Source: Thauera aromatica K172
Lineage (GTDB): Bacteria > Pseudomonadota > Gammaproteobacteria > Burkholderiales > Rhodocyclaceae
DNA: 64,000 bases
Assembly: GCF_003030465.1 (NCBI RefSeq)
Contig: NZ_CP028339.1
Span: forward strand, 2,232,001 to 2,296,000
Direction of reading: 5' to 3'
In this document: positions 1 through 64,000 of the stretch, piece by piece
Numbering within the stretch: the stretch's first letter is position 1
Layout: each line of letters opens with the position of its first letter
The notes under the pieces: generated by a model
The model's input: the letters and a program-made list of their open reading frames with translations, nothing else
Databases searched by the model: none
What the model was told of the DNA's origin: nothing
Translations under genes and position numbers: made by a program

Positions 1-884
1 GGCAGACGCGGCGCGCCGGCGCCGAAGATCCTGGCCCCCAGCTTGTGCAGCGCGCGGGCGATGCCGTCGCGCAGCTCGCCCAGGCGCCCGGCCTCGGCCT
101 CGCGGCGGGCGCGCGCAAGCTCGCACGCCACTCCGAAGCCGACGATGGCGGCGACATTCTCGGTCCCCGAACGCAGCCCGCGCTCCTGGCCTCCGCCGGC
201 AATCAGCGGCGACAGTTCCACCCGCTTGTCCACCACCAGCGCGCCCGCGCCGAGGGGCCCGCCGATCTTGTGCGCGGACAGGGTCATCGCATGCACACCG
301 AGGGCGCGGAAATCGGTTTCGATCTTGCCCAAGGCCTGGACCGCGTCGGTATGGAACCACGCCCCCACCGCCCGCGCCTGCGCCGCCAGCGCAGCGATGT
401 CCTGCACGACGCCGGTCTCGTTGTTGGCCTGCATCACCGAGACCAGGCGCGGCCGCTGTGCGAGCACGGCCTGCCAGGCGCGGTCGTCGATGCGGCCCTC
501 GCCGTCGACCGCGATTTCATGCATGTCCCAGCCTGCCCGTGCGAGCTGGCGCGCCGGTTCACGCACACAGGGGTGCTCGATCGCACTGACCGCCACCCGC
601 CCCGGCCTGAGCATCGCCGCCGCCCCTTTCAAAAACAGGTTGTTCGCTTCGGAGCCGCCGCTGGTGAAGACGACCTCGGTGGCGTGAGCCCCGACCGCGG
701 CGGCCACCCGCGCGCGCGCTTCATCCACCGCCGCCCGTGCCTGGCGGCCGTATTCGTGGCGGCTGGAAGCATTGCCGAAACGAACCGGCTCGGCGCCACC
801 GAGCCAGGGCAGCATGGCCTCGCGCACCACGGGGTCGAGCGGCGTGGTGGCGTTCCAGTCGAGATATACCGGAGCGAAACCCAT
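1..884 (-). CDS. iscS: Cysteine desulfurase (IscS/NifS family), C-terminal part outside window
   Basis: PLP enzyme that takes sulfur from cysteine for Fe-S cluster assembly and tRNA thiolation in the cytoplasm. The visible 294 codons start with MGFAPVYLDWNATTPLDP, the usual N-terminus of the family, and contain the PLP-lysine motif SAHKIGG with the lysine at residue 206, plus the GARIFGAG block before the active-site cysteine loop. That loop and the C-terminus lie beyond the left end. The start ATG is at 884, 15 bp after the iscR stop, so the two are cotranscribed. NifS-type paralogues are close relatives; I call it iscS from its place behind iscR. Confidence 0.93.
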   Translation of the reverse strand, partial: MGFAPVYLDWNATTPLDPVVREAMLPWLGGAEPVRFGNASSRHEYGRQARAAVDEARARVAAAVGAHATEVVFTSGGSEANNLFLKGAAAMLRPGRVAVSAIEHPCVREPARQLARAGWDMHEIAVDGEGRIDDRAWQAVLAQRPRLVSVMQANNETGVVQDIAALAAQARAVGAWFHTDAVQALGKIETDFRALGVHAMTLSAHKIGGPLGAGALVVDKRVELSPLIAGGGQERGLRSGTENVAAIVGFGVACELARARREAEAGRLGELRDGIARALHKLGARIFGAGAPRL

Positions 885-898
885 GCCCTCCTCCCCCT

Positions 899-1381
899 TC
901 AGGCCGCGGCGATTTCGTGCATGGCGGCGATGGCGCGGCGCCGGATGTTCTTCAGCACGGCGACGTCGGGATCGGGATGGACGCGGCGATTGACCAAGGC
1001 TTCAAGGGTGACCGAATCGAGGTAGGCGTACATGCGCTTGTTGAGGTTGGCCCACAAATCGTGGGTCAGGCAGCGATGATCGTCGTGACAGTTTTCCTTG
1101 CCGCCGCACTGGGTGGCATCAAGCGGCTCATCGACCGCGACGATGATGTCGGCCACGGTGACGCTGTCCATGGTGCGCGCCAGGCGGTAACCGCCACCCG
1201 GACCGCGCACGCTGCTGACCAGCTTGTGGCGGCGAAGCTTGCCGAAGAGTTGCTCGAGATAAGACAACGAGATTTTCTGGCGCTCGGCGATGCCGGCCAG
1301 CGTAACCGGCCCGTCGGCCTGGCGCGCAGCCAGATCGACCATCGCCGTTACGGCAAAGCGCCCCTTGGTCGTCAGTCTCAT
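899..1381 (-). CDS. iscR: Rrf2-family Fe-S cluster regulator IscR
   Basis: Transcription factor that senses Fe-S cluster supply and, with a [2Fe-2S] cluster, represses the isc genes. It is 160 residues long and begins MRLTTKGRFAVTAMVDLA. The cluster ligands are at the E. coli positions: C92, C98, C104 and H107, in QCGGKENCHDDHRCLTH. The winged helix covers about residues 1-65. It precedes the cysteine desulfurase gene and is preceded by a promoter that overlaps a type-1-like IscR site, which fits autoregulation. No iscU follows within view because the window ends. Confidence 0.96.
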   Translation of the reverse strand: MRLTTKGRFAVTAMVDLAARQADGPVTLAGIAERQKISLSYLEQLFGKLRRHKLVSSVRGPGGGYRLARTMDSVTVADIIVAVDEPLDATQCGGKENCHDDHRCLTHDLWANLNKRMYAYLDSVTLEALVNRRVHPDPDVAVLKNIRRRAIAAMHEIAAA

Positions 1382-1446
1382 GCTTTCTCCTCGCAGAATG
1401 TCGTGGTGCGGTGGCTAGTCGGCGCTCGCTGTGCGTTGCAGCGCGA

Positions 1447-1471
1447 ATACCCGAATTTTCCACTCGACTAT
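1447..1471 (-). promoter_or_regulatory. Predicted type-1-like IscR binding site before iscR
   Basis: The 25-mer read on the minus strand starts ATAGTCGAGT and ends TTCGGGTAT, close to the type-1 consensus ATASYYGACTRWWWYRGTCRRSTAT. It overlaps the -10 box of the promoter beside it. A similar 25-mer (18 of 25 positions the same) lies before cysE. Confidence 0.7.
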
Positions 1472-1495
1472 ACGTATCCCGACAAAAACGGTCAA
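1467..1495 (-). promoter_or_regulatory. Predicted sigma-70 promoter of iscR-iscS
   Basis: On the minus strand TTGACC (1495-1490) is followed after 17 bp by TATAGT (1472-1467). The -10 box lies inside the predicted IscR site, so cluster-loaded IscR would block it. Confidence 0.7.
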
Positions 1496-1533
1496 CTACT
1501 CGCGGGACACGGGCGCGGCACTCGGCCGACCGC

Positions 1534-2289
1534 TCAGTCGACCATTTTCGACAGCTGGTCGGGATCGAAGTGATCGGCCGACTCTGCGGCATCATCGAAC
1601 TTGATCCCTGCGCCCTCCAGGCGGGCGATGATGGCGTGCAGGCGGCGGTCGGTGTCGACTGCGTGATCGAGCAGGCCGTGCAAAGCCTTGGCGACCGGAT
1701 CGTCCATGTCGCGGGTGACGCCGTACGCGCTGAAGCCGATCTGCTCGGCCTTTTGCGCGCGTGCGGCGTCACGCTCGGAATCGAGGATGCGCGCCGGATT
1801 GCCGACCGCGGTGGCGCCCTCCGGAACCGGTTTGACCACCACCGCGTTGGAGCCGATCTTGGCCCCGTCGCCGACGGTAAACCCTCCCAGCACCTTGGCC
1901 CCCGCGCCCACCACGACGCCGCGGCCGAGCGTGGGATGGCGCTTGGTGCCGCGATACAGGGAAGTGCCGCCGAGTGTGACTGCCTGATAGATCGTGCAGT
2001 CGTCGCCGACTTCGGCGGTCTCGCCGATGACCACGCCCATGCCATGGTCGATGAACACGCGGCGGCCGATCACCGCGCCCGGATGAATCTCGATCCCAGT
2101 GAGAAAGCGGCTGAGGTGGCTGATGAAGCGCCCCAGCCAATGCCAGCCGCGCGTCCACGCGCCATGCGCAAGGCGGTGGAACATCAGCGCATGAATCCCC
2201 GGATAACAGGTCAGCACCTCGAGCGTGGAGCGTGCCGCGGGGTCGCGCTCGCGAACGCTGGCCAGATCTTCTCGCAGGCGACTGAACAT
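1534..2289 (-). CDS. cysE: Serine O-acetyltransferase
   Basis: Makes O-acetylserine from serine and acetyl-CoA, the first committed step of cysteine synthesis. The protein is 251 residues: an N-terminal helical domain ([19 protein letters not shown], then [17 protein letters not shown]) and a left-handed beta-helix of hexapeptide repeats with the active-site segment [18 protein letters not shown]. The ATG at 2289 fits the family; the frame is open further upstream but that part is not conserved. It sits before iscR, so cysteine supply and Fe-S assembly are neighbours. An IscR-like site lies about 80 bp upstream. Confidence 0.95.
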
Positions 2290-2371
2290 GATTCGGAAAC
2301 TCCGGAAGGAAGGGGACGGGAACGGGGGCACCGCAAGGAGCACGGTAACGACGGCGGCGGCGCGCCGATCA

Positions 2372-2396
2372 ATTCCCGATAATTTTAATCGACTAT
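2372..2396 (-). promoter_or_regulatory. Second IscR-like site, upstream of cysE
   Basis: Minus-strand 25-mer starting ATAGTCGATT and ending ATCGGGAAT. It matches the site before iscR at 18 of 25 positions and keeps both outer half-site sequences. This suggests that cysE also responds to IscR; this is inferred from sequence only. Confidence 0.5.
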
Positions 2397-2446
2397 CACG
2401 GCACACAGAAAGCCCGGGCTGGGCGGCGCTCGCCGGAGCGCAAAGC

Positions 2447-3187
2447 TCAACCGCGCTTGCGCGGTGTCTCGAAGGTGGTGAGCATGCCGCGCAGGATGGC
2501 GACCTCCTCCTTCTCCAGGCGAACGCGGTTAAACAGCCGCCGCATGCGCGGCAGCAGGCGCTTGGGGTTGGCCGGGTCATGAAAGCCGCTGGCCGTCACC
2601 GCCCGCTCCAGATGGGCGATGAAGCCTTCGAAATCGGCATGCGTCGCCGGTTCGGGCGGCACATCGAGCGGCGTCGCCACGGCTTCCCCGAGCGCGGCCA
2701 TGCGCATCTCGTAGCTCAGCACCTGCACCGCCGCACCGAGATTGAGGGAAGAGAAATCCGGATCGGTCGGAACCGTCACCGGCAGGCTGCACAGACCAAC
2801 CTCGTCATTGGTGAGGCCGCTGGTCTCGTTGCCGAACACCAGCGCGACGATGCCGTCGCGGCTGCGCGCGACCAGTTCACAGGCGGCGTCGCGCGCCTGC
2901 AGGCGCGGCAGCGAGAGCTCACGCCGGCGCGCCGTGAGCGCGGCGGAGAGCACCGTGTCGGCCAGCGCTTCCTGCAGCGTACCGACCACCCGCGCGGATT
3001 CGAGCAGATCCGCCGCCCCGGAGGCGCGTGCGGTCGCCACCTCGTCGGGGAAGGACTCGGGAGCAACCAGCCACAGGTCGCGCAACCCCATCGTCTTCAT
3101 CGCGCGCGCGGCGGCACCGATGTTTCCGGGATGGCTGGTGCGCGACAATACGACCCGGATACGGTCGAGCGCGAGGGGGCGATTCAT
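2447..3187 (-). CDS. trmJ: tRNA (cytidine/uridine-32-2'-O)-methyltransferase TrmJ
   Basis: SPOUT-class methyltransferase that 2'-O-methylates position 32 of tRNA. The 246-residue protein starts [25 protein letters not shown]-type and has the knot motifs [10 protein letters not shown] and the late block [15 protein letters not shown] that bind SAM. The frame is open upstream of 3187, but that extension is not family-like. It is divergent from suhB, with 132 bp between the starts, an arrangement common in betaproteobacteria. Confidence 0.94.
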
Positions 3188-3319
3188 ATTAAAATTCCGC
3201 GTTTTCCGAATTTGCCGGGCCGTCTGCCCGGAGCCTGTGCAGCCGGGCCGCCGCATCGCTTGTCGACGGGGGAAGGCCCAGGTCGCAGGCGCCCGATTCT
3301 TTAACCGAGACCGCTCCGC

Positions 3320-4132
3320 ATGCATCCCACCCTGAACATTGCCGTCAAGGCCGCCCGTCGCGCCGCGTCCGTCATCAACCGCGCCTCGACTCAGCTCGAT
3401 CTGCTCACCGTGCAAGCGAAATCGCCCAACGATTTCGTCACCGAGGTGGACCGCGCTGCCGAGCAGGCCATCATCGAAGTGCTGCGCGAGGCCTTCCCGG
3501 GGCACGGGATTCTAGCAGAGGAGTCCGGGGAACTCGGCCCCCTGAACGGCACGGAGAGTGAGTTCAACTGGATCATCGACCCCCTCGACGGCACCACCAA
3601 CTTCATCCACGGCTTCCCCCAGTACGCGGTCTCGATCGCCCAGACCAAAAACGGCGTCCTCGAGCACGCGGTGGTCTACGATCCGGTCGCCAACGAGATG
3701 TTCACCGCCTCGCGCGGCAGCGGCGCCTTCCTCAACGACCGCCGCATCCGCGTATCGCGCCGTACCCGCCTGAACGAAGCCCTGATCGGCACCGGCTTTC
3801 CCTTCCGCCAGTTCGACCACGTCGACGCTTACCTGGCGATGTTCAAGGAACTCACCCGCAAGACCGCCGGCATCCGTCGTCCGGGCGCCGCGGCGCTCGA
3901 CCTCGCCTACGTCGCCGCCGGGCGCCTCGACGGCTTCTGGGAAATGGGCCTCGCGCCGTGGGACATGGCCGCCGGCGTGCTGCTGATCCAGGAAGCGGGG
4001 GGCCTGGTATCCGACCTGTCGGGCGAAGCCAACTTCCTCACCACCGGCAACATGGTCGCCGGCGCACCGAAGATCTTCGGCCAGCTCCTGCCCATCATCC
4101 AGTCCTACCGTCCGCAGAACCTGCCGGCCTGA
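3320..4132 (+). CDS. suhB: Inositol-1-monophosphatase SuhB
   Basis: Mg-dependent phosphatase that hydrolyses inositol 1-phosphate; in E. coli the same protein helps ribosomal RNA antitermination. The length of 270 residues is normal. Metal ligands are visible: E67-E68 in [18 protein letters not shown] from residue 87, and WDMAAGVLL near residue 214. It is the last complete host gene before the prophage. Confidence 0.96.
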
Positions 4133-4365
4133 AGCACGCCATCGGCACGCCATCGCGGGCGCCGGTGAGCGCCCCGCACGACGGACCAGCGAGCGGTAAC
4201 GAACAGCGAAGAATCAGCACCTTGGACGATATATCAGAGCGCCGGCGCGAGCTTGATGAGCACGAGATCGCGAATCACACGCCAGTGATGCAGCAGTGTA
4301 AAAGCCAGCAGTGGAAAGGGGTTGATAGCCGGCGCTTTCTGAACCTACGCTGAAATCTACGCCAG
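4133..4365. other. Host-prophage junction region (probable attL side)
   Basis: The 233 bp after suhB hold no complete gene. The minus strand carries the tail of a reading frame (stop at 4234-4236) described separately. Right of about 4345 the DNA belongs to phage genes. The exact attachment core cannot be fixed without the right end. Confidence 0.5.
4234..4344 (-). pseudogene. 3' remnant of a host gene cut by prophage insertion
   Basis: On the minus strand an open frame without a start ends at 4234 and reads AINPFPLLAFTLLHHW, then RVIRDLVLIKLAPAL and stop. It is hydrophobic, protein-like and unrelated to the phage genes. It is blocked upstream by a TAG near 4350. The simplest reading is the C-terminus of a host gene convergent with suhB, separated from its 5' part by integration. 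I do not recognise the family, and a chance open frame cannot be excluded. Confidence 0.4.
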
Positions 4366-4393
4366 AGAAACCGCCCCTGCCGGGGCGGTTTCT
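4366..4393 (-). terminator. Strong stem-loop at the phage left end
   Basis: Perfect 12-bp inverted repeat AGAAACCGCCCC / GGGGCGGTTTCT with loop TGCC. It lies 13 bp beyond the stop of the DUF3077-like gene and should end the leftward antirepressor transcript before it enters host DNA. It is close to symmetrical and may work both ways. Confidence 0.8.
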
Positions 4394-4405
4394 ATTCCGC
4401 TACCG

Positions 4406-4705
4406 TCAATTCATCCTGCCCATCTTCGCGAACCGATCCTTGCAGAGACCGCCAAGTACGGAATCGACCAGGCCTTTCACGAACTGAAGCGAATAGGCTG
4501 AGGCGTACCCTTCGCACCCCTCCGCCTCTTCAGCCATCGAAAAAACGCCGGCGATGGACGCCTCCAGCATGCTCGACGCCATTTGGAGCGCATCGATCGC
4601 CGGCACCCCATCACGCACCTGGAACAGGTCTTCGCGTTGCGGGTTGCACGGAAAGAAACTGCTCTCGCAGGTGAGACTCTGATGCGTTGTCGTGCTATTG
4701 TTCAT
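4406..4705 (-). CDS. DUF3077-like small protein
   Basis: A 99-residue protein starting MNNSTTTHQSLTCESSFF. The segment LFQVRDGVPAIDALQMASSMLEAS followed by an aromatic/alanine helix resembles DUF3077, small proteins of unknown role common in Pseudomonas and phages. I chose ATG 4705 because AAGGA lies 9 bp upstream; the frame is open to 4762. It is the last gene of the leftward arc-antirepressor transcript and stands just before a strong terminator. Function unknown. Confidence 0.65.
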   Translation of the reverse strand: MNNSTTTHQSLTCESSFFPCNPQREDLFQVRDGVPAIDALQMASSMLEASIAGVFSMAEEAEGCEGYASAYSLQFVKGLVDSVLGGLCKDRFAKMGRMN

Positions 4706-4801
4706 GGCGTGAATTCCTTTGTTCAGAGGGGTTTTCGCAATCCGCGCCTCAGCGACGGCCATCGCTGGGGCGCTTCCTTTTGTGCTGCCGAATCCAGATT
4801 C

Positions 4802-5065
4802 TCACAAGTCGCCGAGAACGCAAGTCCACTCCCTGTCGCGTGAAGGGACTTGCAGTTCGGGGAAAGTGTGCCAGGCGTCACGAGGCACCGCGTAACGGCC
4901 AGCCTCTTCCATCGCCGCGTACAGAGAGTCCAGCGCGTCGATTGCGTACTGCTCCGATGCGTCGATGTCGCCATTGCCAAAGGCGATCCCAACCGAAATC
5001 GCAGCCCATATCAGGCTGTCCTTGATCTCGTCAGGAAGCGTACTGATTTTGACGATGTCGCTCAT
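4802..5065 (-). CDS. Hypothetical 87-residue protein in antirepressor operon
   Basis: Acidic small protein (MSDIVKISTLPDEIKDSLIW start) without a recognised domain. Its ATG overlaps the stop of the antirepressor gene by 4 bp (ATGA), so it is translated from the same message. Two central helices are likely. I cannot assign a function. Confidence 0.7.
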   Translation of the reverse strand: MSDIVKISTLPDEIKDSLIWAAISVGIAFGNGDIDASEQYAIDALDSLYAAMEEAGRYAVPRDAWHTFPELQVPSRDREWTCVLGDL

Positions 5066-5844
5066 TGCGCACCCCCGGTCGATGCAGACGACGCCTTGGA
5101 TACCACAGCCTTCGCTGCGATCGATGCCGCAATCTCGCCGACGCGTTCCGCTCCACGCTCGTTGTAGAGGAAACTCTCCACCTGCTTCGAGGAATGCCGG
5201 CTCTTGTCAAGTCGGAACTCTCCGAACTCAGACGTCTTCAGGTCGTGCTCGTTTGCGATACGCCCAACCATATTGGATGTGATGCCGTACCGCTCGCCAA
5301 CCTCCGTCGCAGAATAGTGGTGCTCCTGAACGCGCGGCAGTGCAATCACTTCATCGCCAGCAGCCGGATTCACCAGTTTCGCGAAGACAACCTGACGCGC
5401 ACTTTCGCCGAGTCTCGGAAACTGCGCGCAGATCCGCTCTGCCGCCCTCGTCGCCATATCAATCGCCCGGGCCTTTCTGTATTGCGGAAGGCCAGACGAA
5501 TGAGACGCGGCCTTCGCGGCGTAGCTCCCGGTCTTACGAATCGACGGAAGAACCTCGTGCGTGACCCAGCGCTTGAACCGCTTGGCCTCCTCCTTCGTGC
5601 TACCGAAGATGAGGGCGTACAGACCAGACTCGTTGATGTGGTTGGTTTGCTGCGTCCGGCCCACGCTGTCGATGGCCTCCAACTTCTGGAGGTCATCGAC
5701 ATCGACGTGCGAGGCGAGCGCCTGGTGCGGATTGCCATAGCCGAGCACGTCGCAGACTTCCTTGGCGCTGAACCACGGCTCGCCATTGTCGTCCGTGACG
5801 ACACGGATGGCACGGCTCTCAAACTGAAACGGTGTGATGTTCAT
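5062..5844 (-). CDS. ant: Phage antirepressor, BRO-N domain
   Basis: A 260-residue protein. Residues 1-105 form a BRO-N domain (RVVTDDNGEPWFSAKEVCDV, then LYALIFGSTKEEAKRFKRWV and VLPSIRKTGSY), typical of phage antirepressors that inactivate CI-type repressors or act on transcription. The C-terminal part, with YSATEVGERYGI, is probably a second DNA-binding domain. ATG 5844 has GGAGG 9 bp upstream and overlaps the stop of the Arc-like gene by 4 bp. This coupling copies the P22 arc-ant order, where Arc limits Ant synthesis. Expression probably starts from the promoter at 6045-6073. Confidence 0.88.
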   Translation of the reverse strand: MNITPFQFESRAIRVVTDDNGEPWFSAKEVCDVLGYGNPHQALASHVDVDDLQKLEAIDSVGRTQQTNHINESGLYALIFGSTKEEAKRFKRWVTHEVLPSIRKTGSYAAKAASHSSGLPQYRKARAIDMATRAAERICAQFPRLGESARQVVFAKLVNPAAGDEVIALPRVQEHHYSATEVGERYGITSNMVGRIANEHDLKTSEFGEFRLDKSRHSSKQVESFLYNERGAERVGEIAASIAAKAVVSKASSASTGGAQ

Positions 5845-6008
5845 TGCCGGGCCTCCTTCGCTTCTTCGTGGATACGCGACTTCTCCAGCCGGTGAAGAAT
5901 CTCGCTGTTCAGGGACCGATGATTCTCGATCGCACTGTGCTGCAACCATCGCTTGAGATCGTGCGGCACCCGTACCGGAGTCGGGCTGATTTGACTTGCT
6001 TTCTTCAT
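5841..6008 (-). CDS. Arc-like ribbon-helix-helix repressor
   Basis: A 55-residue protein, MKKASQISPTPVRVPHDLKR then WLQHSAIENHRSLNSEILHRLE, with the beta strand and two helices of the Arc/MetJ fold. ATG 6008 is preceded by AAAGGAG. It is the first gene after a strong leftward promoter and overlaps the antirepressor start (ATGA). The expected role, from P22 Arc, is to repress its own promoter and so limit antirepressor synthesis after infection. Confidence 0.85.
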   Translation of the reverse strand: MKKASQISPTPVRVPHDLKRWLQHSAIENHRSLNSEILHRLEKSRIHEEAKEARQ

Positions 6009-6044
6009 GACTGCTTCTGCTCCTTTGGGATGTGGCGTAGCTGC

Positions 6045-6073
6045 ATCATAGTACGCACTACATATCATCGCAA
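6045..6073 (-). promoter_or_regulatory. Leftward arc-ant promoter
   Basis: Minus strand: TTGCGA (6073-6068), 17-bp spacer, TATGAT (6050-6045), 37 bp before the Arc-like ATG. The -35 box lies inside the first operator repeat (6067-6080), so a protein bound there would block transcription. Confidence 0.75.
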
Positions 6074-6104
6074 GTGGCGATCATGAAAAAATCGCAAGTG
6101 GCGA
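6067..6104. repeat. Direct-repeat operator of the immI-like module
   Basis: ATCGCAAGTGGCGA occurs twice, at 6067-6080 and 6091-6104, a perfect 14-bp repeat with a 24-bp period, between the divergent Arc-like and Mnt-like genes. Arc/Mnt-type proteins bind as tetramers to repeated half-sites on one DNA face; the spacing of about two helical turns fits. Confidence 0.75.
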
Positions 6105-6118
6105 GTATCATCTGCGCC

Positions 6119-6637
6119 ATGAGCGACAAGCTAACCCCATATCCGAGTAGAACTGCAGATCAGTTCGTTGTCCGCTTCCCGGACGGCATGCGCGACCGTC
6201 TGAAGGAAGCTGCGCACGCGAACGGTCGTTCGATGAACGCCGAGATCGTCGCCCGCCTTCAAGCGAGCTTCGAGCAACCCGCCCCCGCCAACATCAGGCT
6301 GATCGACCGGATTAGCGACTCTCCGAGCATCGTCGATGAAATTGCAGCCAAGCTTGCGCAGATGACCCCGGAACAACTGGCCCGACCGCTGGCTGACATC
6401 CTTGAAGATCTTCGCCACACTCAGGAGGCGCTCGCCGAGTCAGCTGCGGCGGCTGATCGAGCGCTCACCCTCGTTCGGCACGAGCTTCCCCCCGGCACTC
6501 CGGTCAGCAGCGATCCGCTTGCCCTCGTGCGTCGAATGGCCGCAATTCTTGAGACCGGCCAGGACAAGCCGCGCCCGCCTGTTCGCCCGCCGCCAAAGCG
6601 CACTACCCTGCGTAAGCACACGAAGAGGCATTTGTGA
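6119..6637 (+). CDS. Mnt-like ribbon-helix-helix repressor with C-terminal extension
   Basis: A 172-residue protein. Residues 10-45 (DQFVVRFPDGMRDRLKEAA then HANGRSMNAEIVARLQ) form an Arc/Mnt domain very close to the P22 consensus NGRSMNxEI. The rest is a helical, alanine-rich, probably coiled-coil region and a basic tail; Mnt also uses a C-terminal coiled coil for tetramers. I chose ATG 6119 because it puts the fold at the N-terminus; in-frame starts at 6074 (GTG) and 6083 would run through the operator repeats. It diverges from the Arc-like gene and is the likely lysogenic repressor of ant. Confidence 0.8.
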   Translation: MSDKLTPYPSRTADQFVVRFPDGMRDRLKEAAHANGRSMNAEIVARLQASFEQPAPANIRLIDRISDSPSIVDEIAAKLAQMTPEQLARPLADILEDLRHTQEALAESAAAADRALTLVRHELPPGTPVSSDPLALVRRMAAILETGQDKPRPPVRPPPKRTTLRKHTKRHL

Positions 6638-7353
6638 CCAGACGGCGCGAATGCGAGTCACCTCCTTCGCCGCCTCCACACACTCGCTACCGCCGGTCCC
6701 TCATGAAATCCACCGCCCTGAAGCTCGCCGCCGCTCTCATCCTGCTCGCTGCTCTGGGCCATTTTTTTCGGTATGGCGTGGTACCGACCGGCCAGGGAGT
6801 CGGTGCGTATCATCTGGATCGACTGACTGGAAAAATCACTTTCATGCGCGGCAGCGAGAAGCAGACCGTGCGGAACACTCTGGATGAGCTTGCGGCGGCA
6901 GCGGACTTCGATCTAGCGAAAGCCCGCAGCAGAGGGTTTTCAGATTATGAAATTGAACAGTCCCTTCGGCAGCGCCTGAAACAGTGGGGCGACGATTGGT
7001 CCGAGTTTGAGTCAGTCGAACCGCCGAAAAATTCTGCAGCTTTCGATAGCCCGCGCCCTCCAACAACTCCGCTCCCCCTTGCAGAGTTTCGCAAGCGCTA
7101 TCCGGCATACGGCGACATGCCAGACCTTGAGCTCGCCAGTGCGCTGCACAGAAAGTTCTATAGTGATATCCCATGGGATCAGTACGCAGCGACGATCGGC
7201 CTTACAGGCAATAAGACGCTTACGGCTCCTGCTGAGGGGAACGGCATGAAGTTGGTCGAAATCCCCGATGTCGGCGTCGTCGAATTCCCTGCCGATATGA
7301 CCGATGCGCAGATCACAGAGGCCATCGAGCGCGAGTTTTTGGACCGGAAATAA
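6634..7353 (+). CDS. Membrane-anchored protein of unknown function (SieA-like position)
   Basis: 239 residues from GTG 6634, which overlaps the Mnt-like stop and has AGAGG upstream. An alternative start is ATG 6703 (MKSTALKLAAALILLAALGH), which lacks a ribosome site. Either way one N-terminal transmembrane segment is followed by a soluble domain. Near the C-terminus VVEFPADMTDAQITEAIERE resembles short motifs seen in phage polyvalent proteins. P22 places the exclusion gene sieA between the ejection genes and mnt; this gene has the same position and is cotranscribed with the Mnt-like repressor, so superinfection exclusion is a reasonable guess, not shown by homology. Confidence 0.6.
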   Translation: MTRRRECESPPSPPPHTRYRRSLMKSTALKLAAALILLAALGHFFRYGVVPTGQGVGAYHLDRLTGKITFMRGSEKQTVRNTLDELAAAADFDLAKARSRGFSDYEIEQSLRQRLKQWGDDWSEFESVEPPKNSAAFDSPRPPTTPLPLAEFRKRYPAYGDMPDLELASALHRKFYSDIPWDQYAATIGLTGNKTLTAPAEGNGMKLVEIPDVGVVEFPADMTDAQITEAIEREFLDRK

Positions 7354-7412
7354 GCCCATAGCCCGCCGCCCTCAATGTAGCCGCCAAGCGACCGCTCGGC
7401 TGTCGCGGGCTT
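7354..7412. terminator. Convergent-end region with inverted repeat
   Basis: Short gap between converging genes. AGCCCGC near 7368 pairs with GCGGGCT near 7405, a possible weak stem between the two transcripts. No clear T run follows on either side. Confidence 0.3.
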
Positions 7413-10400
7413 CTACTTCACGTTCCCGACCGCCTCCCGCCACCGCTTCAGGTACGCCTCGTGAATGTCCGAGCGGCGTTTTTCTGTCAGCTTAAGCTGC
7501 ATCCGCTTCTCGGCTTCAGTCATCATTTTGCTGTCCTTGGTGCGCTTGTCTTGCTCGTAGGTGCGTCCAAGCTGCTCCATGTACGCCTGGGTAAAGCTCC
7601 CGACGCTAATCATGACCTCGTTCGACTTCATCATCTCCGTCGCAATCTCAGGGCTCACCTTCCGCGCATCCCTGTGCGCATTGAAGGCCGGCAAGGCTTG
7701 GTTGGCCACCTCGTAGAACTTGCTCTGATCCTGGCGGAATCCGATCTCGCCATAGGCTTTGCGAAGGAAGGGCGCCTTGGTGATGTCCTCTTCGGCAATC
7801 GCATCGTAGCTGCCCGACAAGAAGGACATCGGCCCGCCAAGGTACGCACGGGCGTAGTTGCGCCACACAGAAGGCGGCATCGAAATCAAACCCTCTTCGA
7901 ACTGATTGCCCCCCGTCGCCTCATTGACGAACGCAGCCCACTTCTGCCAGCCCGTGTCGTGCATGCCGGCGCCGTACTTCTCCGAGTCGGGCTTGTGCTT
8001 GTTCCATTGCGTTTCGGGGTACAGGGGGCCGTCGCCGAATCCAGACTTGTTTGCAAAGTGCTGGTGGACCGGTGCGTAGGTGGGCGGATAGCCAGTCACC
8101 GGCATGAACGAAGTCGCGCCGGACACCGCAAGCCGAACCGCAGCACTTCCCGGCTTGATGCCGTGCGCGGCGTTCTCGCTGTTGCGATGCACGTCCACCG
8201 CAAGGGTGGCGGCGTACATCGGCACGTTCCACTGGTACGGCAGCGGAATCTTGAAGTACCGACCCGTCGAGTCGGGGATGGGCTGGCCGATGTCCTTGGC
8301 GAACGACGGCAGCACGATGATGATGTTTCGCTCCTTCTCGTACTGGGGAATCTTGTCCCAGTAGGGGATGCCGTCATCGTCGTCACCGGCCATTGCGTTC
8401 AGCACCGCAAGCGCTGCCATGCCGGCCATGCCAGCGCCGATCAGCGCCCACGCCTGGCCCTTGTGCTTGCCATGCACCAGGGTTTCGTACATGTTGTGCA
8501 CGCCCTGAACGGCCGGATTGAAGAACAGGAAGATGGAGCCGAGGCCGGCCGTCCAGGTGCCGCGGCGGTTGAAGTTGACGTTCAGGTTCTTCGCAAAGTG
8601 CGCTGCCTCGGCCTTGCTGCGCCCCGCTTCACGCATCGCCATGTAAGCCGCCAGACGGGTTGCGTTCTCAAGAGCGCCGGCATGGCCGGTGACAAGCCGC
8701 TCCAGTGCTTTCGCCGCCTTCACCGGCACGCGCCACGAGTTCTTGATCGTCAGCGACTCCATCTCTTTGACCAGCGTCTCGATCTCCTTCACCTTGCTTT
8801 CCAAGGTGTTCAGGTTCCAGAAGCCGGTCTTGCCGCCCATCGCTTTGTACTCTTCGTACAGCGGGTCTTTCGCAGCCTTCACGCCGGGGATATTCGGCAT
8901 GGCCTCGCCACGGTACGCAGCCAGCACGGCGCGCGGGTAGTTCTTGGCGAACAGGCCGGTCATGCCGATGCCTTCGCGCCCGGTAATCGAGAACAGCGCG
9001 GCCTGCAAGTCACGCGCCGGGTTGGTGTAAAGCGCAAACTCAGGCGACCAGGCGGTGTAGGACTTCGACAGGTAGCGGTTGAACGCTCCGATGTACGGGA
9101 TCGCGCCGAACTCCACGTCGTTCCAGTGGTTCGCCATCTGCTCGAACAGCTTCCGATCATGAATCTTCAGATAGACGACGTGACCCTTCACCTTCACCCC
9201 GATGGTGCCGTCGCCCTTATCGACCAGCGAATCCAGCGTCACCTTGCCGTTCTTGAAGCCCTGCTTCGTCTTCTGTGCGTCGATCTCCCACAGGTCCGGG
9301 TCGGGGTTGTCGATGATGAACTGAAGGAAGCGGTGGTTCACTTCCGTGTTCTTGGTGCCGCGAACAATTGCGCGCTCGGCGTCGAGCATGATGTTCTCGA
9401 AGAGTTGACCGGCCTTCGAGTCGCGACCTAGTGCGCGCAGGTTTTCACTGCCGCGAATGTTGAAGCCCCTGCCGGTCCCCCGAAACGTGCGCCCGTCTTC
9501 GTCAATCGTCTCGAACCCGCGCAGCGGAACCCACTTCCGGTACTTGGCGTTGTAGGCGTCGAACTCGCCCTGTGTGATGAGTCCGCTATCGAGCTGGAGC
9601 TGAAGCGTGTCGCGGGCGATTCGACGGATCGCGTCGGCCAGTCGGGCCAGCTTTGCGTCCGTCCCTTCCTGCCTGGCCTTGTCGATGATGGCCTTTGCTT
9701 CGGCGTCGGACATGCCGGAGCCCGTCTTCACGTGGGCATTGATCGACTGCATCTCAGCATTTCGCTCGGGTGCGTGCTCCGCGTAGGCATACAGCACCAC
9801 TTCGTCCAAGGAAACGCCGCTTGCCTTTACATCCTCAAGGATGGCTTTGGTCTTTTCGCCAAGCTGCTCGATGCGGTTTGACGCAACACCGTGGAAGCGG
9901 TCTTCGCCCCAGTCAAAGTTGTTCAGATCGGTAACGACGCCGCCTTGCTCTGCCACCGCTTTCACGACATCGCGAAGTCGGTTGTAGCGGTCCTGGATGC
10001 GCTCTTGCGCGGTGTCGGTTTTCTTCCAAGGGGGAAGCTCGAATCCGGCAGACCCATGCTGGGCTGGAAGCGCGGCCTGGCCGGCGCGAGAGAAATTGAG
10101 GTGGCCGCGCCCAGCTTGACCTCCGCTATCTTCAGGGATCACAATTCGGACATCCCCGGTATCGCTTCGGGCGTAGGACGGCACGATTCGATCCTTGATC
10201 GCTTCAAAATCCGTCGTACCGGGGTACTTCCTCATGCTGGTCATTGCCAGCGTCTTGCGCCCCGATCGCACCTCTTCAAGATACAGCACAGCCCCGTCAG
10301 GAAGCCGCTTCAGGCTTCCGACGATGTCCTGTCCGCGCGGCGTTTTCGCCCCCAACAGCCAAGCGTCAGGAGTGCTGACGATTTCCGGTATTGCGGAGAT

Positions 10401-13400
10401 GTCAGATTCCACCAAAGGGAGTTGGCCCCGCTTGGCCTCTGCCTTCGCGTCACCATGCCGATTAAGCGCATGGCGCACCGCGAACATGTCCGCCGTGTGT
10501 TTGAAGCTGACATCCACGGGGACGTTCTCGCGCTGCAGCAGGCTGGCCTGTTGATCTGTCACCGTCCCGAGCGTTACCGTCTTGTTCTCGTTTCCGGCAG
10601 ATCTCGCCAGGGCGACCAATCCTCGAAGGGCGCTCTTCAGTGCGTCGCCAATCCGGCTTTGCCCCGCCTGCCCTGCGACATCCCCTCTCGCCATGTCGCG
10701 CACGTTGAGCTTCGCCAGCGCCACCAGATCATCGATGCTCGGGTTCAGCGCCACGCCGCGGCGCAGACCCCAGGCGCGCACCATCGCCACGAAGTCGCGC
10801 ACGAGATCGCCGACACGCTTGCCCAGCTTGCGGTCGATCCAGTTCATCAGTGCGCCATCGACCGTCGAGAAGCCGGCTTGCCGGCCTTCGGTGACGGCCT
10901 GCTCCACGATGTAGGCTGCGGCCTCGGCCGCGTTACCCGTCTCGCCGGCGTCGTCCATGCGCTGCGCCACGCGCGTCAGGAACTCCCGCACCGGCTTCAC
11001 CGCGTTGTCACGCACCTCGATCAGCGCCAGCGCGCGCGCATCGATCTCGGCGCGCTGCTTGCCGTGGGTGGCCTCGTGCAGCAGCACGGCCGCCGCGGTG
11101 TGATCGGCGAGGTGCGGCAGCACGAGGAAGGTCAGGCCGCTGTCGCTGTCGTGAAAGCCCTGCACGTCGCCCGCATCCGAATACTGCGTGCCGTCGCCCT
11201 GCAGCGCGTGCAGCACGTCGCCCGGGTCGTTGCCCGTCTTCTCGGCATAGGCGCGCGCGATCGAGACGTCGTCGCCCTGCTCGATCAGCACCAGGCCGCC
11301 GCGCTGCCCCGCTTCGCCGCGGCCGAGCATCTGGTCGACGGCGCCGGCCAGGGAGGGCAACTGGCGCGCGACGATGGCGCGCAACGCCTCCGCGGTCATC
11401 GGCGAGGGGCGCGCGTGCGTCGCCACCGCGTTGGCCGGCGTCGGCGCGCTGGCCATCTCGGTGCCGTTGAACACCACGATCACGTCTTCATCGGCCACGT
11501 CGGCGGTCGCGCTCGGCGGCATCGCGCGGCGCTCGGCGTCGGTCATGCGCTGGCGGGCCTGTGCGTTGCGGGCTTCCACCTCTCCGGCCAGACGGCGGTA
11601 CTTTTCGGCCGGCGTGCCGGGCATCCGCCCCAGATCTCGCGAGGAATTTTCCTCCGCGAGGATGCTGGCTTCGGGTGCCGCATCGCGGCCGAGCGTGTTC
11701 AAGAACCATGCGCGCGCCTCGCCGAGACTCTCGCCGCGGTCCATGCGTGCGCGCAGCACCTTCGCGTCGTTCATCGCCTGCGGCGACGGCATGGTTTCCT
11801 CGAGGCTGGCAATGCTTCCGCCAGTCGCGAAGCCCTCAGCCTCCTGAATGCCGTGCTGGATCTCGTGCAGCAGCACCGACAGCGCATCGTCTTTGGTTCG
11901 CGCTTCGACGGTGATCTGCGGCGAGCGCCCAAACGTTTGATCGTCACCCGGATGACCTTCTTCGAACATGCCTCGCTCACGCGAACCCGGCGAGAACGAG
12001 ATCACCACGTCCATCGAGCGCAGCTCCGGGTATGCGGCAAACAGCGCAGGGTGGTCTAGGATGTCGGACAAATAAGTCGCGCGAGATCCGCCGTATTCGT
12101 CCTCGCGCATATTGACGAGGCCTGCGTCCGCATCGTTGATCTCGAAGCGCCACTTCCCGTCGGCTCCGCGGTGCCACCCGGTCTCCCGCCGCACGACTTC
12201 GGCATCCTCGCCGGCCTCGATGCGCCGCTGCGCGACATCGAGCGCCATCGTGTCGGCAGTGCGGGCGTTCTGGCCGGCGAAGGAGTAACGAAGATTGACA
12301 ACATCTTCGTCGGTGATTACTCTTGGATTGAGCCTCTTGATGGTGTTCGCCTCGGGCAATTGGAGCCCGACTGCACGAAGCCATCCTGAGGCTTTTTCTG
12401 TTTGGTAGTAGCGCAGACTGCCGCGCATCCACCGCTCGATGTCTGCGGCATCGTCCTTGCCATAGATGCTGGCGACCTTGTTGATGCGGTGAAAGCCGCC
12501 GCCCTTGGCATCGAGGTGCACCGCCACAACGACCGGGCGGTCGCTGTCGTCACGCGCGTCGACCAACGCGACCAGCGCCCCTTTCTCCGTCTTCGAGTCA
12601 AAGACCATCACCGGATCGGCCAGCAGTGCCGGCAGATCGCGCAGCGCCGCAACAGGCACGTCGTGCCCACGAATGGCCGGTCGGCTGGCCTTGTGGATCA
12701 TGCTCGACGGCATCTGAATCGGCAGCGCCCTGGCGCCCAGCGCGCGCAGCACGGCGGGGGTATCGCCTACGGTCAGATCGCTGCGCGGCGCAGTCTCCAT
12801 TGCTGCGATGCGATCAACCGCCAGCGCGTATTGCTGGGCGTCATAGGGGTCGGGCCTGAACTGCGATGAGCGGCTGAGCTTCAGCCCGCCCTGGCCCGTC
12901 AGGTTCTCCATCGGGTCCATGCCCAGCTCGAACGTGTCGGCTGCGGCTTCACTGCGACGGCGGACTTCTGCGCGCCCTTCCTCCTGGCGCTGCTTGGCTG
13001 CCGCTTCACGCTCGGCGCGGGCGTCGGCTTCCGCCTGTGCGGTCTGCTCGGCTTCGCGCTGGGCGATGTCGGCGCTGGTGTAGGTTTCGAGCGTCAGCCC
13101 TTCTTGCTGTCCTGCTGCGCCCGCTTGTGTTTGCGCTGCGCCAGTTTCACCAGCCCGTTCGCCAGTTGTTGCCGCTCCTCTGACGTCAGTCGCTTCAGCG
13201 CTTCCTGCGCCTGCTTCAGTTTGTCCGCCTGCATTTGCAATTTCCTCTTCGGTGAAACCCAACGTACGCATGGCGTCGGCTTCGGATTGTTCGGCGAAGT
13301 CTCCGAATGCGTCATCGAAGAACTCGGCTACTTCGCGAGCGTCTGGATTGTTCAGCACGGCATCGAACGACGCCTCGAAGTCATACATCGACTGATCTTC

Positions 13401-16199
13401 GGGCGCCAGATAGCCAGGATTACGCTGAGCGTCCAGCCATTCCATCATGCCCTCGATGGTGCGCGCGGATTTGACCGGAATCCATTTGCCCTGCGCGGCA
13501 TCCTCGATGTGCTGCGCAAGAACGTCCGGGCGCGCTTCCATGCCCGACAAAAACCATTCTGCGCGCGGAATCCATTTGGTGCGACTAGCCTTGCCTTCAG
13601 CATCGCGGATGAGCTTTCCACCTTGCTCTGCCCATCCGGCGTCTTGCGCCATGGCGCGAAGGTCGTCGACCACCGGCATCGCGCGCTGAGTCAGGGTAGG
13701 GTCAGGTTTCAGGCGGGAACGCGCGTCCGCCGCTTTCGCCTGTGCCTGCGCGGGATTCGGCGGGTTCGTGTCCGGAGGAATGTCCGGCTGGACCGCTTGC
13801 GCCGGCGCGGCCACGGCAGCTCCTGCGCGACGGAAAGCGGCTGCCATCGCCGAGTCCGCATGCTGATTTACACCGGCCGCCTCTGTGCGCGCCACGGCCT
13901 GGGCGATATCCTGGTCCACGGCCTCGGCGTGCAGCAGCTCGAGCTCCCTCCCCTTCTGCTCTTCGCGCTGGCGGTAGGCGTAATCTTCCTCGCGCCTGCG
14001 CAGCTCGGCCGCCGCGGCGTCGCGCGCTGCGGGGTCGGCGTGCGCGCGCGCCGTGAAGAGAAGCCCGGCCGGCGAAAGACTGGCTACGTCGAGCCGGCCC
14101 GCATGAGGCTCCGCACCGACAGGGGGGTTACGCTCGCCTTCGCTCACGTCCGTTCGGCGCCCCTCTCCCTGGTCGCCCTGCATGAACCCAGCCACGTCGC
14201 CGAACTCCGTACTGACGCGTTGCTTGGCGCCGGCGACGGCTTCCATTACCGGGCCGGCGAAGCGGGTCGACACCATCACCGCACCATCCTTGCGCGTGAG
14301 CGTCGGCGCCTCGGGGGCAACGGCCTTCACCGCCTCGGCGGCGCGCTCGCCGGTGACGATGACGTTGCCGTGGGCGTTGGCGACGGCCTCGACCTGCGCG
14401 AGCAGCGCGTCCTGGTCGACGTCGATCGTACCGGGGCGGGACGTTTGGGCGGCTGGAGCCGGTTGGCCTGCGCTGCGCACGGCGGCATTCTCGGCGCGCG
14501 TCACGGCAAGCTCCGCCGCGTCGCCGGTGGATGCGGCTTCGGCTTCGCGCTGCTGCAGGGCCTGCTCGATTGAGGCGGCAGCCTGTTGGGCAACGTCCGC
14601 CATCGCCGGCATTGCCGCCGGCGCCTCCGGGGCGACCGGCGCGGCACGTTGGACTTCGGCCCACTGCGCATTGCTCGGGTCAAGCGCCTGGCGGGCAAGG
14701 GCGTCGACCTGCCCCCGATAGGCGGCCTCGGCAGCAACCTGCTCGGGGTCCGCGGCCTGCGCCGGGGCGGCGTTGATCGCGCCCACTGCGGCGCCCATCG
14801 GCCCGGCGGCGGCCGCTTCCATCGTTCCATGGTTGGCGATCTGGCGCAGATCCAGCCCGTCGCGTGTACCCTCGACGATCTGGCCCGTCTGCGAGCCGAG
14901 GGCTTCGCTCGCGCCCTCGCCGAACTCCTGCGCCGTCTCGACGGCGGCGGTGCGCCCTGCCGCAACGACCGGATTGGCCGTGCCGGCCGTGCCGCGCGCC
15001 ACCACGCCCTCGGCGCCGCCGGCGGTCAGCTTGCCCACGGCGCGGGTGCCCAGCCCCGCGATCAGTGCCGCGGTGTACTTGGCAAGATCCCCGCCTTCGG
15101 TTTCAGCGTAGGCCGAGCCGGCGTTTGCGGCGGCGTTGGCCCACACCGCGCCGTCGGTGGCAGCCCGCTGCTGGATGCGCGCCAAGGCCCGCTCGGACAC
15201 GCGCCCGGCGTACCTGCCCGCCACCGCCTTGCCGGTGGCCGCGCCGGCGCCGCCGATGAGGAAGATCGACCCCGCGCTCGGGATCGCCACATCGGCGAGC
15301 AGATCGGGGTTCTGTACGAGGTGCTGCATCACCTGGTCGGGCGTGCCGTTGCGCACGACTTCGGCGAGTTTGGCACTCTTGCCCTGCATCTGGCGCGACT
15401 GCGACTTGCTGATGTCCTCGATCACGTCAGCGAGCGCATCCGACCCCCACTCGGCCGCGCGCCCTACCAGCGGCGCGAGCTGCAGCACGTCGAGCGCCAT
15501 CTTGCCGGTGGTGGGCGCCACCTTCGCCACCGAGCCGGCCAGGTTCACCGCGCCGCGCACAAGGTCACTGTCGCCGTGCTCTCGCGCGAGCTTGTCGGCG
15601 AGCGTGTCCGGGGTTTCGACCGCACGCGCCACCGGTGCATCAACGCCGGCAGCGCCCTGGCTCGCGGCGGTCATCGCGGCGGCATCGGCGTCCATGCCCT
15701 GCTCGATGCCACGGGCGATGCGCGACTCCTTGCGGCCGTCGAGATTCTGCGCAGCCGGCAGCCCAGCGGTGGCGGCGTCGCCCTGGCGGTACTCGGCATC
15801 CATCTGTCGGGCAAGGTCGCCCACCCAGTCCTGGCGCGCGAGCAGCCGCGGGCGCGACTCGGGGAAGCGCTCGTAGCTCTGGCGCACGAAGTCGATCGAG
15901 GCGGGGTTCGCCGGGGTCGTGCGCGGCGCAGCAGGCGGCGCCTCGAATCCGGCCATCACGGTGTCGGGCTTTTCCGGCGCGCGCTCGAACGGGGCCGCCA
16001 TGTTCTCGAACAGCTTCTTGCCGGCGGTGATCGCGCGATCGGTGAGGCTGGGCCCGGCCGGGGGGTCTTCCACATCCTCGAAGCCCGACCAGTCTTGAGC
16101 TGTTGCGTCCGGGGCCACATCCTCGAAGCCCGACCAGTCTTGAGCTGTTGCGTCCGGGGCCACATCCTCGAAGCCCGACCAGTCTTGTTCTTTCGCCAT
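7413..16199 (-). CDS. Giant polyvalent internal virion protein (2928 aa)
   Basis: Largest gene of the window, at the end of the late operon, where podoviruses place ejected internal proteins. Regions seen: 2.6 copies of a 15-residue repeat DWSGFEDVAPDATAQ at residues 5-43; glycine-rich hydrophobic stretch near 300-340; coiled, alanine-rich region 450-900; a MuF-C-like domain near 1120-1300; HEIQH (about 1443) and HEATH (about 1706) zinc-peptidase-like motifs; a phage barnase/EndoU/RelE-like (PBECR2) segment near 1920-1990; an LPD38-type C-terminal part from about 2300 with FLFFNPAVQG and a membrane-like segment near 2580-2604. Such polyvalent proteins are thought to enter the host with the DNA. 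ATG 16199 has AGAGG 8 bp upstream. Domain borders are estimates. Confidence 0.88.
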   Translation of the reverse strand: MAKEQDWSGFEDVAPDATAQDWSGFEDVAPDATAQDWSGFEDVEDPPAGPSLTDRAITAGKKLFENMAAPFERAPEKPDTVMAGFEAPPAAPRTTPANPASIDFVRQSYERFPESRPRLLARQDWVGDLARQMDAEYRQGDAATAGLPAAQNLDGRKESRIARGIEQGMDADAAAMTAASQGAAGVDAPVARAVETPDTLADKLAREHGDSDLVRGAVNLAGSVAKVAPTTGKMALDVLQLAPLVGRAAEWGSDALADVIEDISKSQSRQMQGKSAKLAEVVRNGTPDQVMQHLVQNPDLLADVAIPSAGSIFLIGGAGAATGKAVAGRYAGRVSERALARIQQRAATDGAVWANAAANAGSAYAETEGGDLAKYTAALIAGLGTRAVGKLTAGGAEGVVARGTAGTANPVVAAGRTAAVETAQEFGEGASEALGSQTGQIVEGTRDGLDLRQIANHGTMEAAAAGPMGAAVGAINAAPAQAADPEQVAAEAAYRGQVDALARQALDPSNAQWAEVQRAAPVAPEAPAAMPAMADVAQQAAASIEQALQQREAEAASTGDAAELAVTRAENAAVRSAGQPAPAAQTSRPGTIDVDQDALLAQVEAVANAHGNVIVTGERAAEAVKAVAPEAPTLTRKDGAVMVSTRFAGPVMEAVAGAKQRVSTEFGDVAGFMQGDQGEGRRTDVSEGERNPPVGAEPHAGRLDVASLSPAGLLFTARAHADPAARDAAAAELRRREEDYAYRQREEQKGRELELLHAEAVDQDIAQAVARTEAAGVNQHADSAMAAAFRRAGAAVAAPAQAVQPDIPPDTNPPNPAQAQAKAADARSRLKPDPTLTQRAMPVVDDLRAMAQDAGWAEQGGKLIRDAEGKASRTKWIPRAEWFLSGMEARPDVLAQHIEDAAQGKWIPVKSARTIEGMMEWLDAQRNPGYLAPEDQSMYDFEASFDAVLNNPDAREVAEFFDDAFGDFAEQSEADAMRTLGFTEEEIANAGGQTEAGAGSAEATDVRGAATTGERAGETGAAQTQAGAAGQQEGLTLETYTSADIAQREAEQTAQAEADARAEREAAAKQRQEEGRAEVRRRSEAAADTFELGMDPMENLTGQGGLKLSRSSQFRPDPYDAQQYALAVDRIAAMETAPRSDLTVGDTPAVLRALGARALPIQMPSSMIHKASRPAIRGHDVPVAALRDLPALLADPVMVFDSKTEKGALVALVDARDDSDRPVVVAVHLDAKGGGFHRINKVASIYGKDDAADIERWMRGSLRYYQTEKASGWLRAVGLQLPEANTIKRLNPRVITDEDVVNLRYSFAGQNARTADTMALDVAQRRIEAGEDAEVVRRETGWHRGADGKWRFEINDADAGLVNMREDEYGGSRATYLSDILDHPALFAAYPELRSMDVVISFSPGSRERGMFEEGHPGDDQTFGRSPQITVEARTKDDALSVLLHEIQHGIQEAEGFATGGSIASLEETMPSPQAMNDAKVLRARMDRGESLGEARAWFLNTLGRDAAPEASILAEENSSRDLGRMPGTPAEKYRRLAGEVEARNAQARQRMTDAERRAMPPSATADVADEDVIVVFNGTEMASAPTPANAVATHARPSPMTAEALRAIVARQLPSLAGAVDQMLGRGEAGQRGGLVLIEQGDDVSIARAYAEKTGNDPGDVLHALQGDGTQYSDAGDVQGFHDSDSGLTFLVLPHLADHTAAAVLLHEATHGKQRAEIDARALALIEVRDNAVKPVREFLTRVAQRMDDAGETGNAAEAAAYIVEQAVTEGRQAGFSTVDGALMNWIDRKLGKRVGDLVRDFVAMVRAWGLRRGVALNPSIDDLVALAKLNVRDMARGDVAGQAGQSRIGDALKSALRGLVALARSAGNENKTVTLGTVTDQQASLLQRENVPVDVSFKHTADMFAVRHALNRHGDAKAEAKRGQLPLVESDISAIPEIVSTPDAWLLGAKTPRGQDIVGSLKRLPDGAVLYLEEVRSGRKTLAMTSMRKYPGTTDFEAIKDRIVPSYARSDTGDVRIVIPEDSGGQAGRGHLNFSRAGQAALPAQHGSAGFELPPWKKTDTAQERIQDRYNRLRDVVKAVAEQGGVVTDLNNFDWGEDRFHGVASNRIEQLGEKTKAILEDVKASGVSLDEVVLYAYAEHAPERNAEMQSINAHVKTGSGMSDAEAKAIIDKARQEGTDAKLARLADAIRRIARDTLQLQLDSGLITQGEFDAYNAKYRKWVPLRGFETIDEDGRTFRGTGRGFNIRGSENLRALGRDSKAGQLFENIMLDAERAIVRGTKNTEVNHRFLQFIIDNPDPDLWEIDAQKTKQGFKNGKVTLDSLVDKGDGTIGVKVKGHVVYLKIHDRKLFEQMANHWNDVEFGAIPYIGAFNRYLSKSYTAWSPEFALYTNPARDLQAALFSITGREGIGMTGLFAKNYPRAVLAAYRGEAMPNIPGVKAAKDPLYEEYKAMGGKTGFWNLNTLESKVKEIETLVKEMESLTIKNSWRVPVKAAKALERLVTGHAGALENATRLAAYMAMREAGRSKAEAAHFAKNLNVNFNRRGTWTAGLGSIFLFFNPAVQGVHNMYETLVHGKHKGQAWALIGAGMAGMAALAVLNAMAGDDDDGIPYWDKIPQYEKERNIIIVLPSFAKDIGQPIPDSTGRYFKIPLPYQWNVPMYAATLAVDVHRNSENAAHGIKPGSAAVRLAVSGATSFMPVTGYPPTYAPVHQHFANKSGFGDGPLYPETQWNKHKPDSEKYGAGMHDTGWQKWAAFVNEATGGNQFEEGLISMPPSVWRNYARAYLGGPMSFLSGSYDAIAEEDITKAPFLRKAYGEIGFRQDQSKFYEVANQALPAFNAHRDARKVSPEIATEMMKSNEVMISVGSFTQAYMEQLGRTYEQDKRTKDSKMMTEAEKRMQLKLTEKRRSDIHEAYLKRWREAVGNVK
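13094..13234 (-). CDS. Possible embedded overlapping gene inside the giant gene
   Basis: A 46-residue frame, same strand but shifted relative to the giant gene: MQADKLKQAQEALKRLTSEE then RQQLANGLVKLAQRKHKRAQ. It looks like a charged amphipathic helix. AGAGGA lies 8 bp before its ATG. In this stretch the giant protein is a low-complexity G/A/T/E sequence, so the shifted frame looks more protein-like than the main one. It may be a real internal gene or the trace of an old double frameshift. Confidence 0.35.
   Translation of the reverse strand: MQADKLKQAQEALKRLTSEERQQLANGLVKLAQRKHKRAQQDSKKG
16071..16186. repeat. 45-bp tandem repeat at the 5' end of the giant gene
   Basis: Unit beginning CACATCCTCGAAGCCCGACC, copies at 16071-16115, 16116-16160 and a partial copy to 16186, identical to each other. 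It keeps the frame and encodes the DWSGFEDV repeats. Confidence 0.9.
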
Positions 16200-16252
16200 C
16201 GGAAAGCCTCTGTGCAGTGATTGCCGCAGAGGCTAAGCAAGGCCGTGCAGAA

Positions 16253-16262
16253 GGGGTGCCCT
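16253..16262 (-). promoter_or_regulatory. Late intergenic motif GGGGTGCCCT, copy 1
   Basis: Read on the coding strand as AGGGCACCCC. It lies over the stop of the upstream gene and 53 bp before the giant gene. One of five identical 10-mers found between late genes; see findings. Confidence 0.5.
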
Positions 16263-17385
16263 ATCGCGCCGGCACGCGCTTGCGCGCCCCGCTCGGCGTG
16301 ATGAACTCAGTGCCCGGGGGCAGTCGCATTGCTTCCTCTGGCGATGTGACGCTAATCGGGCCGCTGGGCTTGGGTGCCGCAGGCGCGTCGGGCTTCGTGA
16401 TCTCGGCGTAAATCTGCTTCGCAGCCGAAACCAACTCAGGCACGGTCTTCCCTGCGTTCAGATGATCGCCTTGCAACTTCGTCACAATGCTGGCGATTGC
16501 TTCTTCGGCGTTGCGCCCGCGCGCGGTGCGCACCATGTCCCAAGCGCTGGCCGTGTCTTTTGCAACGCCGTTTCGGATCAGCCATTCGGCGGTCTGGACT
16601 TCTGCCGGAACGCTGCCCGCCTTCCGGCCAGGGCGCTGTTTGGGATCGAGCAGGCGCAGTCCTTCGTTCTCGAGCCGCTGCCCAGCTGCCTCGGCGGCGT
16701 ACTTGCCGGCCTGCGCGCCGGAGGCGCCTGCCGATGCCCGCGCTGCAACGGCTTGCGCTTCGTTCTCGATCGCCTTCGATCGCAGCTCTTCCATCTTCAG
16801 CTGTCGCTCCTGGTCGGCAAGGATGTCGTCGGCGCCGAGAATGGAGCCGAGCTGCATCATGGTGAAGCTGCGCACCGGCGTGCCGTCCTCGCCCACCACG
16901 GCGAAGAGCTGGCTCGGCCGCCCGAATTCGTCCGCGCCCTGCGTTGGCTGCACGGTCACGCGCCGGCCGAAGCTTTGCGAAAGCGCATCGCCCAGCTTGC
17001 CTGCATCCCCCATGCGCAGCGCCGCGGTCACGCCGCGCTGGCGCAGCTCCTTGACGTTCTTCAGCAAGGGCTCGAGCTCCTCGCGCTTGGCCTTGCCGGT
17101 TTTCACGCTGCGCTTGAATATCTCGGAGCTCACCTGCAGCGGGTCGGCGTCGGCGCCCATCTCGCTCCACGTCGTCGATGCGATCTGATCGAGCTCGGAC
17201 AGCCGCTTCCGTTCGGCCTGCTTCGTGTCGCGATCCTGGCGCTGCCAGTCCTGATCCTGCTGCAGCATCGACAGCCGCGCCTGGTTCTGCCGCAGCTGCA
17301 TGTCCTGCGCGTTCTTCTGCTGCTGGAACTGCGCTCCAGCCATCAGCCCCTGGCCGATGCCGCCGAGTAGGTTCAATCCGCTCAT
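16261..17385 (-). CDS. Internal virion / structural protein, coiled-coil
   Basis: A 374-residue protein starting MSGLNLLGGIGQGLMAGAQF. Residues 20-70 are Gln/Arg-rich and predicted coiled coil; the middle is mixed and the end Pro-rich. Glycine-rich amphipathic N-termini are common in podovirus ejection proteins. ATG 17385 overlaps the upstream stop (ATGA). It lies between another glycine-rich structural gene and the giant protein, so an internal core or ejection role is likely. No named family recognised. Confidence 0.72.
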   Translation of the reverse strand: MSGLNLLGGIGQGLMAGAQFQQQKNAQDMQLRQNQARLSMLQQDQDWQRQDRDTKQAERKRLSELDQIASTTWSEMGADADPLQVSSEIFKRSVKTGKAKREELEPLLKNVKELRQRGVTAALRMGDAGKLGDALSQSFGRRVTVQPTQGADEFGRPSQLFAVVGEDGTPVRSFTMMQLGSILGADDILADQERQLKMEELRSKAIENEAQAVAARASAGASGAQAGKYAAEAAGQRLENEGLRLLDPKQRPGRKAGSVPAEVQTAEWLIRNGVAKDTASAWDMVRTARGRNAEEAIASIVTKLQGDHLNAGKTVPELVSAAKQIYAEITKPDAPAAPKPSGPISVTSPEEAMRLPPGTEFITPSGARKRVPAR

Positions 17386-18895
17386 GCCAGCGCCCCCAGT
17401 CCAACGGTCTTGATGGTGTCGGGCGTCTTGCCCTGCTTGCGCATCTGCAAGCCCTTCTTGTTGAGCTTTTCCAGCGTGCCCAGGCCGATCGCCTTGGAGG
17501 CCTCGGCGTTCAGGACGAACTCTTCTTCGGTGAGCATGGACGGCACGTTGTCCGTGTTGCCCTGCCACTTGCCGGGCACATCGCCTCCGGGGCGCAAGTC
17601 CTGGATGGCCCCCTTCCGCCCGGCATCCGAGAAGCGCGCCGCGGCCTCCTGCTCGCTCACGCCCTTGTTCTGCGTGCCGACCCGGCCGCCGTCGGCCCAC
17701 AGATCCAGCAGCGAGCCGACTGCGTAGGCAGCACCCACCCACGGCAGGGCTGCGCCGACCGAACCCATCAACCCAGCCGCCGCGCCACCCTCCGCAGCAA
17801 TCGCTGCGCCCGCACCTGCGCCTTCAGCAACGGTCCCGGCGGTCGTAGCCAAACCGGCCTCTTGCAAGCCCGCCATTGCAGCAGAGGACACCGCTTCGGA
17901 CGCAGCGGGCGCAGCGGCAGCAACCTCGCTGACGGGCTTGATCACAGCATCCGCAACCGGCGCTTGCGCGACCTGCGACTGCGGGCCGACGATGCTGGTG
18001 TAGGCATCCGCCGCCTTGTCCGCGACCATGTTGCCGACCTTGTCCGCAGCGGTCGCAATCGTCGGGTTTTTGCCAGCCATCGTCGCCATACTTGCCATCG
18101 TCACCGGGCTTATGCCGCCCCGCTGTTGCGGCGCCTGCGCACTCGGGGGCGGCGCGATCTGCTGCATCTGGAAAAAGCCCCGGTTCTGCTGACTGCCGGC
18201 CTGGCCGCCGAGCATGTGGCGCTCGACCTTCTTCAGCCCGGACAGGCCGCCCACCCCCTTCACCTTGCCGCCGTCCTTGAACATCGACAGCGCCATCATG
18301 CCGCCGCCCACCGCCGAGCCGATCGCATTCGACTGTGCCTGGTCCTGCGCCATCTGCTGATTGGCCTGCGTCGAGTACAGGCTACCCAGGCCGCTCAAGG
18401 CGTTGCCCATCTGCGTGGCGGCGCTGTTGCTCTGCCCGGTGAAGGTGCCCACCGCATCCTGCGCCACGGCGAGCTGGTATTTGCTGGCGTCGTTGCGGGC
18501 GATGTTCTGCCCCGCGGCCATGCGCGCGGCGTTGTTCAGCTCGGTGCTGCGCATCGAGCCAGCGAAGCGCGGGTCGTTCGGGTTGACGCCCATCGAAGCC
18601 AGATTGCGCTCGGTGGCGGCGCGCTCCATGGCGTTGGCGCCCGCCATGTCGGCGGCGGCCAGGCCCGCCTGGCGCCCGGCGTAGCCCGGATCCTGAATGG
18701 CTCCGACCTGATCGACATAGCTTTGCACCGCGCCCGGCAGATTGGCCTCAGCCTGTTCGCGCAGCAGGCGCGCGGAGGCGGCCTGTTCTTCGTAGAGGTC
18801 TTCGAGGCTGTCGTACTTGACCGAGCCGCTGTCGCCGCCGCCGCCGTACAGCCGGTGCAGCCGCCCGCTCGGCGAAGGGCGAAACGCTCGTACAT
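17382..18895 (-). CDS. Structural/ejection protein; start unclear, possible frameshift
   Basis: About 500 residues, alanine- and glycine-rich, with GSAVGGGMMALSMFKDGGKV and the C-terminal PSMLTEEEFVLNAEASKAIG segment seen in many phage internal or tail proteins. The coding frame extends upstream through LYGGGGDSGSVKYDSLEDLY but has no ATG, GTG or TTG before an internal GTG. The plausible start ATG 18895 (MYERFALRRAGG) is in another frame; one lost base in the GC run near 18855 would explain the break. Either the gene is frameshifted, or the sequence has an error, or a rare start is used. Its stop overlaps the next start (ATGA). Confidence 0.72.
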
Positions 18896-18903
18896 CAAGA
18901 TCA

Positions 18904-18917
18904 GGGCCGCAGGCCCA
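18904..18917. other. Short GC hairpin between two late genes
   Basis: GGGCC-GCA-GGCCC type stem 12 bp after the stop of the acetyltransferase-like gene and just before the next start. No T run follows, so termination is doubtful. Confidence 0.3.
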
Positions 18918-18928
18918 TAGAGTTTGTT

Positions 18929-19342
18929 TCACTGGTTGGACTCCAGGATTGCAACGCTGTAACCGACATCGAAGCCGGCGCGCTGGTACAGGCGGGCCAC
19001 CGTGTTTCGGCAGCGGGTTTCGATCCAGTCGCAGCCCAGCGTGCGTGCAGCTGCGATCAGGGCCTCTTTCGCGCGCGACCCACCGCGGCCGGCGCCGTAC
19101 TGGATGTAGAGCACGCGCTTGCGGGGGTAGTTTGCGACGGTGCAGGTGACGACAAACTCGACCTCGGAGCGTTCGTTGACAATGCCTGCCGCGAACATTT
19201 CGCCCCGGGCGATGCCGTCGTGAATGTCGGCCAAGGTGTATTCGCCGCGGCCATAGGGCAGCGCCGCCGCGACCAGTGCGCCGATCTGCGGCCACAGGCA
19301 GCCGACAGCCAGATCCTTGGGGATGACGCCGATGAATTCCAT
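18929..19342 (-). CDS. GNAT-fold acetyltransferase-like phage protein
   Basis: A 137-residue protein, MEFIGVIPKDLAVGCLWPQI start. VVTCTVANYPRKRVLYIQYG followed by a glycine-rich turn, then CDWIETRCRNTVARLYQRAG near the end, matches the GNAT fold: acetyl-CoA loop and final strands. Related proteins occur among tail/ejection genes of several betaproteobacterial podoviruses; substrate unknown. The gene starts 30 bp after copy 2 of the GGGGTGCCCT motif. Confidence 0.65.
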   Translation of the reverse strand: MEFIGVIPKDLAVGCLWPQIGALVAAALPYGRGEYTLADIHDGIARGEMFAAGIVNERSEVEFVVTCTVANYPRKRVLYIQYGAGRGGSRAKEALIAAARTLGCDWIETRCRNTVARLYQRAGFDVGYSVAILESNQ

Positions 19343-19372
19343 GTCGCCGATGCTCGCCTCGATCGCCGGGCG

Positions 19373-19382
19373 GGGGTGCCCT
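19373..19382 (-). promoter_or_regulatory. Late intergenic motif GGGGTGCCCT, copy 2
   Basis: Located in the gap between two late genes, 30 bp before the GNAT-like start. Coding strand reads AAGGGCACCCC. Confidence 0.5.
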
Positions 19383-19423
19383 TGGTGCGCGCGACGCTAC
19401 CGCGACATGACTATGCTTTGATG

Positions 19424-20038
19424 CTACGCCGGCCAGCCGGCGGCGAGGTCGTGGGCGAGGACGGCGCTGATGTCGGTGAGCGCGGCAATGGCGGCCTTGT
19501 GCTGCCACGCAGCAACGAGCAGGGCCTGTTTGCGGTCCTCGATTGCACGGCTCAGGGCCGCCAGATGCGCTTGCACGGTCGCCGCATCATCGGTCGCCCA
19601 GTGCATCGCGTTGGCGCGGTCGCGCCAGCCGATCCAGCCGCCCGGCAACCCGTCGCCACGAAGGAGTCGGCCGAGCGTGCCGCTGATGTTTTCGCGCGCC
19701 TGCGTATCGGCATCGAATGCCGCGCCGGCGTAGGCGATCGGCGCAAGGTCGCGCCGAGCGAGCTCTGCACCCACTTCGGCCTGACGGGATGTGCGGGCGC
19801 GATCGAGGTCGGGCAGCCAGGATTTTGTAGGCCAGTCCCATATATGAAACTGCGATGGCCGCGGCGGCTTTTCGACGATGAGGCCGCGGCCTTGATCATA
19901 GTAATGAAGCTCACGATCGGCCACACCAAGCGCCAGCGCAGCGCCTTCGCGCACCTGTAGATCAATGTCTTTTGCCATGCACGCGCCCGTACCGACAACC
20001 TTCCCACTCGGCTCGTAAAAAAAGAAGTGCTGCAGCAT
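19424..20038 (-). CDS. Tail fibre assembly-like protein with DUF4376-type C-terminus
   Basis: 204 residues starting MLQHFFFYEPSGKVVGTGAC. The C-terminal half, with a helix pair around AIEDRKQALLVAAWQHKAAI, resembles DUF4376, common in small fibre-assembly or fibre-associated phage proteins. ATG 20038 has GGGAGG upstream and shares its A with the stop of the tail fibre gene (TGATG). The position behind a fibre gene supports a fibre chaperone or accessory role. Confidence 0.65.
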   Translation of the reverse strand: MLQHFFFYEPSGKVVGTGACMAKDIDLQVREGAALALGVADRELHYYDQGRGLIVEKPPRPSQFHIWDWPTKSWLPDLDRARTSRQAEVGAELARRDLAPIAYAGAAFDADTQARENISGTLGRLLRGDGLPGGWIGWRDRANAMHWATDDAATVQAHLAALSRAIEDRKQALLVAAWQHKAAIAALTDISAVLAHDLAAGWPA

Positions 20039-21771
20039 CAACGCATCCTCCCTGTTACCGTGAGCATGCACGCCCCAGTTCCTGCGCTGACCGTACAGGA
20101 AATGGTCCGCGACGAATTGGGCGGGATCCATCCGCCAAACATTACGGCAGCATTCCCCCATGCCGAAACCCCTACCGCGCTGGACCCGCCCCCGCCGCCG
20201 ACGGTTACGGTTGCGCTCCCACTGGTTGCATTGACCCCTGAGCCGACTGCGATGTATGCCAAGCCGTCGTCTCCAGCCGACATGCTTACGGAAGCGCCAC
20301 CGCTCCCTTCTGCATAAGCCACAGACGTTACCGCATCCCCCTTGATCTGCAGCGTATCGACGTAGGCATCCCCGGTGTAGATCTTGTTGCCGTCGATCAG
20401 GGTGGTGTTGGGGCGAGCCCAGTAACCAATCGCACTCCCGGCGCTCGCGCCGACTGCCGCATTGGCGACGACGGTTGATCCGGCTACGCCGTCGAGCTTG
20501 CCGGCATCGTTTGCAAACGAGACCGTGCCATTGAAGAAAATGCCCGAACTGTTGATCTGGAATGGCACGCGATCCGCGTAGCCGGGGCGCGCGACAACGA
20601 AGTCGGTCGCGTTGACGACGAAGCTCGACGACTTCCCATCATTCATCAGGCCGATCCCGGCCACATGGCCGTTGACGTCGGTCTTGATCGTCCATTGCGC
20701 GTGAATGCCGTCGATCGCCTCGGCGTGCTCTTGCACTGTTGCGACGTTGCCGTTGAGCACGGTTGCGACGGTAGTGATGTCCGACGCAAGTGCGCTTACG
20801 GCGTCTGCGCGCGCGGTCGTCTCGGTACTGATCAGCGCCAGGGATTGCGCGATGCGCGCATCGTCTGCAGGCACCCACGCCGATCCATTCCAGCGCATCA
20901 GCCTGTTGTTGTTGCCGGTGTCGATCCACAGGTCGTTGACTCGCGTCGCGGTCGGCGCCGTCGACTGTACGAACGTTGAATTCTTGCTGTTCGTGGTTGC
21001 CACCACCGTGGTGATCTGCTGCGCCAATGCTCCGTCAGCGTCGGCGCGCGCGGTTTGCTCAGAAAGGATCGCCCCGGCGTTATCATCGACCGAAGCGGAC
21101 AGGGCGGTGATCGTGTTCGCCTGCGCGGCCAGTTCACTCGACTGCACGTTGAGCGTCGTCTGCACTGCGGCGAAACTGTCGCCCGTCTCCGCGGCCAGGG
21201 TCGTGATCTGCTGCGCCATGGCGTCGTATTGGGTGGCGCGCACGGTCGACTCTTCGAGGATCGCTGCGTAATTATTGCCGACCGACACCTTCATCCCGCG
21301 CACGTCTGCACGTAGCGCCGAGCCGTCGGCGATACGCTCGGTGCGCTCGCTCAGAAACCCATCTTCCATCGCCTTGATGCGTGCAATCGACAGATTGTTT
21401 TCCACCGAAAGGTAGTCGATCGCCTTTTGTGCATGCGCAAGGGAGGAAGACAGGTCGATTGGCAGCCCCAGCGTTTCGAGCAGCTTTGCCGCCAGAGGGC
21501 TCAACGCCCCGCCGCCGCCCGCCCCACCACCTGACCCGGTGGGCGTAGACGGCGTGCTGGGGGTGGCGATCCCGAGTCCGCTGGCCACGACGGCGTCGGC
21601 CATCCCGAACACATCAGCCGCGGTCAAAAAGCGCTCCGAACCATCCCCGGCGCGGGCGTTGCGCACATTCCACCCGTCCGCAAGCGCCTGCAGCGCGCGG
21701 CGCGTAGCCTCGTCCTTGATGGCCGAGAGCGGGGGCATCGCCGGGATGGCTGGCGCAATCTGCTTAGACAT
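20038..21771 (-). CDS. Tail tip/fibre protein with DUF1983-like region
   Basis: 577 residues: an N-terminal region, a glycine-rich linker near 82-92 (TGSGGGAGGGG), long alanine/threonine-rich coiled segments, LWIDTGNNNRLMRWNGSAW, then a DUF1983-like part (IDGIHAQWTIKTDVNGHVAG) as at the C-terminus of lambda J-type host-specificity proteins, and a glycine-rich end. This is a second host-contact protein besides the DGR fibre. It overlaps the next upstream gene by 8 bp. Confidence 0.78.
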   Translation of the reverse strand: MSKQIAPAIPAMPPLSAIKDEATRRALQALADGWNVRNARAGDGSERFLTAADVFGMADAVVASGLGIATPSTPSTPTGSGGGAGGGGALSPLAAKLLETLGLPIDLSSSLAHAQKAIDYLSVENNLSIARIKAMEDGFLSERTERIADGSALRADVRGMKVSVGNNYAAILEESTVRATQYDAMAQQITTLAAETGDSFAAVQTTLNVQSSELAAQANTITALSASVDDNAGAILSEQTARADADGALAQQITTVVATTNSKNSTFVQSTAPTATRVNDLWIDTGNNNRLMRWNGSAWVPADDARIAQSLALISTETTARADAVSALASDITTVATVLNGNVATVQEHAEAIDGIHAQWTIKTDVNGHVAGIGLMNDGKSSSFVVNATDFVVARPGYADRVPFQINSSGIFFNGTVSFANDAGKLDGVAGSTVVANAAVGASAGSAIGYWARPNTTLIDGNKIYTGDAYVDTLQIKGDAVTSVAYAEGSGGASVSMSAGDDGLAYIAVGSGVNATSGSATVTVGGGGGSSAVGVSAWGNAAVMFGGWIPPNSSRTISCTVSAGTGACMLTVTGRMR

Positions 21772-24022
21772 TCTTCAGCTCCGCAAAAGAGGCGCCCATC
21801 TCCACGCTGCGCACCCGCCCGCGACCAATCAGCGCGACCGACCAGCGCTTTTTGCTCCCGATCGCAGGAAGCCGGAAGCTTGCTTCTCCGTCGCTGTAGC
21901 TGCTCTCCATGTCGAAGGATTGAAGCATCACGACCTGGTCGTCCGCACGGATCTCGAGCGCCCACTGCCCCCACGCGCGCAGCTTGCCTGCACCGAATAT
22001 GACCGGCTCGCCGAACACGTAATCCCGCGAGCGCCAAATCGCCTCCATCTCCGAGCCGAGCCCGAATTCAGCAAAGCCATTCGAGTACAGCAGATAGCGG
22101 ATGTCGGTGACGGCCGACGTCGCAGCCCCGATCGGCGGGTCGCCCTCGAAATACAGGCCCGTCAGATTCGAGGCGTCCGGCCCCTCGGAGAGCTTGAGCA
22201 TGAAGCCGTGCAGCGCCGATTCGGCGCCGTCGATCAGGCCCATTACCGAGCCGTCGTGCGCGCTCAGGACGAGCTTGTTGAAGACGGCCCGGTACTGCTG
22301 GCGCCACAGTTCTCGTGTGAAATACTGCTGGCTGGGGGCGATGTCGGCTTGGCCGCCACTGACCATGACCAGGCCGTCATTGCTGACGTAGACCGCCGAG
22401 CCCTCGATCCGGGTAATGGACTGCTCGCTCACCCCGGCCTGATCGGCATTGAGCTCCTGATCGCCGACCTGATCCGGGCGCGCGCCATAGACGAAGTACG
22501 GCTGCTGCTGGGTTGTCACGAGCACCCCGCCCTCGACCGGCACGATGCCGACGACGTTGGTCGGCATCGTCTTGATATACGGCCAGGCGTGTGGTCGGTA
22601 GGGCTCGGAGAAATACAGATCCTTGCCTTTCGCGCCCACAAAGAAGCCGTTGCCGCAGTACGTCAGGCAGCGCAGCCCGGCGGGCGGCGGATCCCACTCT
22701 TGCGTAACCAGGGCGACGGTCGTCGTGGGGCGCGTGAGCGCATCCCAGATCGCCCAGGCGGTCCCTTCCTTTTCCGGGCGAGGGTATTCGTTTGCTTTAA
22801 TGAACTCGGCGGTGCCGCCGAAGGTGCGATACAGGTTCATCCCCACCACGGGGCGCCCGCCGGACAGAGCGGTGTATTCCTGCAGGGTCTTTGTGTCCTG
22901 CCAAGGCAGCACTTCGACGATCACCGGATCGGATGGCGCCGACTCCTCCCCCCAGTCGTTCTCGAACGTCGTCACGTAGGCGATCGACTCGACCAGGCCG
23001 GAATCGTACTGCGGCCACACGCGCCAGCGGCCGTCCGGTTCTTGCGTTCCGGTTGCCGTGCCCTCGTAGTAGACGACCCCCGTTGTCGGGTTGAACACCA
23101 TGGTCTTCCACGTCACCTCGGCCTGTACGGTCAATTCCGCCAGCACCGCCTGATCACCCTGCAAGACGTGCGCGTACAGGTCGGTGGGCGCCCAGGTCTT
23201 GCCGTCGTAGAAAATCGCCCACGGCGACGCCTCGCTCCCCATGCTCGAGTTTGGAGGTTTGATCTTGCCGAGGGCATTGATCTGCGCGCCGGTGTTGAGC
23301 GTCAGGCTGTCGGCCGACTGCCACACATAGCCCTCTTCACCGCCCATGTCCTGCTGCCAGCTCAGCGGCGGGTCGAAATAGGCGATCGACGGCCCCGGAA
23401 TGGCGATCCACGTTGCCCCGCTTGGATTGGCGGGCGCGTCGGGCACGACCGCCCCCGGCACCATCTCGGCCGGCATCGTGAGCAGGTATTCGGTCCAGGT
23501 CGAAACCGTTTCGAACACGAGCGGCTCGAACTCCTGGATTGTGGCCGATCCTGCGGTCAGCACGCCCTTGATGGCCATGTGCACGCCCACATCACCCTGC
23601 CAGCCCATCGAGGCGAACACCTCCACGGTCGGTGGGACGGCGGGACGTGCCACCCCGACCGCCCACTGCTGCGTCGGCTGCCCCGGGTTCAGTCCAGGCG
23701 CCTTCATGTCGTTCGCCAAGGCGACGCGCACGCCGTTGCTGCTCGTGTTGGCGAAGTAGATGCGACCGTGCGTATCGTCGATGGTCGGCGAGCGATAGGC
23801 GCGCGTCGGCTCGGGCCAGGTGAAGAACCGGACGCCATCGTCCGTGAACAGCCCGCGCACAGCCTGCGTAGTGGCGATCTTGGGCGCAGGCCCTTTGATC
23901 GAGCACAGCTCGCCGCTGGAGAATTCGCAGTTGATCGCCTGCTGCGCCGCACCCTCGGGCAACAGGTGCGGCGCCGTGCGCGGAATTTCGCCGCCGAATT
24001 TGCGGATGGAAAGAACAGTCAC
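21764..24022 (-). CDS. Large tail structural protein
   Basis: 752 residues, MTVLSIRKFGGEIPRTAPHL start. The sequence is beta-rich with many aromatic and Gly/Pro turns (VRFFTWPEPTRAYRSPTIDD, YGGNG-like turns, FFVGAKGKDLYFSEPYRPHA), compatible with a beta-propeller or hub. Similar long proteins stand in podovirus tail regions behind the lysis or fibre genes and are usually annotated as structural. Precise role (nozzle or hub) is an inference. Start ATG overlaps the Rz1-like stop (ATGA). Confidence 0.68.
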   Translation of the reverse strand: MTVLSIRKFGGEIPRTAPHLLPEGAAQQAINCEFSSGELCSIKGPAPKIATTQAVRGLFTDDGVRFFTWPEPTRAYRSPTIDDTHGRIYFANTSSNGVRVALANDMKAPGLNPGQPTQQWAVGVARPAVPPTVEVFASMGWQGDVGVHMAIKGVLTAGSATIQEFEPLVFETVSTWTEYLLTMPAEMVPGAVVPDAPANPSGATWIAIPGPSIAYFDPPLSWQQDMGGEEGYVWQSADSLTLNTGAQINALGKIKPPNSSMGSEASPWAIFYDGKTWAPTDLYAHVLQGDQAVLAELTVQAEVTWKTMVFNPTTGVVYYEGTATGTQEPDGRWRVWPQYDSGLVESIAYVTTFENDWGEESAPSDPVIVEVLPWQDTKTLQEYTALSGGRPVVGMNLYRTFGGTAEFIKANEYPRPEKEGTAWAIWDALTRPTTTVALVTQEWDPPPAGLRCLTYCGNGFFVGAKGKDLYFSEPYRPHAWPYIKTMPTNVVGIVPVEGGVLVTTQQQPYFVYGARPDQVGDQELNADQAGVSEQSITRIEGSAVYVSNDGLVMVSGGQADIAPSQQYFTRELWRQQYRAVFNKLVLSAHDGSVMGLIDGAESALHGFMLKLSEGPDASNLTGLYFEGDPPIGAATSAVTDIRYLLYSNGFAEFGLGSEMEAIWRSRDYVFGEPVIFGAGKLRAWGQWALEIRADDQVVMLQSFDMESSYSDGEASFRLPAIGSKKRWSVALIGRGRVRSVEMGASFAELKNV

Positions 24023-24255
24023 CGATACGCCCTCACGCAGTCATTGTGCAGCGCCTTGCACGCCGCCCCCCAGCTGAACACCGCTGCCTCCCAGGCCTGG
24101 CGGTGCAGTGCCAACGTCGGCGGTGCCGGGCAGGTCTGCAGGCACTCCAGCGGCACCGGCCGCGCCAAGGCCGTAGGCGGCATAGAGGCGTTCGAGGCGC
24201 AGGCGCTGAGCAGCGCTCCACTCGCAAGCCCGATCAGGATCGGCGGCAGCTTCAT
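24019..24255 (-). CDS. Rz1: Rz1-like outer-membrane spanin lipoprotein
   Basis: 78 residues with a signal sequence and lipobox (MKLPPILIGLASGALLSAC, cysteine 19 the lipid site), then a short proline-containing periplasmic part. It overlaps the Rz gene in another frame and ends 22 bp beyond it, the classical overlapped spanin layout. Together with Rz it should fuse inner and outer membrane at the end of lysis. Confidence 0.82.
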   Translation of the reverse strand: MKLPPILIGLASGALLSACASNASMPPTALARPVPLECLQTCPAPPTLALHRQAWEAAVFSWGAACKALHNDCVRAYR

Positions 24256-24502
24256 CGCTCACTCCTTGCGCAACAGCCGCAGCGTGGCCGCGCGCTTCTG
24301 CTGCGGAAACGGCGCGGCGGCGTTCAGCCGCAGCTGCGCGATCTGCATCTTCAACAGCGCGCTGCCAGCCCTCGGCGTAGCGGGTTGCCACCGCCAGCTC
24401 GCGTTGCGCGCACTGCCCTGCAGCCATCCCGTGACCCAGCCAAAAGCCACTTGCTGCGCCCACCAGGAGGGCGCCAGCGCCCACGATTGCCAGTAGTTGC
24501 AC
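24041..24502 (-). CDS. Rz: Rz-like inner-membrane spanin
   Basis: 153 residues from GTG 24502; the N-terminal QLLAIVGAGALLVGAASGFW is a membrane anchor, followed by an Ala/Glu/Arg-rich coiled coil. GGGAGGGG precedes the start, and the endolysin stop lies 1 bp upstream. An ATG in the next frame gives a protein without coiled coil and was rejected. The C-terminal glycine-rich part overlaps Rz1. Confidence 0.78.
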   Translation of the reverse strand: MQLLAIVGAGALLVGAASGFWLGHGMAAGQCAQRELAVATRYAEGWQRAVEDADRAAAAERRRAVSAAEARGHAAAVAQGVSDEAAADPDRACEWSAAQRLRLERLYAAYGLGAAGAAGVPADLPGTADVGTAPPGLGGSGVQLGGGVQGAAQ

Positions 24503-24503
24503 A

Positions 24504-24959
24504 TCAGACCCCTCCCACACACAGTTGATATTCGGCCTGGCGGCGCTTGACGAGGCCGGGCAGTTCTCGCCCGCCGGCATAGGTCCAGCGCAGCAGTTCG
24601 GCGCAAGCGCCCGGGTAGTCTTGGGCGCGCAGACGGCGCACCAGGGTGGATTTGCAGGCCGCACCGGCGCCGACGTTGTAGGCCCACGACACGATTGCAT
24701 CCCACTCGTGCTGATACATCGGCACCGGGCCGATGCAGGCGCGTAGATCGGACTGGGTGCGATCGGCGTCGGCGAGCAGGCGCACCAGGGCGCGTTCGGG
24801 GGTGATTCGGTCGCCCGGGCGCACGCCTTCCGTGGTGCCGAAGCCGATCGTTTGCACGCCCACGCCGTCGTCGTAGGCGGTGTCGCGGTAGCCTTCGTGC
24901 ATGGCGATACCCACCAGGGCGGCGGCGGACAGGCTGAGGGCGGCGATGCGCTTAATCAT
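24504..24959 (-). CDS. SAR endolysin, T4-type lysozyme (GH24)
   Basis: 151-residue muramidase. The catalytic pattern E-x8-D-x5-T is present as E22, D31 and T37 in HEGYRDTAYDDGVGVQTIGF. Residues 3-19 (KRIAALSLSAAALVGIA) are a weakly hydrophobic Ala/Ser/Gly segment, typical of a signal-arrest-release anchor that keeps the enzyme inactive in the membrane until depolarisation. I chose ATG 24959 to start at this anchor. It overlaps the holin gene by 8 bp. Confidence 0.9.
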   Translation of the reverse strand: MIKRIAALSLSAAALVGIAMHEGYRDTAYDDGVGVQTIGFGTTEGVRPGDRITPERALVRLLADADRTQSDLRACIGPVPMYQHEWDAIVSWAYNVGAGAACKSTLVRRLRAQDYPGACAELLRWTYAGGRELPGLVKRRQAEYQLCVGGV

Positions 24960-25248
24960 GGCTGTACGGGCAGTCGGCGACATCGGTGCAGGGGCGGCGG
25001 CGGTCGAGGGTAACCGGCAGGTTGGTGCGGCGGCGGTCTTCGACTTCGCCGCGCAGCACTTCCAGGCGGATGGCGTGCGCTTCGCGCTCGCGGCGATCGC
25101 GCCGGTAGTGGTAGGCGCCGTTGAGCAGCAGCGTCGCCAGCGCGGTGGCGATGCCGACGAGGATGCCGAGGTCGGTGAGGGTGAGCGCGCTGACGATGGA
25201 GACGCCGCTGCCGGCGTAGCTTGCGGTGGTGACGATGCGGTCGGTCAT
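24952..25248 (-). CDS. Holin
   Basis: 98 residues: MTDRIVTTASYAGSGVSIVS, then one or two membrane segments (about 14-45: LTLTDLGILVGIATALATLL), a basic turn YHYRRDRRERE and a charged tail. It resembles HP1-type small holins and immediately precedes the endolysin. With a SAR endolysin a pinholin-like action (depolarisation) is likely. Start overlaps the upstream stop (ATGA). Confidence 0.82.
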   Translation of the reverse strand: MTDRIVTTASYAGSGVSIVSALTLTDLGILVGIATALATLLLNGAYHYRRDRREREAHAIRLEVLRGEVEDRRRTNLPVTLDRRRPCTDVADCPYSHD

Positions 25249-25532
25249 TGTGCGTTCCTGTACGCTTTAGGGAGATGGTTGCGCAGCCGCTCCGACTCAT
25301 AGGCCTTGCGGCAGTGATCCGCTTCCGCCCATCCGAACGGCAGCCGCACGAAGACCCAGTCGATCGCCGGGCGGAAGAGCCGGCCGGTCAGCCGCCCTTC
25401 CCCTTCAAGGCGCCAGGCCGCAGCGCTGGGAGCTTCGTCCGGGTTAGCGGTGCCGAGGGTGAGCAGCACGAACAAGCACTGATTGACGGCGATGGCGATA
25501 TTGAGGGCGCGGGAGGCGAGTTCCTGCTTCAT
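25245..25532 (-). CDS. Lysis-cassette membrane-associated protein, unknown
   Basis: 95 residues, MKQELASRALNIAIAVNQCL then FVLLTLGTANPDEAPSAAAW. It has a hydrophobic stretch near 12-28 and an aromatic part with CRKAYESERLRNHLP. Homologous-looking proteins precede holins in Burkholderia phages; the function is not established. It shares one base with the upstream stop (TAATG) and four with the holin start. Confidence 0.7.
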   Translation of the reverse strand: MKQELASRALNIAIAVNQCLFVLLTLGTANPDEAPSAAAWRLEGEGRLTGRLFRPAIDWVFVRLPFGWAEADHCRKAYESERLRNHLPKAYRNAQ

Positions 25533-25972
25533 TACAGCCCCAGCTTCGCCCGCTCATCCCTACCCCACTGGCGCACCGACTCGACGAACTCGCCGAACAC
25601 CGCCATCTCCTGCGTCTCGTCGCTCGTCGGCGCGTACAGCCCGTTCGCCGCGCCGACGCCGATGCGGGCGAAATACATCTCGTCGTCGAGCGTGTAGGCG
25701 GCACGGATCTGCTCGACCATGCGCTGCGCGATCAGCCGGCAGGCGCGGCTTTCGACCTTGATGCGCTCGCGCAGCCCCGCATCGAGCGCGACCGGCGTCA
25801 GCGTGATCTCCGGGTGCTGCGCCGGCAGCACGGCGCCGTCGGGCATCGACACGTAGGCGAGTCCGTCGAGCGTGCAAAGCTCGAGCGCGCCCTCGGGCAG
25901 CTGGGCGCGCAGGCTGCGCCCGTTCGGGCCGGACTCGATGATCGGGGTGTAGCTATAGATTTGTGCAGGCAT
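25532..25972 (-). CDS. Conserved phage protein downstream of the reverse transcriptase
   Basis: 146 residues, MPAQIYSYTPIIESGPNGRS start. N-terminal half beta-like (LPEGALELCTLDGLAYVSMP), C-terminal half helical with FARIGVGAANGLYAPTSDET. Start ATG 25972 overlaps the reverse transcriptase end by 20 bp, so it can be translated from the DGR transcript, but its position also fits the start of the lysis block. I do not recognise the family. Confidence 0.68.
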   Translation of the reverse strand: MPAQIYSYTPIIESGPNGRSLRAQLPEGALELCTLDGLAYVSMPDGAVLPAQHPEITLTPVALDAGLRERIKVESRACRLIAQRMVEQIRAAYTLDDEMYFARIGVGAANGLYAPTSDETQEMAVFGEFVESVRQWGRDERAKLGL

Positions 25973-26966
25973 GTCGGTGCGCCTCCGGGAGTTGCGGGAC
26001 AAGGTCGGGCCGCTCGGAACGCAAGCGGCGGCAGAAGTGGGCGTAGCTCGCACTGTGGCGCGCGTTCCCCATGATCGACACGAGGCTCGGCACGTCGCCG
26101 TGCCGCAGCGAGCGCGAGAAGGTGTGCAGACTGTGGCGGCGCACGAAGCGCGTTTTGCGCCAAGCGCGGAAGCCGACGAAATTCACGCCGCGCCGGGTCG
26201 GCTGGATCGTGTAGCGCGACAGTTCGAGGCGCAGGCGCTCGTGCAGGAACGTTTCGATCTGTAGCCGCAGCGCGTTCGCCTCGGCGCGCGACGCGATGCC
26301 GAACACGATGAAATCGTCGACGTAGCGCACATACCGCTTGCGGCCGAGCTCGCGCTTGATGAAGTGGTCGAGCGGGTCAAGGTAGATCAGCGCGAACAGC
26401 TGCGACAGCAGGTTGCCGATCGGAATCCCGGTCGAGTCCGGGTAACGCGCGAACAGTTCGAGCAGCGCGAGCAGCCGCCGGTCCTTGATCCTGCGCGCGA
26501 CCAGCCGCATCAGCCGCGCGCGGTCGATGCGGTAGAAGAACTTGCGGATGTCCATCTGCAGCGTGACGCTGCCGTCTGGCGCGTCGCGCAGGAACTGTTG
26601 CGCGCGGTCGGCCGCCCGGTGCGTGCCCTTGCCCTTGCGGCAGCCGTAGCTGTCGTGGATGAATCCGCGATCGAAGATCGGGTAGATCGCCGCATAGATC
26701 GCGTGCTGCACTACGACGTCGCGAAAGTGCGGCGCATGGATCAGGCGCGGCTTCGGCTCGCGCACCTCGAACGTCACGTAGGGGCGCGGCGCATACGTGC
26801 CGGCGTGCAACTCGTCGTGCAGCCGCTGCAGATTCGCGCCGAGGTCGCGCTCGAATGCGGCCACCGCGACCTTCTTGCGCTTGCGCCGGCGCGCGGCGAG
26901 ATAGGCCGCGTGCAGCACGTCAGGCGTGAAGCATTGATCGAACAGATTGCCGTGGCGTTTAGGCAT
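25953..26966 (-). CDS. Reverse transcriptase of a diversity-generating retroelement
   Basis: 337 residues from ATG 26966. RT motifs in order: RPYVTFEVREPKPRLIHAPH, motif A QMDIRKFF with D139, the DGR-type motif GIPIGNLLSQ at 180-189, and the catalytic YVDD at 215-218 (RYVDDFIVFG). There is no maturase X or endonuclease domain, which argues against a group II intron, and no msr/msd structure as in retrons. It lies just downstream of a template repeat and the avd gene. It copies template RNA with errors at adenines into cDNA that replaces the variable repeat of the fibre gene. Confidence 0.95.
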   Translation of the reverse strand: MPKRHGNLFDQCFTPDVLHAAYLAARRRKRKKVAVAAFERDLGANLQRLHDELHAGTYAPRPYVTFEVREPKPRLIHAPHFRDVVVQHAIYAAIYPIFDRGFIHDSYGCRKGKGTHRAADRAQQFLRDAPDGSVTLQMDIRKFFYRIDRARLMRLVARRIKDRRLLALLELFARYPDSTGIPIGNLLSQLFALIYLDPLDHFIKRELGRKRYVRYVDDFIVFGIASRAEANALRLQIETFLHERLRLELSRYTIQPTRRGVNFVGFRAWRKTRFVRRHSLHTFSRSLRHGDVPSLVSIMGNARHSASYAHFCRRLRSERPDLVPQLPEAHRHACTNL

Positions 26967-27096
26967 GGCGGATGGTCCCCACAGCCGTGGCGGGTACTGA
27001 AACGCCATGCCCTGCCGATTTCGCCAAAATGCAGGACGGAGCCATCCCTATGTCGCCAGTATTTGCTGTGTGCAATGTCAGGTCAGCGAAGGCGAA

Positions 27097-27216
27097 ATAG
27101 TCGGCGCAGCGAAAGCCCGCGTTGTTGTTGTCGTTCGACCGGCCGTTGCTCCAACCCCGGTAGAAGACGCCAGCGTTCGCAGCGTTGTTCCAGTTGCCGG
27201 AGGCATACGGGAAAAG
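27097..27216 (-). repeat. DGR template repeat (TR)
   Basis: 120 bp between avd and the reverse transcriptase, aligned without gaps to the variable repeat (offset 589 bp) with 13 mismatches. All 13 fall on the 24 adenines of the coding-strand TR; none of the 96 other positions differ. Many AAC codons are present, the codon type that DGR mutagenesis turns into many amino acids. Confidence 0.96.
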
Positions 27217-27234
27217 CATTTCGATGGCCCGCCC

Positions 27235-27642
27235 TTATTCGGCCTGCGGGCTCGCCCGCAGACTCCGAATCCAGCCGCCGATCATCGCCCCCAGTTCGTT
27301 GATGAGGACCGACACGGCGGTATAGCGACGCAGCGACTCGGCGGCGCTGCGCGCGCGTTTGTGATGCTCGAACTCGAAATAGCCCAGCTCGAACGCGAGA
27401 TTGACGAAGGTCCGCAACTGCTCGTGCCGAACGTCGAGCTTCGACAGGCTGGTCTTGTTGTGATAGCGCTTCTGGCACTCGACGATGCCCGCGAGCACGT
27501 CATAGACGGCTTGCCGGATCTCCTGGCACAGCCCGTATTTCTCGTGCCGCGGGAAGTGGTTCAGATTCACGTTGAGCAACAGGATCAGCTCGCGGCACTT
27601 GTGATGGATCGCGGCTTGCGGGTTCGTTGTGTTCGTGCTCAT
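27235..27642 (-). CDS. avd: DGR accessory variability determinant (Avd), four-helix bundle
   Basis: 135 residues, all helical: CRELILLLNVNLNHFPRHEK, then LGLCQ-type helix, SKLDVRHEQLRTFVNLAFEL and the last helix RYTAVSVLINELGAMIGGW. Avd forms a basic pentameric barrel that binds the reverse transcriptase and template RNA. It starts 34 bp after the target gene and ends 18 bp before TR, the classical order of the Bordetella phage BPP-1 cassette. Confidence 0.9.
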   Translation of the reverse strand: MSTNTTNPQAAIHHKCRELILLLNVNLNHFPRHEKYGLCQEIRQAVYDVLAGIVECQKRYHNKTSLSKLDVRHEQLRTFVNLAFELGYFEFEHHKRARSAAESLRRYTAVSVLINELGAMIGGWIRSLRASPQAE

Positions 27643-27652
27643 GGCATCAGGA

Positions 27653-27668
27653 CGGCGCTACCGCGCCG
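27653..27668. other. DGR hairpin/cruciform downstream of the variable repeat
   Basis: Perfect stem CGGCGC / GCGCCG with a four-base loop (TACC on the plus strand), 17 bp past the 3' end of VR and before avd. BPP-1-type DGRs need a short GC stem with a four-base loop at this place for homing; the match in place and form supports an active cassette. Confidence 0.7.
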
Positions 27669-27676
27669 CCGACCAG

Positions 27677-29968
27677 TCAATTTCCATAGGCGGCGCAGCG
27701 AAAGCCCGCGTTGGTGATGTCGCTCGACCGGCCGACGCTCCAACCCCGGCAGAAGACGCCAGCGACCGCAGCGCCGTTCCAGACGCCGGAGGCATACGGG
27801 AAAAGATTGGCGCGGCCATAGCGGTAATTGCCGTCGTTGCCGAACTGGTTCGTGCCGGCCGCGCTCATGCCGGTCGTCGCCGCTATGCCGCAGCACGAGC
27901 GCAGATAATCCGTGCCGCTCGTCGCGCCGCTGAACACCGCGTTGCTGCCGTTGCCAAAATAGTCCCATCCGGTCGTCGCGCCCCAGGGCAGAAAGCCGGT
28001 CACCGCGTCGTAATTGGTCGCCAGATTGGCCGCCGTGCCCCATGCGTCCGTTGCGCCGCCGAAGCCGTCAGTCAGGCTCGCCAGCGCGACGCTCTCCTTG
28101 AGTACGTAGGCGTCACCGGTCGTGATCGCGGTCGTATCGGTCGCGCTAGCGCCCGCTTGCGTGATGCCCAGCATCACTTGATACATCGCGCCATTCACGT
28201 CGGTCACGCCGCACGCCTGTCCGTTGTGCGTGGTTTTTGCGAGGCTGCTCGCGCTGCCGGTCTTCGGCTTGTTTGCGTTGCCCGAGTCGCCCGCGCTCGT
28301 AAACGTGACGCCGGTGTCGTTGGCGTCGGCCAGGGCGCTGTTGTTGCACCCCTTCGGGAAATTCGTTGTCCCGGCCGCGTCGTACCATGCGCAGTGCGTC
28401 GCGCTGGTTGCGGCTTGGCCGTGCGCGAGCGCGAGCTTCGCCAGCGCGTCATACATGAAGATGCTGGCGACGTTGAACACGCCCGCGCCGCGGCTGCGCG
28501 CCAGCACGACGGCATCGGCGAGGATGCCGGTGCAGCCTGTCATGCCGCTAGAGCGCGTGTACGTCGTCGTGGTCGTCAGCGAGATCGGCACGCCGAGCGC
28601 GACGGACTTGCACGAGGTCGTGCCGTTCCGGCTCGCGAGGTACTTGTCGATGAAAAAGCCCGGCTTGACCGCCCCGCCATCCTTGAATGCACGGTGCAGC
28701 GCGTAGCCTGCTGCGTTGGCTGCGGCCTCGTCGGCGAACGTCTCGATGCCCACGACATCGATCGCATTGGCGCCGTAGGTCGCATAGCGCGGGCTGGAAG
28801 CGTTGCCAATGCGGTAGTAGAAGCGCGGCACGAATACCATCACCGAGCCGTCGCTGTACTGGTAGTTGCCGTAATTTGCGCTCGCTTTGTCGCTCGTGCC
28901 GGCCATCGCGCTGAAGCCCGAGGGCAGCTCGGCGGGATATTCACCGACGCCGAACCCTTGCCCGCCCGGCGTGCCGACCAGACCGCCGAACGTGGCTTTG
29001 GTGGTGAATTTCACCGGCGCGCTCCACTCGGACAGGCCGTTGCTGTTCCCTTCGTCCTGCATTTGCCACCAGTACTCCTGGCTCGTGGATAGCCCAGAGA
29101 CGGTCCAGTTCAGCAGATTCACGGTGTCGCCAACGTTGCTGGCGATGATGTTCGTCATCGCTTGATCGGTCGCCACTCGGTAGCTGCGAGACTTTTGCGT
29201 ATCCTCCAGTCCGTACCAGGCGAAAGCCGAGCCGGTCAGCGTGACCGAGCCGCCTTGGTCGGTGGCACCATTGGCTGGCGATACGACAGTCGGCGTTTGC
29301 ACGCCGGCGGCCTGCGCGTCGATCACGAACTCGGTCGGCACGTCATCCATCGTCACCGTCAGCGTGACCGCGCCCGCGGCGGGTGGCGCAGTGAAGGTGA
29401 TCGTGTCTCCGGCGAGGCTGACCGTGCCGGCGCTGACTTGCACGACATACTCGGAAAACGCGCTGTAGTTGGTGATGGTGTAGGTTTTTTCTTGTGTGAC
29501 GTATGGGCTGGGGTCGCCGGAGAGGGTTACGCCGACGCCGCTCCGAATCTCGATATTCCCGGCGCCCAGGAGGACCTGGCCGTTGACGGTCTTGATGTTG
29601 GCGCCGGAAACAAGGGTCGCCTGCTTGCTCTCGATCGCCTGCAGCGCATCAGACAGCGCCCCGGCGGTCAGCCGCAATTCAGCCCGCGTGCCTGCCGCCC
29701 AGGCCTGCGCTGCCGTACCTTCTTGCGCACGTTCAACGGTAAGCACGCCGCCCGTGCGGGCCGTGCACTTGACGATCTCCCATGCTGCCTCGTTGCCGTT
29801 TTCATCCAGGCCAATCAGGGTGGCTCTGAATATGCCGTTCGCGGCATCCGGGAAGAGAGCCCCGCTGGTGACTTCGATTACCGTGTCTTCCGCTGCAGCC
29901 GGCGCCACCAGCGTCGTGATTGCGTTGTTGGCAAATTGCTCCACGCTCAAATCTCCTTCACGCGACAA
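27677..29968 (-). CDS. DGR target: tail fibre with variable C-type-lectin domain
   Basis: 763 residues. The N-terminal 150 look like a fibre base (MSREGDLSVEQFANNAITTL, FANNA and coiled segments), then an Ig-like beta domain near 155-230, a fibronectin-like domain near 235-330 and a C-terminal domain from about 350 that ends in the FGE/C-type-lectin pattern of DGR receptor binders (NLFPYASG, RGWSVGRSS, NAGFRCAAYGN). The variable repeat covers residues 722-761. Nine residues differ from the template. It overlaps the upstream gene by 22 bp. Expected role: trimeric receptor-binding tip whose surface is diversified. Confidence 0.93.
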   Translation of the reverse strand: MSREGDLSVEQFANNAITTLVAPAAAEDTVIEVTSGALFPDAANGIFRATLIGLDENGNEAAWEIVKCTARTGGVLTVERAQEGTAAQAWAAGTRAELRLTAGALSDALQAIESKQATLVSGANIKTVNGQVLLGAGNIEIRSGVGVTLSGDPSPYVTQEKTYTITNYSAFSEYVVQVSAGTVSLAGDTITFTAPPAAGAVTLTVTMDDVPTEFVIDAQAAGVQTPTVVSPANGATDQGGSVTLTGSAFAWYGLEDTQKSRSYRVATDQAMTNIIASNVGDTVNLLNWTVSGLSTSQEYWWQMQDEGNSNGLSEWSAPVKFTTKATFGGLVGTPGGQGFGVGEYPAELPSGFSAMAGTSDKASANYGNYQYSDGSVMVFVPRFYYRIGNASSPRYATYGANAIDVVGIETFADEAAANAAGYALHRAFKDGGAVKPGFFIDKYLASRNGTTSCKSVALGVPISLTTTTTYTRSSGMTGCTGILADAVVLARSRGAGVFNVASIFMYDALAKLALAHGQAATSATHCAWYDAAGTTNFPKGCNNSALADANDTGVTFTSAGDSGNANKPKTGSASSLAKTTHNGQACGVTDVNGAMYQVMLGITQAGASATDTTAITTGDAYVLKESVALASLTDGFGGATDAWGTAANLATNYDAVTGFLPWGATTGWDYFGNGSNAVFSGATSGTDYLRSCCGIAATTGMSAAGTNQFGNDGNYRYGRANLFPYASGVWNGAAVAGVFCRGWSVGRSSDITNAGFRCAAYGN
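27686..27805 (-). repeat. DGR variable repeat (VR) with adenine-free IMH-like end
   Basis: Last 120 bp of the fibre gene before its stop. The 19 bp at 27691-27709 are identical with TR and free of coding-strand adenines, as expected for the initiation-of-homing region. Beyond 27686 VR and TR sequences part completely. Amino-acid changes against TR: seven Asn (to V, G, V, V, S, I, T), Tyr to Cys and Asp to Ala. Confidence 0.96.
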
Positions 29969-30228
29969 AAGAGTTCGTCTTCAAGAATTTCCCCGCCCGC
30001 GGTCGTGACCTTGATGGTGATCTTGTATTGCACCCCATCCGTGCCGCCGCTTACCCAGATCCGGGCGCGATCCCCCGCCACGAGAACCGGGGATACTTCA
30101 AGCCCAGCAGGCTCAGCCCTGCATTCGTCGATCGTTCCGATCTCGTCGCCTGGGTCGAGCGCATCGGTGTAGATCACACTCTTGCTCACGCGCTCACCCG
30201 GCTGCTTGCTGAAAGAGCCCAACTTCAT
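29947..30228 (-). CDS. Probable fibre-tail adaptor protein
   Basis: 93 residues, beta-sandwich-like: KSVIYTDALDPGDEIGTIDE, then VLVAGDRARIWVSGGTDGVQ and a last strand KITIKVTTAGGEI. The pattern SGGTDGxxYxIT is common in small phage proteins annotated as fibre-tail adaptors. It precedes the DGR fibre gene and overlaps it, which supports joining of fibre to tail. Confidence 0.68.
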   Translation of the reverse strand: MKLGSFSKQPGERVSKSVIYTDALDPGDEIGTIDECRAEPAGLEVSPVLVAGDRARIWVSGGTDGVQYKITIKVTTAGGEILEDELFCRVKEI

Positions 30229-31685
30229 TGCGTTCTCCTGAATTCCCGCAGCGCATCCCAGCGCTGGAGTGAGCGAAGATCGGTCGGGCGATAGAACTGC
30301 TGCTCCGAGGGGTCTTCGCCGTAGATATTCGTGTAGCCCTCGGACGGGGCAAGCAGGACCATCTCTGCGTCGCCGGAAAGCGCTGCGCCACGCACCCCGT
30401 TCGCTTCGGCGATGATCTGAATGGAAGGGGCGGCCTCTGCCGTGCGCCGTCTGTTCGCTGCAAGCTCAAGCGCGACATCGAGGGCGGCGCTTGCGCTGGC
30501 GGTTCTGCGATAGACGTAGCCGGCGCCTTCCAAGGTCACCAGCAAGACGGCTTCTGCATCCCCAGGAATGAGCACCTCTCCACTCAGCCCGCCTTCGGCA
30601 TGTAGAAGTAGCGCGCCCTGCCCACCGCGCACTGCGCTGGCCTGGCCTATGGGGGTGACAGGGACCTCGATGACAAGCTTGCCGCGCCCCGTTCTGCGCA
30701 GCGCTCCGGCTGCACCCGCAGCGACCTCAACTGCCGCCGACGCCCCCCCGACCTTTGCGCGCAATGCGTTGATCTGCGCATCCAGCGCGGAGGCTGCCGC
30801 CCCCGATGCCGTCCTGCGATAGACGTAGCCGGTGCAGGCGGGAATGATCTGTACCGCAGCCTGTCCTCCTCCGCGCACGAATACTTCGCCCGCGAGGTCC
30901 GTCGCACCCTGCACGACAGCAGCGCCAGTCCAGCGCCGATATACCCGGAAGTCCGCATCGAGCGTCAATGTCTGAACCGCGCCTCCGGCCATCGTGGGCT
31001 TGGAGAGTCGGCCTGCACCGATCGCGTGAAAATCGACCGTGGCGGACCCGAGCAGGGTTTGCCTGCGCATCCCCTCATCCGTGACGCGGACCTCAACGAC
31101 CGGGGAACCCCCGGCAGTGAGGTGTCGCACGCCTTCGTGGATGTGCGCCGGGTCCAGCTCTGCGGTGATTGCCAGATCATTCGGAGCCTGCGCCGCTCCG
31201 CGACGAATCGCAGAGGCGGACAGGTCGCCCATGAGCGCCATCGAAGCGGTGGCGCTGCTCCTGCGCGCCCGAGTGCCGTCGACTTCTGCAATCAGCGGCC
31301 GGATCTGCGCCTCGCCGTCGATAAAGACGACGCCGACGTGACCTGCGGCGTGCAGAAAAATGCCTGCGCCACCGAAGCCGAGGACGGTGCGCTCGAAGTA
31401 CAGGATTCCGGTGTGCGTGATGGTGAACGCACCCCGACCGCTGCGATACACCGTCTGCGCCAGTTCAGCCTGAACTCGGATCGGCGCATCCAGTGAAGCG
31501 AACCGCTGCGCACTCCCCAACAGACCCGCCTGAACCTGCATGGGGGCATTGCCGCTGGCCCGGACGGTGCGCAGCCCTTCCAGCGAAGCATCGAACCCTG
31601 CAATCGCCTCCGCCGCCCCGAAGACGGCGAGGCGCGACGCCCCGTTGAGGGGGCGTGCATTCAGCGCAGATCCGTTGAGGCGCAT
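30225..31685 (-). CDS. Fibre-like repeat protein
   Basis: 486 residues composed of repeated beta-rich blocks with a recurring GYVYRRTAS (two clear copies near 285 and 395) and related xxYRRxG motifs, alternating with valine/alanine strands. The end, YTNIYGEDPSEQQFYRP, is conserved-looking. No enzyme motif. It lies between the head-tail adaptors and the fibre adaptor. A structural fibre or tail sheath role is inferred. Confidence 0.62.
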   Translation of the reverse strand: MRLNGSALNARPLNGASRLAVFGAAEAIAGFDASLEGLRTVRASGNAPMQVQAGLLGSAQRFASLDAPIRVQAELAQTVYRSGRGAFTITHTGILYFERTVLGFGGAGIFLHAAGHVGVVFIDGEAQIRPLIAEVDGTRARRSSATASMALMGDLSASAIRRGAAQAPNDLAITAELDPAHIHEGVRHLTAGGSPVVEVRVTDEGMRRQTLLGSATVDFHAIGAGRLSKPTMAGGAVQTLTLDADFRVYRRWTGAAVVQGATDLAGEVFVRGGGQAAVQIIPACTGYVYRRTASGAAASALDAQINALRAKVGGASAAVEVAAGAAGALRRTGRGKLVIEVPVTPIGQASAVRGGQGALLLHAEGGLSGEVLIPGDAEAVLLVTLEGAGYVYRRTASASAALDVALELAANRRRTAEAAPSIQIIAEANGVRGAALSGDAEMVLLAPSEGYTNIYGEDPSEQQFYRPTDLRSLQRWDALREFRRTQ

Positions 31686-31695
31686 GACCTATCGA

Positions 31696-32127
31696 TTACC
31701 GGGCAATCATGCGCAGCGCGCCGGGGATCGCGCTGAAAATATCGGTCGGGTCAATCGTCTTCGGCGCGGTCAGCGGGGCATGCGCCCACATGTTTCCGCC
31801 CGTCGCCGCGTCCCACACCGAAAAGTGCGTGACTTGGACCGAGCCGGCGCCGTTGTTGGCCGGGAAGTTGATGGTGTTGGCGTTGGTGATCTGCTTGCCA
31901 CCGCCGGCCTCATCGGCAGAGGCCGTCCAGGCGGACGACAGCGGCGTGCCCACGGTCATGCGCTCATACGAAGGCCAGGCCGTCGTATTGACTTCCGTGC
32001 CCGCAGTAGCGGCGTCGGTCGGGTCGGCGGTGTGCAGCGCGATAAAGAAGTTCGACGGCAGCGGAAGTTGCGTGCCGCGGAAGTGCTCGAGCAGCGCGGA
32101 TTCGAGGTAGTTGGATGCAGCGGACAT
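31696..32127 (-). CDS. Conserved small phage structural protein
   Basis: 143 residues: MSAASNYLESALLEHFRGTQ, LPSNFFIALHTADPTDAATA, then glycine/threonine-rich strands. The pattern 'YLExALLxH...xLALHTADPTDxG' is shared by a widespread family of small fibre or head-decoration proteins. Located between adaptors and fibre genes. Exact function not established. Confidence 0.7.
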   Translation of the reverse strand: MSAASNYLESALLEHFRGTQLPLPSNFFIALHTADPTDAATAGTEVNTTAWPSYERMTVGTPLSSAWTASADEAGGGKQITNANTINFPANNGAGSVQVTHFSVWDAATGGNMWAHAPLTAPKTIDPTDIFSAIPGALRMIAR

Positions 32128-32154
32128 GGGTAATTCTCCTTACAGGGGATGGGG

Positions 32155-32841
32155 TCAAGCGGTGGGGCGAAGGTTGGGATTGGTGCCGGCGCTGTTGCGG
32201 TTGATGTCGCTCGCCTGCTCGCCCGCCGCGCGCCCGCCGATCTGAGCCGAGAAGGCCTGCAGGTAGGCCACCGCCAAGTCGGCGTTGGCGGCGTACTCGG
32301 CGTCCTTGCTGTAGCAGCGATGCAGGGTGTAATTGACGATCGCCGGCATCCAGGTGTCGTCGAGCTGGAGCGAGCCGCCATCGACCACTTCAGTTGGCGC
32401 GACGGCATAGACGATCTCGAGCGAGCCCTGATTGATCGCCGGCTGCGGCGGATAGACGTAAAACACCTTCTGGTTCTGCGGGTCGAAGGTGTAGTGGATG
32501 ACCTCGGCAGAAGCGGTGCCGGCGTGCCAGAGCGGGTTTTGGGCGTCGAGAATCTCGCGCGTCACTGCGCGCGGCGCGCGCCCCGGGGTGGCGCCGCCCG
32601 CCCCCATGTTTCGAGTGATGTCGATCAGCGTCGTGCCGTCTGCCGGCAGTTGCTGCCGAGTGCCTGCGGAGAGCGTGACGACTGCGGTCTTGACGCATGC
32701 ATCGGGCTTGATGGCGACGATTTCGCGCTGCGCGTCCGAGACGTAGGTCAGCAACTCGGCGACGGGCCAGCGGATGTGGGTGGTGTCTTGCAGCAGCGTG
32801 GCAACGCGGCCGATGACGGCTGTGGTGGTCAGGGTGGCCAT
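32155..32841 (-). CDS. Head-tail adaptor-like protein (DUF6682 type)
   Basis: 228 residues. TTTAVIGRVATLLQDTTHIR and WPVAELLTYVSDAQREIVAI open the protein, a typical adaptor N-terminus; YTLHRCYSKDAEYAANADLA near the end is the helical part that contacts the portal. This family replaces P22 gp4-type connectors in many podoviruses. The gene starts 48 bp after copy 3 of the repeated motif. Confidence 0.75.
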   Translation of the reverse strand: MATLTTTAVIGRVATLLQDTTHIRWPVAELLTYVSDAQREIVAIKPDACVKTAVVTLSAGTRQQLPADGTTLIDITRNMGAGGATPGRAPRAVTREILDAQNPLWHAGTASAEVIHYTFDPQNQKVFYVYPPQPAINQGSLEIVYAVAPTEVVDGGSLQLDDTWMPAIVNYTLHRCYSKDAEYAANADLAVAYLQAFSAQIGGRAAGEQASDINRNSAGTNPNLRPTA

Positions 32842-32889
32842 AGGGCGCTCCGGGTCAGTTGCCCGGATGCTGCCGCCATGGGCTTCGCA

Positions 32890-32899
32890 GGGGTGCCCT
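32890..32899 (-). promoter_or_regulatory. Late intergenic motif GGGGTGCCCT, copy 3
   Basis: Touches the stop codon of the upstream gene (coding strand TAAGGGCACCCC) and lies 48 bp before the adaptor gene. Confidence 0.5.
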
Positions 32900-33492
32900 T
32901 ACGGCACAGGCCGCACCCGCAGACGCCCCCGCCCGGCGCCGACCTGCGCCTGCGCATAGGCGCGCTCGACACCGCCCTGGAAGGCTTGCGCTGCCACGCT
33001 CGCCCGGCTCATGTCGCCCTGCTGCAGCAAGAGCCGCATCAGGGCGCCGGCGGCAATCGGCTCGCGCCAGTAGCGCACCAACTGGTCGTCGAGCACGGTT
33101 GCGCTCATGCTCGGCTCCACTGCAACGCGCAGCACGAGACTGTCGGCGCGAACGGGGGTCTCGGCGAGCTCGATCAGGCGCGGCACGGGCTGCACGAAGC
33201 CCGTGGGCTCACCTGCCTCGGGCAGATCCAGGGACGCCATGGGGCGCCGATCCAGCGCCCGGTCGCCGACGATCACCGCCGCAAGAACGCGTACCGGCTC
33301 GCACCCGATCACGTCGACGTCGTATTCGCGCACACCGGGGATCAGCTGGATCGGATCGGTGCGCTGCTGCCAGGCCAAGCTCTGGCGGCAGAATTCGATC
33401 GCCGCATCGACCAGTGCGCGGTCGATCGCCATTTCTGGCATGTTCGGCACGTGCGGGATGATGTAGGGGTAGAGCGCGGAGAGGGCAGCCAT
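32899..33492 (-). CDS. Second adaptor / connector-like protein
   Basis: 197 residues: MAALSALYPYIIPHVPNMPE, MAIDRALVDAAIEFCRQSLA, WQQRTDPIQLIPGVREYDVD. This is the helix-plus-beta layout of phage adaptor proteins. It follows the 118-residue gene after the capsid in the transcript and precedes the DUF6682-like adaptor. The two adaptors probably form successive rings below the portal. Confidence 0.7.
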   Translation of the reverse strand: MAALSALYPYIIPHVPNMPEMAIDRALVDAAIEFCRQSLAWQQRTDPIQLIPGVREYDVDVIGCEPVRVLAAVIVGDRALDRRPMASLDLPEAGEPTGFVQPVPRLIELAETPVRADSLVLRVAVEPSMSATVLDDQLVRYWREPIAAGALMRLLLQQGDMSRASVAAQAFQGGVERAYAQAQVGAGRGRLRVRPVP

Positions 33493-33849
33493 TTAGCGTG
33501 CTCGCTTGCCCATTTGCAGGCGCACGGTATCGAGAAGCTCGGACTTCTTCATCCCCGCATCGAGCACGACGCCGAAATTGCGGTGCGCGTACTGCGCGAG
33601 TTGATCCTTGGTCATCGCTTCGAGGTTGACCAGGGGCGGCAGGTTGTCCTGCTCTTCACGCGGCAACTCCTCGACCTTGATCTCGGTCTTGCGCTTCCTG
33701 GCATCCTCGAATTCCGGGTGGCGCAGCAGCTTGATGGCGATGTGCTCGGGCACGTCCTCGCGCGTGTCGCCGATCTCCCAGTGCAGCTTCGAGCCGTAGA
33801 GGTGGTCGGTGAATGGCTTGGGGCCGTTGTACTTGATGGCGATGGCCAT
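33493..33849 (-). CDS. Small head-completion-region protein with C-terminal helical domain
   Basis: 118 residues, MAIAIKYNGPKPFTDHLYGS start, beta N-terminal half; the end NLEAMTKDQLAQYAHRNFGV then MKKSELLDTVRLQM resembles a SAP/HeH-type helix-hairpin. Start chosen at 33849 with GGGGG upstream; the frame is open further. The gene stands directly downstream of the capsid terminator, so it needs read-through or its own promoter. Confidence 0.7.
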   Translation of the reverse strand: MAIAIKYNGPKPFTDHLYGSKLHWEIGDTREDVPEHIAIKLLRHPEFEDARKRKTEIKVEELPREEQDNLPPLVNLEAMTKDQLAQYAHRNFGVVLDAGMKKSELLDTVRLQMGKRAR

Positions 33850-33872
33850 GGTTTCCCCCGTTATGCTTAGCG

Positions 33873-33894
33873 AAAAAAGGGGGCCGAAGCCCCC
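33873..33894 (-). terminator. Rho-independent terminator after the capsid gene
   Basis: Minus strand: GGGGGC, loop TTCG, GCCCCC, then TTTTTT. Very stable UUCG tetraloop stem 18 bp past the capsid stop. It can raise capsid mRNA over the downstream adaptor and fibre genes. Confidence 0.92.
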
Positions 33895-33911
33895 TACTCC
33901 TGCACGATCGA

Positions 33912-35207
33912 TCAGGTCAGCGCCACAACCGAATCGAACGCCATCACGCCGTGGTCCTTGACGTGCGCGCCGCCGAGGTTGAAGCGCAGCTTGGCCTTGC
34001 CGCCCATGCAGTCGCCGCCCACTTCGAGTGCGCGCCCGAAGTTGTAGGGGTTTTCGAGCCAGTCGAAGTGATAGTCGCTGCCCTTGTTCTTGCCGTAGGC
34101 GTTGCCCAGCGCTTGCGCGCCAAGCAGGATCGCGCGATCGACTGCGAACCCTGCAGTGATCCCCGCCGGCAAGGCGGTGGCGGTGCCGGTGCCGGTGGCC
34201 TTGTCCGCCGCCAGGACCGAGGTCAGCGAACTGCCGGTGCCGTGGCGGATGGCGCGGTTGAGCTTCTTCACCAGGATGCCGTTCCACATGCCGACTTCGC
34301 CCTTGAACAGCGGGTGCTTGGAGCCGTAAGAGGCGCGGTTCCAGGCGTTCTGCTGGAAGGAGCGAATATCGTTGCTGGTGGCCTTCAGGAGCTGCGAGTA
34401 CTGGCGCGGCGACACGTACAGCACCCACATCGGCTCATCCGAGGCGGCCGGGTCGTCGGCGATCTTGACCGGCTGCAGCGGGAAGGCCATCTCATCGAGC
34501 AGGGTGCGGATGTTGTCGATGGATTCCAGCGTCAGCACGTCGGCCGTGGCGATCGCGCCGATGTTGGCTGCGGACGGGGTGGCCAGCGATGCCCCCGCGT
34601 TGTCGATCAAATAGTGGCTCTCGAAGGTCGGCGGCGTCACGTCGTTGACCAGGATCGAGGCAAAGTCGCCGTCGGACGACAGCGGCACGATCCAGTCGTC
34701 GTTGACCTCGGTGCCGCGCGCCCCGGCTAGATGCACCAGCGTGGTCTGGTCGTCCAGGCGGGCAAAATAGCTCGTCAGGTTCGCCATGGCGATATTGCGC
34801 AGCTGATGCACGGTACGCTGCTGCGCCATCTTGCCGCCGGCGTCGACCACCTTGGTCATCAGGTCGATCTTGACCTCCATGCTGGCGTTGGTGAGCGCGG
34901 CCCCCGTGCCCTCGGCGTCGGCGTCGCCCATGATCGGCTTGCCGCCGATGGTGCCGAACACGTCGACCGAGACCTTGTCGCCGGCCGTCTTCGACAGGTC
35001 GGTGATGCGCACGACCGGCATGTCCTTCGAGGTCTGCCCCTTGAGCTTGTTGATGGCGTCGCCGGTGCTCGGCGCCGGGCCGGTGAGCGCGCGGGAAAAG
35101 CCCGGTTGCTTCTGGGTCTGCGCGAACAGCGCGACGGAAAAGAGCTTGCGCGCCAGCGCCGAGCCGGCTGCAACGTTGGTGGCGAAACCGCCAGTGGATC
35201 CTGCCAT
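33912..35207 (-). CDS. Major capsid protein (N4 gp56 / DUF4043 family)
   Basis: 431 residues. Signature parts: KLFSVALFAQTQKQPGFSRA, DMPVVRITDLSKTAGDKVSV, and AQQRTVHQLRNIAMANLTSY, typical of N4 gp56-family capsid proteins with the HK97 fold, here without a long N-terminal delta domain. It sits directly after the scaffold gene and before a strong terminator. Start 35207 has a purine-rich leader. Confidence 0.9.
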   Translation of the reverse strand: MAGSTGGFATNVAAGSALARKLFSVALFAQTQKQPGFSRALTGPAPSTGDAINKLKGQTSKDMPVVRITDLSKTAGDKVSVDVFGTIGGKPIMGDADAEGTGAALTNASMEVKIDLMTKVVDAGGKMAQQRTVHQLRNIAMANLTSYFARLDDQTTLVHLAGARGTEVNDDWIVPLSSDGDFASILVNDVTPPTFESHYLIDNAGASLATPSAANIGAIATADVLTLESIDNIRTLLDEMAFPLQPVKIADDPAASDEPMWVLYVSPRQYSQLLKATSNDIRSFQQNAWNRASYGSKHPLFKGEVGMWNGILVKKLNRAIRHGTGSSLTSVLAADKATGTGTATALPAGITAGFAVDRAILLGAQALGNAYGKNKGSDYHFDWLENPYNFGRALEVGGDCMGGKAKLRFNLGGAHVKDHGVMAFDSVVALT

Positions 35208-35238
35208 GGTGTATTACTCCTGAATCACGGGTTCGGTG

Positions 35239-36198
35239 TCAGCCGAGCCGAGCAAGCAGTGCGTTGATCTGGTCCGGAGTCATGCCCGCCATCTGGGCCC
35301 CGAGCCTTTCCACCGAGAGGGTCGCGAACTCCTCCAGCGGATCGGCTGCGGGCACCGCACCGCCCGGGATGTCCGAGAGCGTGCGCGGCTTGAAGGGCTT
35401 GTCCGGGTGTTGCGCTGCCGCCGGTTTGGCCGGGCGTGCTGCGGGCTGAGGCGGAGGCGCTGGGGCGCTGGCATCGGGGCCGTAGAAGGCATCCACGATC
35501 TGCACGGCGCGTTCCAGGCGCTGTTCCAGCGTCAGCTGTCGATGAGCCGGCGAGTCTTGCAAGCGCTGATCGGCCTCGACGGCGGCCTGCCAGCGCTCCG
35601 GGTCGTTGTGCTCCCAGTGCAACAGCACCGGGTTGGCATCGACCGCGGCGCGGACGCGGGAGGCCTCCTGGTCGGCGCGGATCGCATCATCCTGCTCGAT
35701 GCGCTGCGTCACCTGGGAGAGCTTGGATTCGAGCTTGCGCGTGTGCTCGAGCAGCGCCTTCACCGCCGGGAAGTCCTCGGCCATCGCATCAAGGTTGGCG
35801 GCGGAATCTTTCGCCTCGCCTTGCTGTTGCGTGCCCGCTTCCGCGGCAGCCAGTCGCTGCTCAAGCGCCTTCATCGCCTGCTCGGCCGCACGCCGCTTCT
35901 CCCGCTCGGTCTGGAGCACCGAGTAAGGAATTGCGTGCTTGCCGTCCCGGCTCAGAACGGGCGCGTGCTCGTCCTGCCCCGCTTCGTCCGCTTCTTCCTG
36001 CTTCGCTTCGCCCTGGGGCTCGCCGGCCGTATCGGCCTCCTCCGCTTCGCTCGCGCCGTCCGTTGCGCTCGGTTCAGACTGTTCGGCTTGCGGCGCCTCG
36101 CCGGCGAGCTGAGCCATCAGCGCCTCGATCGCGTCGGGGTCGCTGGGCAGTTCGTCGGGGTTGGCGGCGTAGTAGTCCAGGTCTTTGGGCTCATCCAT
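35239..36198 (-). CDS. Scaffold protein
   Basis: 319 residues, strongly acidic N-terminal third (MDEPKDLDYYAANPDELPSD; E/A/D-rich), central coiled coil around EREKRRAAEQAMKALEQRLA and a proline-rich linker before a C-terminal helix. Composition and place between portal and major capsid match podovirus scaffolds. ATG 36198 has GAGGA upstream. The open frame to 36408 covers intergenic DNA with repeated motif copy 4. Confidence 0.82.
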   Translation of the reverse strand: MDEPKDLDYYAANPDELPSDPDAIEALMAQLAGEAPQAEQSEPSATDGASEAEEADTAGEPQGEAKQEEADEAGQDEHAPVLSRDGKHAIPYSVLQTEREKRRAAEQAMKALEQRLAAAEAGTQQQGEAKDSAANLDAMAEDFPAVKALLEHTRKLESKLSQVTQRIEQDDAIRADQEASRVRAAVDANPVLLHWEHNDPERWQAAVEADQRLQDSPAHRQLTLEQRLERAVQIVDAFYGPDASAPAPPPQPAARPAKPAAAQHPDKPFKPRTLSDIPGGAVPAADPLEEFATLSVERLGAQMAGMTPDQINALLARLG

Positions 36199-36407
36199 GT
36201 GCTTCGTGTCCTCTGTCGGTCGGAGTCCGTGGGTGGCGCGCACGCCCTTCACGCCGGGCCGCGGGGTGCGTTGCCATGGGCGCTTTGTACGCATACGAGC
36301 AACAGAGGGGTGCCCTTGTGCGGAACCGATGCGCGTCGGCGAACAATCATGGCAAAGAAATGCCCGGCGCGAGGCCGGGCCATCTCGCCAGGGCAAGGGA
36401 GGAGACA
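36199..36407. other. Portal-scaffold intergenic region
   Basis: 209 bp with no convincing gene. It holds copy 4 of the repeated motif and short GC inverted repeats near 36260-36290. A promoter could lie here but no clear boxes are seen. Confidence 0.4.
36307..36316 (-). promoter_or_regulatory. Late intergenic motif GGGGTGCCCT, copy 4
   Basis: Mid-gap between portal and scaffold, 108 bp before the scaffold start. Coding strand reads AAGGGCACCCC. Confidence 0.5.
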
Positions 36408-38444
36408 CTAGGGGTGCTGCGTGATCGCCATTGCCTGGCCGGCGGTCGCAGCACGGGTCTGGAGGGTGTCGGCGCGCAGCTTCGCCACCTCGGCGGCGGC
36501 CTTCTCGGCGGCCACCTGCTGCGCCTGCTCCTTGACCGCGAGCTCGCCGGCCTTGATCTGCAACTCGGCGTCCTTGCTCTGCAGCTTCGCCCGCGCGTCG
36601 GCGAGCGCGGCCTGCAGCTGCTCCAGCATCTGCGCCATCTGCACCTTCTCAGGATCGGGCTGCTGGCCATCTTCGCCCAATCCAAGTACCTTGCGCACCA
36701 GGTCGGCCATTTCGCGGCGCTTGGGCAGTTCGGTCGATTCGAGGAAGTACGGCACCAGCGGCGCCTGCAGCTGCGGCGGCAGGCCCTTGATCACCTCGGC
36801 CACCATCGTCATGGCCTGCGCGCGGTAGGCCGGCGTGCTGGGCACGTCGTTGAGTGCCACCTTCACCAGCGCCTTGCTGACGTCGTTCTCGCGGTATTCG
36901 AGACCGGTCAGCGCATCGACCATGGGGCGGTTCAGCGTCACCGGCCGGGGCTTGCCCTCCTCGCCTGCATCGATCGTCACTTCCACGCCGGCCAGATCCT
37001 GCGTCACCAACTCGAGCAGGCGCTGCCCGACCAGCCGCCGCGCAAAGCGGTAGTTGTCGGTGATCTCGGCCTGCATGGTATTGCCCTGCTCCACCAGGCC
37101 CTGGATCGCCGTCCCGGACTTGGCGCCATCGGTGGCGCCGAGCATCGCGTTGTAGATGCCCGCGACCTTCTGCATCGCCTCGCCGGCCTCGGTCATCACC
37201 TGGAACTGCTGCGCCGTCAGGTTCAGGTCAGTCTCGACGTTGATGCCGTTCGCGTTGCGCCGACCCGGGTCGAGCACCACCACTGCATCCGGGCGCGCGA
37301 TCTCGTCGGCGAGGTCGGTGAAGTCGTTGTAGTTGCGGTCGAGCGCGTCGGAATCGACCATCACCCGCTTGCTGGCAAGTAGCCACTGCAGCTTCTGGCG
37401 GCGGGCGTTGATCTCCTTTTGCAGCGGGATCAGGTCGCGCACTACGCCATAGGGCACGCGCGAGCGGTCCTCGCGGTAGCCCCAGAACGGCACGTAGGGC
37501 AGATGGTTGCTGCCGTAGTCCTCGTCCTGCAGCTTGTGCGGGCCGACCCACAGGCTCACGCGCAGCTTGGTGAACACCGCCTCGCGCACCGTGGCCAGCC
37601 CTTCGGCGGCCGCCAGCGCGTGCAGGGGGTTTTTCTTGTCGAACTCCGCTACGCGCCCATCGGGGAGCTTGATCACCTTCGCGCGCACCGGCACGCGATA
37701 CCAGATCTCGCGCAGGCACACGAGGCCGCTGTCGGTGTTGCGCCACTCCTGCTCGAGCCAGCCCGAGCGGTGCTCCGAGTCGTAGGCGCGCATCATGCGC
37801 TCGTCGGTCTTCGCCAGATCCATCCACTCCGGCGCCCAGCCCGAGCCCACGGCGCGGATCATGTCGGCCTCGCCAGGGAAGTAGGCCACCAGAGACTCGG
37901 TCGGATACCAGCGCTCGCGCACCAGGTAGCGCGCATCCGCCAAGTCGGGCTTTCTCGCCTGCCAGTCCCACCAGATCTCGGATCGATCGACGGCTTCGAC
38001 CCGGTAGTCGTACCCAAACGGGTCCGCGTTGCGCGTCACGTGCACCCAGCCCAGCCCGGCCTTGATCTGCCCGGCAAAGGCCTCGCTGCACGCCTGATCG
38101 GCCAGGGTCTCGCGCTCGGCCTCCATCAGCTTGGCCGATAGCGCCTCGGCCATCTCCTGCTGCTCATCGCGGTCAGCCACCACGCGCCAGTCACTGCGCG
38201 TCTTCGCCTCAAGTCCGAGCACCGAATTCACCAGCGGCTTGATCTGGTTGATGATGATCGGCGCCATGCCGCGCGCCTCAAGTTCGGCCACCTCGTCGGC
38301 GCCGAGTTGGTTGCCGTCGTAGAAAGAACAGGCGCGATCCGACTCCGCGCGCCAGGCCGGCTGCAGGCGGATCTGATTGACGATCTCGCGGTACTGCAGA
38401 TCAGTCAGGCCGGAAGTGTCGGGGGTGCGCTCGTCTCGCTGCAT
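36408..38444 (-). CDS. Portal protein (P22-like)
   Basis: 678 residues, close to P22 gp1 size. PAWRAESDRACSFYDGNQLG, APIIINQIKPLVNSVLGLEA and FGYDYRVEAVDRSEIWWDWQ are characteristic of P22-type portals; the C-terminal 100 residues form a Gln/Ala coiled coil (barrel). It forms the dodecameric DNA channel that binds terminase and the adaptors. It follows the terminase genes. Confidence 0.9.
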   Translation of the reverse strand: MQRDERTPDTSGLTDLQYREIVNQIRLQPAWRAESDRACSFYDGNQLGADEVAELEARGMAPIIINQIKPLVNSVLGLEAKTRSDWRVVADRDEQQEMAEALSAKLMEAERETLADQACSEAFAGQIKAGLGWVHVTRNADPFGYDYRVEAVDRSEIWWDWQARKPDLADARYLVRERWYPTESLVAYFPGEADMIRAVGSGWAPEWMDLAKTDERMMRAYDSEHRSGWLEQEWRNTDSGLVCLREIWYRVPVRAKVIKLPDGRVAEFDKKNPLHALAAAEGLATVREAVFTKLRVSLWVGPHKLQDEDYGSNHLPYVPFWGYREDRSRVPYGVVRDLIPLQKEINARRQKLQWLLASKRVMVDSDALDRNYNDFTDLADEIARPDAVVVLDPGRRNANGINVETDLNLTAQQFQVMTEAGEAMQKVAGIYNAMLGATDGAKSGTAIQGLVEQGNTMQAEITDNYRFARRLVGQRLLELVTQDLAGVEVTIDAGEEGKPRPVTLNRPMVDALTGLEYRENDVSKALVKVALNDVPSTPAYRAQAMTMVAEVIKGLPPQLQAPLVPYFLESTELPKRREMADLVRKVLGLGEDGQQPDPEKVQMAQMLEQLQAALADARAKLQSKDAELQIKAGELAVKEQAQQVAAEKAAAEVAKLRADTLQTRAATAGQAMAITQHP

Positions 38445-38495
38445 GTCTTGGTCGCCGGGTAGAGTGGGGCGAACCGTGCCACTGCAAAAGCGGCG

Positions 38496-38505
38496 GGGGT
38501 GCCCT
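38496..38505 (-). promoter_or_regulatory. Late intergenic motif GGGGTGCCCT, copy 5
   Basis: 4 bp beyond the terminase stop, 51 bp before the portal start. Coding strand reads AAGGGCACCCC. Confidence 0.5.
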
Positions 38506-38508
38506 TCA

Positions 38509-40098
38509 TCAGATCACCCAGCTGCTGCGCTGGCGGCCGCTACGGCCGGGGGCGCGGCGAGCGCGGAAGCCGGCGTCGGACTGCGCCTCGCGGTAGCCCT
38601 GCGCAAACTGGCGGAACGCATCGGCCGCCTCCGAGTGGATATCGTGCAGCGGCGTGGCGCGCCAGGCGCCGAGCCGCGCGTCCCACTCCTTGCGGTAACT
38701 GCCGAGATGGGCGAGGCCGTCCTTGCAGCCTTCCTCGTCAAACCAGCACTGCCCGAACGCATCGCGCACCATCTGAATGCCATGCGTCACGTCGTCGACC
38801 CGCGGCACGATCACCCAATCGCCACCGATCTCGAACTGGCGCAGCTTGTCCTCAGCCGACTCCATGCTCGCGCCCTGCTGGCGCTTGTGGCTGGCGTCGT
38901 GCGGCAGGTAGTGCTTCCCCCAGACGCAGCCCATCGCCTGCATCTGCTTGATGAAGTAGCTGTAGGGCTCGCCCCAGCCTTCAATGAAACGGAAAAATCG
39001 GTGCGTGAGGCCCTGCTGCTGGTGGAACCAGATCGCCGACCCGTCGCGCCCGCCGATGTCCCAGAAGGTATTGACGGGCACGCCCTCGAGGTGAGGCACG
39101 GCGCCGATGCGTCCGCCCTTGCGCGCCGCGGCCAGCTGCACGGCGTAGTAGGTACCTTCGGTGGAGACCTTGAATGCCTCGTCCGGCGTGCTCGGATATT
39201 CCTGCCACATCTTCTGCGGGTCGCCGGAGAACTCGCTGTCGCGCGTGGCCACGTACCAGTAGCGCTGCTGCTCGTCGAGCGTGCAGCCCATCTCTGCCTC
39301 GATCTGGGCGAAGTGCTCGCGGTCCTTGTCGGTAATGACCGATGCGCCCGGATGCGGCAGCCGGTAGGCCTCTTCCTGCCACCATGGGAAGAAGTGGAAG
39401 CGATAGTCGCGCGGGGAGAGCGGCGATCCCTTCTCAGCCACCGCCTGCGCGCGCATCGTCATCTCGTAGAACTCGCCGGACTGGCCTTCGGCGGTGGACT
39501 CGATGATCGCAACCCCATCGAGCGGCACCGCCGGCAGCGAACCGGTGACCACCTCGGCCGCCTTGGCCGGGTACTTGGCACCGATCTTGCCGAACTCGGA
39601 CACATGCAGCCGGTGGATCGTCCCCGAGCGCATCGAGGTCGCCACCCGGATGCTGCTGTTGTTGTGGGCGAACAGCAGCTCCGAGGCGCTGTCGCGCGCC
39701 AGCGGCATGCGCTCGCGCAGGAAGGCCGGCAGCCGGTCGTAGGCGAGCTTCACCTTGTCGCGAAAGATCACCTCCGCGGCCTCACGGTCCTGGGCAATGA
39801 TGCCGCAGCGCTGGTCGGCATTGAACAGTGCGTGGTCGAGCCAGAGGATGGCGACGAGCGTCGTGAACCCGAGCTGACGTGCCTTGAGGATCACGTTCCG
39901 GTGCCACAGCCGCACGATCAGCCGGCGTTGCGCCCGGTTGGGGATGAACGGCACCACCGAACCCGCGCCGTCGTCGCTCTTGACCATGATCTTGTAGAGC
40001 GCGCCCGAGCACACACGCCACATCGGATCGGCGAGGCAGCGCAGGATGTCCGCCTCGTTCTTCGGGATATAGTCGAGCGCGATGCTACTGGCTGCCAT
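38509..40098 (-). CDS. terL: Terminase large subunit
   Basis: 529-residue packaging motor. ATPase: KARQLGFTT at residues 72-80 is the adapted Walker A; RLHVSEFGKIG is the Walker B region with acidic residue. Nuclease: NTFWDIGGRDGSAIW gives the first metal Asp, with further acidic residues at the end. It overlaps the small subunit gene by 14 bp. The clade with LGFTT and SEFG resembles terminases of betaproteobacterial podoviruses. Confidence 0.92.
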   Translation of the reverse strand: MAASSIALDYIPKNEADILRCLADPMWRVCSGALYKIMVKSDDGAGSVVPFIPNRAQRRLIVRLWHRNVILKARQLGFTTLVAILWLDHALFNADQRCGIIAQDREAAEVIFRDKVKLAYDRLPAFLRERMPLARDSASELLFAHNNSSIRVATSMRSGTIHRLHVSEFGKIGAKYPAKAAEVVTGSLPAVPLDGVAIIESTAEGQSGEFYEMTMRAQAVAEKGSPLSPRDYRFHFFPWWQEEAYRLPHPGASVITDKDREHFAQIEAEMGCTLDEQQRYWYVATRDSEFSGDPQKMWQEYPSTPDEAFKVSTEGTYYAVQLAAARKGGRIGAVPHLEGVPVNTFWDIGGRDGSAIWFHQQQGLTHRFFRFIEGWGEPYSYFIKQMQAMGCVWGKHYLPHDASHKRQQGASMESAEDKLRQFEIGGDWVIVPRVDDVTHGIQMVRDAFGQCWFDEEGCKDGLAHLGSYRKEWDARLGAWRATPLHDIHSEAADAFRQFAQGYREAQSDAGFRARRAPGRSGRQRSSWVI

Positions 40099-40630
40099 CG
40101 CCCACCACGGGTAGCGCAGACCGGTTCAGCGCGGCCAGGAACTCGGCGATCGGATCCGACTTCTGGCGGTTGTCCTTCTCGTACAGACCGTGATGCTTGA
40201 ACAGCTTCTCGAGCGCGCTGTTCTTGTCGGCGATCTTGTACTTCTTGAGATAGCCCACGAACACGCGATCCTTGCCTGATCCCTCGAACTGCTCCAGCAC
40301 CTCGATACCGGCAACGGCCGCGGCGGTGTCGTCGTCGAGTTCGTGAATGCCCTTCGGGCTGCCGTCGTCGTTGAAGAGCTTGCGCGGATCGAACAGCGCC
40401 AGTCGCGCCGCTTCGAGCAACGCGCGGTCGGCGGTGATTGCGGTGCGCTCGCCGCGCGCCTTCATGCGCTCTGCCACCGCGGCAGTCACGTGACTTTTCG
40501 TAAGCAGCTGCGGGCCAATCCACTCGGCAGTCTTCTTGCTGTATCCAGAACGAATCGCCGCCTGCGTGGCGTTCAGGTCACACAGATACTCATCCACGAA
40601 GCGCTGCTGCCTGGCGGTCAACGACGCCAT
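40085..40630 (-). CDS. terS: Terminase small subunit
   Basis: 181 residues with a Terminase_2-type helix-turn-helix start, LTARQQRFVDEYLCDLNATQ and AAIRSGYSKKTAEWIGPQLL, for recognition of the packaging site. The C-terminal part contacts the large subunit. First gene of the packaging block, 3 bp after the upstream stop. Confidence 0.9.
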   Translation of the reverse strand: MASLTARQQRFVDEYLCDLNATQAAIRSGYSKKTAEWIGPQLLTKSHVTAAVAERMKARGERTAITADRALLEAARLALFDPRKLFNDDGSPKGIHELDDDTAAAVAGIEVLEQFEGSGKDRVFVGYLKKYKIADKNSALEKLFKHHGLYEKDNRQKSDPIAEFLAALNRSALPVVGDGSQ

Positions 40631-40633
40631 CGA

Positions 40634-41002
40634 TCAATCCTCCATTCTCACTACCCGGCGCGGCGCACCGGCCGGCACGGGCATCACTGTAGGGAAAAGC
40701 GCCGGGCAGGGGTGCGCCTGCTCGGCAATGGTCGAGAGCCGGTATTCCCGGCGCTCCTCCTTCGACCGGGCGCTGCCGCGGTAGATGACGATGCGCTCCT
40801 GCGCCTCGCCGATCAGCACCAACCGGCGCAGACCGAAAGCGATCGGGCGGTAGCTGGGCGGCCAGGCATAGAGCTGCACCCGCTCGGCGAGCATCTTGCG
40901 GGCAAGCTCGGCGGCCTCGATTGCACACACCCAACCGCCAGCAGCCTTCAATGCTCCGTAGGCCGCGATCGTCGCTTTATGCCTCATCTCGCGCGGGTTC
41001 AT
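40634..41002 (-). CDS. Conserved hypothetical phage protein
   Basis: 122 residues, MNPREMRHKATIAAYGALKA start, then a basic aromatic middle (LYAWPPSYRPIAFGLRRLVL). Stands between RusA and the small terminase and overlaps RusA (ATGA). This is the place where lambdoid phages keep late regulators such as Q-like antiterminators, but no motif proves that. Function unknown. Confidence 0.65.
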   Translation of the reverse strand: MNPREMRHKATIAAYGALKAAGGWVCAIEAAELARKMLAERVQLYAWPPSYRPIAFGLRRLVLIGEAQERIVIYRGSARSKEERREYRLSTIAEQAHPCPALFPTVMPVPAGAPRRVVRMED

Positions 41003-41457
41003 CGGGTGCCGCCCTCCTCGAAAAGATCCCTCGCCCCCTTGCTCGACCACTCCCGCACGATCACCCGAGCCTCCGGGATCTGCCCATAGCGCTTTCGCAC
41101 CTGCGCATCGGCCACCTGCTTGTCGTCGATGAACACAATCCCGTTCATCGCATCGCAAATCGCCTTCCCCACGTTGTCCCAATCCGGCTTCGTTTCCGGC
41201 GGGAACTCCCCCCCAAGTGCCGCGGCCCGCTTTTTCTTCGACCACGACGCCGGCGGTGTCGTGATCAGCACCAGATCCAACTCCACTGGCCCTTCCATCG
41301 GCGCCCTGCCCCCCATCGCCTGCTGCGCCGCCATGGCCACCAGGTTCTCGTAGCGGGCGGTCTTGTCGGGGGTGAACATGCGCACCCCGGCCCTCATCCG
41401 GGATGCCCTCGGGCGCCCCTTCCCTACCGGCCCCCCCGGCACGACGAACTCGATCAT
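40999..41457 (-). CDS. rusA: RusA-type Holliday junction resolvase
   Basis: 152 residues. VVPGGPVGKGRPRASR at the N-terminus, ETKPDWDNVGKAICDAMNGI with the catalytic Asp residues, and VFIDDKQV complete the RusA pattern. It resolves four-way junctions made in recombination and replication. Start 41457 overlaps the upstream stop (ATGA). Confidence 0.93.
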   Translation of the reverse strand: MIEFVVPGGPVGKGRPRASRMRAGVRMFTPDKTARYENLVAMAAQQAMGGRAPMEGPVELDLVLITTPPASWSKKKRAAALGGEFPPETKPDWDNVGKAICDAMNGIVFIDDKQVADAQVRKRYGQIPEARVIVREWSSKGARDLFEEGGTR

Positions 41458-41678
41458 CGCCAATCCCCCTCCTCCCCTCGGTTTCCCTTCGCCCACTGCA
41501 CGGTCGCATCCGACGCCAGTGCCGAATACGTACTGCTGCGCTTCATGGCCTCGACTGCAGCTCGGTTTCCCTGTGCCCTGAATCGAAGCAGCTGGCGCAC
41601 CAAGCAGCGATGTTTGAAATCGCCCCCCCACGCTGCCCCCCTTTCGATCTTCGGGAGTAGTTCAGTTTTCGGCTGCAC
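41454..41678 (-). CDS. Small conserved phage protein before RusA
   Basis: 74 residues: KIERGAAWGGDFKHRCLVRQ and TVQWAKGNRGEEGDWR. A family of small phage proteins with the pattern 'WGGDFKHRxxVRxLL...WxxGNRGxxGDWR' often precedes rusA; function unknown. Overlaps RusA by 4 bp. Confidence 0.72.
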   Translation of the reverse strand: MQPKTELLPKIERGAAWGGDFKHRCLVRQLLRFRAQGNRAAVEAMKRSSTYSALASDATVQWAKGNRGEEGDWR

Positions 41679-41718
41679 GACGCTGGTCTCTGGCCTGCAG
41701 CGCTTTGACTGACGTCAT
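41662..41718 (-). CDS. Possible 18-residue coupled peptide
   Basis: MTSVKALQARDQRRAAEN. Its ATG overlaps the stop of the DUF6475-like gene (ATGA), GGAG lies 5 bp upstream, and its end overlaps the next start. It may be a real micro-gene or only a coupling device. Confidence 0.3.
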   Translation of the reverse strand: MTSVKALQARDQRRAAEN

Positions 41719-42377
41719 GCCGCGCTCCTGGCGTCGACCACGCGCAGCTTGGTGCTGGCGAAGCCGGTCGCCGCAGCGCATGCGGTCGAGAAGCCGATCA
41801 GCGGCCGGTTCGTGCCGCCCTGCATCACAGCCTCGGCCTTTTCCGCATCCCCGATCAGGCACGGCGGGTCGGAGCACAGACCGCGACGCACGTTGTCAGC
41901 CTCGGCGATTCCGGTCAGCACCGGCGGATAGTCGGGGCGCTCGTTGCGCATGGCGTAGCCCCGGTACCGGTTCTCGAACTCCTTGGCCACGAACGGCCAC
42001 TCGTCCTCGGTCTTCAACGCCAAGCCCACCCAGCCGCCCATGTCATGCAGCACGCGGTGGATCAGCGCGTCGTCGAAAGCCACGCTGGCGTAGGGGCCGA
42101 CGTGACGAACCGCCCTGTCGATCTTCGCCCAGGCCCGCAGTGCGGAGTCCTGCGTCGTCCCGCCGAGCATGCGGCGCACATCGGCGATCTTCGGCATGAA
42201 CTGGCCGGTGTCCGGGTTCTGGACATGGGCATTCAGCGCATGGCGAACAGCCGGCAGATCGAGATCCTTCAGCCCCTGCCAGTAGATCGCAATCACCCCC
42301 GGCGACAGCGGCTTGCCGCAGTACTCGGCCACCGCCTGGAGCATGTCGGAGAACGCATCGAATTCGTGTTGCTGCAT
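41715..42377 (-). CDS. Replication-region protein, DUF6475-like
   Basis: 220 residues: FSDMLQAVAEYCGKPLSPGV, IAIYWQGLKDLDLPAVRHAL, then DTGQFMPKIADVRRMLGG. This pattern is found in phage proteins next to O/DnaT-like initiators and is similar in layout to lambda P-like helicase loaders; the biochemical role is not proven. 4 bp after the initiator-like gene. Confidence 0.72.
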   Translation of the reverse strand: MQQHEFDAFSDMLQAVAEYCGKPLSPGVIAIYWQGLKDLDLPAVRHALNAHVQNPDTGQFMPKIADVRRMLGGTTQDSALRAWAKIDRAVRHVGPYASVAFDDALIHRVLHDMGGWVGLALKTEDEWPFVAKEFENRYRGYAMRNERPDYPPVLTGIAEADNVRRGLCSDPPCLIGDAEKAEAVMQGGTNRPLIGFSTACAAATGFASTKLRVVDARSAA

Positions 42378-42381
42378 GGCT

Positions 42382-43260
42382 TCACCCCTCGCCGAAGATC
42401 ATTCGCTTGGCCTCATCGGCCGCCTGTCGGTTGCGGTCGGCCAGTGTCGGGGAGGCGCGCGGCAGGGGTCGGACCTTGGCCGCATCCCGGCGCCGGCCTT
42501 CGGCGGCAGCGAGGATCCAGGCGAACCCCTTGGTACGTGCAGCCGGCTCTTGCGCAACAGCGATGATTTCGTCGGGAGTGATGCCAGCTTCCAGCAGCGC
42601 CAGGAGCTTCGGATTGCTGGCACTGGCGGTTTGCAGGCCGGCATTCCGAAGGGCCTTGCAAACCTGGCCGGCGACTTGGGCGATGGACTGAGCGTCGCTG
42701 TGCGGGGTGCTCTGCGCCGCGCGCGAGTCCTCGCTTGTCGACGGAGACGGAGACGGAGACGGAGACGGAGACGGAGACGGAGACGGTGCACTGCTATTTT
42801 CTGCTGCTCGCATGCTTGTAGCAGGCTCATTCAGTGCTATCGCATTGCTACTAGCAGAAGGACGCAGGCGTGCGGCGTACTCCGGCATCATCTCTGCAGC
42901 CTTCTCGCGTCCGTGGTGCTTGCAGAGCGCAAGCCACTTCGCCTTTTCAGATCGAGCATCCGCACCGGCCGCCCACGGGTTATGTTCTGCCCAGTCGTGG
43001 ATTGCGTAGGCTCCGTCATCGCCGTCGATGAACCCCACCTCGACGAGCGCGCTGATGAACGCCCCTTCCTCGCCTTGCCAGTCCGCAGCAAGCTCAATGT
43101 CCTCGCCGGTCATTCCGGACAGGTCGCCATCCGGGCGCGCTTGAGCCACCCAGAGAAACAGGCAAACGAGTCGCCACGCCCCAGCCTCTCCGACTCTCCG
43201 GATCAGCTTCTTGGTCTTCGGGTGCGACGGCAGGCCGACGCTGATACGCGCATCTAACAT
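42382..43260 (-). CDS. Replication initiator/DnaT-like protein with Ser-Pro repeat linker
   Basis: 292 residues. The N-terminal part (LDARISVGLPSHPKTKKLIR, then WRLVCLFLWVAQARPDGDLS) is a winged-helix domain as in phage O-like and DnaT-like replication proteins. A linker of seven Ser-Pro pairs follows at about 160-173, encoded by a hexanucleotide repeat, then a helical C-terminal domain. Upstream HNH stop and this start share a base. Confidence 0.78.
   Translation of the reverse strand: MLDARISVGLPSHPKTKKLIRRVGEAGAWRLVCLFLWVAQARPDGDLSGMTGEDIELAADWQGEEGAFISALVEVGFIDGDDGAYAIHDWAEHNPWAAGADARSEKAKWLALCKHHGREKAAEMMPEYAARLRPSASSNAIALNEPATSMRAAENSSAPSPSPSPSPSPSPSPSTSEDSRAAQSTPHSDAQSIAQVAGQVCKALRNAGLQTASASNPKLLALLEAGITPDEIIAVAQEPAARTKGFAWILAAAEGRRRDAAKVRPLPRASPTLADRNRQAADEAKRMIFGEG
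42743..42784. repeat. Hexanucleotide microsatellite (GGAGAC)7
   Basis: Seven perfect tandem copies of GGAGAC on the plus strand, encoding Ser-Pro repeats in the replication gene. Copy number can change without frame loss. Confidence 0.95.
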
Positions 43261-43766
43261 CAGGTAGCCTCGCTGCCGTCTTTGTGGCTGTACGCGCGCT
43301 CAATCTGAGCCAGGCGCTTGCTGACGTACTCCTTGGCAATGAAAACGAGTTCGTCAATAACGACCGGCTCGCACACGCTCCACGCCATTGCTTCGAGAAT
43401 CGCGTCCAATGACTCCTTGGCCTTCTCCTGCCCACAGGACGCACGCAAACTGGCAACCAGGTTGCGGATCGTGCCAACATCCCCGGCCAGAAGCCCGAGG
43501 CTGCGAAGCTCACGGATAAGGCCGGTCTCATACTCGCCACGGGTTTCGTGTTCGTCCTCATGGCAAGTTGCGCAGAGCGTCACGAGGGCGCTGCTCGGGT
43601 ATTCCCACGGCGCCTTGCTGCTCTCGTAGTAGAGGTGGTGCACGTTCAGGGTCTTTTCGTTCTCACCGCACTGCACGCATGAGAACTGGTCTCGGCTCAT
43701 GATTTCGAGCCGCTTCTTCTGCCAGTTCGGGTGGAGCAACAGCTGTCGGTACGAATCCTTCTTCAT
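43260..43766 (-). CDS. HNH endonuclease
   Basis: 168 residues. HNH signature: CVQCGENEKTLNVHHLYYES and LVTLCATCHEDEH, with two CxxC zinc pairs and the catalytic HH. The long C-terminal helical part is unusual for packaging HNH proteins. It stands at the head of the replication genes, not near terminase, so a homing or recombination nuclease role is more likely than packaging. Confidence 0.85.
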   Translation of the reverse strand: MKKDSYRQLLLHPNWQKKRLEIMSRDQFSCVQCGENEKTLNVHHLYYESSKAPWEYPSSALVTLCATCHEDEHETRGEYETGLIRELRSLGLLAGDVGTIRNLVASLRASCGQEKAKESLDAILEAMAWSVCEPVVIDELVFIAKEYVSKRLAQIERAYSHKDGSEAT

Positions 43767-43888
43767 GCCTCGCCTCCCATCCCGCCCGTAAAAGGGTCGG
43801 GCGTGCGGGGGCGGGCAGGCATCGCCCCCGCGCCGGTGGCCACCGGCTGCCCGATTGAAAGAAGAAGGTCTTCGTGCCGGAAAGGCAT
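43763..43888 (-). CDS. Small 41-residue coupled protein
   Basis: MPFRHEDLLLSIGQPVATGA start, proline/glycine-rich end. Its ATG shares a base with the antirepressor stop (TGATG) and its stop overlaps the HNH start (ATGA), so it is embedded in a translationally coupled chain. No function recognised. Confidence 0.55.
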   Translation of the reverse strand: MPFRHEDLLLSIGQPVATGAGAMPARPRTPDPFTGGMGGEA

Positions 43889-44706
43889 CACTGGATCGTC
43901 CTCACAGACGGCGCCGGCAGCGCCTTCGGCTTGCGCGGCTTCGGCAAGGCATTGGGCGGCATCGCGCGGCCCCGGCTCGCGTGCGGCTCGAACGGCGCCA
44001 CATCGCCCTCGCGCAGCGCGCGCAGGCCCGCAATGGCCGCGCGGGCGACCGCCTCGGCAAAGCCGCACTCCTGGCCCCACGCGCCACTGAATCCGCCCTG
44101 TTGTGCATGGTCGAACGCCGGCCCGGAGAGGGCGGTCTGGATCGCCTTGCACGCTTCGGCTTCATCGAACTCGGCGAGCTGCGCCACCTCGGCGAAGAAC
44201 GCCGCACCCTGCGCGAACGCCGCGCCCCAGTCGTCATCCTGCCCGTGCGCCACGCTCCAGTTGATGAGCCGCCCCTGCTCGTCGCGGCGGGTGAAGGAAA
44301 GGTCGTCGCGGCTGCGGATTGCCCGCTTCACCGGGGCGGCCGCCGGCGCCGGCAGGCCCAGTGCCTGCTTCTCCATCGCGATGAAGTAGCGCCGCGCCAG
44401 GCGGCCCTGCGCGTTGTTCTCGACCATCGACAGCTCTTTGGCCATGTCGAGGGAGAGGTGGTAGTCGGTGCTGTTGTGACCGCCGCGGGTTTTGCTTCCC
44501 AGATTTGGGAAGCAAACGGTGAAGTCTTCGCCTTCGACGAATCCGTACTGCTCGATGCGCAACTTGATCCAGTCGGGGAATTTCTTGCCGACCTGCAAGA
44601 AGGCATGCAGATCGCGGGCATTGCACAGAAGGGTTTCGATGCCGGCCAGGGTGCCGGTGAAAACGGGGACGAGCGCGGTGGACGCGCCTTGGGCGGGGTG
44701 TGCCAT
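43888..44706 (-). CDS. AntA/AntB-type antirepressor
   Basis: 272 residues. Residues 30-115 (VGKKFPDWIKLRIEQYGFVE, then LSLDMAKELSMVENNAQGR and ARRYFIAMEKQ) form a clear AntA/AntB domain. The C-terminal part is alanine-rich with a basic proline tail. ATG 44706 fits the domain; the open frame continues upstream only by chance. This is a second antirepressor besides the BRO one. A perfect 11-bp-arm palindrome lies in the coding part (44491-44516) and a 7-bp-arm palindrome just upstream of the start. Confidence 0.85.
   Translation of the reverse strand: MAHPAQGASTALVPVFTGTLAGIETLLCNARDLHAFLQVGKKFPDWIKLRIEQYGFVEGEDFTVCFPNLGSKTRGGHNSTDYHLSLDMAKELSMVENNAQGRLARRYFIAMEKQALGLPAPAAAPVKRAIRSRDDLSFTRRDEQGRLINWSVAHGQDDDWGAAFAQGAAFFAEVAQLAEFDEAEACKAIQTALSGPAFDHAQQGGFSGAWGQECGFAEAVARAAIAGLRALREGDVAPFEPHASRGRAMPPNALPKPRKPKALPAPSVRTIQ
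44491..44516. promoter_or_regulatory. 26-bp perfect palindrome inside the AntA/AntB gene
   Basis: TTTGCTTCCCA / TGGGAAGCAAA with loop GATT. The CTTCCCA half-site recurs at 44749, 44783 (inverse) and 44912, outside the gene. The set may be operators around the antirepressor promoter. Confidence 0.5.
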
Positions 44707-44859
44707 GGTGATGTGCTCCGATCGGTTCGTTGCGAACCGCCCATCTCGCTTCCCAACGAGGGTGGGCGGCATCCGAACGGGGTGGGAAGTACCGGCGGAG
44801 CACCGGCGAGCCTTGCGGCTCCCCCGCCCGGCGCCGCCCATAGAGGACACACCAGACGC

Positions 44860-44893
44860 AAAAAAGCCGCTCTGCAGAACGCTGTGCGGCTTT
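44860..44893 (-). terminator. Leftward terminator upstream of the AntA/AntB gene
   Basis: Minus strand: AAAGCCGC, 15-nt loop, GCGGCTTT followed by more T (six in all). It lies in the path of the leftward early transcript between the RHH gene (45612) and the antirepressor, so that transcript must be antiterminated or restarted. Confidence 0.8.
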
Positions 44894-44989
44894 CGGCCGC
44901 TCCGATTCGGGCTTCCCAACCCGGTCGCCGGCTGTTTTCCGGCGACAGGCGAAGAGTAGTCCGGGCGGGCATGCAAGTCAATGCTTGTG

Positions 44990-45008
44990 TGTGCATTCGA
45001 ATGTGCAT
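44990..45008. promoter_or_regulatory. Probable BrnA operator before brnT
   Basis: CATTCGAATG palindrome within two direct copies of TGTGCAT (44990-44996 and 45002-45008), 13 bp before brnT. BrnA-type antitoxins repress their own operon through such repeats; identity of the binding protein is inferred. Confidence 0.5.
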
Positions 45009-45020
45009 ACACTGCAAGGC

Positions 45021-45296
45021 ATGGAGATTGAATTCGACCCGGAGAAAGCTGCGCTGAACCCCTTGAACCACGAAGGGGTGACGTTTCAAGAAGCGGCGCC
45101 GGTGCTGCTCGACCCGTATGCCCTGACCCGTGAGGATGAGGATGCCACGGGCGAACCCCGCTTTGTGACGCTGGGCATGGGCGGCCGGGGCCGGATTCTG
45201 ATCGTGGTGTGGACGCTGCGCGGTGACAATCCGCGCCTGATTTCGGCCTGGAAGGCCAACAAACCGCAACGGAGCCGCTATGAGCAACAATTCTGA
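45021..45296 (+). CDS. brnT: BrnT-type RNase toxin
   Basis: 91 residues, MEIEFDPEKAALNPLNHEGV start and FQEAAPVLLDPYALTREDED, RFVTLGMGGRGRILIVVWTL, RLISAWKANKPQRSRYEQ. This is the full BrnT pattern (RelE-like ribonuclease, R/S/K near the end). Toxin precedes antitoxin as in other brnTA pairs and overlaps it by 17 bp. Could stabilise the prophage or act in defence. Confidence 0.92.
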   Translation: MEIEFDPEKAALNPLNHEGVTFQEAAPVLLDPYALTREDEDATGEPRFVTLGMGGRGRILIVVWTLRGDNPRLISAWKANKPQRSRYEQQF

Positions 45297-45570
45297 CCCG
45301 ATGTTCGAGCAGTACGCCGACATGGATTTCACCGACGCCAAGCCCGTCGCCAAGGTGCCGGCGCTGGCCCGGCTTCAGGCCGAGCGCGGCGGCAAGTCGC
45401 GCATCACCATCCGCATCGATAACGCGACCTTGGCCGTGTTCAAGGCCCGCGCCGAAATGGCCGGCGGCAACTACCAGACGCTGATGAACGAGGCGTTGGC
45501 TCAGGCTGCGCAGGGGGTGACGCTGGCCGACGTGGTGCGCGAGACGATCCGGCAGGAGCTGCGCCACTAA
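45280..45570 (+). CDS. brnA: BrnA-type antitoxin
   Basis: 96 residues. The C-terminal GKSRITIRIDNATLAVFKAR and NYQTLMNEALAQA form the ribbon-helix-helix domain; the N-terminus binds toxin. Overlaps brnT and converges with an Arc-type gene. Confidence 0.9.
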   Translation: MSNNSDPMFEQYADMDFTDAKPVAKVPALARLQAERGGKSRITIRIDNATLAVFKARAEMAGGNYQTLMNEALAQAAQGVTLADVVRETIRQELRH

Positions 45571-45611
45571 GCGAAGATCGGCCGCCCCCGCGCCGGCCGC
45601 CTGGATCGCAC

Positions 45612-45872
45612 TCATTCCCCTTGCCCGCCCGATTCCTTCCCTGCTCCGGCAACCAAGGCCAAGCGGTGGGCATATAGACTGGCCACGTACTCATGACCAT
45701 GGACGTGCAGCATGACGAGCTCGCGCAGGTACTCGCTGGTGGACATGCCGGCATTGCGCGCCGCGCGGTCCAGCCCGTCCTTGGTGTCCTCGGGAACGCG
45801 GATCTTCGGCAGCTCGGCCGTGAGTTTGCCCAGCGGGCTGGTGTGGCCGCTGCGGCTCAATGAAAGTGACAT
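45612..45872 (-). CDS. Ribbon-helix-helix protein, paralogue of the 49.3-kb gene
   Basis: 86 residues: GKLTAELPKIRVPEDTKDGL and DRAARNAGMSTSEYLRELVM form an RHH fold with a C-terminal tail. The same arrangement, GKLTAEIPKIRVPDDTKDEL, is found at 49342-49605, so the prophage carries two paralogues. Leftward, after the cro-like gene; a DNA-binding regulator is likely. Starts at ATG 45872 with GAGAG upstream. Confidence 0.75.
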   Translation of the reverse strand: MSLSLSRSGHTSPLGKLTAELPKIRVPEDTKDGLDRAARNAGMSTSEYLRELVMLHVHGHEYVASLYAHRLALVAGAGKESGGQGE

Positions 45873-45958
45873 GACAGGTCTCTCCGGAAAAAGGGCGGCT
45901 TCCCCGATGCGGGTAGGATGTGAAGTTCCACCAACACGTCCTTCACAAAGGGGAAGCC

Positions 45959-46219
45959 ATGAACGGGAACATCGCCCAGTTGCAAGCGGGCACATTCGGG
46001 TCGCAGGCCGCAATGCAAGCGGTGCTGAGAGCGCTCCTCACAACGCACCCCGACATCGACGTGCTGCTGCGCGCCTTGAAGTTCGAAGGAGAAGAAGCGC
46101 TTTCATTGCTGCTCGGTATGCACGTGCCTGACGCATCGCTAGACGCTTTCCGCGATACGTGGAATCACTTGGTTCCATTCCCAGATGGCGGGCCAGATTC
46201 GCTAGACCCTCGGCTCTAG
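45959..46219 (+). CDS. Hypothetical helical protein
   Basis: 86 residues, MNGNIAQLQAGTFGSQAAMQ then AVLRALLTTHPDIDVLLRAL, FEGEEALSLLLGMHVPDASL. Good ribosome site (AAAGGGGAA). Rightward, between leftward control genes, so it may be an independent lysogeny gene. Pattern LLTTHPDxxxLLxAL is seen in some phage proteins; function unknown. Confidence 0.6.
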   Translation: MNGNIAQLQAGTFGSQAAMQAVLRALLTTHPDIDVLLRALKFEGEEALSLLLGMHVPDASLDAFRDTWNHLVPFPDGGPDSLDPRL

Positions 46220-46267
46220 TGGATCGGGGGCAAGCAGCCAGAATGACGGATCCGCGGTCGGCAGCCA

Positions 46268-46540
46268 TCACACCGCCTCCCCCCGCCGATCGGGCTCGAC
46301 CCGGCGGTCGGTGACGCCGTGCTCGCCTGCGCCGTACAGCGGGTGGGGGGTGGGGGGGGGGGAAGAGGCGTCTGAGAACGCATCCGGGCGCGCAAGCCGG
46401 AGAAACTTCAGCCAAGGCTTCGGTATGCCCGCCTTTCGCCACTCCGACACGGACGGCGGCTTGAGATCGCACATCTTCGCTACGGCGGTGGTGCCGCCGA
46501 GCCGGTCGATGAGCGCTGAGGGGGTGGTGTTTGAGTCCAT
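46268..46540 (-). CDS. Cro-like helix-turn-helix regulator (likely leaderless mRNA)
   Basis: 90 residues; SALIDRLGGTTAVAKMCDLK and PPSVSEWRKAGIPKPWLKFL form a Cro/YdaS-type HTH. First gene of the leftward operon that leads to replication and late genes, divergent from the CI-like gene, so the Cro role fits. The ATG (46540) is 6 bp after the -10 box, so the transcript should start at or next to the start codon. C-terminal tail is proline/charge-rich. Confidence 0.75.
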   Translation of the reverse strand: MDSNTTPSALIDRLGGTTAVAKMCDLKPPSVSEWRKAGIPKPWLKFLRLARPDAFSDASSPPPTPHPLYGAGEHGVTDRRVEPDRRGEAV

Positions 46541-46545
46541 ACACA

Positions 46546-46575
46546 ATATTAGGCGCACCTAACCAGCGAGGTCAA
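46546..46575 (-). promoter_or_regulatory. Leftward early promoter (PR-like) with operator
   Basis: TTGACC (46575-46570), 18 bp, TAATAT (46551-46546). The operator TTAGGCGCACCTAA (46549-46562) covers the -10 box. Its last 17 bp match the other early promoter at 16 positions. Confidence 0.82.
46549..46562. promoter_or_regulatory. Repressor operator OR1
   Basis: TTAGGCGCACCTAA, near-perfect palindrome. Related copies: TTAGGCTTCCCTAC at 46597-46610, half-site TATGCCTA at 46577-46584, and two perfect ones near 50.85 kb. Confidence 0.78.
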
Positions 46576-46596
46576 GTATGCCTATTGCGCCTCTTG

Positions 46597-46610
46597 TTAG
46601 GCTTCCCTAC
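46597..46610. promoter_or_regulatory. Repressor operator OR-like, adjacent to the cI start
   Basis: TTAGGCTTCCCTAC, imperfect copy of the operator, directly before ATG 46611. It could serve for autoregulation of the repressor. Confidence 0.55.
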
Positions 46611-47039
46611 ATGAGCACGCTTGCCGACCGCATCCAAGAAGCGCTAGACGACACAGGAGCCATCGCTGCGGATTTGGCACGCGCGTGCGGCGTCAAGCCG
46701 CCGTCGGTCAGCGCATGGCTTTCCGGGGACACAAAATCGCTGAAGTCGTCCACCGCCATCCGTGCCGCAGAATTTCTAAAGGTGAATCAGCTCTGGCTGA
46801 CCGAAGGCCGCGGCCCCAAGCGCCCCGAGGGCGGGGCGGCGGCCTTGCCGGAGCCGGAGAGCGCCGAGCCGACCGTCGCCGATCTGCTCGAGCGCTTACG
46901 TGCCGAGATCTCGACCCAGCCCGAGGCGGTCAAGCGTGCGATCGCCGAGTTGGTAACCGAGTATGTGACTACGCCAGATGCGTCTGCAGGCAAGGCTGTT
47001 GCGGACGCCATTCTGAGAATCCTTGGACCGCGTACATGA
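46611..47039 (+). CDS. CI-like phage repressor (HTH, no peptidase domain)
   Basis: 142 residues. LADRIQEALDDTGAIAADLA, RACGVKPPSVSAWLSG form an HTH_3 domain; the C-terminal part is a helical region without LexA/CI-type protease. It may therefore be removed by antirepressors rather than RecA-induced cleavage, which fits the two antirepressor genes. A start at 46578 with GAGG upstream is possible but would place the operator in the gene. Stop overlaps the nucleotidyltransferase start (ATGA). Confidence 0.8.
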   Translation: MSTLADRIQEALDDTGAIAADLARACGVKPPSVSAWLSGDTKSLKSSTAIRAAEFLKVNQLWLTEGRGPKRPEGGAAALPEPESAEPTVADLLERLRAEISTQPEAVKRAIAELVTEYVTTPDASAGKAVADAILRILGPRT

Positions 47040-47491
47040 TTCCAGAACACGACGAACACGGCCTGCTCCCGCCAGGCATCCATGCCTGCACGCTGGACGA
47101 AGTGCGTCGGCGCTTTTGTTGGACGGATCGCCGGACGCTGCTGTTCAATGGTCTGCGCAAGCTGATCAACGAATGGTGGCTCCCGCAGGGCATTGACGGG
47201 AGTGTGCTGATCGACGGCAGCTTTTCCCGCACCAAGGCCGAGCCGGAAGACATTGACGCGGTGTTCGACCTGGCGCCGGACGCCCCCTTTGAGCGTGTCG
47301 CCATTTGCCTGGTCCGCACGCAGACAGAACACGCGCGGCTGAAGTCGATCTATCATGTCGACGTGTGGGCGCGTCATCCTCTGATCAAGAACGACCTGTC
47401 GCTGTTCTTTCAGTACCTAGGAGACAAAGGCGCAGCAGAACTGAACCTGCAGCGCACACATCCAAAAGGCATTCTCAGGATTTCACCATGA
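47036..47491 (+). CDS. Nucleotidyltransferase-like protein (DUF6932 type)
   Basis: 151 residues. IPEHDEHGLLPPGIHACTLD then RRTLLFNGLRKLI and the polymerase-beta-type motif GSFSRTKAEPEDIDAVF with GS at 61-62 and metal Asp at 72 and 74. Such minimal nucleotidyltransferases are toxins or defence enzymes in several systems. It is coupled by ATGA to the CI-like gene before and to a 324-residue gene after, so it is expressed in the lysogen. Substrate unknown. Confidence 0.8.
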   Translation: MIPEHDEHGLLPPGIHACTLDEVRRRFCWTDRRTLLFNGLRKLINEWWLPQGIDGSVLIDGSFSRTKAEPEDIDAVFDLAPDAPFERVAICLVRTQTEHARLKSIYHVDVWARHPLIKNDLSLFFQYLGDKGAAELNLQRTHPKGILRISP

Positions 47492-48462
47492 GCCAAACCG
47501 GTTTTCCTGCCTGGAACGGCAGCCCAAAAGACGCCATGCGCGTTTTTCTGGAGCACTGCATGGAAGTCGGACTGCTGGCTGCGCGAAACGGAATGGAGGT
47601 CAGACCCAACGAGCTTGTATCCGGGGTAATCGATCAGCTCGACAAGATCGCTCGCGAGTCCTACCCGTTGTTTCAGGTCATCGAAAATTCAGATCTGGTG
47701 CTGCATGCAGAAGGCCCTGGCGCGCAGCATGACTTACCTTGGCTGTCCGCGCTCAACTGGCTGACCAGCACGGCCAACAAGAACATGCGCGGGCTGCTGC
47801 GCACCATGATTGACTTGATGGGCGTCGACGGTAAGCGCGTCGCTCGCGAAGCCGATCTGCGCCTGTCCGGCCTTGCGCCAGGTAGCGTGTGGATTGGCCT
47901 CAAGCTGATGGTGCCAGACTCCCCCTTGCTGCCCGCAGACATCCAACTGGGCTATCGGCTGTCTGAAGCCGCCGCCCGCCTGCCCATGCTGGCCCGCTTC
48001 ATCGACGACGAAGGGCTGCGCCCAGGCTTGCGCGAAGCGGAGCCTGATCCCGCCCAGCGCGATGCCGCCATGAGCTCTCTTCTTGCGTTTGCCCCGACCG
48101 GCAAGCGCGGCATTCACACGCTGGGCATTTCGTCCCGCGAATACGGCGCCGCCACACTATCGCAACGAGAGCGCGTCGTGCTTCAGGAAGCGCTTCGCCG
48201 CCCTGTTGATAGCCGCCTGCGTGCAGGCGTCTTGCAGGGTGAAGTGCGTGAGGCCGACCTGGATAAGACGCGATTCCACCTACGCACAGCTGACGGTATC
48301 GTGCGCTGCGTTCATTCTGCACTGCGCGTCGATCAAGCGCGCAGCATGCTGGGGCGCATGCACAGTGTGTCTGGAAAATACGAAACCGATGCGGATGGCC
48401 GCCCTCGCTTGATGTACGTCGAGCGCATCGAGCCCATGCCGGAAAGCGCCTCCTTGCTCTAG
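47488..48462 (+). CDS. Unknown partner of the nucleotidyltransferase
   Basis: 324 residues. MSQTGFPAWNGSPKDAMRVF start, helical N-terminal half, then a beta-rich C-terminal third: LDKTRFHLRTADGIVRCVHS and the end RPRLMYVERIEPMPESASLL. No known motif. The 4-bp overlap with the nucleotidyltransferase gene indicates joint production; it may be an antitoxin, sensor or effector partner. Part of a three-gene repressor operon. Confidence 0.72.
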   Translation: MSQTGFPAWNGSPKDAMRVFLEHCMEVGLLAARNGMEVRPNELVSGVIDQLDKIARESYPLFQVIENSDLVLHAEGPGAQHDLPWLSALNWLTSTANKNMRGLLRTMIDLMGVDGKRVAREADLRLSGLAPGSVWIGLKLMVPDSPLLPADIQLGYRLSEAAARLPMLARFIDDEGLRPGLREAEPDPAQRDAAMSSLLAFAPTGKRGIHTLGISSREYGAATLSQRERVVLQEALRRPVDSRLRAGVLQGEVREADLDKTRFHLRTADGIVRCVHSALRVDQARSMLGRMHSVSGKYETDADGRPRLMYVERIEPMPESASLL

Positions 48463-48575
48463 ACGGATGCCGCGGCCGGACCGCAAGCTGCCGCCTGATC
48501 TGCTGCCCGTTTAGCGCAGCCCGTATCGTCGGCGCGGTGCGCGGGGCGGTAAAAAAGTACAGATAGGAGGCGCTT

Positions 48576-48872
48576 ATGAACTCTGCGGGGGTGTTTTCCC
48601 GGCTATCCAGGGGGGTCGCAGTGTGGTTTGCGGTCGCCAGCCTGTATTCCCCCGCCTTCTGGGTCATATCCAAGTATGGCCTATCCACAGACGAAATCAG
48701 CCCCGCACACGGAGTTGCGCTTCTCCTGATGCTGCTCCCTCTATTGGTATTTTTGGAGTTCTCGTCCATGAGTCGAGAGCAGCACCAAGAGCACCTTGAG
48801 GAAGAGCGCCAAGCGTTCCGCCAAGGTTATTCAGAAGGGCGAGCAGCGGGGAGACAAGAAAGAATCCGCTGA
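48576..48872 (+). CDS. Small membrane protein with two TM segments
   Basis: 98 residues, strong site AGGAGG before ATG. Two hydrophobic stretches (about 13-33 and 47-66: GVALLLMLLPLLVFLEF), then a charged tail EEERQAFRQGYSEGRAAGRQ. Its place in the lysogeny region suggests conversion or exclusion; unproven. Confidence 0.6.
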   Translation: MNSAGVFSRLSRGVAVWFAVASLYSPAFWVISKYGLSTDEISPAHGVALLLMLLPLLVFLEFSSMSREQHQEHLEEERQAFRQGYSEGRAAGRQERIR

Positions 48873-48935
48873 CGATCGCGCCGCGGGGCAGCGCCAGTCG
48901 CGGGGAGACTGAGGATTTTCAGGAGGAGGGTAACC

Positions 48936-49124
48936 ATGCGTGCATTCTTGATCTTCACTGCAGCACTTTTCAGCTTCATTGTCACGCCGTCGATGGCTGG
49001 AGCTCAACCGGCCTCGATCTCCGAACAGGTGATCCTCGAGCACGGTGGAGGCTGCCGAAAGAGTTCGCCTCCAGGCAAGTGCTGCCACATGGACAACCGC
49101 GCGGGCAAAGTTCATTGCCATTGA
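48936..49124 (+). CDS. Small secreted Cys/His-rich protein 1
   Basis: 62 residues with a signal peptide (MRAFLIFTAALFSFIVTPSM, cleavage after AGA) and a mature end GKCCHMDNRAGKVHCH. The HxDxRxGxxHCH end resembles the next small protein (GCHTDHRTGAYHCH). Strong AGGAGG. Probably periplasmic and metal- or disulfide-bound. Confidence 0.62.
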   Translation: MRAFLIFTAALFSFIVTPSMAGAQPASISEQVILEHGGGCRKSSPPGKCCHMDNRAGKVHCH

Positions 49125-49341
49125 TGCAAGAACGGATAAGCCAGCCTCAGACTCCGCCCGTGATCACGATTCCGCAGCCTACACCGACCAGCTGCGGACG
49201 ACGGCAGACTTATTACCTGTGAGCGCCGCCAGATCAACCACCATGGCCGCCTGCGGCGACGGCGTGGTGCGCGAGGCGGTGAAGCGGCGCAAGGGAGGCG
49301 AGAATTGACCAATGCAGCCAACGGCATCGTGGAGTAGCCCC
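49125..49341. other. Gap with two short coupled open frames
   Basis: ATG 49123 gives a 32-residue proline-rich frame (QTPPVITIPQPTPTSCGR) linked by TGATG to the previous stop; a GTG frame follows by GTGA overlap and ends 49308. The couplings look like real micro-genes or remnants of a larger secreted gene. Not called as CDS. Confidence 0.35.
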
Positions 49342-49605
49342 ATGCCGCCCATCAACTTCTCCCGCTCCGGGCGCACCGGCCCGTTCGGCAAGCTCACCGC
49401 CGAAATCCCCAAGATCCGCGTCCCGGACGACACCAAGGACGAGCTCGAGCGCCTTGCCCGGGCGGCCGGCATCACCCTCTCCGAATACCTGCGCGACCTC
49501 CTGATGGTCCATGCGCACGGCGTGGATGTCGTGCGCGCGCTGTACGAAGAGCGCCTGTCGGCCGTCTCCCGCAACCTGGACGACAACGGAAAGATCGCGG
49601 GGTGA
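49342..49605 (+). CDS. Ribbon-helix-helix protein, second paralogue
   Basis: 87 residues: GKLTAEIPKIRVPDDTKDEL and ERLARAAGITLSEYLRDLLM. Same family as the 45.6-kb gene. ATG 49342 has GGAG 7 bp upstream. Probably a regulator of the accessory genes. Confidence 0.72.
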   Translation: MPPINFSRSGRTGPFGKLTAEIPKIRVPDDTKDELERLARAAGITLSEYLRDLLMVHAHGVDVVRALYEERLSAVSRNLDDNGKIAG

Positions 49606-49677
49606 GATTGCCCCCCGCTGCGCTGCTGGCGTCTGCCGTGCCGTACCATGACGGCTCCATAACCTGCGGAGTCCATC

Positions 49678-49803
49678 ATGAAACGCATCGCCGCCACGCT
49701 CGCCCTGGTTCTCGCCTCCTCGCTCGCCGCCGCGCACTCGGGCGGCACCAATGCGGCCGGCTGCCACACCGACCACCGCACCGGCGCCTATCACTGTCAC
49801 TGA
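49678..49803 (+). CDS. Small secreted Cys/His-rich protein 2
   Basis: 41 residues: signal peptide MKRIAATLALVLASSLAAAH, then SGGTNAAGCHTDHRTGAYHCH. This HxDxRTGxYHCH tail is known from the ends of several secreted bacterial proteins. Very short, but the signal peptide and the relation to 48936-49124 support it. Confidence 0.55.
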   Translation: MKRIAATLALVLASSLAAAHSGGTNAAGCHTDHRTGAYHCH

Positions 49804-49985
49804 GGAGCGTCGATGTCCTTGCATGCGAGGCCCGATTCCCGAACGACCCCATCCAAGGTAGCCGAACTCATTGCCTGCACGCGAGCAAGCGCTTCGGCTT
49901 CCGATGAAGCCGTTACGACGAACGAAAACAGACGGCCGCCGAACTCATAGGTAAATCCATAATTTTCAAAGGTAATATCATTCAT
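49797..49985 (-). CDS. Hypothetical 62-residue protein
   Basis: MNDITFENYGFTYEFGGRLF, then FVVTASSEAEALARVQAMSS, a pattern seen in small bacterial proteins that bear an alpha/beta domain. Its ATG (49985-49983) overlaps that of the divergent DUF1508 gene in the sequence CATG. AGGTGA lies upstream. An upstream ATG at 49997 exists. Confidence 0.55.
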   Translation of the reverse strand: MNDITFENYGFTYEFGGRLFSFVVTASSEAEALARVQAMSSATLDGVVRESGLACKDIDAPQ

Positions 49986-50253
49986 GGCAACGGTCACCTA
50001 TCCATGCTATTGGCAAAAAAAGGACAACAAAGGTCAGTGGTACTGGATCTACTACGCAAAGAACGGCGAGGAGATTGCTCGGAGTAGCGAGAGCTACGTG
50101 AACCGCTCCGACTGCGCCAATTCGATCGCGCTGGTGCAGAACTCCTCGGGCCACAAGATCTACTACACCGAGTAACAAGGAGTCCGAAATGGCCATTGGA
50201 CACAGGAGGCATTCCCGATGTCTGTCCTTTTTCATGGCAATGGCCACCTATCC
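49981..50253. repeat. 23-bp imperfect direct repeats flanking the DUF1508 gene
   Basis: TTCATGGCAACGGTCACC and TTCATGGCAATGGCCACC (23 bp in all, two differences) at 49981-50003 and 50231-50253. The second copy stands before the terminator and looks like a duplicated 5' end of the gene. Confidence 0.7.
49984..50175 (+). CDS. DUF1508 (YegP-like) protein
   Basis: 63 residues: KKDNKGQWYWIYYAKNGEEI, ARSSESYVNRSDCANSIALV, HKIYYTE, a single DUF1508 repeat. YegP-like proteins are small, of uncertain function, often in mobile DNA. It is flanked by a 23-bp imperfect direct repeat (49981-50003 and 50231-50253) and followed by a good terminator. Confidence 0.75.
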   Translation: MATVTYPCYWQKKDNKGQWYWIYYAKNGEEIARSSESYVNRSDCANSIALVQNSSGHKIYYTE

Positions 50254-50617
50254 GACAAGCCGCCCTTGAGGCGGCTTTTTCACGTATTCGCCTCATGGGC
50301 AGAGGCGACAGGGAGGGATGGCGGCATGCCTGCGTGATTCGGCAGCCGCCCCGTTACGGCGGCACATGCTGCCCCCCTCCCCTGCCTCCCGGAGTAGCAG
50401 GCTCCGGGTACAACACCGCCGATTACAGATCACCGTAACCGCCGGGCGCCTGGCGGTTGCTTTAACTGGAAAACGCCCCATGTTCAAAGTAACCGTCCAG
50501 CTCAGCTTGAGCTACCAGCAGGCCCTGCGCATCATCTGGGTCCTGCTCATGCTCTTGCTGGGTTAGCAACACCCCGGCCCCGAAAGGGGTCGGGCCCATC
50601 CACCACGCCTGACGGCG
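50176..50617. other. 442-bp region with terminators and micro-frames
   Basis: Holds a 26-residue frame at 50189-50269 with AAGGAG (MAIGHRR...), the terminator below, a stem AACCGCC/GGCGGTT at 50437-50458, a 28-residue hydrophobic frame at 50480-50566 (MFKVTVQLSLSYQQALRIIW) and a short GGCCCCGAAAGGGGTC stem near 50577. No convincing full gene. Confidence 0.4.
50257..50280 (+). terminator. Rho-independent terminator after the DUF1508 gene
   Basis: AAGCCGCC, loop CTTGA, GGCGGCTT followed by TTT: perfect 8-bp stem. Confidence 0.85.
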
Positions 50618-50749
50618 TCATGAATCCTGGTCCTCGTCGCCCCGGCTGATCTGCACCTGGATGCGCACGCACCCGGCAGCCCAGCCAACCCACCCCAGCG
50701 CAACGAGCAACACGGCCCCCAGGCCGATCCACCTCAAAACCTCGTCCAT
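50618..50749 (-). CDS. Small membrane protein (43 aa)
   Basis: MDEVLRWIGLGAVLLVALGW then VGWAAGCVRIQVQISRGDED. One transmembrane helix, GGAG 5 bp before the ATG. Opposite to the early operon. Function unknown. Confidence 0.5.
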   Translation of the reverse strand: MDEVLRWIGLGAVLLVALGWVGWAAGCVRIQVQISRGDEDQDS

Positions 50750-50837
50750 TCCGGCTCCAGCCTCGGCCTGCGGCCTCGATCACGTTTCCCCCGGTCGGCC
50801 TCCGCCTCCGGGGTGGGGTCATTATTGCACGAAAAAT

Positions 50838-50849
50838 TAGGCATGCCTA
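50838..50849. promoter_or_regulatory. Repressor operator OL-like 1
   Basis: TAGGCATGCCTA, perfect 12-bp palindrome just upstream of the -35 box. Confidence 0.78.
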
Positions 50850-50878
50850 TTGACGCAACGTTTAGGCGCGCCTAATAT
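50850..50878 (+). promoter_or_regulatory. Rightward early promoter (PL-like)
   Basis: TTGACG (50850-50855), 17 bp, TAATAT (50873-50878). Precedes the recombination operon; repressed through the overlapping operators. Confidence 0.88.
50862..50875. promoter_or_regulatory. Repressor operator OL-like 2
   Basis: TTAGGCGCGCCTAA, perfect 14-bp palindrome overlapping the -10 box, the strongest copy of the operator. Confidence 0.85.
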
Positions 50879-50983
50879 CACCCCATCGCCACTCGCTGAG
50901 GCGGCCCCGCTCACCGGGCCAAGTCTGGAAAGCCGGTATCTCCGGCAGCGGGCGGCGACACCGCAAACCCACCTGGAGCAGCC

Positions 50984-51199
50984 ATGACCCAGACCGTCAG
51001 CGAACAGCTAGCCCTCGAGCGACTGGCCCGCAAGCACGAGCGCCACCTCAAGTTCGCCCGCCACTCGCCGCGAGAGCAGCGCTTCCTGCCCTTCGTTGAG
51101 GACAGCCGGATCCCCGAGATTCGGGATGCGGTAATCGGCGCGGTGGCGTTCTTCGGCCTCATCGGTGCGCTGGCGACGATGCCCTGGTGGATGCCGTGA
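50984..51199 (+). CDS. Small early protein with C-terminal TM segment
   Basis: 71 residues: charged N-terminal half (LARKHERHLKFARHSPREQR), then AVIGAVAFFGLIGALATMPW as a membrane helix. GGAG before ATG. First gene after the rightward promoter. Unknown function; early membrane proteins often act in exclusion or host takeover. Confidence 0.65.
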   Translation: MTQTVSEQLALERLARKHERHLKFARHSPREQRFLPFVEDSRIPEIRDAVIGAVAFFGLIGALATMPWWMP

Positions 51200-51230
51200 T
51201 TTTCGATCGATACATGGAGACCTTGCAGGC

Positions 51231-52049
51231 ATGAATGCACCCGAAAAACTCGACCTCGTGTCGATCCGCGCCAGCTCACTGGCTGAGCTTTTCGACTGCC
51301 CGGCACGATGGGCCGCCAAGCACATCGATGGAAAGCGCTTACCGCGCTCTGCTGCAGCGCAGCTCGGCACCGCGGTTCACGCCAGCACCGCGGTCTATGA
51401 CGCCTCGCGCCTCACTGGCGGTCGCCCCGTGACCGCCGATGACGCTGCAGGAGCACTGGTCGATGCCATCCGCCACCCCGAGGAAGACGTCGAATGGGAA
51501 GACACCAAGCCGCAAGAGGCCGAACGCATCGGCCTATCGCTGCACGCCCGGTACTGCGCCGAAATCGCGCCGCAGCAGAAGTACCTGGGCGTTGAAGTGG
51601 CGTGCGAGCGGCTTGAAATCCCGGACCTTGGCATCGCGCTGACCGGCACCACCGACCGTGTGCGCGAAACCGCCGACGGCCAGATCGGCATCGCGGACCT
51701 GAAAACCGGCGGCCGAGCAGTGGGTGCAGACGGCACCGTCACCACCGCAGGCCACGGCCCGCAGATGGGCGTCTATGAGCTGCTGGCCGAGCAGGTCATC
51801 GGTCGCGCGATCACCGCCCCGGCGCAGATCGTCGGCTTGAACACCGGCAAGACCGCCGCAGCGCAGCGTGTCGGCACCGGCGAGATCGAAGGCGCCCGCG
51901 CCGCGCTCGTCGGCACAGCCGAGCAGCCCGGCATGCTCGAGCACGCCAGCCGAATCATCCACTCGGGCCTGTTCTTCGGCAACAGCAAATCCGTGCTGTG
52001 CAGCCCGAAGTTTTGCCCGGCGCATCCGACGTGCCGTTTCAAGGGCTAA
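51231..52049 (+). CDS. RecB/Cas4-like nuclease (PD-(D/E)XK) with probable Fe-S cluster
   Basis: 272 residues. Start of core: LAELFDCPARWAAKHIDGK; nuclease Asp/Lys: TGTTDRVRETADGQIGIADL with DLKTGG. Cys23 and the C-terminal Cys257, Cys262 and Cys268 give the one-plus-three cysteine plan of AddB/Cas4-type Fe-S nucleases. Together with RecT below it forms a phage exonuclease/annealase recombination pair. ATG 51231. Confidence 0.82.
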   Translation: MNAPEKLDLVSIRASSLAELFDCPARWAAKHIDGKRLPRSAAAQLGTAVHASTAVYDASRLTGGRPVTADDAAGALVDAIRHPEEDVEWEDTKPQEAERIGLSLHARYCAEIAPQQKYLGVEVACERLEIPDLGIALTGTTDRVRETADGQIGIADLKTGGRAVGADGTVTTAGHGPQMGVYELLAEQVIGRAITAPAQIVGLNTGKTAAAQRVGTGEIEGARAALVGTAEQPGMLEHASRIIHSGLFFGNSKSVLCSPKFCPAHPTCRFKG

Positions 52050-52052
52050 GTC

Positions 52053-52613
52053 ATGACGAACGATCACGAGCGCTGGGAACCGGTGGCCGGCTTTGAAGGG
52101 CTCTACGACGTCAGTTTCTCCGGCCGCGTTCGCAACGCCCGGAGTCTGCGTGTCCTCAAACCCAAGAGCGCAGGGGCCGGCTATTCACAGGTTTGCCTTG
52201 GTGCGGGGAACTACCGGTACGTGCACCGGCTTGTTGCGGATGCCTTCCATCCCAATCCGGACGGACTTCCTCAGGTGAATCACCTCGATGGCGACAAGCG
52301 CAACAACGCCGCCGACAACCTCGAATGGTGCAGCCGCTCAGCGAATCTCCGTCACGCCTACAACGCCGGCCTGCTCAAGACGACCGCGTGCATGAACCCA
52401 CGCAGGGGCGCCGCGCATCACCGCAGCCGCCGGGTCTGCATGCGCAGCGAAGCGGGCCACATCCGGATCACCTACGGGTCGATCTGCGAGGCGTCACGCG
52501 AAACAGGAATCAACTTCTCGTCCATCCATGGCGCAGCGCACGGCAAGTTTCAGCAGGCCGGCGGCTGGCACTGGGAATTTGAACCGCAAGGAGAAACACA
52601 TGAACGCCCCTAA
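52053..52613 (+). CDS. HNH homing endonuclease with NUMOD4
   Basis: 186 residues. N-terminal NUMOD4: ERWEPVAGFEGLYDVSFSGR; HNH: YRYVHRLVADAFHPNPDGLP and QVNHLDGDKRNNAADNLEWC; C-terminal DNA-binding repeat GSICEASRETGINFSSIHGA. Free-standing homing endonuclease inserted between the nuclease and recT genes, 3 bp after the first and overlapping the second by 14 bp, so the operon is not broken. Confidence 0.93.
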   Translation: MTNDHERWEPVAGFEGLYDVSFSGRVRNARSLRVLKPKSAGAGYSQVCLGAGNYRYVHRLVADAFHPNPDGLPQVNHLDGDKRNNAADNLEWCSRSANLRHAYNAGLLKTTACMNPRRGAAHHRSRRVCMRSEAGHIRITYGSICEASRETGINFSSIHGAAHGKFQQAGGWHWEFEPQGETHERP

Positions 52614-53607
52614 TTCCACCAGTCTTTCCGCCCTTCGTGCGCCACAAGAGGCCAGCATGCCGCCGGTGCGCGCTGGCTTCTTCGACCTGCAGAGCTTCGA
52701 GCTCATGCAGCGCGTCTCCAAGGCATTTTCCGCGTCGGATCTGGTGCCGCAGCAGTACCGCGGCTCCGACAAGATCGCCAACTGCATGATCGCCATGGAC
52801 ATGGCGCAGCGCATGGGCGCCAACCCGCTCATGGTGATGCAGAACTTGTACATCGTGCATGGCACGCCGAGTTGGTCGAGCAAGTTCCTGATCGCCACGA
52901 TCAATGCGTCGGGCCGCTACTCGTCGCTGCGCTACGAGTGGAAGGGCGAGCCGGGCAAGCCGGATTTCGGCTGCCGTGCATGGGCTGTTGAGCGCGAGAC
53001 CGGCGAACGCCTCGACGGCATCTGGGTGACGTGGGAGATGGTGAACGCCGAGGGCTGGAGCAAGAAGAATGGCTCCAAGTGGCTGACCATGCCGGACCAG
53101 ATGTTCGTCTATCGCGCCGCAGCGTTCTGGCAGCGTGCCTATGCCCCCGAGCTTGGCATGGGCCTGCAGACAGTCGAAGACGTGCACGACGGCCTTGTTC
53201 TGGAGCGCCAGGTTGATGGGACGTTCGCCGTCAGCATGGACGATCTGCGCGCACCACCGCCCGCAGCACAGCCCAAGCTGGAAGAGCGTCAGCCCACGAC
53301 CGTTCCGCAGGCGACCCGCGCCGCCGAACACGTCGATGCCGAGACCGGCGAGATCCGCGAGCCGCAGCAACACCGCCAGGCTGAGCCGCAGTCTGGCCCG
53401 GGCTTCGCAGACGCGCACGCTGCGGTGCGCTCGGGTGACTTCGACCTCGCACGAGACATCGCCCGTTCCCTCCCCGAACAGCAGCGCCAGCAGATCGAGG
53501 CCGCGATCGCCAACCTGTCACCGGCAGCCGGAGAGAGCGAGAACCCCGCGCCGCAAGCGCAGCCCGCCCGCCGCGGCCGCGGCCAGGGTGGCCTGGGCCT
53601 CGAGTAA
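52600..53607 (+). CDS. recT: RecT-family single-strand annealing protein
   Basis: 335 residues. FDLQSFELMQRVSKAFSASD, MAIDMAQRMGANPLMVMQNL-type core and GWSKKNGSKWLTMPDQMFVY RAAAFW-type strand; C-terminal disordered, Gln/Pro-rich tail RRGRGQGGLGLE. Start ATG 52600 with AAGGAG. Works with the RecB-like nuclease for recombination of phage ends. Confidence 0.9.
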   Translation: MNAPNSTSLSALRAPQEASMPPVRAGFFDLQSFELMQRVSKAFSASDLVPQQYRGSDKIANCMIAMDMAQRMGANPLMVMQNLYIVHGTPSWSSKFLIATINASGRYSSLRYEWKGEPGKPDFGCRAWAVERETGERLDGIWVTWEMVNAEGWSKKNGSKWLTMPDQMFVYRAAAFWQRAYAPELGMGLQTVEDVHDGLVLERQVDGTFAVSMDDLRAPPPAAQPKLEERQPTTVPQATRAAEHVDAETGEIREPQQHRQAEPQSGPGFADAHAAVRSGDFDLARDIARSLPEQQRQQIEAAIANLSPAAGESENPAPQAQPARRGRGQGGLGLE

Positions 53608-53686
53608 CCGATCAACGGGGCGAAGCCGGCCATCCTCCCCTGCCCGATCTACAGGCCAGCCGAGCCCCGCCTACACCGAGAACACC

Positions 53687-53887
53687 GTGAGCGACACCGT
53701 TCAAGACCACTACACCGAAGACGACTTCGAATCCCTGCTCGACGACGCGGAAAGCAACGCCGCCAACGACTGGGAAGAGGGGTTCGTCGCCGACATGAAG
53801 GCGCGCTTTCAGCAGTACGGCAAGCGCATGTACATCAGCGCCGCGCAGCGTTCGCACCTCGAGCGCATCGCGGACGACGAGGGCTGA
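53687..53887 (+). CDS. Small acidic phage protein
   Basis: 66 residues from GTG 53687: DHYTEDDFESLLDDAESNAA, then ADMKARFQQYGKRMYISAAQ. Related small proteins stand beside recombination genes; function unknown. Stop 3 bp before the next gene. Confidence 0.62.
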   Translation: MSDTVQDHYTEDDFESLLDDAESNAANDWEEGFVADMKARFQQYGKRMYISAAQRSHLERIADDEG

Positions 53888-53890
53888 CCC

Positions 53891-55147
53891 ATGATCCGCA
53901 ACATCGTTGCCTACCCGCTCCCGCGCGGCTGGCCGCACCTCGCTCATGAAACGGCGGCACTGCTATCCCGCCGCGAGTTCCAGGGCTGCGGTGCCCTAGA
54001 TACTGCTCACGCCGGCTTCGTGCCGCCGCGCGACGACGCTGCGCTGTGCGAAGCCATCGCCGGACGTTATCTGTTCTGCCACCAGCATGAAGAGAAGATC
54101 CTGCCCGCCTCCGTCGTCAACGAGTACGTCGAGATCAAGTGCGAGGAGATCGAGCAGCAGCAGGGCTACAAGCTCGGTCGCAAGCAGCGCACGATGGTCA
54201 AGGAAGAGGTCGTCACCGAACTTCTGCCGCAGGCCTTTACCAAGAAGCGCCGCACGCTCGCATGGATCAACAGCGAGCGCGGGTGGTTGATCATCGAGGC
54301 CACGAGCACCAAGCGTGCTGAGGACGTGCTCGAAGATATGCGCCACGCCCTCGACACCGTGCCTGCAGGGCTACTCAGCACCGAAGTGAATCCTGCTCGC
54401 GCGATGCTTCGCTGGCTAGCCGATCAGGAGGCGCCGGATCGCTTCACCATCGACTCGGATTGCGAGCTCGTCTCCTTCGCAGAGGATGAGGGTGTCGTTC
54501 GGTACACGAACTGGGATCTCGCCGGCGAAGACATCCAGCACCAGATCTCCATCGGCCGCGCGCCTACCCTGCTCGGGCTGACGTTCGATGATCGCGTCAG
54601 CTTCATCATGACGAACCGGCTCGAGCTCAAGCGGATTCTCCTGCTGGACATTGTCACCGCCGGACAAGAAGAGGCGGACGACGCGATCGCCAAGTTCGAC
54701 GCCGATTTCACTCTGGTCGCCGCCGAGATTGAGGGCGTACTGGAAGCGCTGGTCGACGAGTTGGGCGGGCTGGCGAAAAAGGGTGATCCAGATCTCGTCG
54801 ACATGGGCAACGGCGGCGCAGAGCCTGGCCGTAGCACTGGTGATCTACGTCGTGAAGTGCGTTCGGCGTTCGAAAAGCTGGCCGAGGGGGTCGCGGCCCA
54901 TGGCGGCAGCATGACGATCAGCACCGGAGACGACCAGGTCATCGTTGGCGTGGGCAACGACCTCGACCCGCTATACCACGACGCAAAACGCATCGTGATC
55001 GAACAGGGCCGCCCCTCCATCTCCCTGGTCCAGCGCCACCTGCGCATCGGCTACAACCGCGCCGCGCGCCTCATCGAGCAGATGGAGACCGACGGCCTCG
55101 TCTCCGCGATGCGGGCCGACGGCACTCGTGAGGTGCTCGCAGCATGA
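53891..55147 (+). CDS. RdgC fused to FtsK gamma domain
   Basis: 418 residues. Residues 1-300 are RdgC-like ([60 protein letters not shown]); RdgC is a ring-shaped DNA-binding protein that restrains RecA. Residues 359-418 ([40 protein letters not shown]) are an almost canonical FtsK gamma winged helix, which reads KOPS DNA and activates XerD in the host. This combination is unusual; see findings. The next gene overlaps by 4 bp. Confidence 0.88.
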
Positions 55148-56955
55148 AACTCCACTCCATCCACGCCGACGGCTTCCTCGGCGCGCGCACGATCGACCTG
55201 CCGCTCATCGAGCCGATCACTCTGGTCGCCGGCCAGAACGGTGCCGGCAAGAGCAGCCTTAAGGACGCCATCAGCTTTGCCCTGGTCGCCGACCTGTGCC
55301 GCGTCAGTAAGAAAGGCGACGCCGAAACCCTCATCAGCGAGGGGGCCTCCGCCGCCCGGGTGTTCGTCCAGACCGACACCAGCGATTTCGAAGTGCACAT
55401 CAGCAAGGCCGGCAAAATCACCGATCACGCCTCCGGCCGTGAGCCGCACGCGGCCCTGCCCTTCGTCCTGGACCCTGCCCGCTTCGCGCAGCTCGCCGAG
55501 GCCGACCGCCGCATCATGCTCTTCGGCCTGCTGGGTATCGAGACAAGCCACAAGGCCATCGGCGAGCGCATGACCCGGCGCGGCCTGAGCGCGGAGAAGA
55601 TCGCCGCGGTGCTCCCGCTGCTGCGCGCCGGCTTTTCCGCCGGCGAGAAGCACGCCAAGGAACTGGCATCCCAGGCCCGCGGCGCGTGGAAGGCGGTCAC
55701 CGGCGAACCCTACGGCGACAAGAAGGCCGAAGGCTGGGAGCCGCCGCCGGTCGCAGCGCTGGCAGGGGACCCCTCCGCTCTGGCTGAGAACGCGGAAGCA
55801 CGTGCGCACGAGTTCGCTCAGCAGGTTTCCGATCTGCAGCAGGATCTCGGCGCCGCTCGCGCAACGCGGGAGGCGGCTCAGCAGCGCGCGGTCCGTATCG
55901 AGCGTCTGCGTGATCAAGCCGGCATGGTCGAGCGCATCAAGAGCCGGCTGGCTACCGCCGAGGAAAACATTTCCCACTGCAAGGCGCAGCTCACCGCCGC
56001 CGGCAGCGAAGATCCGAAGGCGCCGGGCAGCTACCTGCTGCGCGGTATGGCGAGCACCCTTGGCGAGTTCGTCGAGATCGCAGACGACGCGGGAATCGAC
56101 GCCAGCCTCACCAACCGCGCACGCACCCACCTCGCCGAGTACCGCAAGCTGCACGGCGACCCCAACGCTAAGCCCGCCGATCCGGCACGCCTGGCGGAGA
56201 TTCGCCATGCCCTCCAGACGGCCGAGTCTGGCGCGGCGAACGCCCGCAGGGATCTCGCTGCCGCCGAAGCCGCCGGTGCTGAGCTTGAAGATCTCGAAAA
56301 AGCCGCGCAGGCCGAGACCCCGAAGACCGGCGACATCGAGACTCGACTAGCCGATGCCCAGCGCCGCCTCGCGGACTGGCAGACGGACGCCCGCAAATAC
56401 CGCGACGCTACCGGCGCCGCAGAGCGTCGCACGCAGCAGATCGCCAGCGCTGCAGCGCATCACGCCGACGTGCAGCAGTGGTCCGCGATCGCCGATGCGC
56501 TGAGCCCGAACGGGATCCAGGCTGAAATGATCGCCGAGGCGCTCGGTCCGCTGAACGCGCGCCTTGCCGAACATGCTGCACTCGCGCAGTGGCAGCCGCC
56601 GCGCATCGGAGCCGACATGGCCATCACCGTCGGCGGCCGGCTCTACCCGCTGTTGTCGGAGAGCGAGCGCTGGCGCGCCGACGCGCTGCTCGCGGTAACG
56701 ATCGCCCAACTGTCCGGCCTTCGGCTGGTCGTGCTCGACCGCCTGGACGTACTCGACACCGCCGGTCGAGAAGACGCGCTGTTCTGGCTCTCCGATGTGG
56801 CCGAGACCGGGCAGATCGACACCGCAATCATTCTCGCCACGCTGAAGGCCGCGCCCCCGGCCAAGGCCTTGCCGCCGCACATCGCAAGCCACTGGATCGA
56901 GCACGGAACCCTGATCGCCACCCACACCAACCAGCAAGACCTGGAGGCAGCATGA
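55144..56955 (+). CDS. SbcC/RecN-like AAA ATPase
   Basis: 603 residues with Walker [10 protein letters not shown] at 30-38 and Walker [14 protein letters not shown] near 526-538, long coiled coil between (about 210-450). SMC-like recombination ATPase. It lies between RdgC-FtsK gamma and a 3'-5' exonuclease, and may act with these or with a nuclease as SbcCD. Coupled by ATGA on both sides. Confidence 0.88.
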
Positions 56956-57578
56956 AGCCCATCCTCTTCTACGACACCGAGACAACCGGCCTGCCCGACT
57001 TCAAGGCCCCGTCCGAAGCGCCTCACCAACCCCACATCGTCCAGCTCGCCGCCCTGCTGGTCGATCCCGATTCACGCCAGACCATCGCCAGCATGGACGT
57101 GATCGTGCGCCCCGATGGCTGGACGATTCCCGCCGAAGTCGCGGAGGTGCACGGCATCACGACCGAGCGCGCAATCACCGTCGGCGTGTCCGAAAGCACT
57201 GCGCTCGGGCTGTTCCTTGACCTGTGGCACGCCGCCGATTTTCGCGTCGGGCACAACGAGAGCTTCGATGCCAGAATCGTCCGCATCGCCCAACACCGCT
57301 TCGAATGCGGCGAACTCGACGTCTGGAAGGAAGGCCGCGCCGAGTGCACCGCCCGCCTGGCCACGTCGATCTGCGCAATCCCGCCCACCGATCGCATGCG
57401 CGCCGCCGGTCGATTCCATCACAAAACCCCGAACCTCGTGGAAGCCTACCGCCACTTCACCGGTCGCGACCTGGATAACGCTCACAGCGCAATGGCCGAT
57501 GTGCAGGCCTGCCGCGACGTCTACTTCGCAATCCAAGACAAAAGGAACGCAGAAGCCAGCGAGGGGACCGCATCGTGA
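56952..57578 (+). CDS. DnaQ-like 3'-5' exonuclease
   Basis: 208 residues, DEDDh motifs: FYDTETTG (D8, E10), VGHNESFDARI, and HSAMADVQA with His and Asp. Function: DNA proofreading-like or recombination exonuclease. Overlaps both neighbours by 4 bp. Confidence 0.9.
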   Translation: MKPILFYDTETTGLPDFKAPSEAPHQPHIVQLAALLVDPDSRQTIASMDVIVRPDGWTIPAEVAEVHGITTERAITVGVSESTALGLFLDLWHAADFRVGHNESFDARIVRIAQHRFECGELDVWKEGRAECTARLATSICAIPPTDRMRAAGRFHHKTPNLVEAYRHFTGRDLDNAHSAMADVQACRDVYFAIQDKRNAEASEGTAS

Positions 57579-58750
57579 AAGCCCGCGACAACCTCCCTCT
57601 GCGCGACCAGATCGTCGCCTTCTTGAAGGCTCGCAACGAGGCCACGCTCAAGCAGATCACCGCGTCGACCACCGAGCGCGACTTCCCGTCGCGCGTAACG
57701 GGCGAACTGAACAAGATGCGGACCGACGCCCTGGTCGAGTGCGAAAAGAAGAAGGGCAAAAACGAGCTGTGGTACTGGCTCGCCGCGCCCGCCAATGCGG
57801 TGATGCAAGACGCCCAGCCGGCGGTGGCGAAAAACACCGGCAGCAGCGCATTGGACCCTCTGTCTCCCTCCGAGGGCGCTGCCGTCCAACCAAAGCCTGC
57901 GCCGGTCGCTGTCGCCTCTACTTCGACGGCGCCGGCTGCGGTTCTGCTCGGCGTGCTCGCCGACATCCGCGCCGCAATCGGCGACAGCGGGCAGATCATG
58001 CTCGGCGGGCTGGCCGAGCACATCCGCGCCATCCACGACCTCGGCGAGGCGCACAGGCGGGCATGCATTCTGTGGGAGCGGTCGATGATGGACGCCGTCG
58101 GCGAGGACGGCGTCGGCGATGTCGTTACGGCAATCGGCAAGCTGAAGGATGACCTGCGCGACGCGCACCTGGAGCTCGCCGTGATCCGCGAGTTGCTCGC
58201 CGAGCGCATCGGCGGCGAGATCGACCCGAGCGACATGAGCGAGAGCGAAATCGCCCGCGCCGCGGCGCAGGTGATCGACCGGCACGACGACGAGCTTGTC
58301 GAGCAGGCGAAGACGATCATTGACCTGCACGGCCAGCTCGACACCATTGCCGCAGCGCTCCCCGACGCGCGCTACATGGACCCGCCTGACGGCGGCAGCG
58401 TGACGCTTGCCGAGCAGGTCGCGCGCATGCGTGCCGACCTCGCGAACGCCGCCGCCCTGAACACGAAGCTCGAGCACCTCCTCGGCGTCGAGCGCACCGC
58501 GAACGAGGCCCTGCGCGAGCAGATCGACCACATCACGCACGGCGGCGAGCCGGAGATCGACGGGACCCTCATCGACGGCTACGCCGTGGTTGTGCCGAAG
58601 CGGCCGATGCGCCGTTTCACGGGGCACGACAGCGCCGTGGCCGCGGCGATGGCGGCCGCACGCAACGGCAGCGGGCGCGGCGACGTCTTCGCGCTGGTGC
58701 CGGTCGGCCGCGCCGTGCGCGGCGCTGAATGGAAGGGGGCGGGCAGATGA
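57575..58750 (+). CDS. Early protein with winged helix and coiled coil
   Basis: 391 residues from GTG 57575. N-terminal winged helix: PLRDQIVAFLKARNEATLKQ, ITASTTERDF; middle Ala-rich; coiled region LAEQVARMRADLANAAALNT; C-terminal block VVVPKRPMRRFTGHDSAVAA, FALVPVGRAVRGAEWK as often in phage proteins. Function unknown; DNA binding likely. Confidence 0.7.
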   Translation: MKARDNLPLRDQIVAFLKARNEATLKQITASTTERDFPSRVTGELNKMRTDALVECEKKKGKNELWYWLAAPANAVMQDAQPAVAKNTGSSALDPLSPSEGAAVQPKPAPVAVASTSTAPAAVLLGVLADIRAAIGDSGQIMLGGLAEHIRAIHDLGEAHRRACILWERSMMDAVGEDGVGDVVTAIGKLKDDLRDAHLELAVIRELLAERIGGEIDPSDMSESEIARAAAQVIDRHDDELVEQAKTIIDLHGQLDTIAAALPDARYMDPPDGGSVTLAEQVARMRADLANAAALNTKLEHLLGVERTANEALREQIDHITHGGEPEIDGTLIDGYAVVVPKRPMRRFTGHDSAVAAAMAAARNGSGRGDVFALVPVGRAVRGAEWKGAGR

Positions 58751-59046
58751 ACCGCGACCAGATCGAAACCGGCGGGCCGGCATTCCCGATGCAGGAACCC
58801 CAAGCGATCCACGCCTACGCCGTCGCAGCGGTCGAAGGGATTACGGACCCGGACGAGCGTGATCGCGCGTATCTCAAGGCGCGCGGCGAGGCGGTCGGCG
58901 GGATGAGTCTGCGCGACTACTTCGCAGCGAAGGCGATGCAGGGGTTTGCAGCAGACTCCGATACCGCATGGGGTGATGGTGTAAATGGGGTCGCCCGAAC
59001 TGCATATGAATGGGCGGACGCCATGCTGCGAGCACGGAGGGCGTGA
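58747..59046 (+). CDS. Small conserved early phage protein
   Basis: 99 residues: QIETGGPAFPMQEPQAIHAY, MSLRDYFAAKAMQGF, TAYEWADAMLRARR. The motif GMSLRDYFAAKAMxG is shared by many small phage proteins of unknown role. ATGA and TGATG couplings to its neighbours. Confidence 0.78.
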   Translation: MNRDQIETGGPAFPMQEPQAIHAYAVAAVEGITDPDERDRAYLKARGEAVGGMSLRDYFAAKAMQGFAADSDTAWGDGVNGVARTAYEWADAMLRARRA

Positions 59047-59696
59047 TGAAAGAACGCCCGGTTCTGTTCTCGGCACCAATGGTGCGCGCGATTCTCGAAG
59101 GACGGAAGACGCAGACGCGCCGGGCCGTGAAGATCACGAACCGCACGCCTGGCCTGGCCGCCTGCCTGCAGCCGGCTGACCCGGCATGGGTGAGGAAGAA
59201 GACCGCCGCCGAACTGTGCCCCTACGGCCAGCCCGGCGACCGGCTGTGGGTGCGCGAGGCGTGGGCAGAAGGTTGGACATATGGGGGTGCGAGGCGCTGC
59301 GTCTTCTACCGTGCGACATTGGATGGTCTGCAGGGCGATGCGGAGACGGGCATCAACCACGACCCGAAGCTCGGCGCATCTCCACCGAACATCATTCGGT
59401 GGCGTCCATCCATCCACATGCCCCGCTGGGCCTCGCGCATCCTCCTGGAAGTGACTACCGTTCGCGTCGAGCGGCTGCAGGATATCAGCGAGGCCGACGC
59501 AATCGCGGAGGGCATCCTCGAACAGCGCAGTCAGACTGACGCAGGATGGGTCGATTACTGGCCTAGCGAGGATGGCGAGCCGTTCGCGCGCGCCTCGGAG
59601 GCATACCGCGCCCTGTGGGAGTCGATCAACGGCCCCAGTTCGTGGACGGCAAACCCGTGGGTGTGGGTCATCACGTTCAGGAGGATCGAGCAATGA
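59046..59696 (+). CDS. ASCH/PUA-like domain protein
   Basis: 216 residues. VLFSAPMVRAILEGRKTQTR opens the ASCH-type fold; YGQPGDRLWVREAW and RWASRILLEVTTVRVERLQD, AYRALWESINGPSSWTANPW complete it. Found in many phages, probably binds RNA or modified nucleic acid. Often beside methyltransferases as here. Confidence 0.85.
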   Translation: MKERPVLFSAPMVRAILEGRKTQTRRAVKITNRTPGLAACLQPADPAWVRKKTAAELCPYGQPGDRLWVREAWAEGWTYGGARRCVFYRATLDGLQGDAETGINHDPKLGASPPNIIRWRPSIHMPRWASRILLEVTTVRVERLQDISEADAIAEGILEQRSQTDAGWVDYWPSEDGEPFARASEAYRALWESINGPSSWTANPWVWVITFRRIEQ

Positions 59697-60127
59697 ACCG
59701 CCGCCGCCTCCGCGCCCGCCCCACCATCGCCGACATGGCCAAGGCCTTCGGCTGCGTCGACGCCATGCTCGACAAGCTTTCGCAGGGCTGGATCCACGAG
59801 ATCCAGGGGCAGCCGGTGTTCAAGAACCCCGCCGACGAAACCTGGTACGACATCCCCGCCGCGCTCGCCGGCTGGATCGATCTGTGGCAGCGCATCGCGA
59901 CGAAGCGCTCGCTCGACATCGACCTGAAGCCGCTCGCCAAGCTCGCCGCGAAGCTGAACCACGGCGTGCCGCTGCAGCCCGCCGAGGTCGCCGCCTGCAT
60001 CGAGATCGTCACGGCCTGCAAGCGCGCCTACCGGCGGATGGACGTCTATGAGATCGGCAGCCTCGTGCGGACGCAGCTGATCGCGAACGAGGTCGAACTG
60101 CACGGGCTGACGGGGGTGGAGGCATGA
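59693..60127 (+). CDS. Hypothetical phage protein
   Basis: 144 residues with a helix-turn-helix-like start (TIADMAKAFGCVDAMLDKLS) and a helical end. Its stop overlaps the methyltransferase start. Function unknown. Confidence 0.7.
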   Translation: MNRRRLRARPTIADMAKAFGCVDAMLDKLSQGWIHEIQGQPVFKNPADETWYDIPAALAGWIDLWQRIATKRSLDIDLKPLAKLAAKLNHGVPLQPAEVAACIEIVTACKRAYRRMDVYEIGSLVRTQLIANEVELHGLTGVEA

Positions 60128-61686
60128 AGCGCGACGCCTTCACACTGCCCCTGCTCGCCGAGGAGCTGATCATCGACAACTTCGCCGGCGGCGGCGGGAC
60201 CTCGACCGGCCTCGAAGCCGCCTTCGGCCGCCCCGTCGATATTGCGATCAACCACGACCCGGAAGCGCTCGCGATGCATGCGGCGAACCACCCGCACACG
60301 CGGCACCTGTGCGAATCGGTGTGGGACGTCGATCCGCGCGAGATCAAGGGGCCGGTCGGCCTGGTGTGGCTGTCGCCGGACTGCAAGCACTTCAGCAAGG
60401 CGAAGGGCGGCAAGCCCGTCGAGAAGAAGATCCGCGGCCTCGCATGGGTCGCGCTGCGCTGGGCGGCGGTGAAGCGCCCGCGGGTGATCATGCTCGAGAA
60501 CGTCGAGGAGTTCATCACCTGGGGCCCGCTCATCGAGCATCCGGACGGCACGATGCGGCCCTGCCCGCGGCGCAAGGGCCGCGAGTTCGGCGCCTTCACG
60601 AACGCGCTTCGCCGGCAAGGCTACTCGGTCGATTGGCGCGAGCTGCGCGCCTGCGACTACGGCGCGCCGACGATCCGCAAGCGCTTCTTCCTGATCGCGC
60701 GCCGCGACGGGCTGCCGATCCGCTGGCCCGAGCCGACGCACGGCCACCCGGCGAGCCGCGAGGTCCTCGCCGGCCACCGCAAGCCGTGGCGCACGGCTGC
60801 CGAGTGCATCGACTGGACTCTACCCTGCCCGTCGATCTTTGAGCGCAAGCGCCCGCTTGCTGATGCCACGCTGCGCCGGATCGCGAAGGGGGTGATGCGG
60901 TACGTGGTGGAGGCTGTGGAGCCGTTCATCGTCGGACTCGCTCACGGCGAGTTCAGCGAGCGAGCCGGCAGCCGTACCCATGCACTGCACGACCCGATGC
61001 GCACGATCCACGCAGGCGGCGGAAATTTCGCACTGGTCGCCCCGGTGCTGACCGAGTGCGCGAACGCCTCCTCCCCGCGCAGCATGCCGATCGATGAACC
61101 TCTGCGGACGATCTGCGCCGAGACGAAGGGCGGGCATCACGCCCTCGTCGCCGCCTTCATGGCGAAACACTACGGCGGCGTGGTCGGCCACGAACTGCAC
61201 GGCGAGCCGCTTCATACCGTCACGAGTCAGGACCACAACGCACTCGTCGCCTCGCACCTGGTGAAGCTGCGGAACAACGGCGTTGGCAGCGATCACCGTG
61301 AGCCGCTTCACACCATCACCGGCGGCGGCGAGCACTTCGGCGAGGTCCGCGCCTTCCTCGTGAAGTATTACGGCACCGATCAGGACCCGCGCCTCGAGGA
61401 ACCGCTCCACACGGTGACCACGAAGGACCGCTACGGCCTGGTCACCGTCGCCGGCGAGCAGTACCAGATCGCCGACATCGGCATGCGGATGCTCGCCCCG
61501 CGCGAACTCTTCCGGGCGCAAGGCTTCCCCGAGCACTACATCATCGGCGACGACCCGGCGCAGGGCCTGTGCCTGACGAAGTCGGCGCAGGTACGCATGT
61601 GCGGGAACTCCGTCTGCCCGCCGGTCGCGCAGGCGCTGGTGACGGCGAATTTCGAGCACGAGAAGGCGTGGAGGGTTCAGGCATGA
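60124..61686 (+). CDS. DNA cytosine-5 methyltransferase
   Basis: 520 residues. Motif I FAGGGGTSTG at 20-29, catalytic motif IV SPDCKHFS with Cys87, motif VI ENVEEF at 125-130, and a variable region with repeated EPLHT segments near 345-430, then the C-terminal motif IX-X part. A phage-type C5 methyltransferase, probably for protection against host restriction. No restriction endonuclease partner is adjacent. Confidence 0.92.
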   Translation: MKRDAFTLPLLAEELIIDNFAGGGGTSTGLEAAFGRPVDIAINHDPEALAMHAANHPHTRHLCESVWDVDPREIKGPVGLVWLSPDCKHFSKAKGGKPVEKKIRGLAWVALRWAAVKRPRVIMLENVEEFITWGPLIEHPDGTMRPCPRRKGREFGAFTNALRRQGYSVDWRELRACDYGAPTIRKRFFLIARRDGLPIRWPEPTHGHPASREVLAGHRKPWRTAAECIDWTLPCPSIFERKRPLADATLRRIAKGVMRYVVEAVEPFIVGLAHGEFSERAGSRTHALHDPMRTIHAGGGNFALVAPVLTECANASSPRSMPIDEPLRTICAETKGGHHALVAAFMAKHYGGVVGHELHGEPLHTVTSQDHNALVASHLVKLRNNGVGSDHREPLHTITGGGEHFGEVRAFLVKYYGTDQDPRLEEPLHTVTTKDRYGLVTVAGEQYQIADIGMRMLAPRELFRAQGFPEHYIIGDDPAQGLCLTKSAQVRMCGNSVCPPVAQALVTANFEHEKAWRVQA

Positions 61687-62066
61687 CCAACATCGTCTAT
61701 CGCATCCAAGATGCCGATGGCCGCGGCCCTTGGAAACTCGGATTCTCGCGGCACTGGGTCGAGGATCGCGACGACCATGACCTGTTGATCCCGTGGTACC
61801 GGGAATTCGGCCGCGTCGATCAGCGCGCCATTGTCGGCATGCACATCGGCTGCGGCTGTCGCACCGAAGAGCAGCTTCGGCGGTGGTTCACGCCCACCGA
61901 GTACGCGCGCCTCGTGGAGTTCGGCTATCGCGCCGTGCAGATGGAAGTCGGCCGCATTCTGGCCGAATCGAACATCCAGTGCGTGTTCGAGCGGGTGAGG
62001 CCGCTACGATGGGATGTCGAGCCGTTCGCGCTGTACGAGATCGGCGTGAAGGGAGTGACGGCATGA
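61683..62066 (+). CDS. Hypothetical phage protein
   Basis: 127 residues: VYRIQDADGRGPWKLGFSRH, TEEQLRRWFTPTEYARLVEF, IQCVFERVRPLRWDVEPFAL. Typical of a family of small phage proteins next to methyltransferases; function unknown. Coupled by ATGA. Confidence 0.72.
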   Translation: MTNIVYRIQDADGRGPWKLGFSRHWVEDRDDHDLLIPWYREFGRVDQRAIVGMHIGCGCRTEEQLRRWFTPTEYARLVEFGYRAVQMEVGRILAESNIQCVFERVRPLRWDVEPFALYEIGVKGVTA

Positions 62067-63289
62067 CCCGCGACCTCTCCCTCTTCGAAGGCGGCGCCCG
62101 CCTGCAGATGACGGAATCGATCGAGCTGACGATCCAGTCGATGCGGGCCCACGGCCCGCGGCACGATCACTGGGTGTTCGCATGGTCCGGCGGCAAGGAC
62201 TCGACCGCGACGCTCACCCTGATCCTCTACCTCATTGCCGCCGGCAAGATCGCGGCGCCGAGGCGCATCACCGTGCTGTACGCCGACACCAGGCAGGAAC
62301 TGCCGCCGCTGGCCATTGCTGCGCAGGAGATCATGGACTGCCTCGCCGAGCGCGGCGTCGCGTACCGCATCGTCCGCGCGCCGCTCGACAAACGATTCCT
62401 GCCCTACATCCTCGGCCGCGGCGTTCCGCCTCCGAACAACAACACGCTTCGGTGGTGCACGCGCCAGATCAAGGTCGATCCGATGACGGCCGCGATCGCC
62501 GAGACCCTCGCTGACGGTACCGCACTGGTGATCACCGGCGTGCGCCAGGGCGAGAGCGCGATCCGCGACCGCCGCATCGAGATGAGCTGCAGCAAGGACG
62601 GCGCAGAGTGCGGCCAGGGCTGGTATCAGCAGGTCCTGCCGGAGTCGAAGGGCGTGCGCGGCCGCATCGCCACCCTCGCGCCGATCCTGCACTGGCGCGT
62701 CTGCCACGTCTGGGAATGGCTGCGGCACTGGGCCCCAACTGCGGAGTTCGGCGAGTGGCCGACCGAGGTCATCGCCGACGCCTACGGCGGCGACGAGGCC
62801 GAGGAGATCAACGCCCGCACCGGCTGCGTCGGCTGCCCGCTTGCGCAGGAGGAGAAGGCGCTCGAGGCGATCCTCGCCATGCCGCGCTGGCAGTGGCTGG
62901 CACCGCTGCGTCGCCTGAAGCCGATCTACCGGGAACTGCGCGAGCCGAGGAACCGGTTGCGCAAATCCGGCGCCGAGACGCGCAAGGACGGCTCGCTCGC
63001 TGCCAACCCGCAGCGCATGGGCCCGCTCACCTTCGAGGCGCGCGAATGGGCGCTCGCCGAGATCCTGAGCATCCAGGCCGAATGCAACGCCGCACGGCCT
63101 ACGCGCGTGCCGGCGCTGTCGCTGATCGACGGCGAGGAAGAAGCCCGCATCCGCGAGCTGATCGCCGCTGGCACCTGGCCAGACGGATGGAGCGGCGATG
63201 AGCCGCATGCGGACGAGTTCCTCGGCGTGACCGTGTATGCGAACGGTGCCGAGCAGCACGATCTATTCGGACTTGAGGAAACAGCATGA
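62063..63289 (+). CDS. PAPS-reductase-family (DndC-like) protein
   Basis: 408 residues. PP-loop VFAWSGGKDSTAT at 38-50; ITVLYADTRQELPPLAIAAQ; TLRWCTRQIKVDP; ARTGCVGCPLAQEEK. These are the features of the PAPS reductase/DndC superfamily, which activates or moves sulfur. Phage members are common but their substrate is mostly unknown; the other Dnd proteins are absent here. Located after a C5 methyltransferase. Confidence 0.85.
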   Translation: MTRDLSLFEGGARLQMTESIELTIQSMRAHGPRHDHWVFAWSGGKDSTATLTLILYLIAAGKIAAPRRITVLYADTRQELPPLAIAAQEIMDCLAERGVAYRIVRAPLDKRFLPYILGRGVPPPNNNTLRWCTRQIKVDPMTAAIAETLADGTALVITGVRQGESAIRDRRIEMSCSKDGAECGQGWYQQVLPESKGVRGRIATLAPILHWRVCHVWEWLRHWAPTAEFGEWPTEVIADAYGGDEAEEINARTGCVGCPLAQEEKALEAILAMPRWQWLAPLRRLKPIYRELREPRNRLRKSGAETRKDGSLAANPQRMGPLTFEAREWALAEILSIQAECNAARPTRVPALSLIDGEEEARIRELIAAGTWPDGWSGDEPHADEFLGVTVYANGAEQHDLFGLEETA

Positions 63290-63546
63290 CCACAAAACCC
63301 CTCACCGCAATCAAGCCGATCTACGTCGACCTCCCGACCGTTGCCGAGATCGTCGCGCTGTCGGTCACGACGGTGCAGGAACTCGTCAGGCAGGGGCAAT
63401 TCCCGGCCCCGCGCCAGACATCCGGCCGCCGCGTCGCCTGGCTGGTGCGCGAGGTCGAGGAATGGGCGGAGAGCCGGCCGACCTCGAGTCTGTTGCCGCC
63501 GCCGAATACGGGGGCGAAGAAGCCGCGGAAGCAGGTTGCGGCGTAA
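63286..63546 (+). CDS. AlpA-type excisionase/regulator
   Basis: 86 residues: LPTVAEIVALSVTTVQELVR and QFPAPRQTSGRRVAWLVREV, the compact winged helix of AlpA/MerR-like factors. Near the right end before the unseen integrase, where phage excisionases stand. Overlaps the preceding stop. Confidence 0.85.
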   Translation: MTTKPLTAIKPIYVDLPTVAEIVALSVTTVQELVRQGQFPAPRQTSGRRVAWLVREVEEWAESRPTSSLLPPPNTGAKKPRKQVAA

Positions 63547-63556
63547 CGACCGAAAT

Positions 63557-63592
63557 GAGCGGACCTGAGCCGCTTTTGGCGAAGGTCCGCTC
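63557..63592. terminator. Inverted repeat after the AlpA-like gene
   Basis: GAGCGGACCT and AGGTCCGCTC, perfect 10-bp arms around a 16-bp loop. No strong T run; may terminate or be a binding site. Confidence 0.5.
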
Positions 63593-63635
63593 GATGAACT
63601 AGTTCGACGGCACGAATACCGGAGAGGATGAAACG

Positions 63636-63902
63636 ATGAGCACTGAACTGGACCTCGACGATGTGGCATCGCAGAGCAACAAGGCGGTCGCGGAACTGGC
63701 TGCGCTGCGCACGGAACTCGCGATCCTGCGGGGTCAGATTGCGACTGCGCCTCGCGGCATTTCTGCGGAGGCGGATTTCGAGCGAATGACGTGGACATTT
63801 GAGATTGAGCAGGGATGCCGGGTCGGTGGCGGCACCTACGCGCTGGTGTGCCTGCCGTCGAACGACCAAGGCAAGCGGACCGAACGAAGCGCAGCGAAGT
63901 GA
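63636..63902 (+). CDS. Hypothetical phage protein
   Basis: 88 residues, MSTELDLDDVASQSNKAVAE, coiled N-terminal part ELAALRTELAILRGQ; unknown. GAGAGG before ATG. Confidence 0.6.
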   Translation: MSTELDLDDVASQSNKAVAELAALRTELAILRGQIATAPRGISAEADFERMTWTFEIEQGCRVGGGTYALVCLPSNDQGKRTERSAAK

Positions 63903-63957
63903 GTGTCCGCCTTGGGCACCGAGTTGCCCGACGGCCAATCAGAACGAGGACAGTCAA

Positions 63958-64000
63958 ATGGATAAACCACACCGGGCCGTGAGGCTCACCCTGAAGATGG
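63958..64000 (+). CDS. Start of a gene cut by window end
   Basis: ATG at 63958 with AACGAGGA upstream: MDKPHRAVRLTLKM, continuing off the window. Too short to identify. Confidence 0.5.
   Translation, partial: MDKPHRAVRLTLKM

Follow-up and report, generated by a model that had tools for sequence, protein, structure and literature searches.

A complete and apparently intact diversity-generating retroelement in the tail-fibre locus of a Thauera aromatica K172 prophage

Does the tail-fibre locus of this prophage carry a complete diversity-generating retroelement (DGR), and may that element still vary the tip of the fibre? The window, i.e., the whole 64,000-nt stretch of Thauera aromatica K172 DNA analysed here (contig NZ_CP028339.1), contains on its minus strand a complete, apparently intact DGR lying inside a 62-kb prophage. 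The integrated prophage setting, proposed in the original prediction, is supported at sequence level by a 23-bp exact, att-like repeat at both ends (left copy at 4275..4297, unstranded; right copy past the end of the window, at 66425-66447 if its numbering is continued) and by an integrase frame (64892-66208) adjoining the right copy. The predicted order of target gene with variable repeat (VR), avd, template repeat (TR) and reverse transcriptase (RT), all on the minus strand, was correct, and the claimed completeness of the DGR is supported by an RT placed among DGR RTs, by matches to Avd models, by a lectin-type target and by TR/VR differences confined to adenines; within the proposed span 25953-29968 the parts stood, and the target start was moved from 29968 to 29944. 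The target, avd and RT frames are all open and retain their conserved residues. The genome holds a single such TR, a single VR and a single such RT, and no further TR or VR marking a second target was found in it. We read the locus, with a probability of about 0.88, as an intact phage DGR diversifying the tip of the prophage tail fibre via mutagenic retrohoming.

The pattern expected of adenine-directed mutagenesis is seen in the only TR/VR pair of the genome. TR (27097..27216, minus strand) and VR (27686..27805, minus strand) form a 120-nt ungapped pair with 89% identity, in which 13 of the 120 positions differ. Each of the 13 is an adenine in TR, with G in VR in 7 cases, T in 4 and C in 2; thus 13 of the 24 TR adenines and none of the 96 other positions differ (P about 3e-11, if 13 mismatches were placed at random positions). 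VR occupies the 3' end of the target gene, its end lying 6 nt from the stop codon. The 3'-most difference, C of GCC at VR 27690 opposite A of GAC at TR 27101 (minus strand), recurs among relatives: of the 86 TR/VR pairs that could be read, 82 have GCY in VR opposite a terminal GAY in TR, whereas internal TR adenines are unchanged in 1489 cases out of 3174 and read C in VR in 370. Mutation was rejected as the source of the terminal A-to-C change on this comparison; judged from the aligned repeats, it is a fixed mark of the lineage, and thus 12 mutagenic changes are left in the pair. The 3'-end VR/TR difference by which IMH and IMH* are recognised is present in the form of this GAC/GCC difference, which would presumably function as the IMH. 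Our partial coverage of the literature contained no mention of the GAC/GCC mark, which does not establish its absence from print.

Between VR and avd, a hairpin with the 4-nt loop GGTA (27647..27672, minus strand) has a DNA folding energy of -10.4 kcal/mol (z -3.1; none of 200 shuffles equally stable), while a shorter piece cut inside the stem gives a z of only -0.97. The loop fits the rule for phage DGRs, a GRNA loop in the hairpin after VR, stated in PMC3240598. Strict stems were found in 16 of 83 relatives and a looser rule yielded 22 of 83; the short motif GC-GRNA-GC, the third criterion tried, occurs in 67 of 83 compared with 1% of shuffles, and a longer hairpin pattern in 53 of 83. The spacer between TR and RT (26967..27096, minus strand) is a conserved structured RNA common to the relatives, with a consensus fold supported by covariation; a covariance model from which the window had been left out recovers it with 78.5 bits (27123-26977). 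This model found no match in the BPP-1 stretch searched, and Rfam returned none at E<=1 in 26900-27300. In BPP-1 the cDNA is primed by an internal spacer adenine, according to PMC12875486; the candidate equivalent after AGGG was dropped here, being G in some relatives and paired in the consensus, and no priming base is assigned.

The avd gene (accessory variability determinant, 135 aa; 27235..27642, minus strand) was recognised in the proposed Avd profile search, which passed the curated cut-offs of both NCBIfam (DivGenRetAVD, NF033474: 83.6 bits, cut-off 80) and Pfam (bAvd, PF22296: 60.1 bits, cut-off 40), and it also matches PHROG 3206, 'Avd protein of DGR' (3e-26). Its anticipated four-helix nature agrees with the NCBIfam subfamily 'four helix bundle protein' (26.1 bits, cut-off 24).

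Could these parts be the remains of a decayed DGR, with VR frozen and the fibre now a fixed adhesin? For this element just one VR sequence is at hand, the only other copy found (L025) being identical to the window over 13,053 nt and probably derived from the same genome. In the comparison with relatives suggested earlier, VRs do vary, contrary to the possibility that they are unchanged throughout: of the 33 contig pairs aligned, 26 have VR adenine sites that differ far more often than other VR sites or the flanks, as in a pair with 0 substitutions in 10,492 flanking positions and 9 of 22 VR adenine sites changed. The remaining 7 pairs, at least three of which are one contig fetched twice, display no VR difference, which would suit a frozen repeat. 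Among relatives without flanking substitutions the targets are only about 42% identical. To judge from these alignments, contigs differing only or almost only in VR show that related DGRs are active in nature, and the present copy may be active as well. Decay is further opposed by the open frames with conserved residues, by a spacer RNA intact in comparison with the family model and by the restriction of TR/VR differences to adenines, the 96 other positions bearing no trace of decay. Considering these data, we regard an inactive element as improbable and retain the reading of an intact DGR.

The target gene (27677..29944, minus strand) encodes a tail-fibre protein of 755 aa with PHROG tail-fibre matches and VR at its 3' end; TTG 29968 is merely where the frame first offers a start codon, and GTG 29944, preceded by AAGGAGAT (ribosome-binding sequence), gives the length stated. 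Residues 3-124 match the tail-fibre chain 8jov_1 (E 2e-13), and directly upstream lies a fibre-tail adaptor gene (29947..30228, minus strand; Pfam PF23148, 'Podophage GP4 fiber-tail adaptor protein gp77', E 3.9e-19). A structure search with the full-length protein gave mostly Ig/Fn3 proteins among the matches listed, and the C-terminal part was therefore folded alone. Searched against the PDB, the model of the last 431 residues (27680..28972, minus strand; pLDDT 84.7, pTM 0.90) came closest to three chains of 5vf4, the Thermus aquaticus prophage DGR variable protein TaqVP, with E of 5e-14 to 2e-13, and the profile match of this region to 5vf4 has an E of 6.9e-8. Thus, the predicted lectin-like fibre end is recovered by profile and by structure model alike, and the modelled domain is supported as an FGE-type C-type-lectin DGR variable fold with VR at its C-terminus.

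What such a domain binds bears on another explanation, in which the DGR works and its variable protein binds not the host receptor but, for example, a surface or a competitor, with no switch of phage tropism. In favour of it, this C-terminal domain is joined to differing N-termini among relatives, and some of the proteins that carry it are short, at about 450 aa. The window protein, on the other hand, starts with a podophage tail-fibre N-terminus, and its gene comes after the fibre-tail adaptor gene, so that we consider this explanation unlikely as well and prefer a diversified receptor-binding tip.

The RT (337 aa; 25953..26966, minus strand) matches PHROG 1423 (6e-107) and the solved RT 8ub7 (4e-53); its earlier start at 27008 is probably too early, as the similarity to 8ub7 begins only at residue 15 of that frame, and ATG 26966 was adopted. 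Both motifs announced for it, GIPIGNLLSQ and YVDD, are present in the frame. The placement of the RT was examined in a tree of 66 rows, midpoint-rooted and carrying the warning of a single long branch among the outside rows: 54 DGR-side rows, including this RT, grouped together with support of 100/100 and the 12 outside rows fell separately, a TR/VR pair being shown for all 39 of the 54 that were examined for one. The RT thus sits within the DGR group, off the BPP-1 branch. That it is instead an RT of a group II intron or of another kind, beside a coincidental repeat pair, is hardly credible and in practice refuted by the tree. The best NCBIfam model for it, a group II intron RT/maturase (1.8e-37), points that way, but its 129 bits are far below the cut-off of 300; moreover, the locus has the full set of TR, VR, avd, spacer RNA and hairpin, and Rfam gave no intron ribozyme in 26900-27300 (E<=1).

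Compared with known systems, the element is a further example of a well-known kind of DGR and is not categorically new. The statement that it equals the BPP-1 cassette (mtd-avd-TR-brt) holds for gene order, and the two also share adenine-only TR/VR differences, Avd, a hairpin after VR and a lectin-type variable protein; it does not hold for the RT (37% identity, separate branch), the spacer RNA or sequence homology to Mtd, which is unrecognisable from the target by sequence (hhalign probability 2.5%, E 0.018, over 38 columns) and weakly similar in structure (E 0.008 at best). The repeat ends are likewise distinct, with TR C and VR A in BPP-1 and TR A and VR C here. The closest elements found are those of the viral contig IMGVR_UViG_3300000052_000039 (L026/L057; RT 77% and target C-terminal region 74% identical) and of a Polaromonas MAG (L133; 68% and 74%, respectively), both of which share the GAC/GCC mark and differ in TR and VR sequences and fibre N-termini. 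The best RT match in the phage collection, at 52%, is Pseudomonas phage Bise, which belongs to the same RT clade, shares the mark and has a spacer RNA scoring 81 bits with the covariance model; unlike the window phage, it has a contractile tail and a shorter target of 364 aa. The annotation of its RT and four-helix genes does not mention a DGR. TaqVP, the best solved relative of the C-terminal domain, also has VR at its C-terminus and is a single-domain protein (PMC6328139); its identity in the structural alignment is 15%, and it lacks both the fibre N-terminus and the Ig/Fn3-like domains of the window protein. Podophage GP4 shares the fibre N-terminus (8jov_1) and the adaptor gene family, its match being limited to residues 3-124, and no relation of its fibre to the variable domain was found.

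In the mechanism that we propose, an avd-TR-spacer RNA would be transcribed, and its spacer, with a fold supported by covariation, would let the RT-Avd complex begin cDNA synthesis, with recruitment and priming presumed from BPP-1. While copying TR, the RT would misread adenines, an enzymatic behaviour suggested by the adenine-only differences seen in the sequence. The cDNA would then replace VR up to a 3' boundary in an adenine-rare run, aided by the GCC-marked VR end and the hairpin; VRs of relatives change and the mark stays, which is consistent with a putative donor/recipient signal. The altered residues would lie in the C-type-lectin-like domain, assigned by homology and model, at the fibre end, so that the phage would vary in the receptor it binds and thereby in host tropism; the prophage may in this way switch its host range.

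A broader proposal, which we put forward as possible and rather doubtful, is that the element is part of a DGR lineage of phages and genomes, most of them assigned to Pseudomonadota and Campylobacterota, which has its own retrohoming code, in which a single fixed base difference (TR GAC, VR GCC) behind an adenine-poor run would distinguish donor from recipient, so that TR escapes rewriting, together with a conserved lineage spacer RNA fold unrecognised in the BPP-1 stretch or Rfam. Lineage-specific IMH/IMH* pairs have already been reported for archaeal DGRs (PMC4372165), and the code, if true, would be a sharper, testable version of that idea.

With this element, the known DGRs gain a well-formed case in which a podovirus-type fibre bears a variable domain closest to TaqVP. 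The comparison with relatives yields two testable points, namely the putative one-base donor/recipient mark, present in all but 4 of the 86 readable pairs of TR and VR, and the covarying spacer RNA, which can now be searched for with a model. Natural contigs differing only or almost only in VR show the lineage to be active in the environment.

The locus lies on the minus strand. In the order of transcription, a gene for a fibre-tail adaptor (30228-29947; Pfam 'Podophage GP4 fiber-tail adaptor protein gp77') precedes the target fibre gene at 29944-27677, after which come avd (27642-27235), the 120-nt template repeat (TR; 27216-27097) and, beyond a spacer, the gene of the reverse transcriptase (RT; 26966-25953). 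The TR and the variable repeat (VR), equal in length and 589 nt apart, differ at 13 positions, each of them a TR adenine (7 A>G, 4 A>T, 2 A>C), with 0 mismatches at the 96 non-adenine positions. Adenines within the first 114 nt of the TR were computed to be able to alter the residue in 13 codons, giving about 1e13 possible proteins. The bacterium's own genome, 3.71 Mb in two contigs, holds a single RT of this type and a single copy each of the TR and the VR. The original prediction of a diversity-generating retroelement (DGR) was right, although two start codons and one TR/VR difference needed minor correction; its interpretation was right in kind, and the statement that the locus equals the cassette of Bordetella phage BPP-1 (mtd-avd-TR-brt) held for the gene order and not otherwise. 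The element is a further member of an already known kind.

The RT matched PHROG 1423 (6e-107), and its best solved relative was 8ub7 (4e-53), the BPP-1 enzyme; the top NCBIfam model, group II intron RT/maturase, scored 129 bits, below its cut-off of 300. Some RT match was present in 60 of 200 related genomes, with a top identity of 55%. The maximum-likelihood tree of 66 RTs, midpoint-rooted and bearing a long-branch warning for one of the outside rows, split 54 DGR-side rows, with support of 100/100, from 12 outside rows, RTs of related genomes presumed to be of group II or some other kind. A TR/VR pair was demonstrated in all 39 of the DGR-side rows examined for one, including the window, BPP-1 and the related Pseudomonas phage Bise; the remaining 15 of the 54 come from short loci. 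The RT of the window fell within a 19-row clade (100/99), outside which BPP-1 was placed.

An exact 23-bp repeat (4275-4297 and 66425-66447, the right copy lying beyond the window) delimits a prophage of about 62 kb; when window positions 3001-6000 were compared with 19 kb to the right, the second-longest common word was 13 bp. The right copy is adjoined by an integrase frame (64892-66208, 439 aa; Pfam integrase 27.2 bits, narrowly over the cut-off of 27.1), and to the left of the left copy are genes of a SpoU methylase and an inositol monophosphatase, taken to be host genes. Portal, major head, terminase, internal virion, endolysin and antirepressor families were found, the portal showing 46% identity to its best match in the phage collection, Achromobacter phage CF418P1. 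Close to the left end, a BRO-N domain protein (5062-5949, minus strand) and an Arc-like DNA-binding protein (6074-6637, plus strand) are encoded. The 2928-aa protein at 7413-16199 (minus strand), with Pfam MuF_C, LPD23, PBECR3 (nuclease-like) and LPD38, is a giant polyvalent phage protein. Rfam C4 antisense RNA (44758-44845, minus strand; 51.2 bits, gathering 45) sits within the frame 43888-45615 of a protein with antirepressor matches. In a 418-aa protein (53891-55147, plus strand), an FtsK gamma domain comes after an RdgC domain, a pairing of which we know no other case.

The 3'-most TR/VR difference, GAC in the TR (27101) and GCC in the VR (27690), was followed across related loci used for comparison (L numbers) with a script for adenine-biased repeat pairs. 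The script found nothing in L029, L041, L042 and L053 among L023-L053, where the BPP-1 pair appeared only on its other strand, and no adenine-biased pair in 29/79 loci of L054-L132 and 15/80 of L133-L212. After removal of BPP-1, of loci duplicating that of the window and of L078 (a tandem-repeat artefact), 120 distinct TRs were kept, the window's included. A terminal TR GAY with matching flanks was readable in 86 of them; opposite it the VR had GCY in 82 and kept A in 4 (L048, L168, L202, L204). The 34 unreadable TRs include the end differences CATG/CCTG (L184, L203, L209) and CAAG/CAGG (L189, L207, L208), and L043 with no GAY at the TR end. Also among them is L079 (6923-7604), whose TR has GCC at this place, as does its VR, a natural exception which could test the role of the mark. 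Because some elements carry other end differences, a TR GCC or no GAY, the mark is typical of one lineage and not of DGRs in general; BPP-1, unlike it, has TR C and VR A at the boundary. The mark behaves differently from internal TR adenines (n=3174), which read in the VR as 1489 unchanged, 848 G, 467 T and 370 C. It resembles the IMH/IMH* difference of BPP-1, which sets direction and comprises 5 mismatches in 21 bp (PMC3240598), and the TGGGGT/TGGAAT pair of archaeal DGRs (PMC4372165). The adenine-free run ahead of the mark (median 17 nt, range 1-20, 75% GC; 83 TRs under a slightly different criterion) is long but not unique, since other adenine-free runs in these TRs (median 4) have a 95th percentile of 19 and a maximum of 30.

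The hairpin 3' of the VR in the window (-10.4 kcal/mol, z -3.1; z -0.97 for a shorter piece cut inside the stem) has the loop GGTA, which fits the GRNA rule. Among relatives, strict stems were found in 16/83 and stems under a looser rule in 22/83, while the motif GC-GRNA-GC was present in 67/83 against 1% of shuffles. In many relatives, e.g., L103, L150 and L088, the VR is followed by GAGCGATAGCGA, a GC-closed GATA loop flanked apparently by tandem G-A mismatches and not by a perfect stem.

The spacer alignment comprised 51 of 67 sequences, the window not being included, and 15 others were left out (14 as divergent, phage Bise as a test), a selection that in itself makes a consistent fold more likely. 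Of the 14 pairs in the consensus, both sides have changed in 9. Pairing cells reached 95.1% against 77.1% in shuffles, and covariation 0.473 against 0.147 (0/500 as high for both); slid partners gave 0.03-0.10, a control that leans towards the fold because the structure was derived from the same alignment. Weaker results came from the count of pairs with both sides changed, 9 where shuffles gave 7.0 (reached by 10/500), and from that of additional pair types, 27 where shuffles gave 23.2 (16/500). The covariance model scored 78.5 bits in the window and 81 bits in Bise, both absent from its construction; among the 10 sources searched, L168 was marginal (13 bits) and BPP-1 gave no match. The window spacer was its sole match in the own genome, and Rfam at E<=1 gave no match across 26900-27300. 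According to PMC12875486, the spacer of BPP-1 is a folded RNA to which RT-Avd is recruited.

Residues 3-124 of the target resemble the tail-fibre chain 8jov_1 (2e-13) of phage GP4, and Ig/Fn3-like domains are predicted for its middle part. The C-terminal 431 residues, aligned with 35 relatives, gave a profile match to 5vf4 at 6.9e-8. Pfam at E 0.01 matched 0 of the 36 aligned members. The model of these residues (pLDDT 84.7, pTM 0.90) had as its top three structural matches chains of 5vf4, the Thermus aquaticus prophage variable protein TaqVP (E 5e-14 to 2e-13), followed at E 0.008 and weaker by Mtd variants, formylglycine-generating enzymes (FGE) and TvpA. TaqVP is an FGE-type C-type lectin with a C-terminal VR (PMC6328139). 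Homologous targets with no TR/VR pair found (L058, L059, L064, L067-L070 and others; 29/79 of L054-L132) are either cut contigs or targets with no DGR nearby.

The VR was aligned in 33 contig pairs, overlapping in members and thus not independent, with gap columns excluded. It showed no difference in 7 pairs, three of which represent the same contig twice over (L026/L057, L027/L056, L035/L131), the other four being L086/L143, L096/L129, L103/L104 and L147/L162. L147 and L162 are two places on one contig, identical over 12,984 nt including the VR, in Psychrobacter sp. 72-O-c, which has three DGR loci in one genome (with L167). In the remaining 26 pairs the adenine sites differ: L103/L110 at 9/22 adenine sites, 1/90 other VR sites and 0/10,492 elsewhere; L124/L128 at 13/26, 0/91 and 0/8182; and L060/L062, the pair closest to the window target (69%), at 16/30, 1/90 and 142/3813, L093/L106 being a weaker case (17/29, 14/86 and 511/5888). 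GCY was present in both VRs of all 26 differing pairs, and the 3'-most VR difference lay 5-25 nt upstream of it (at least 14 in 25/26), in agreement with a boundary of conversion on the 5' side of the mark. Such variation is evidence of activity for the lineage and not for the window's own copy, and the variable tip of the fibre may allow switching of host tropism.
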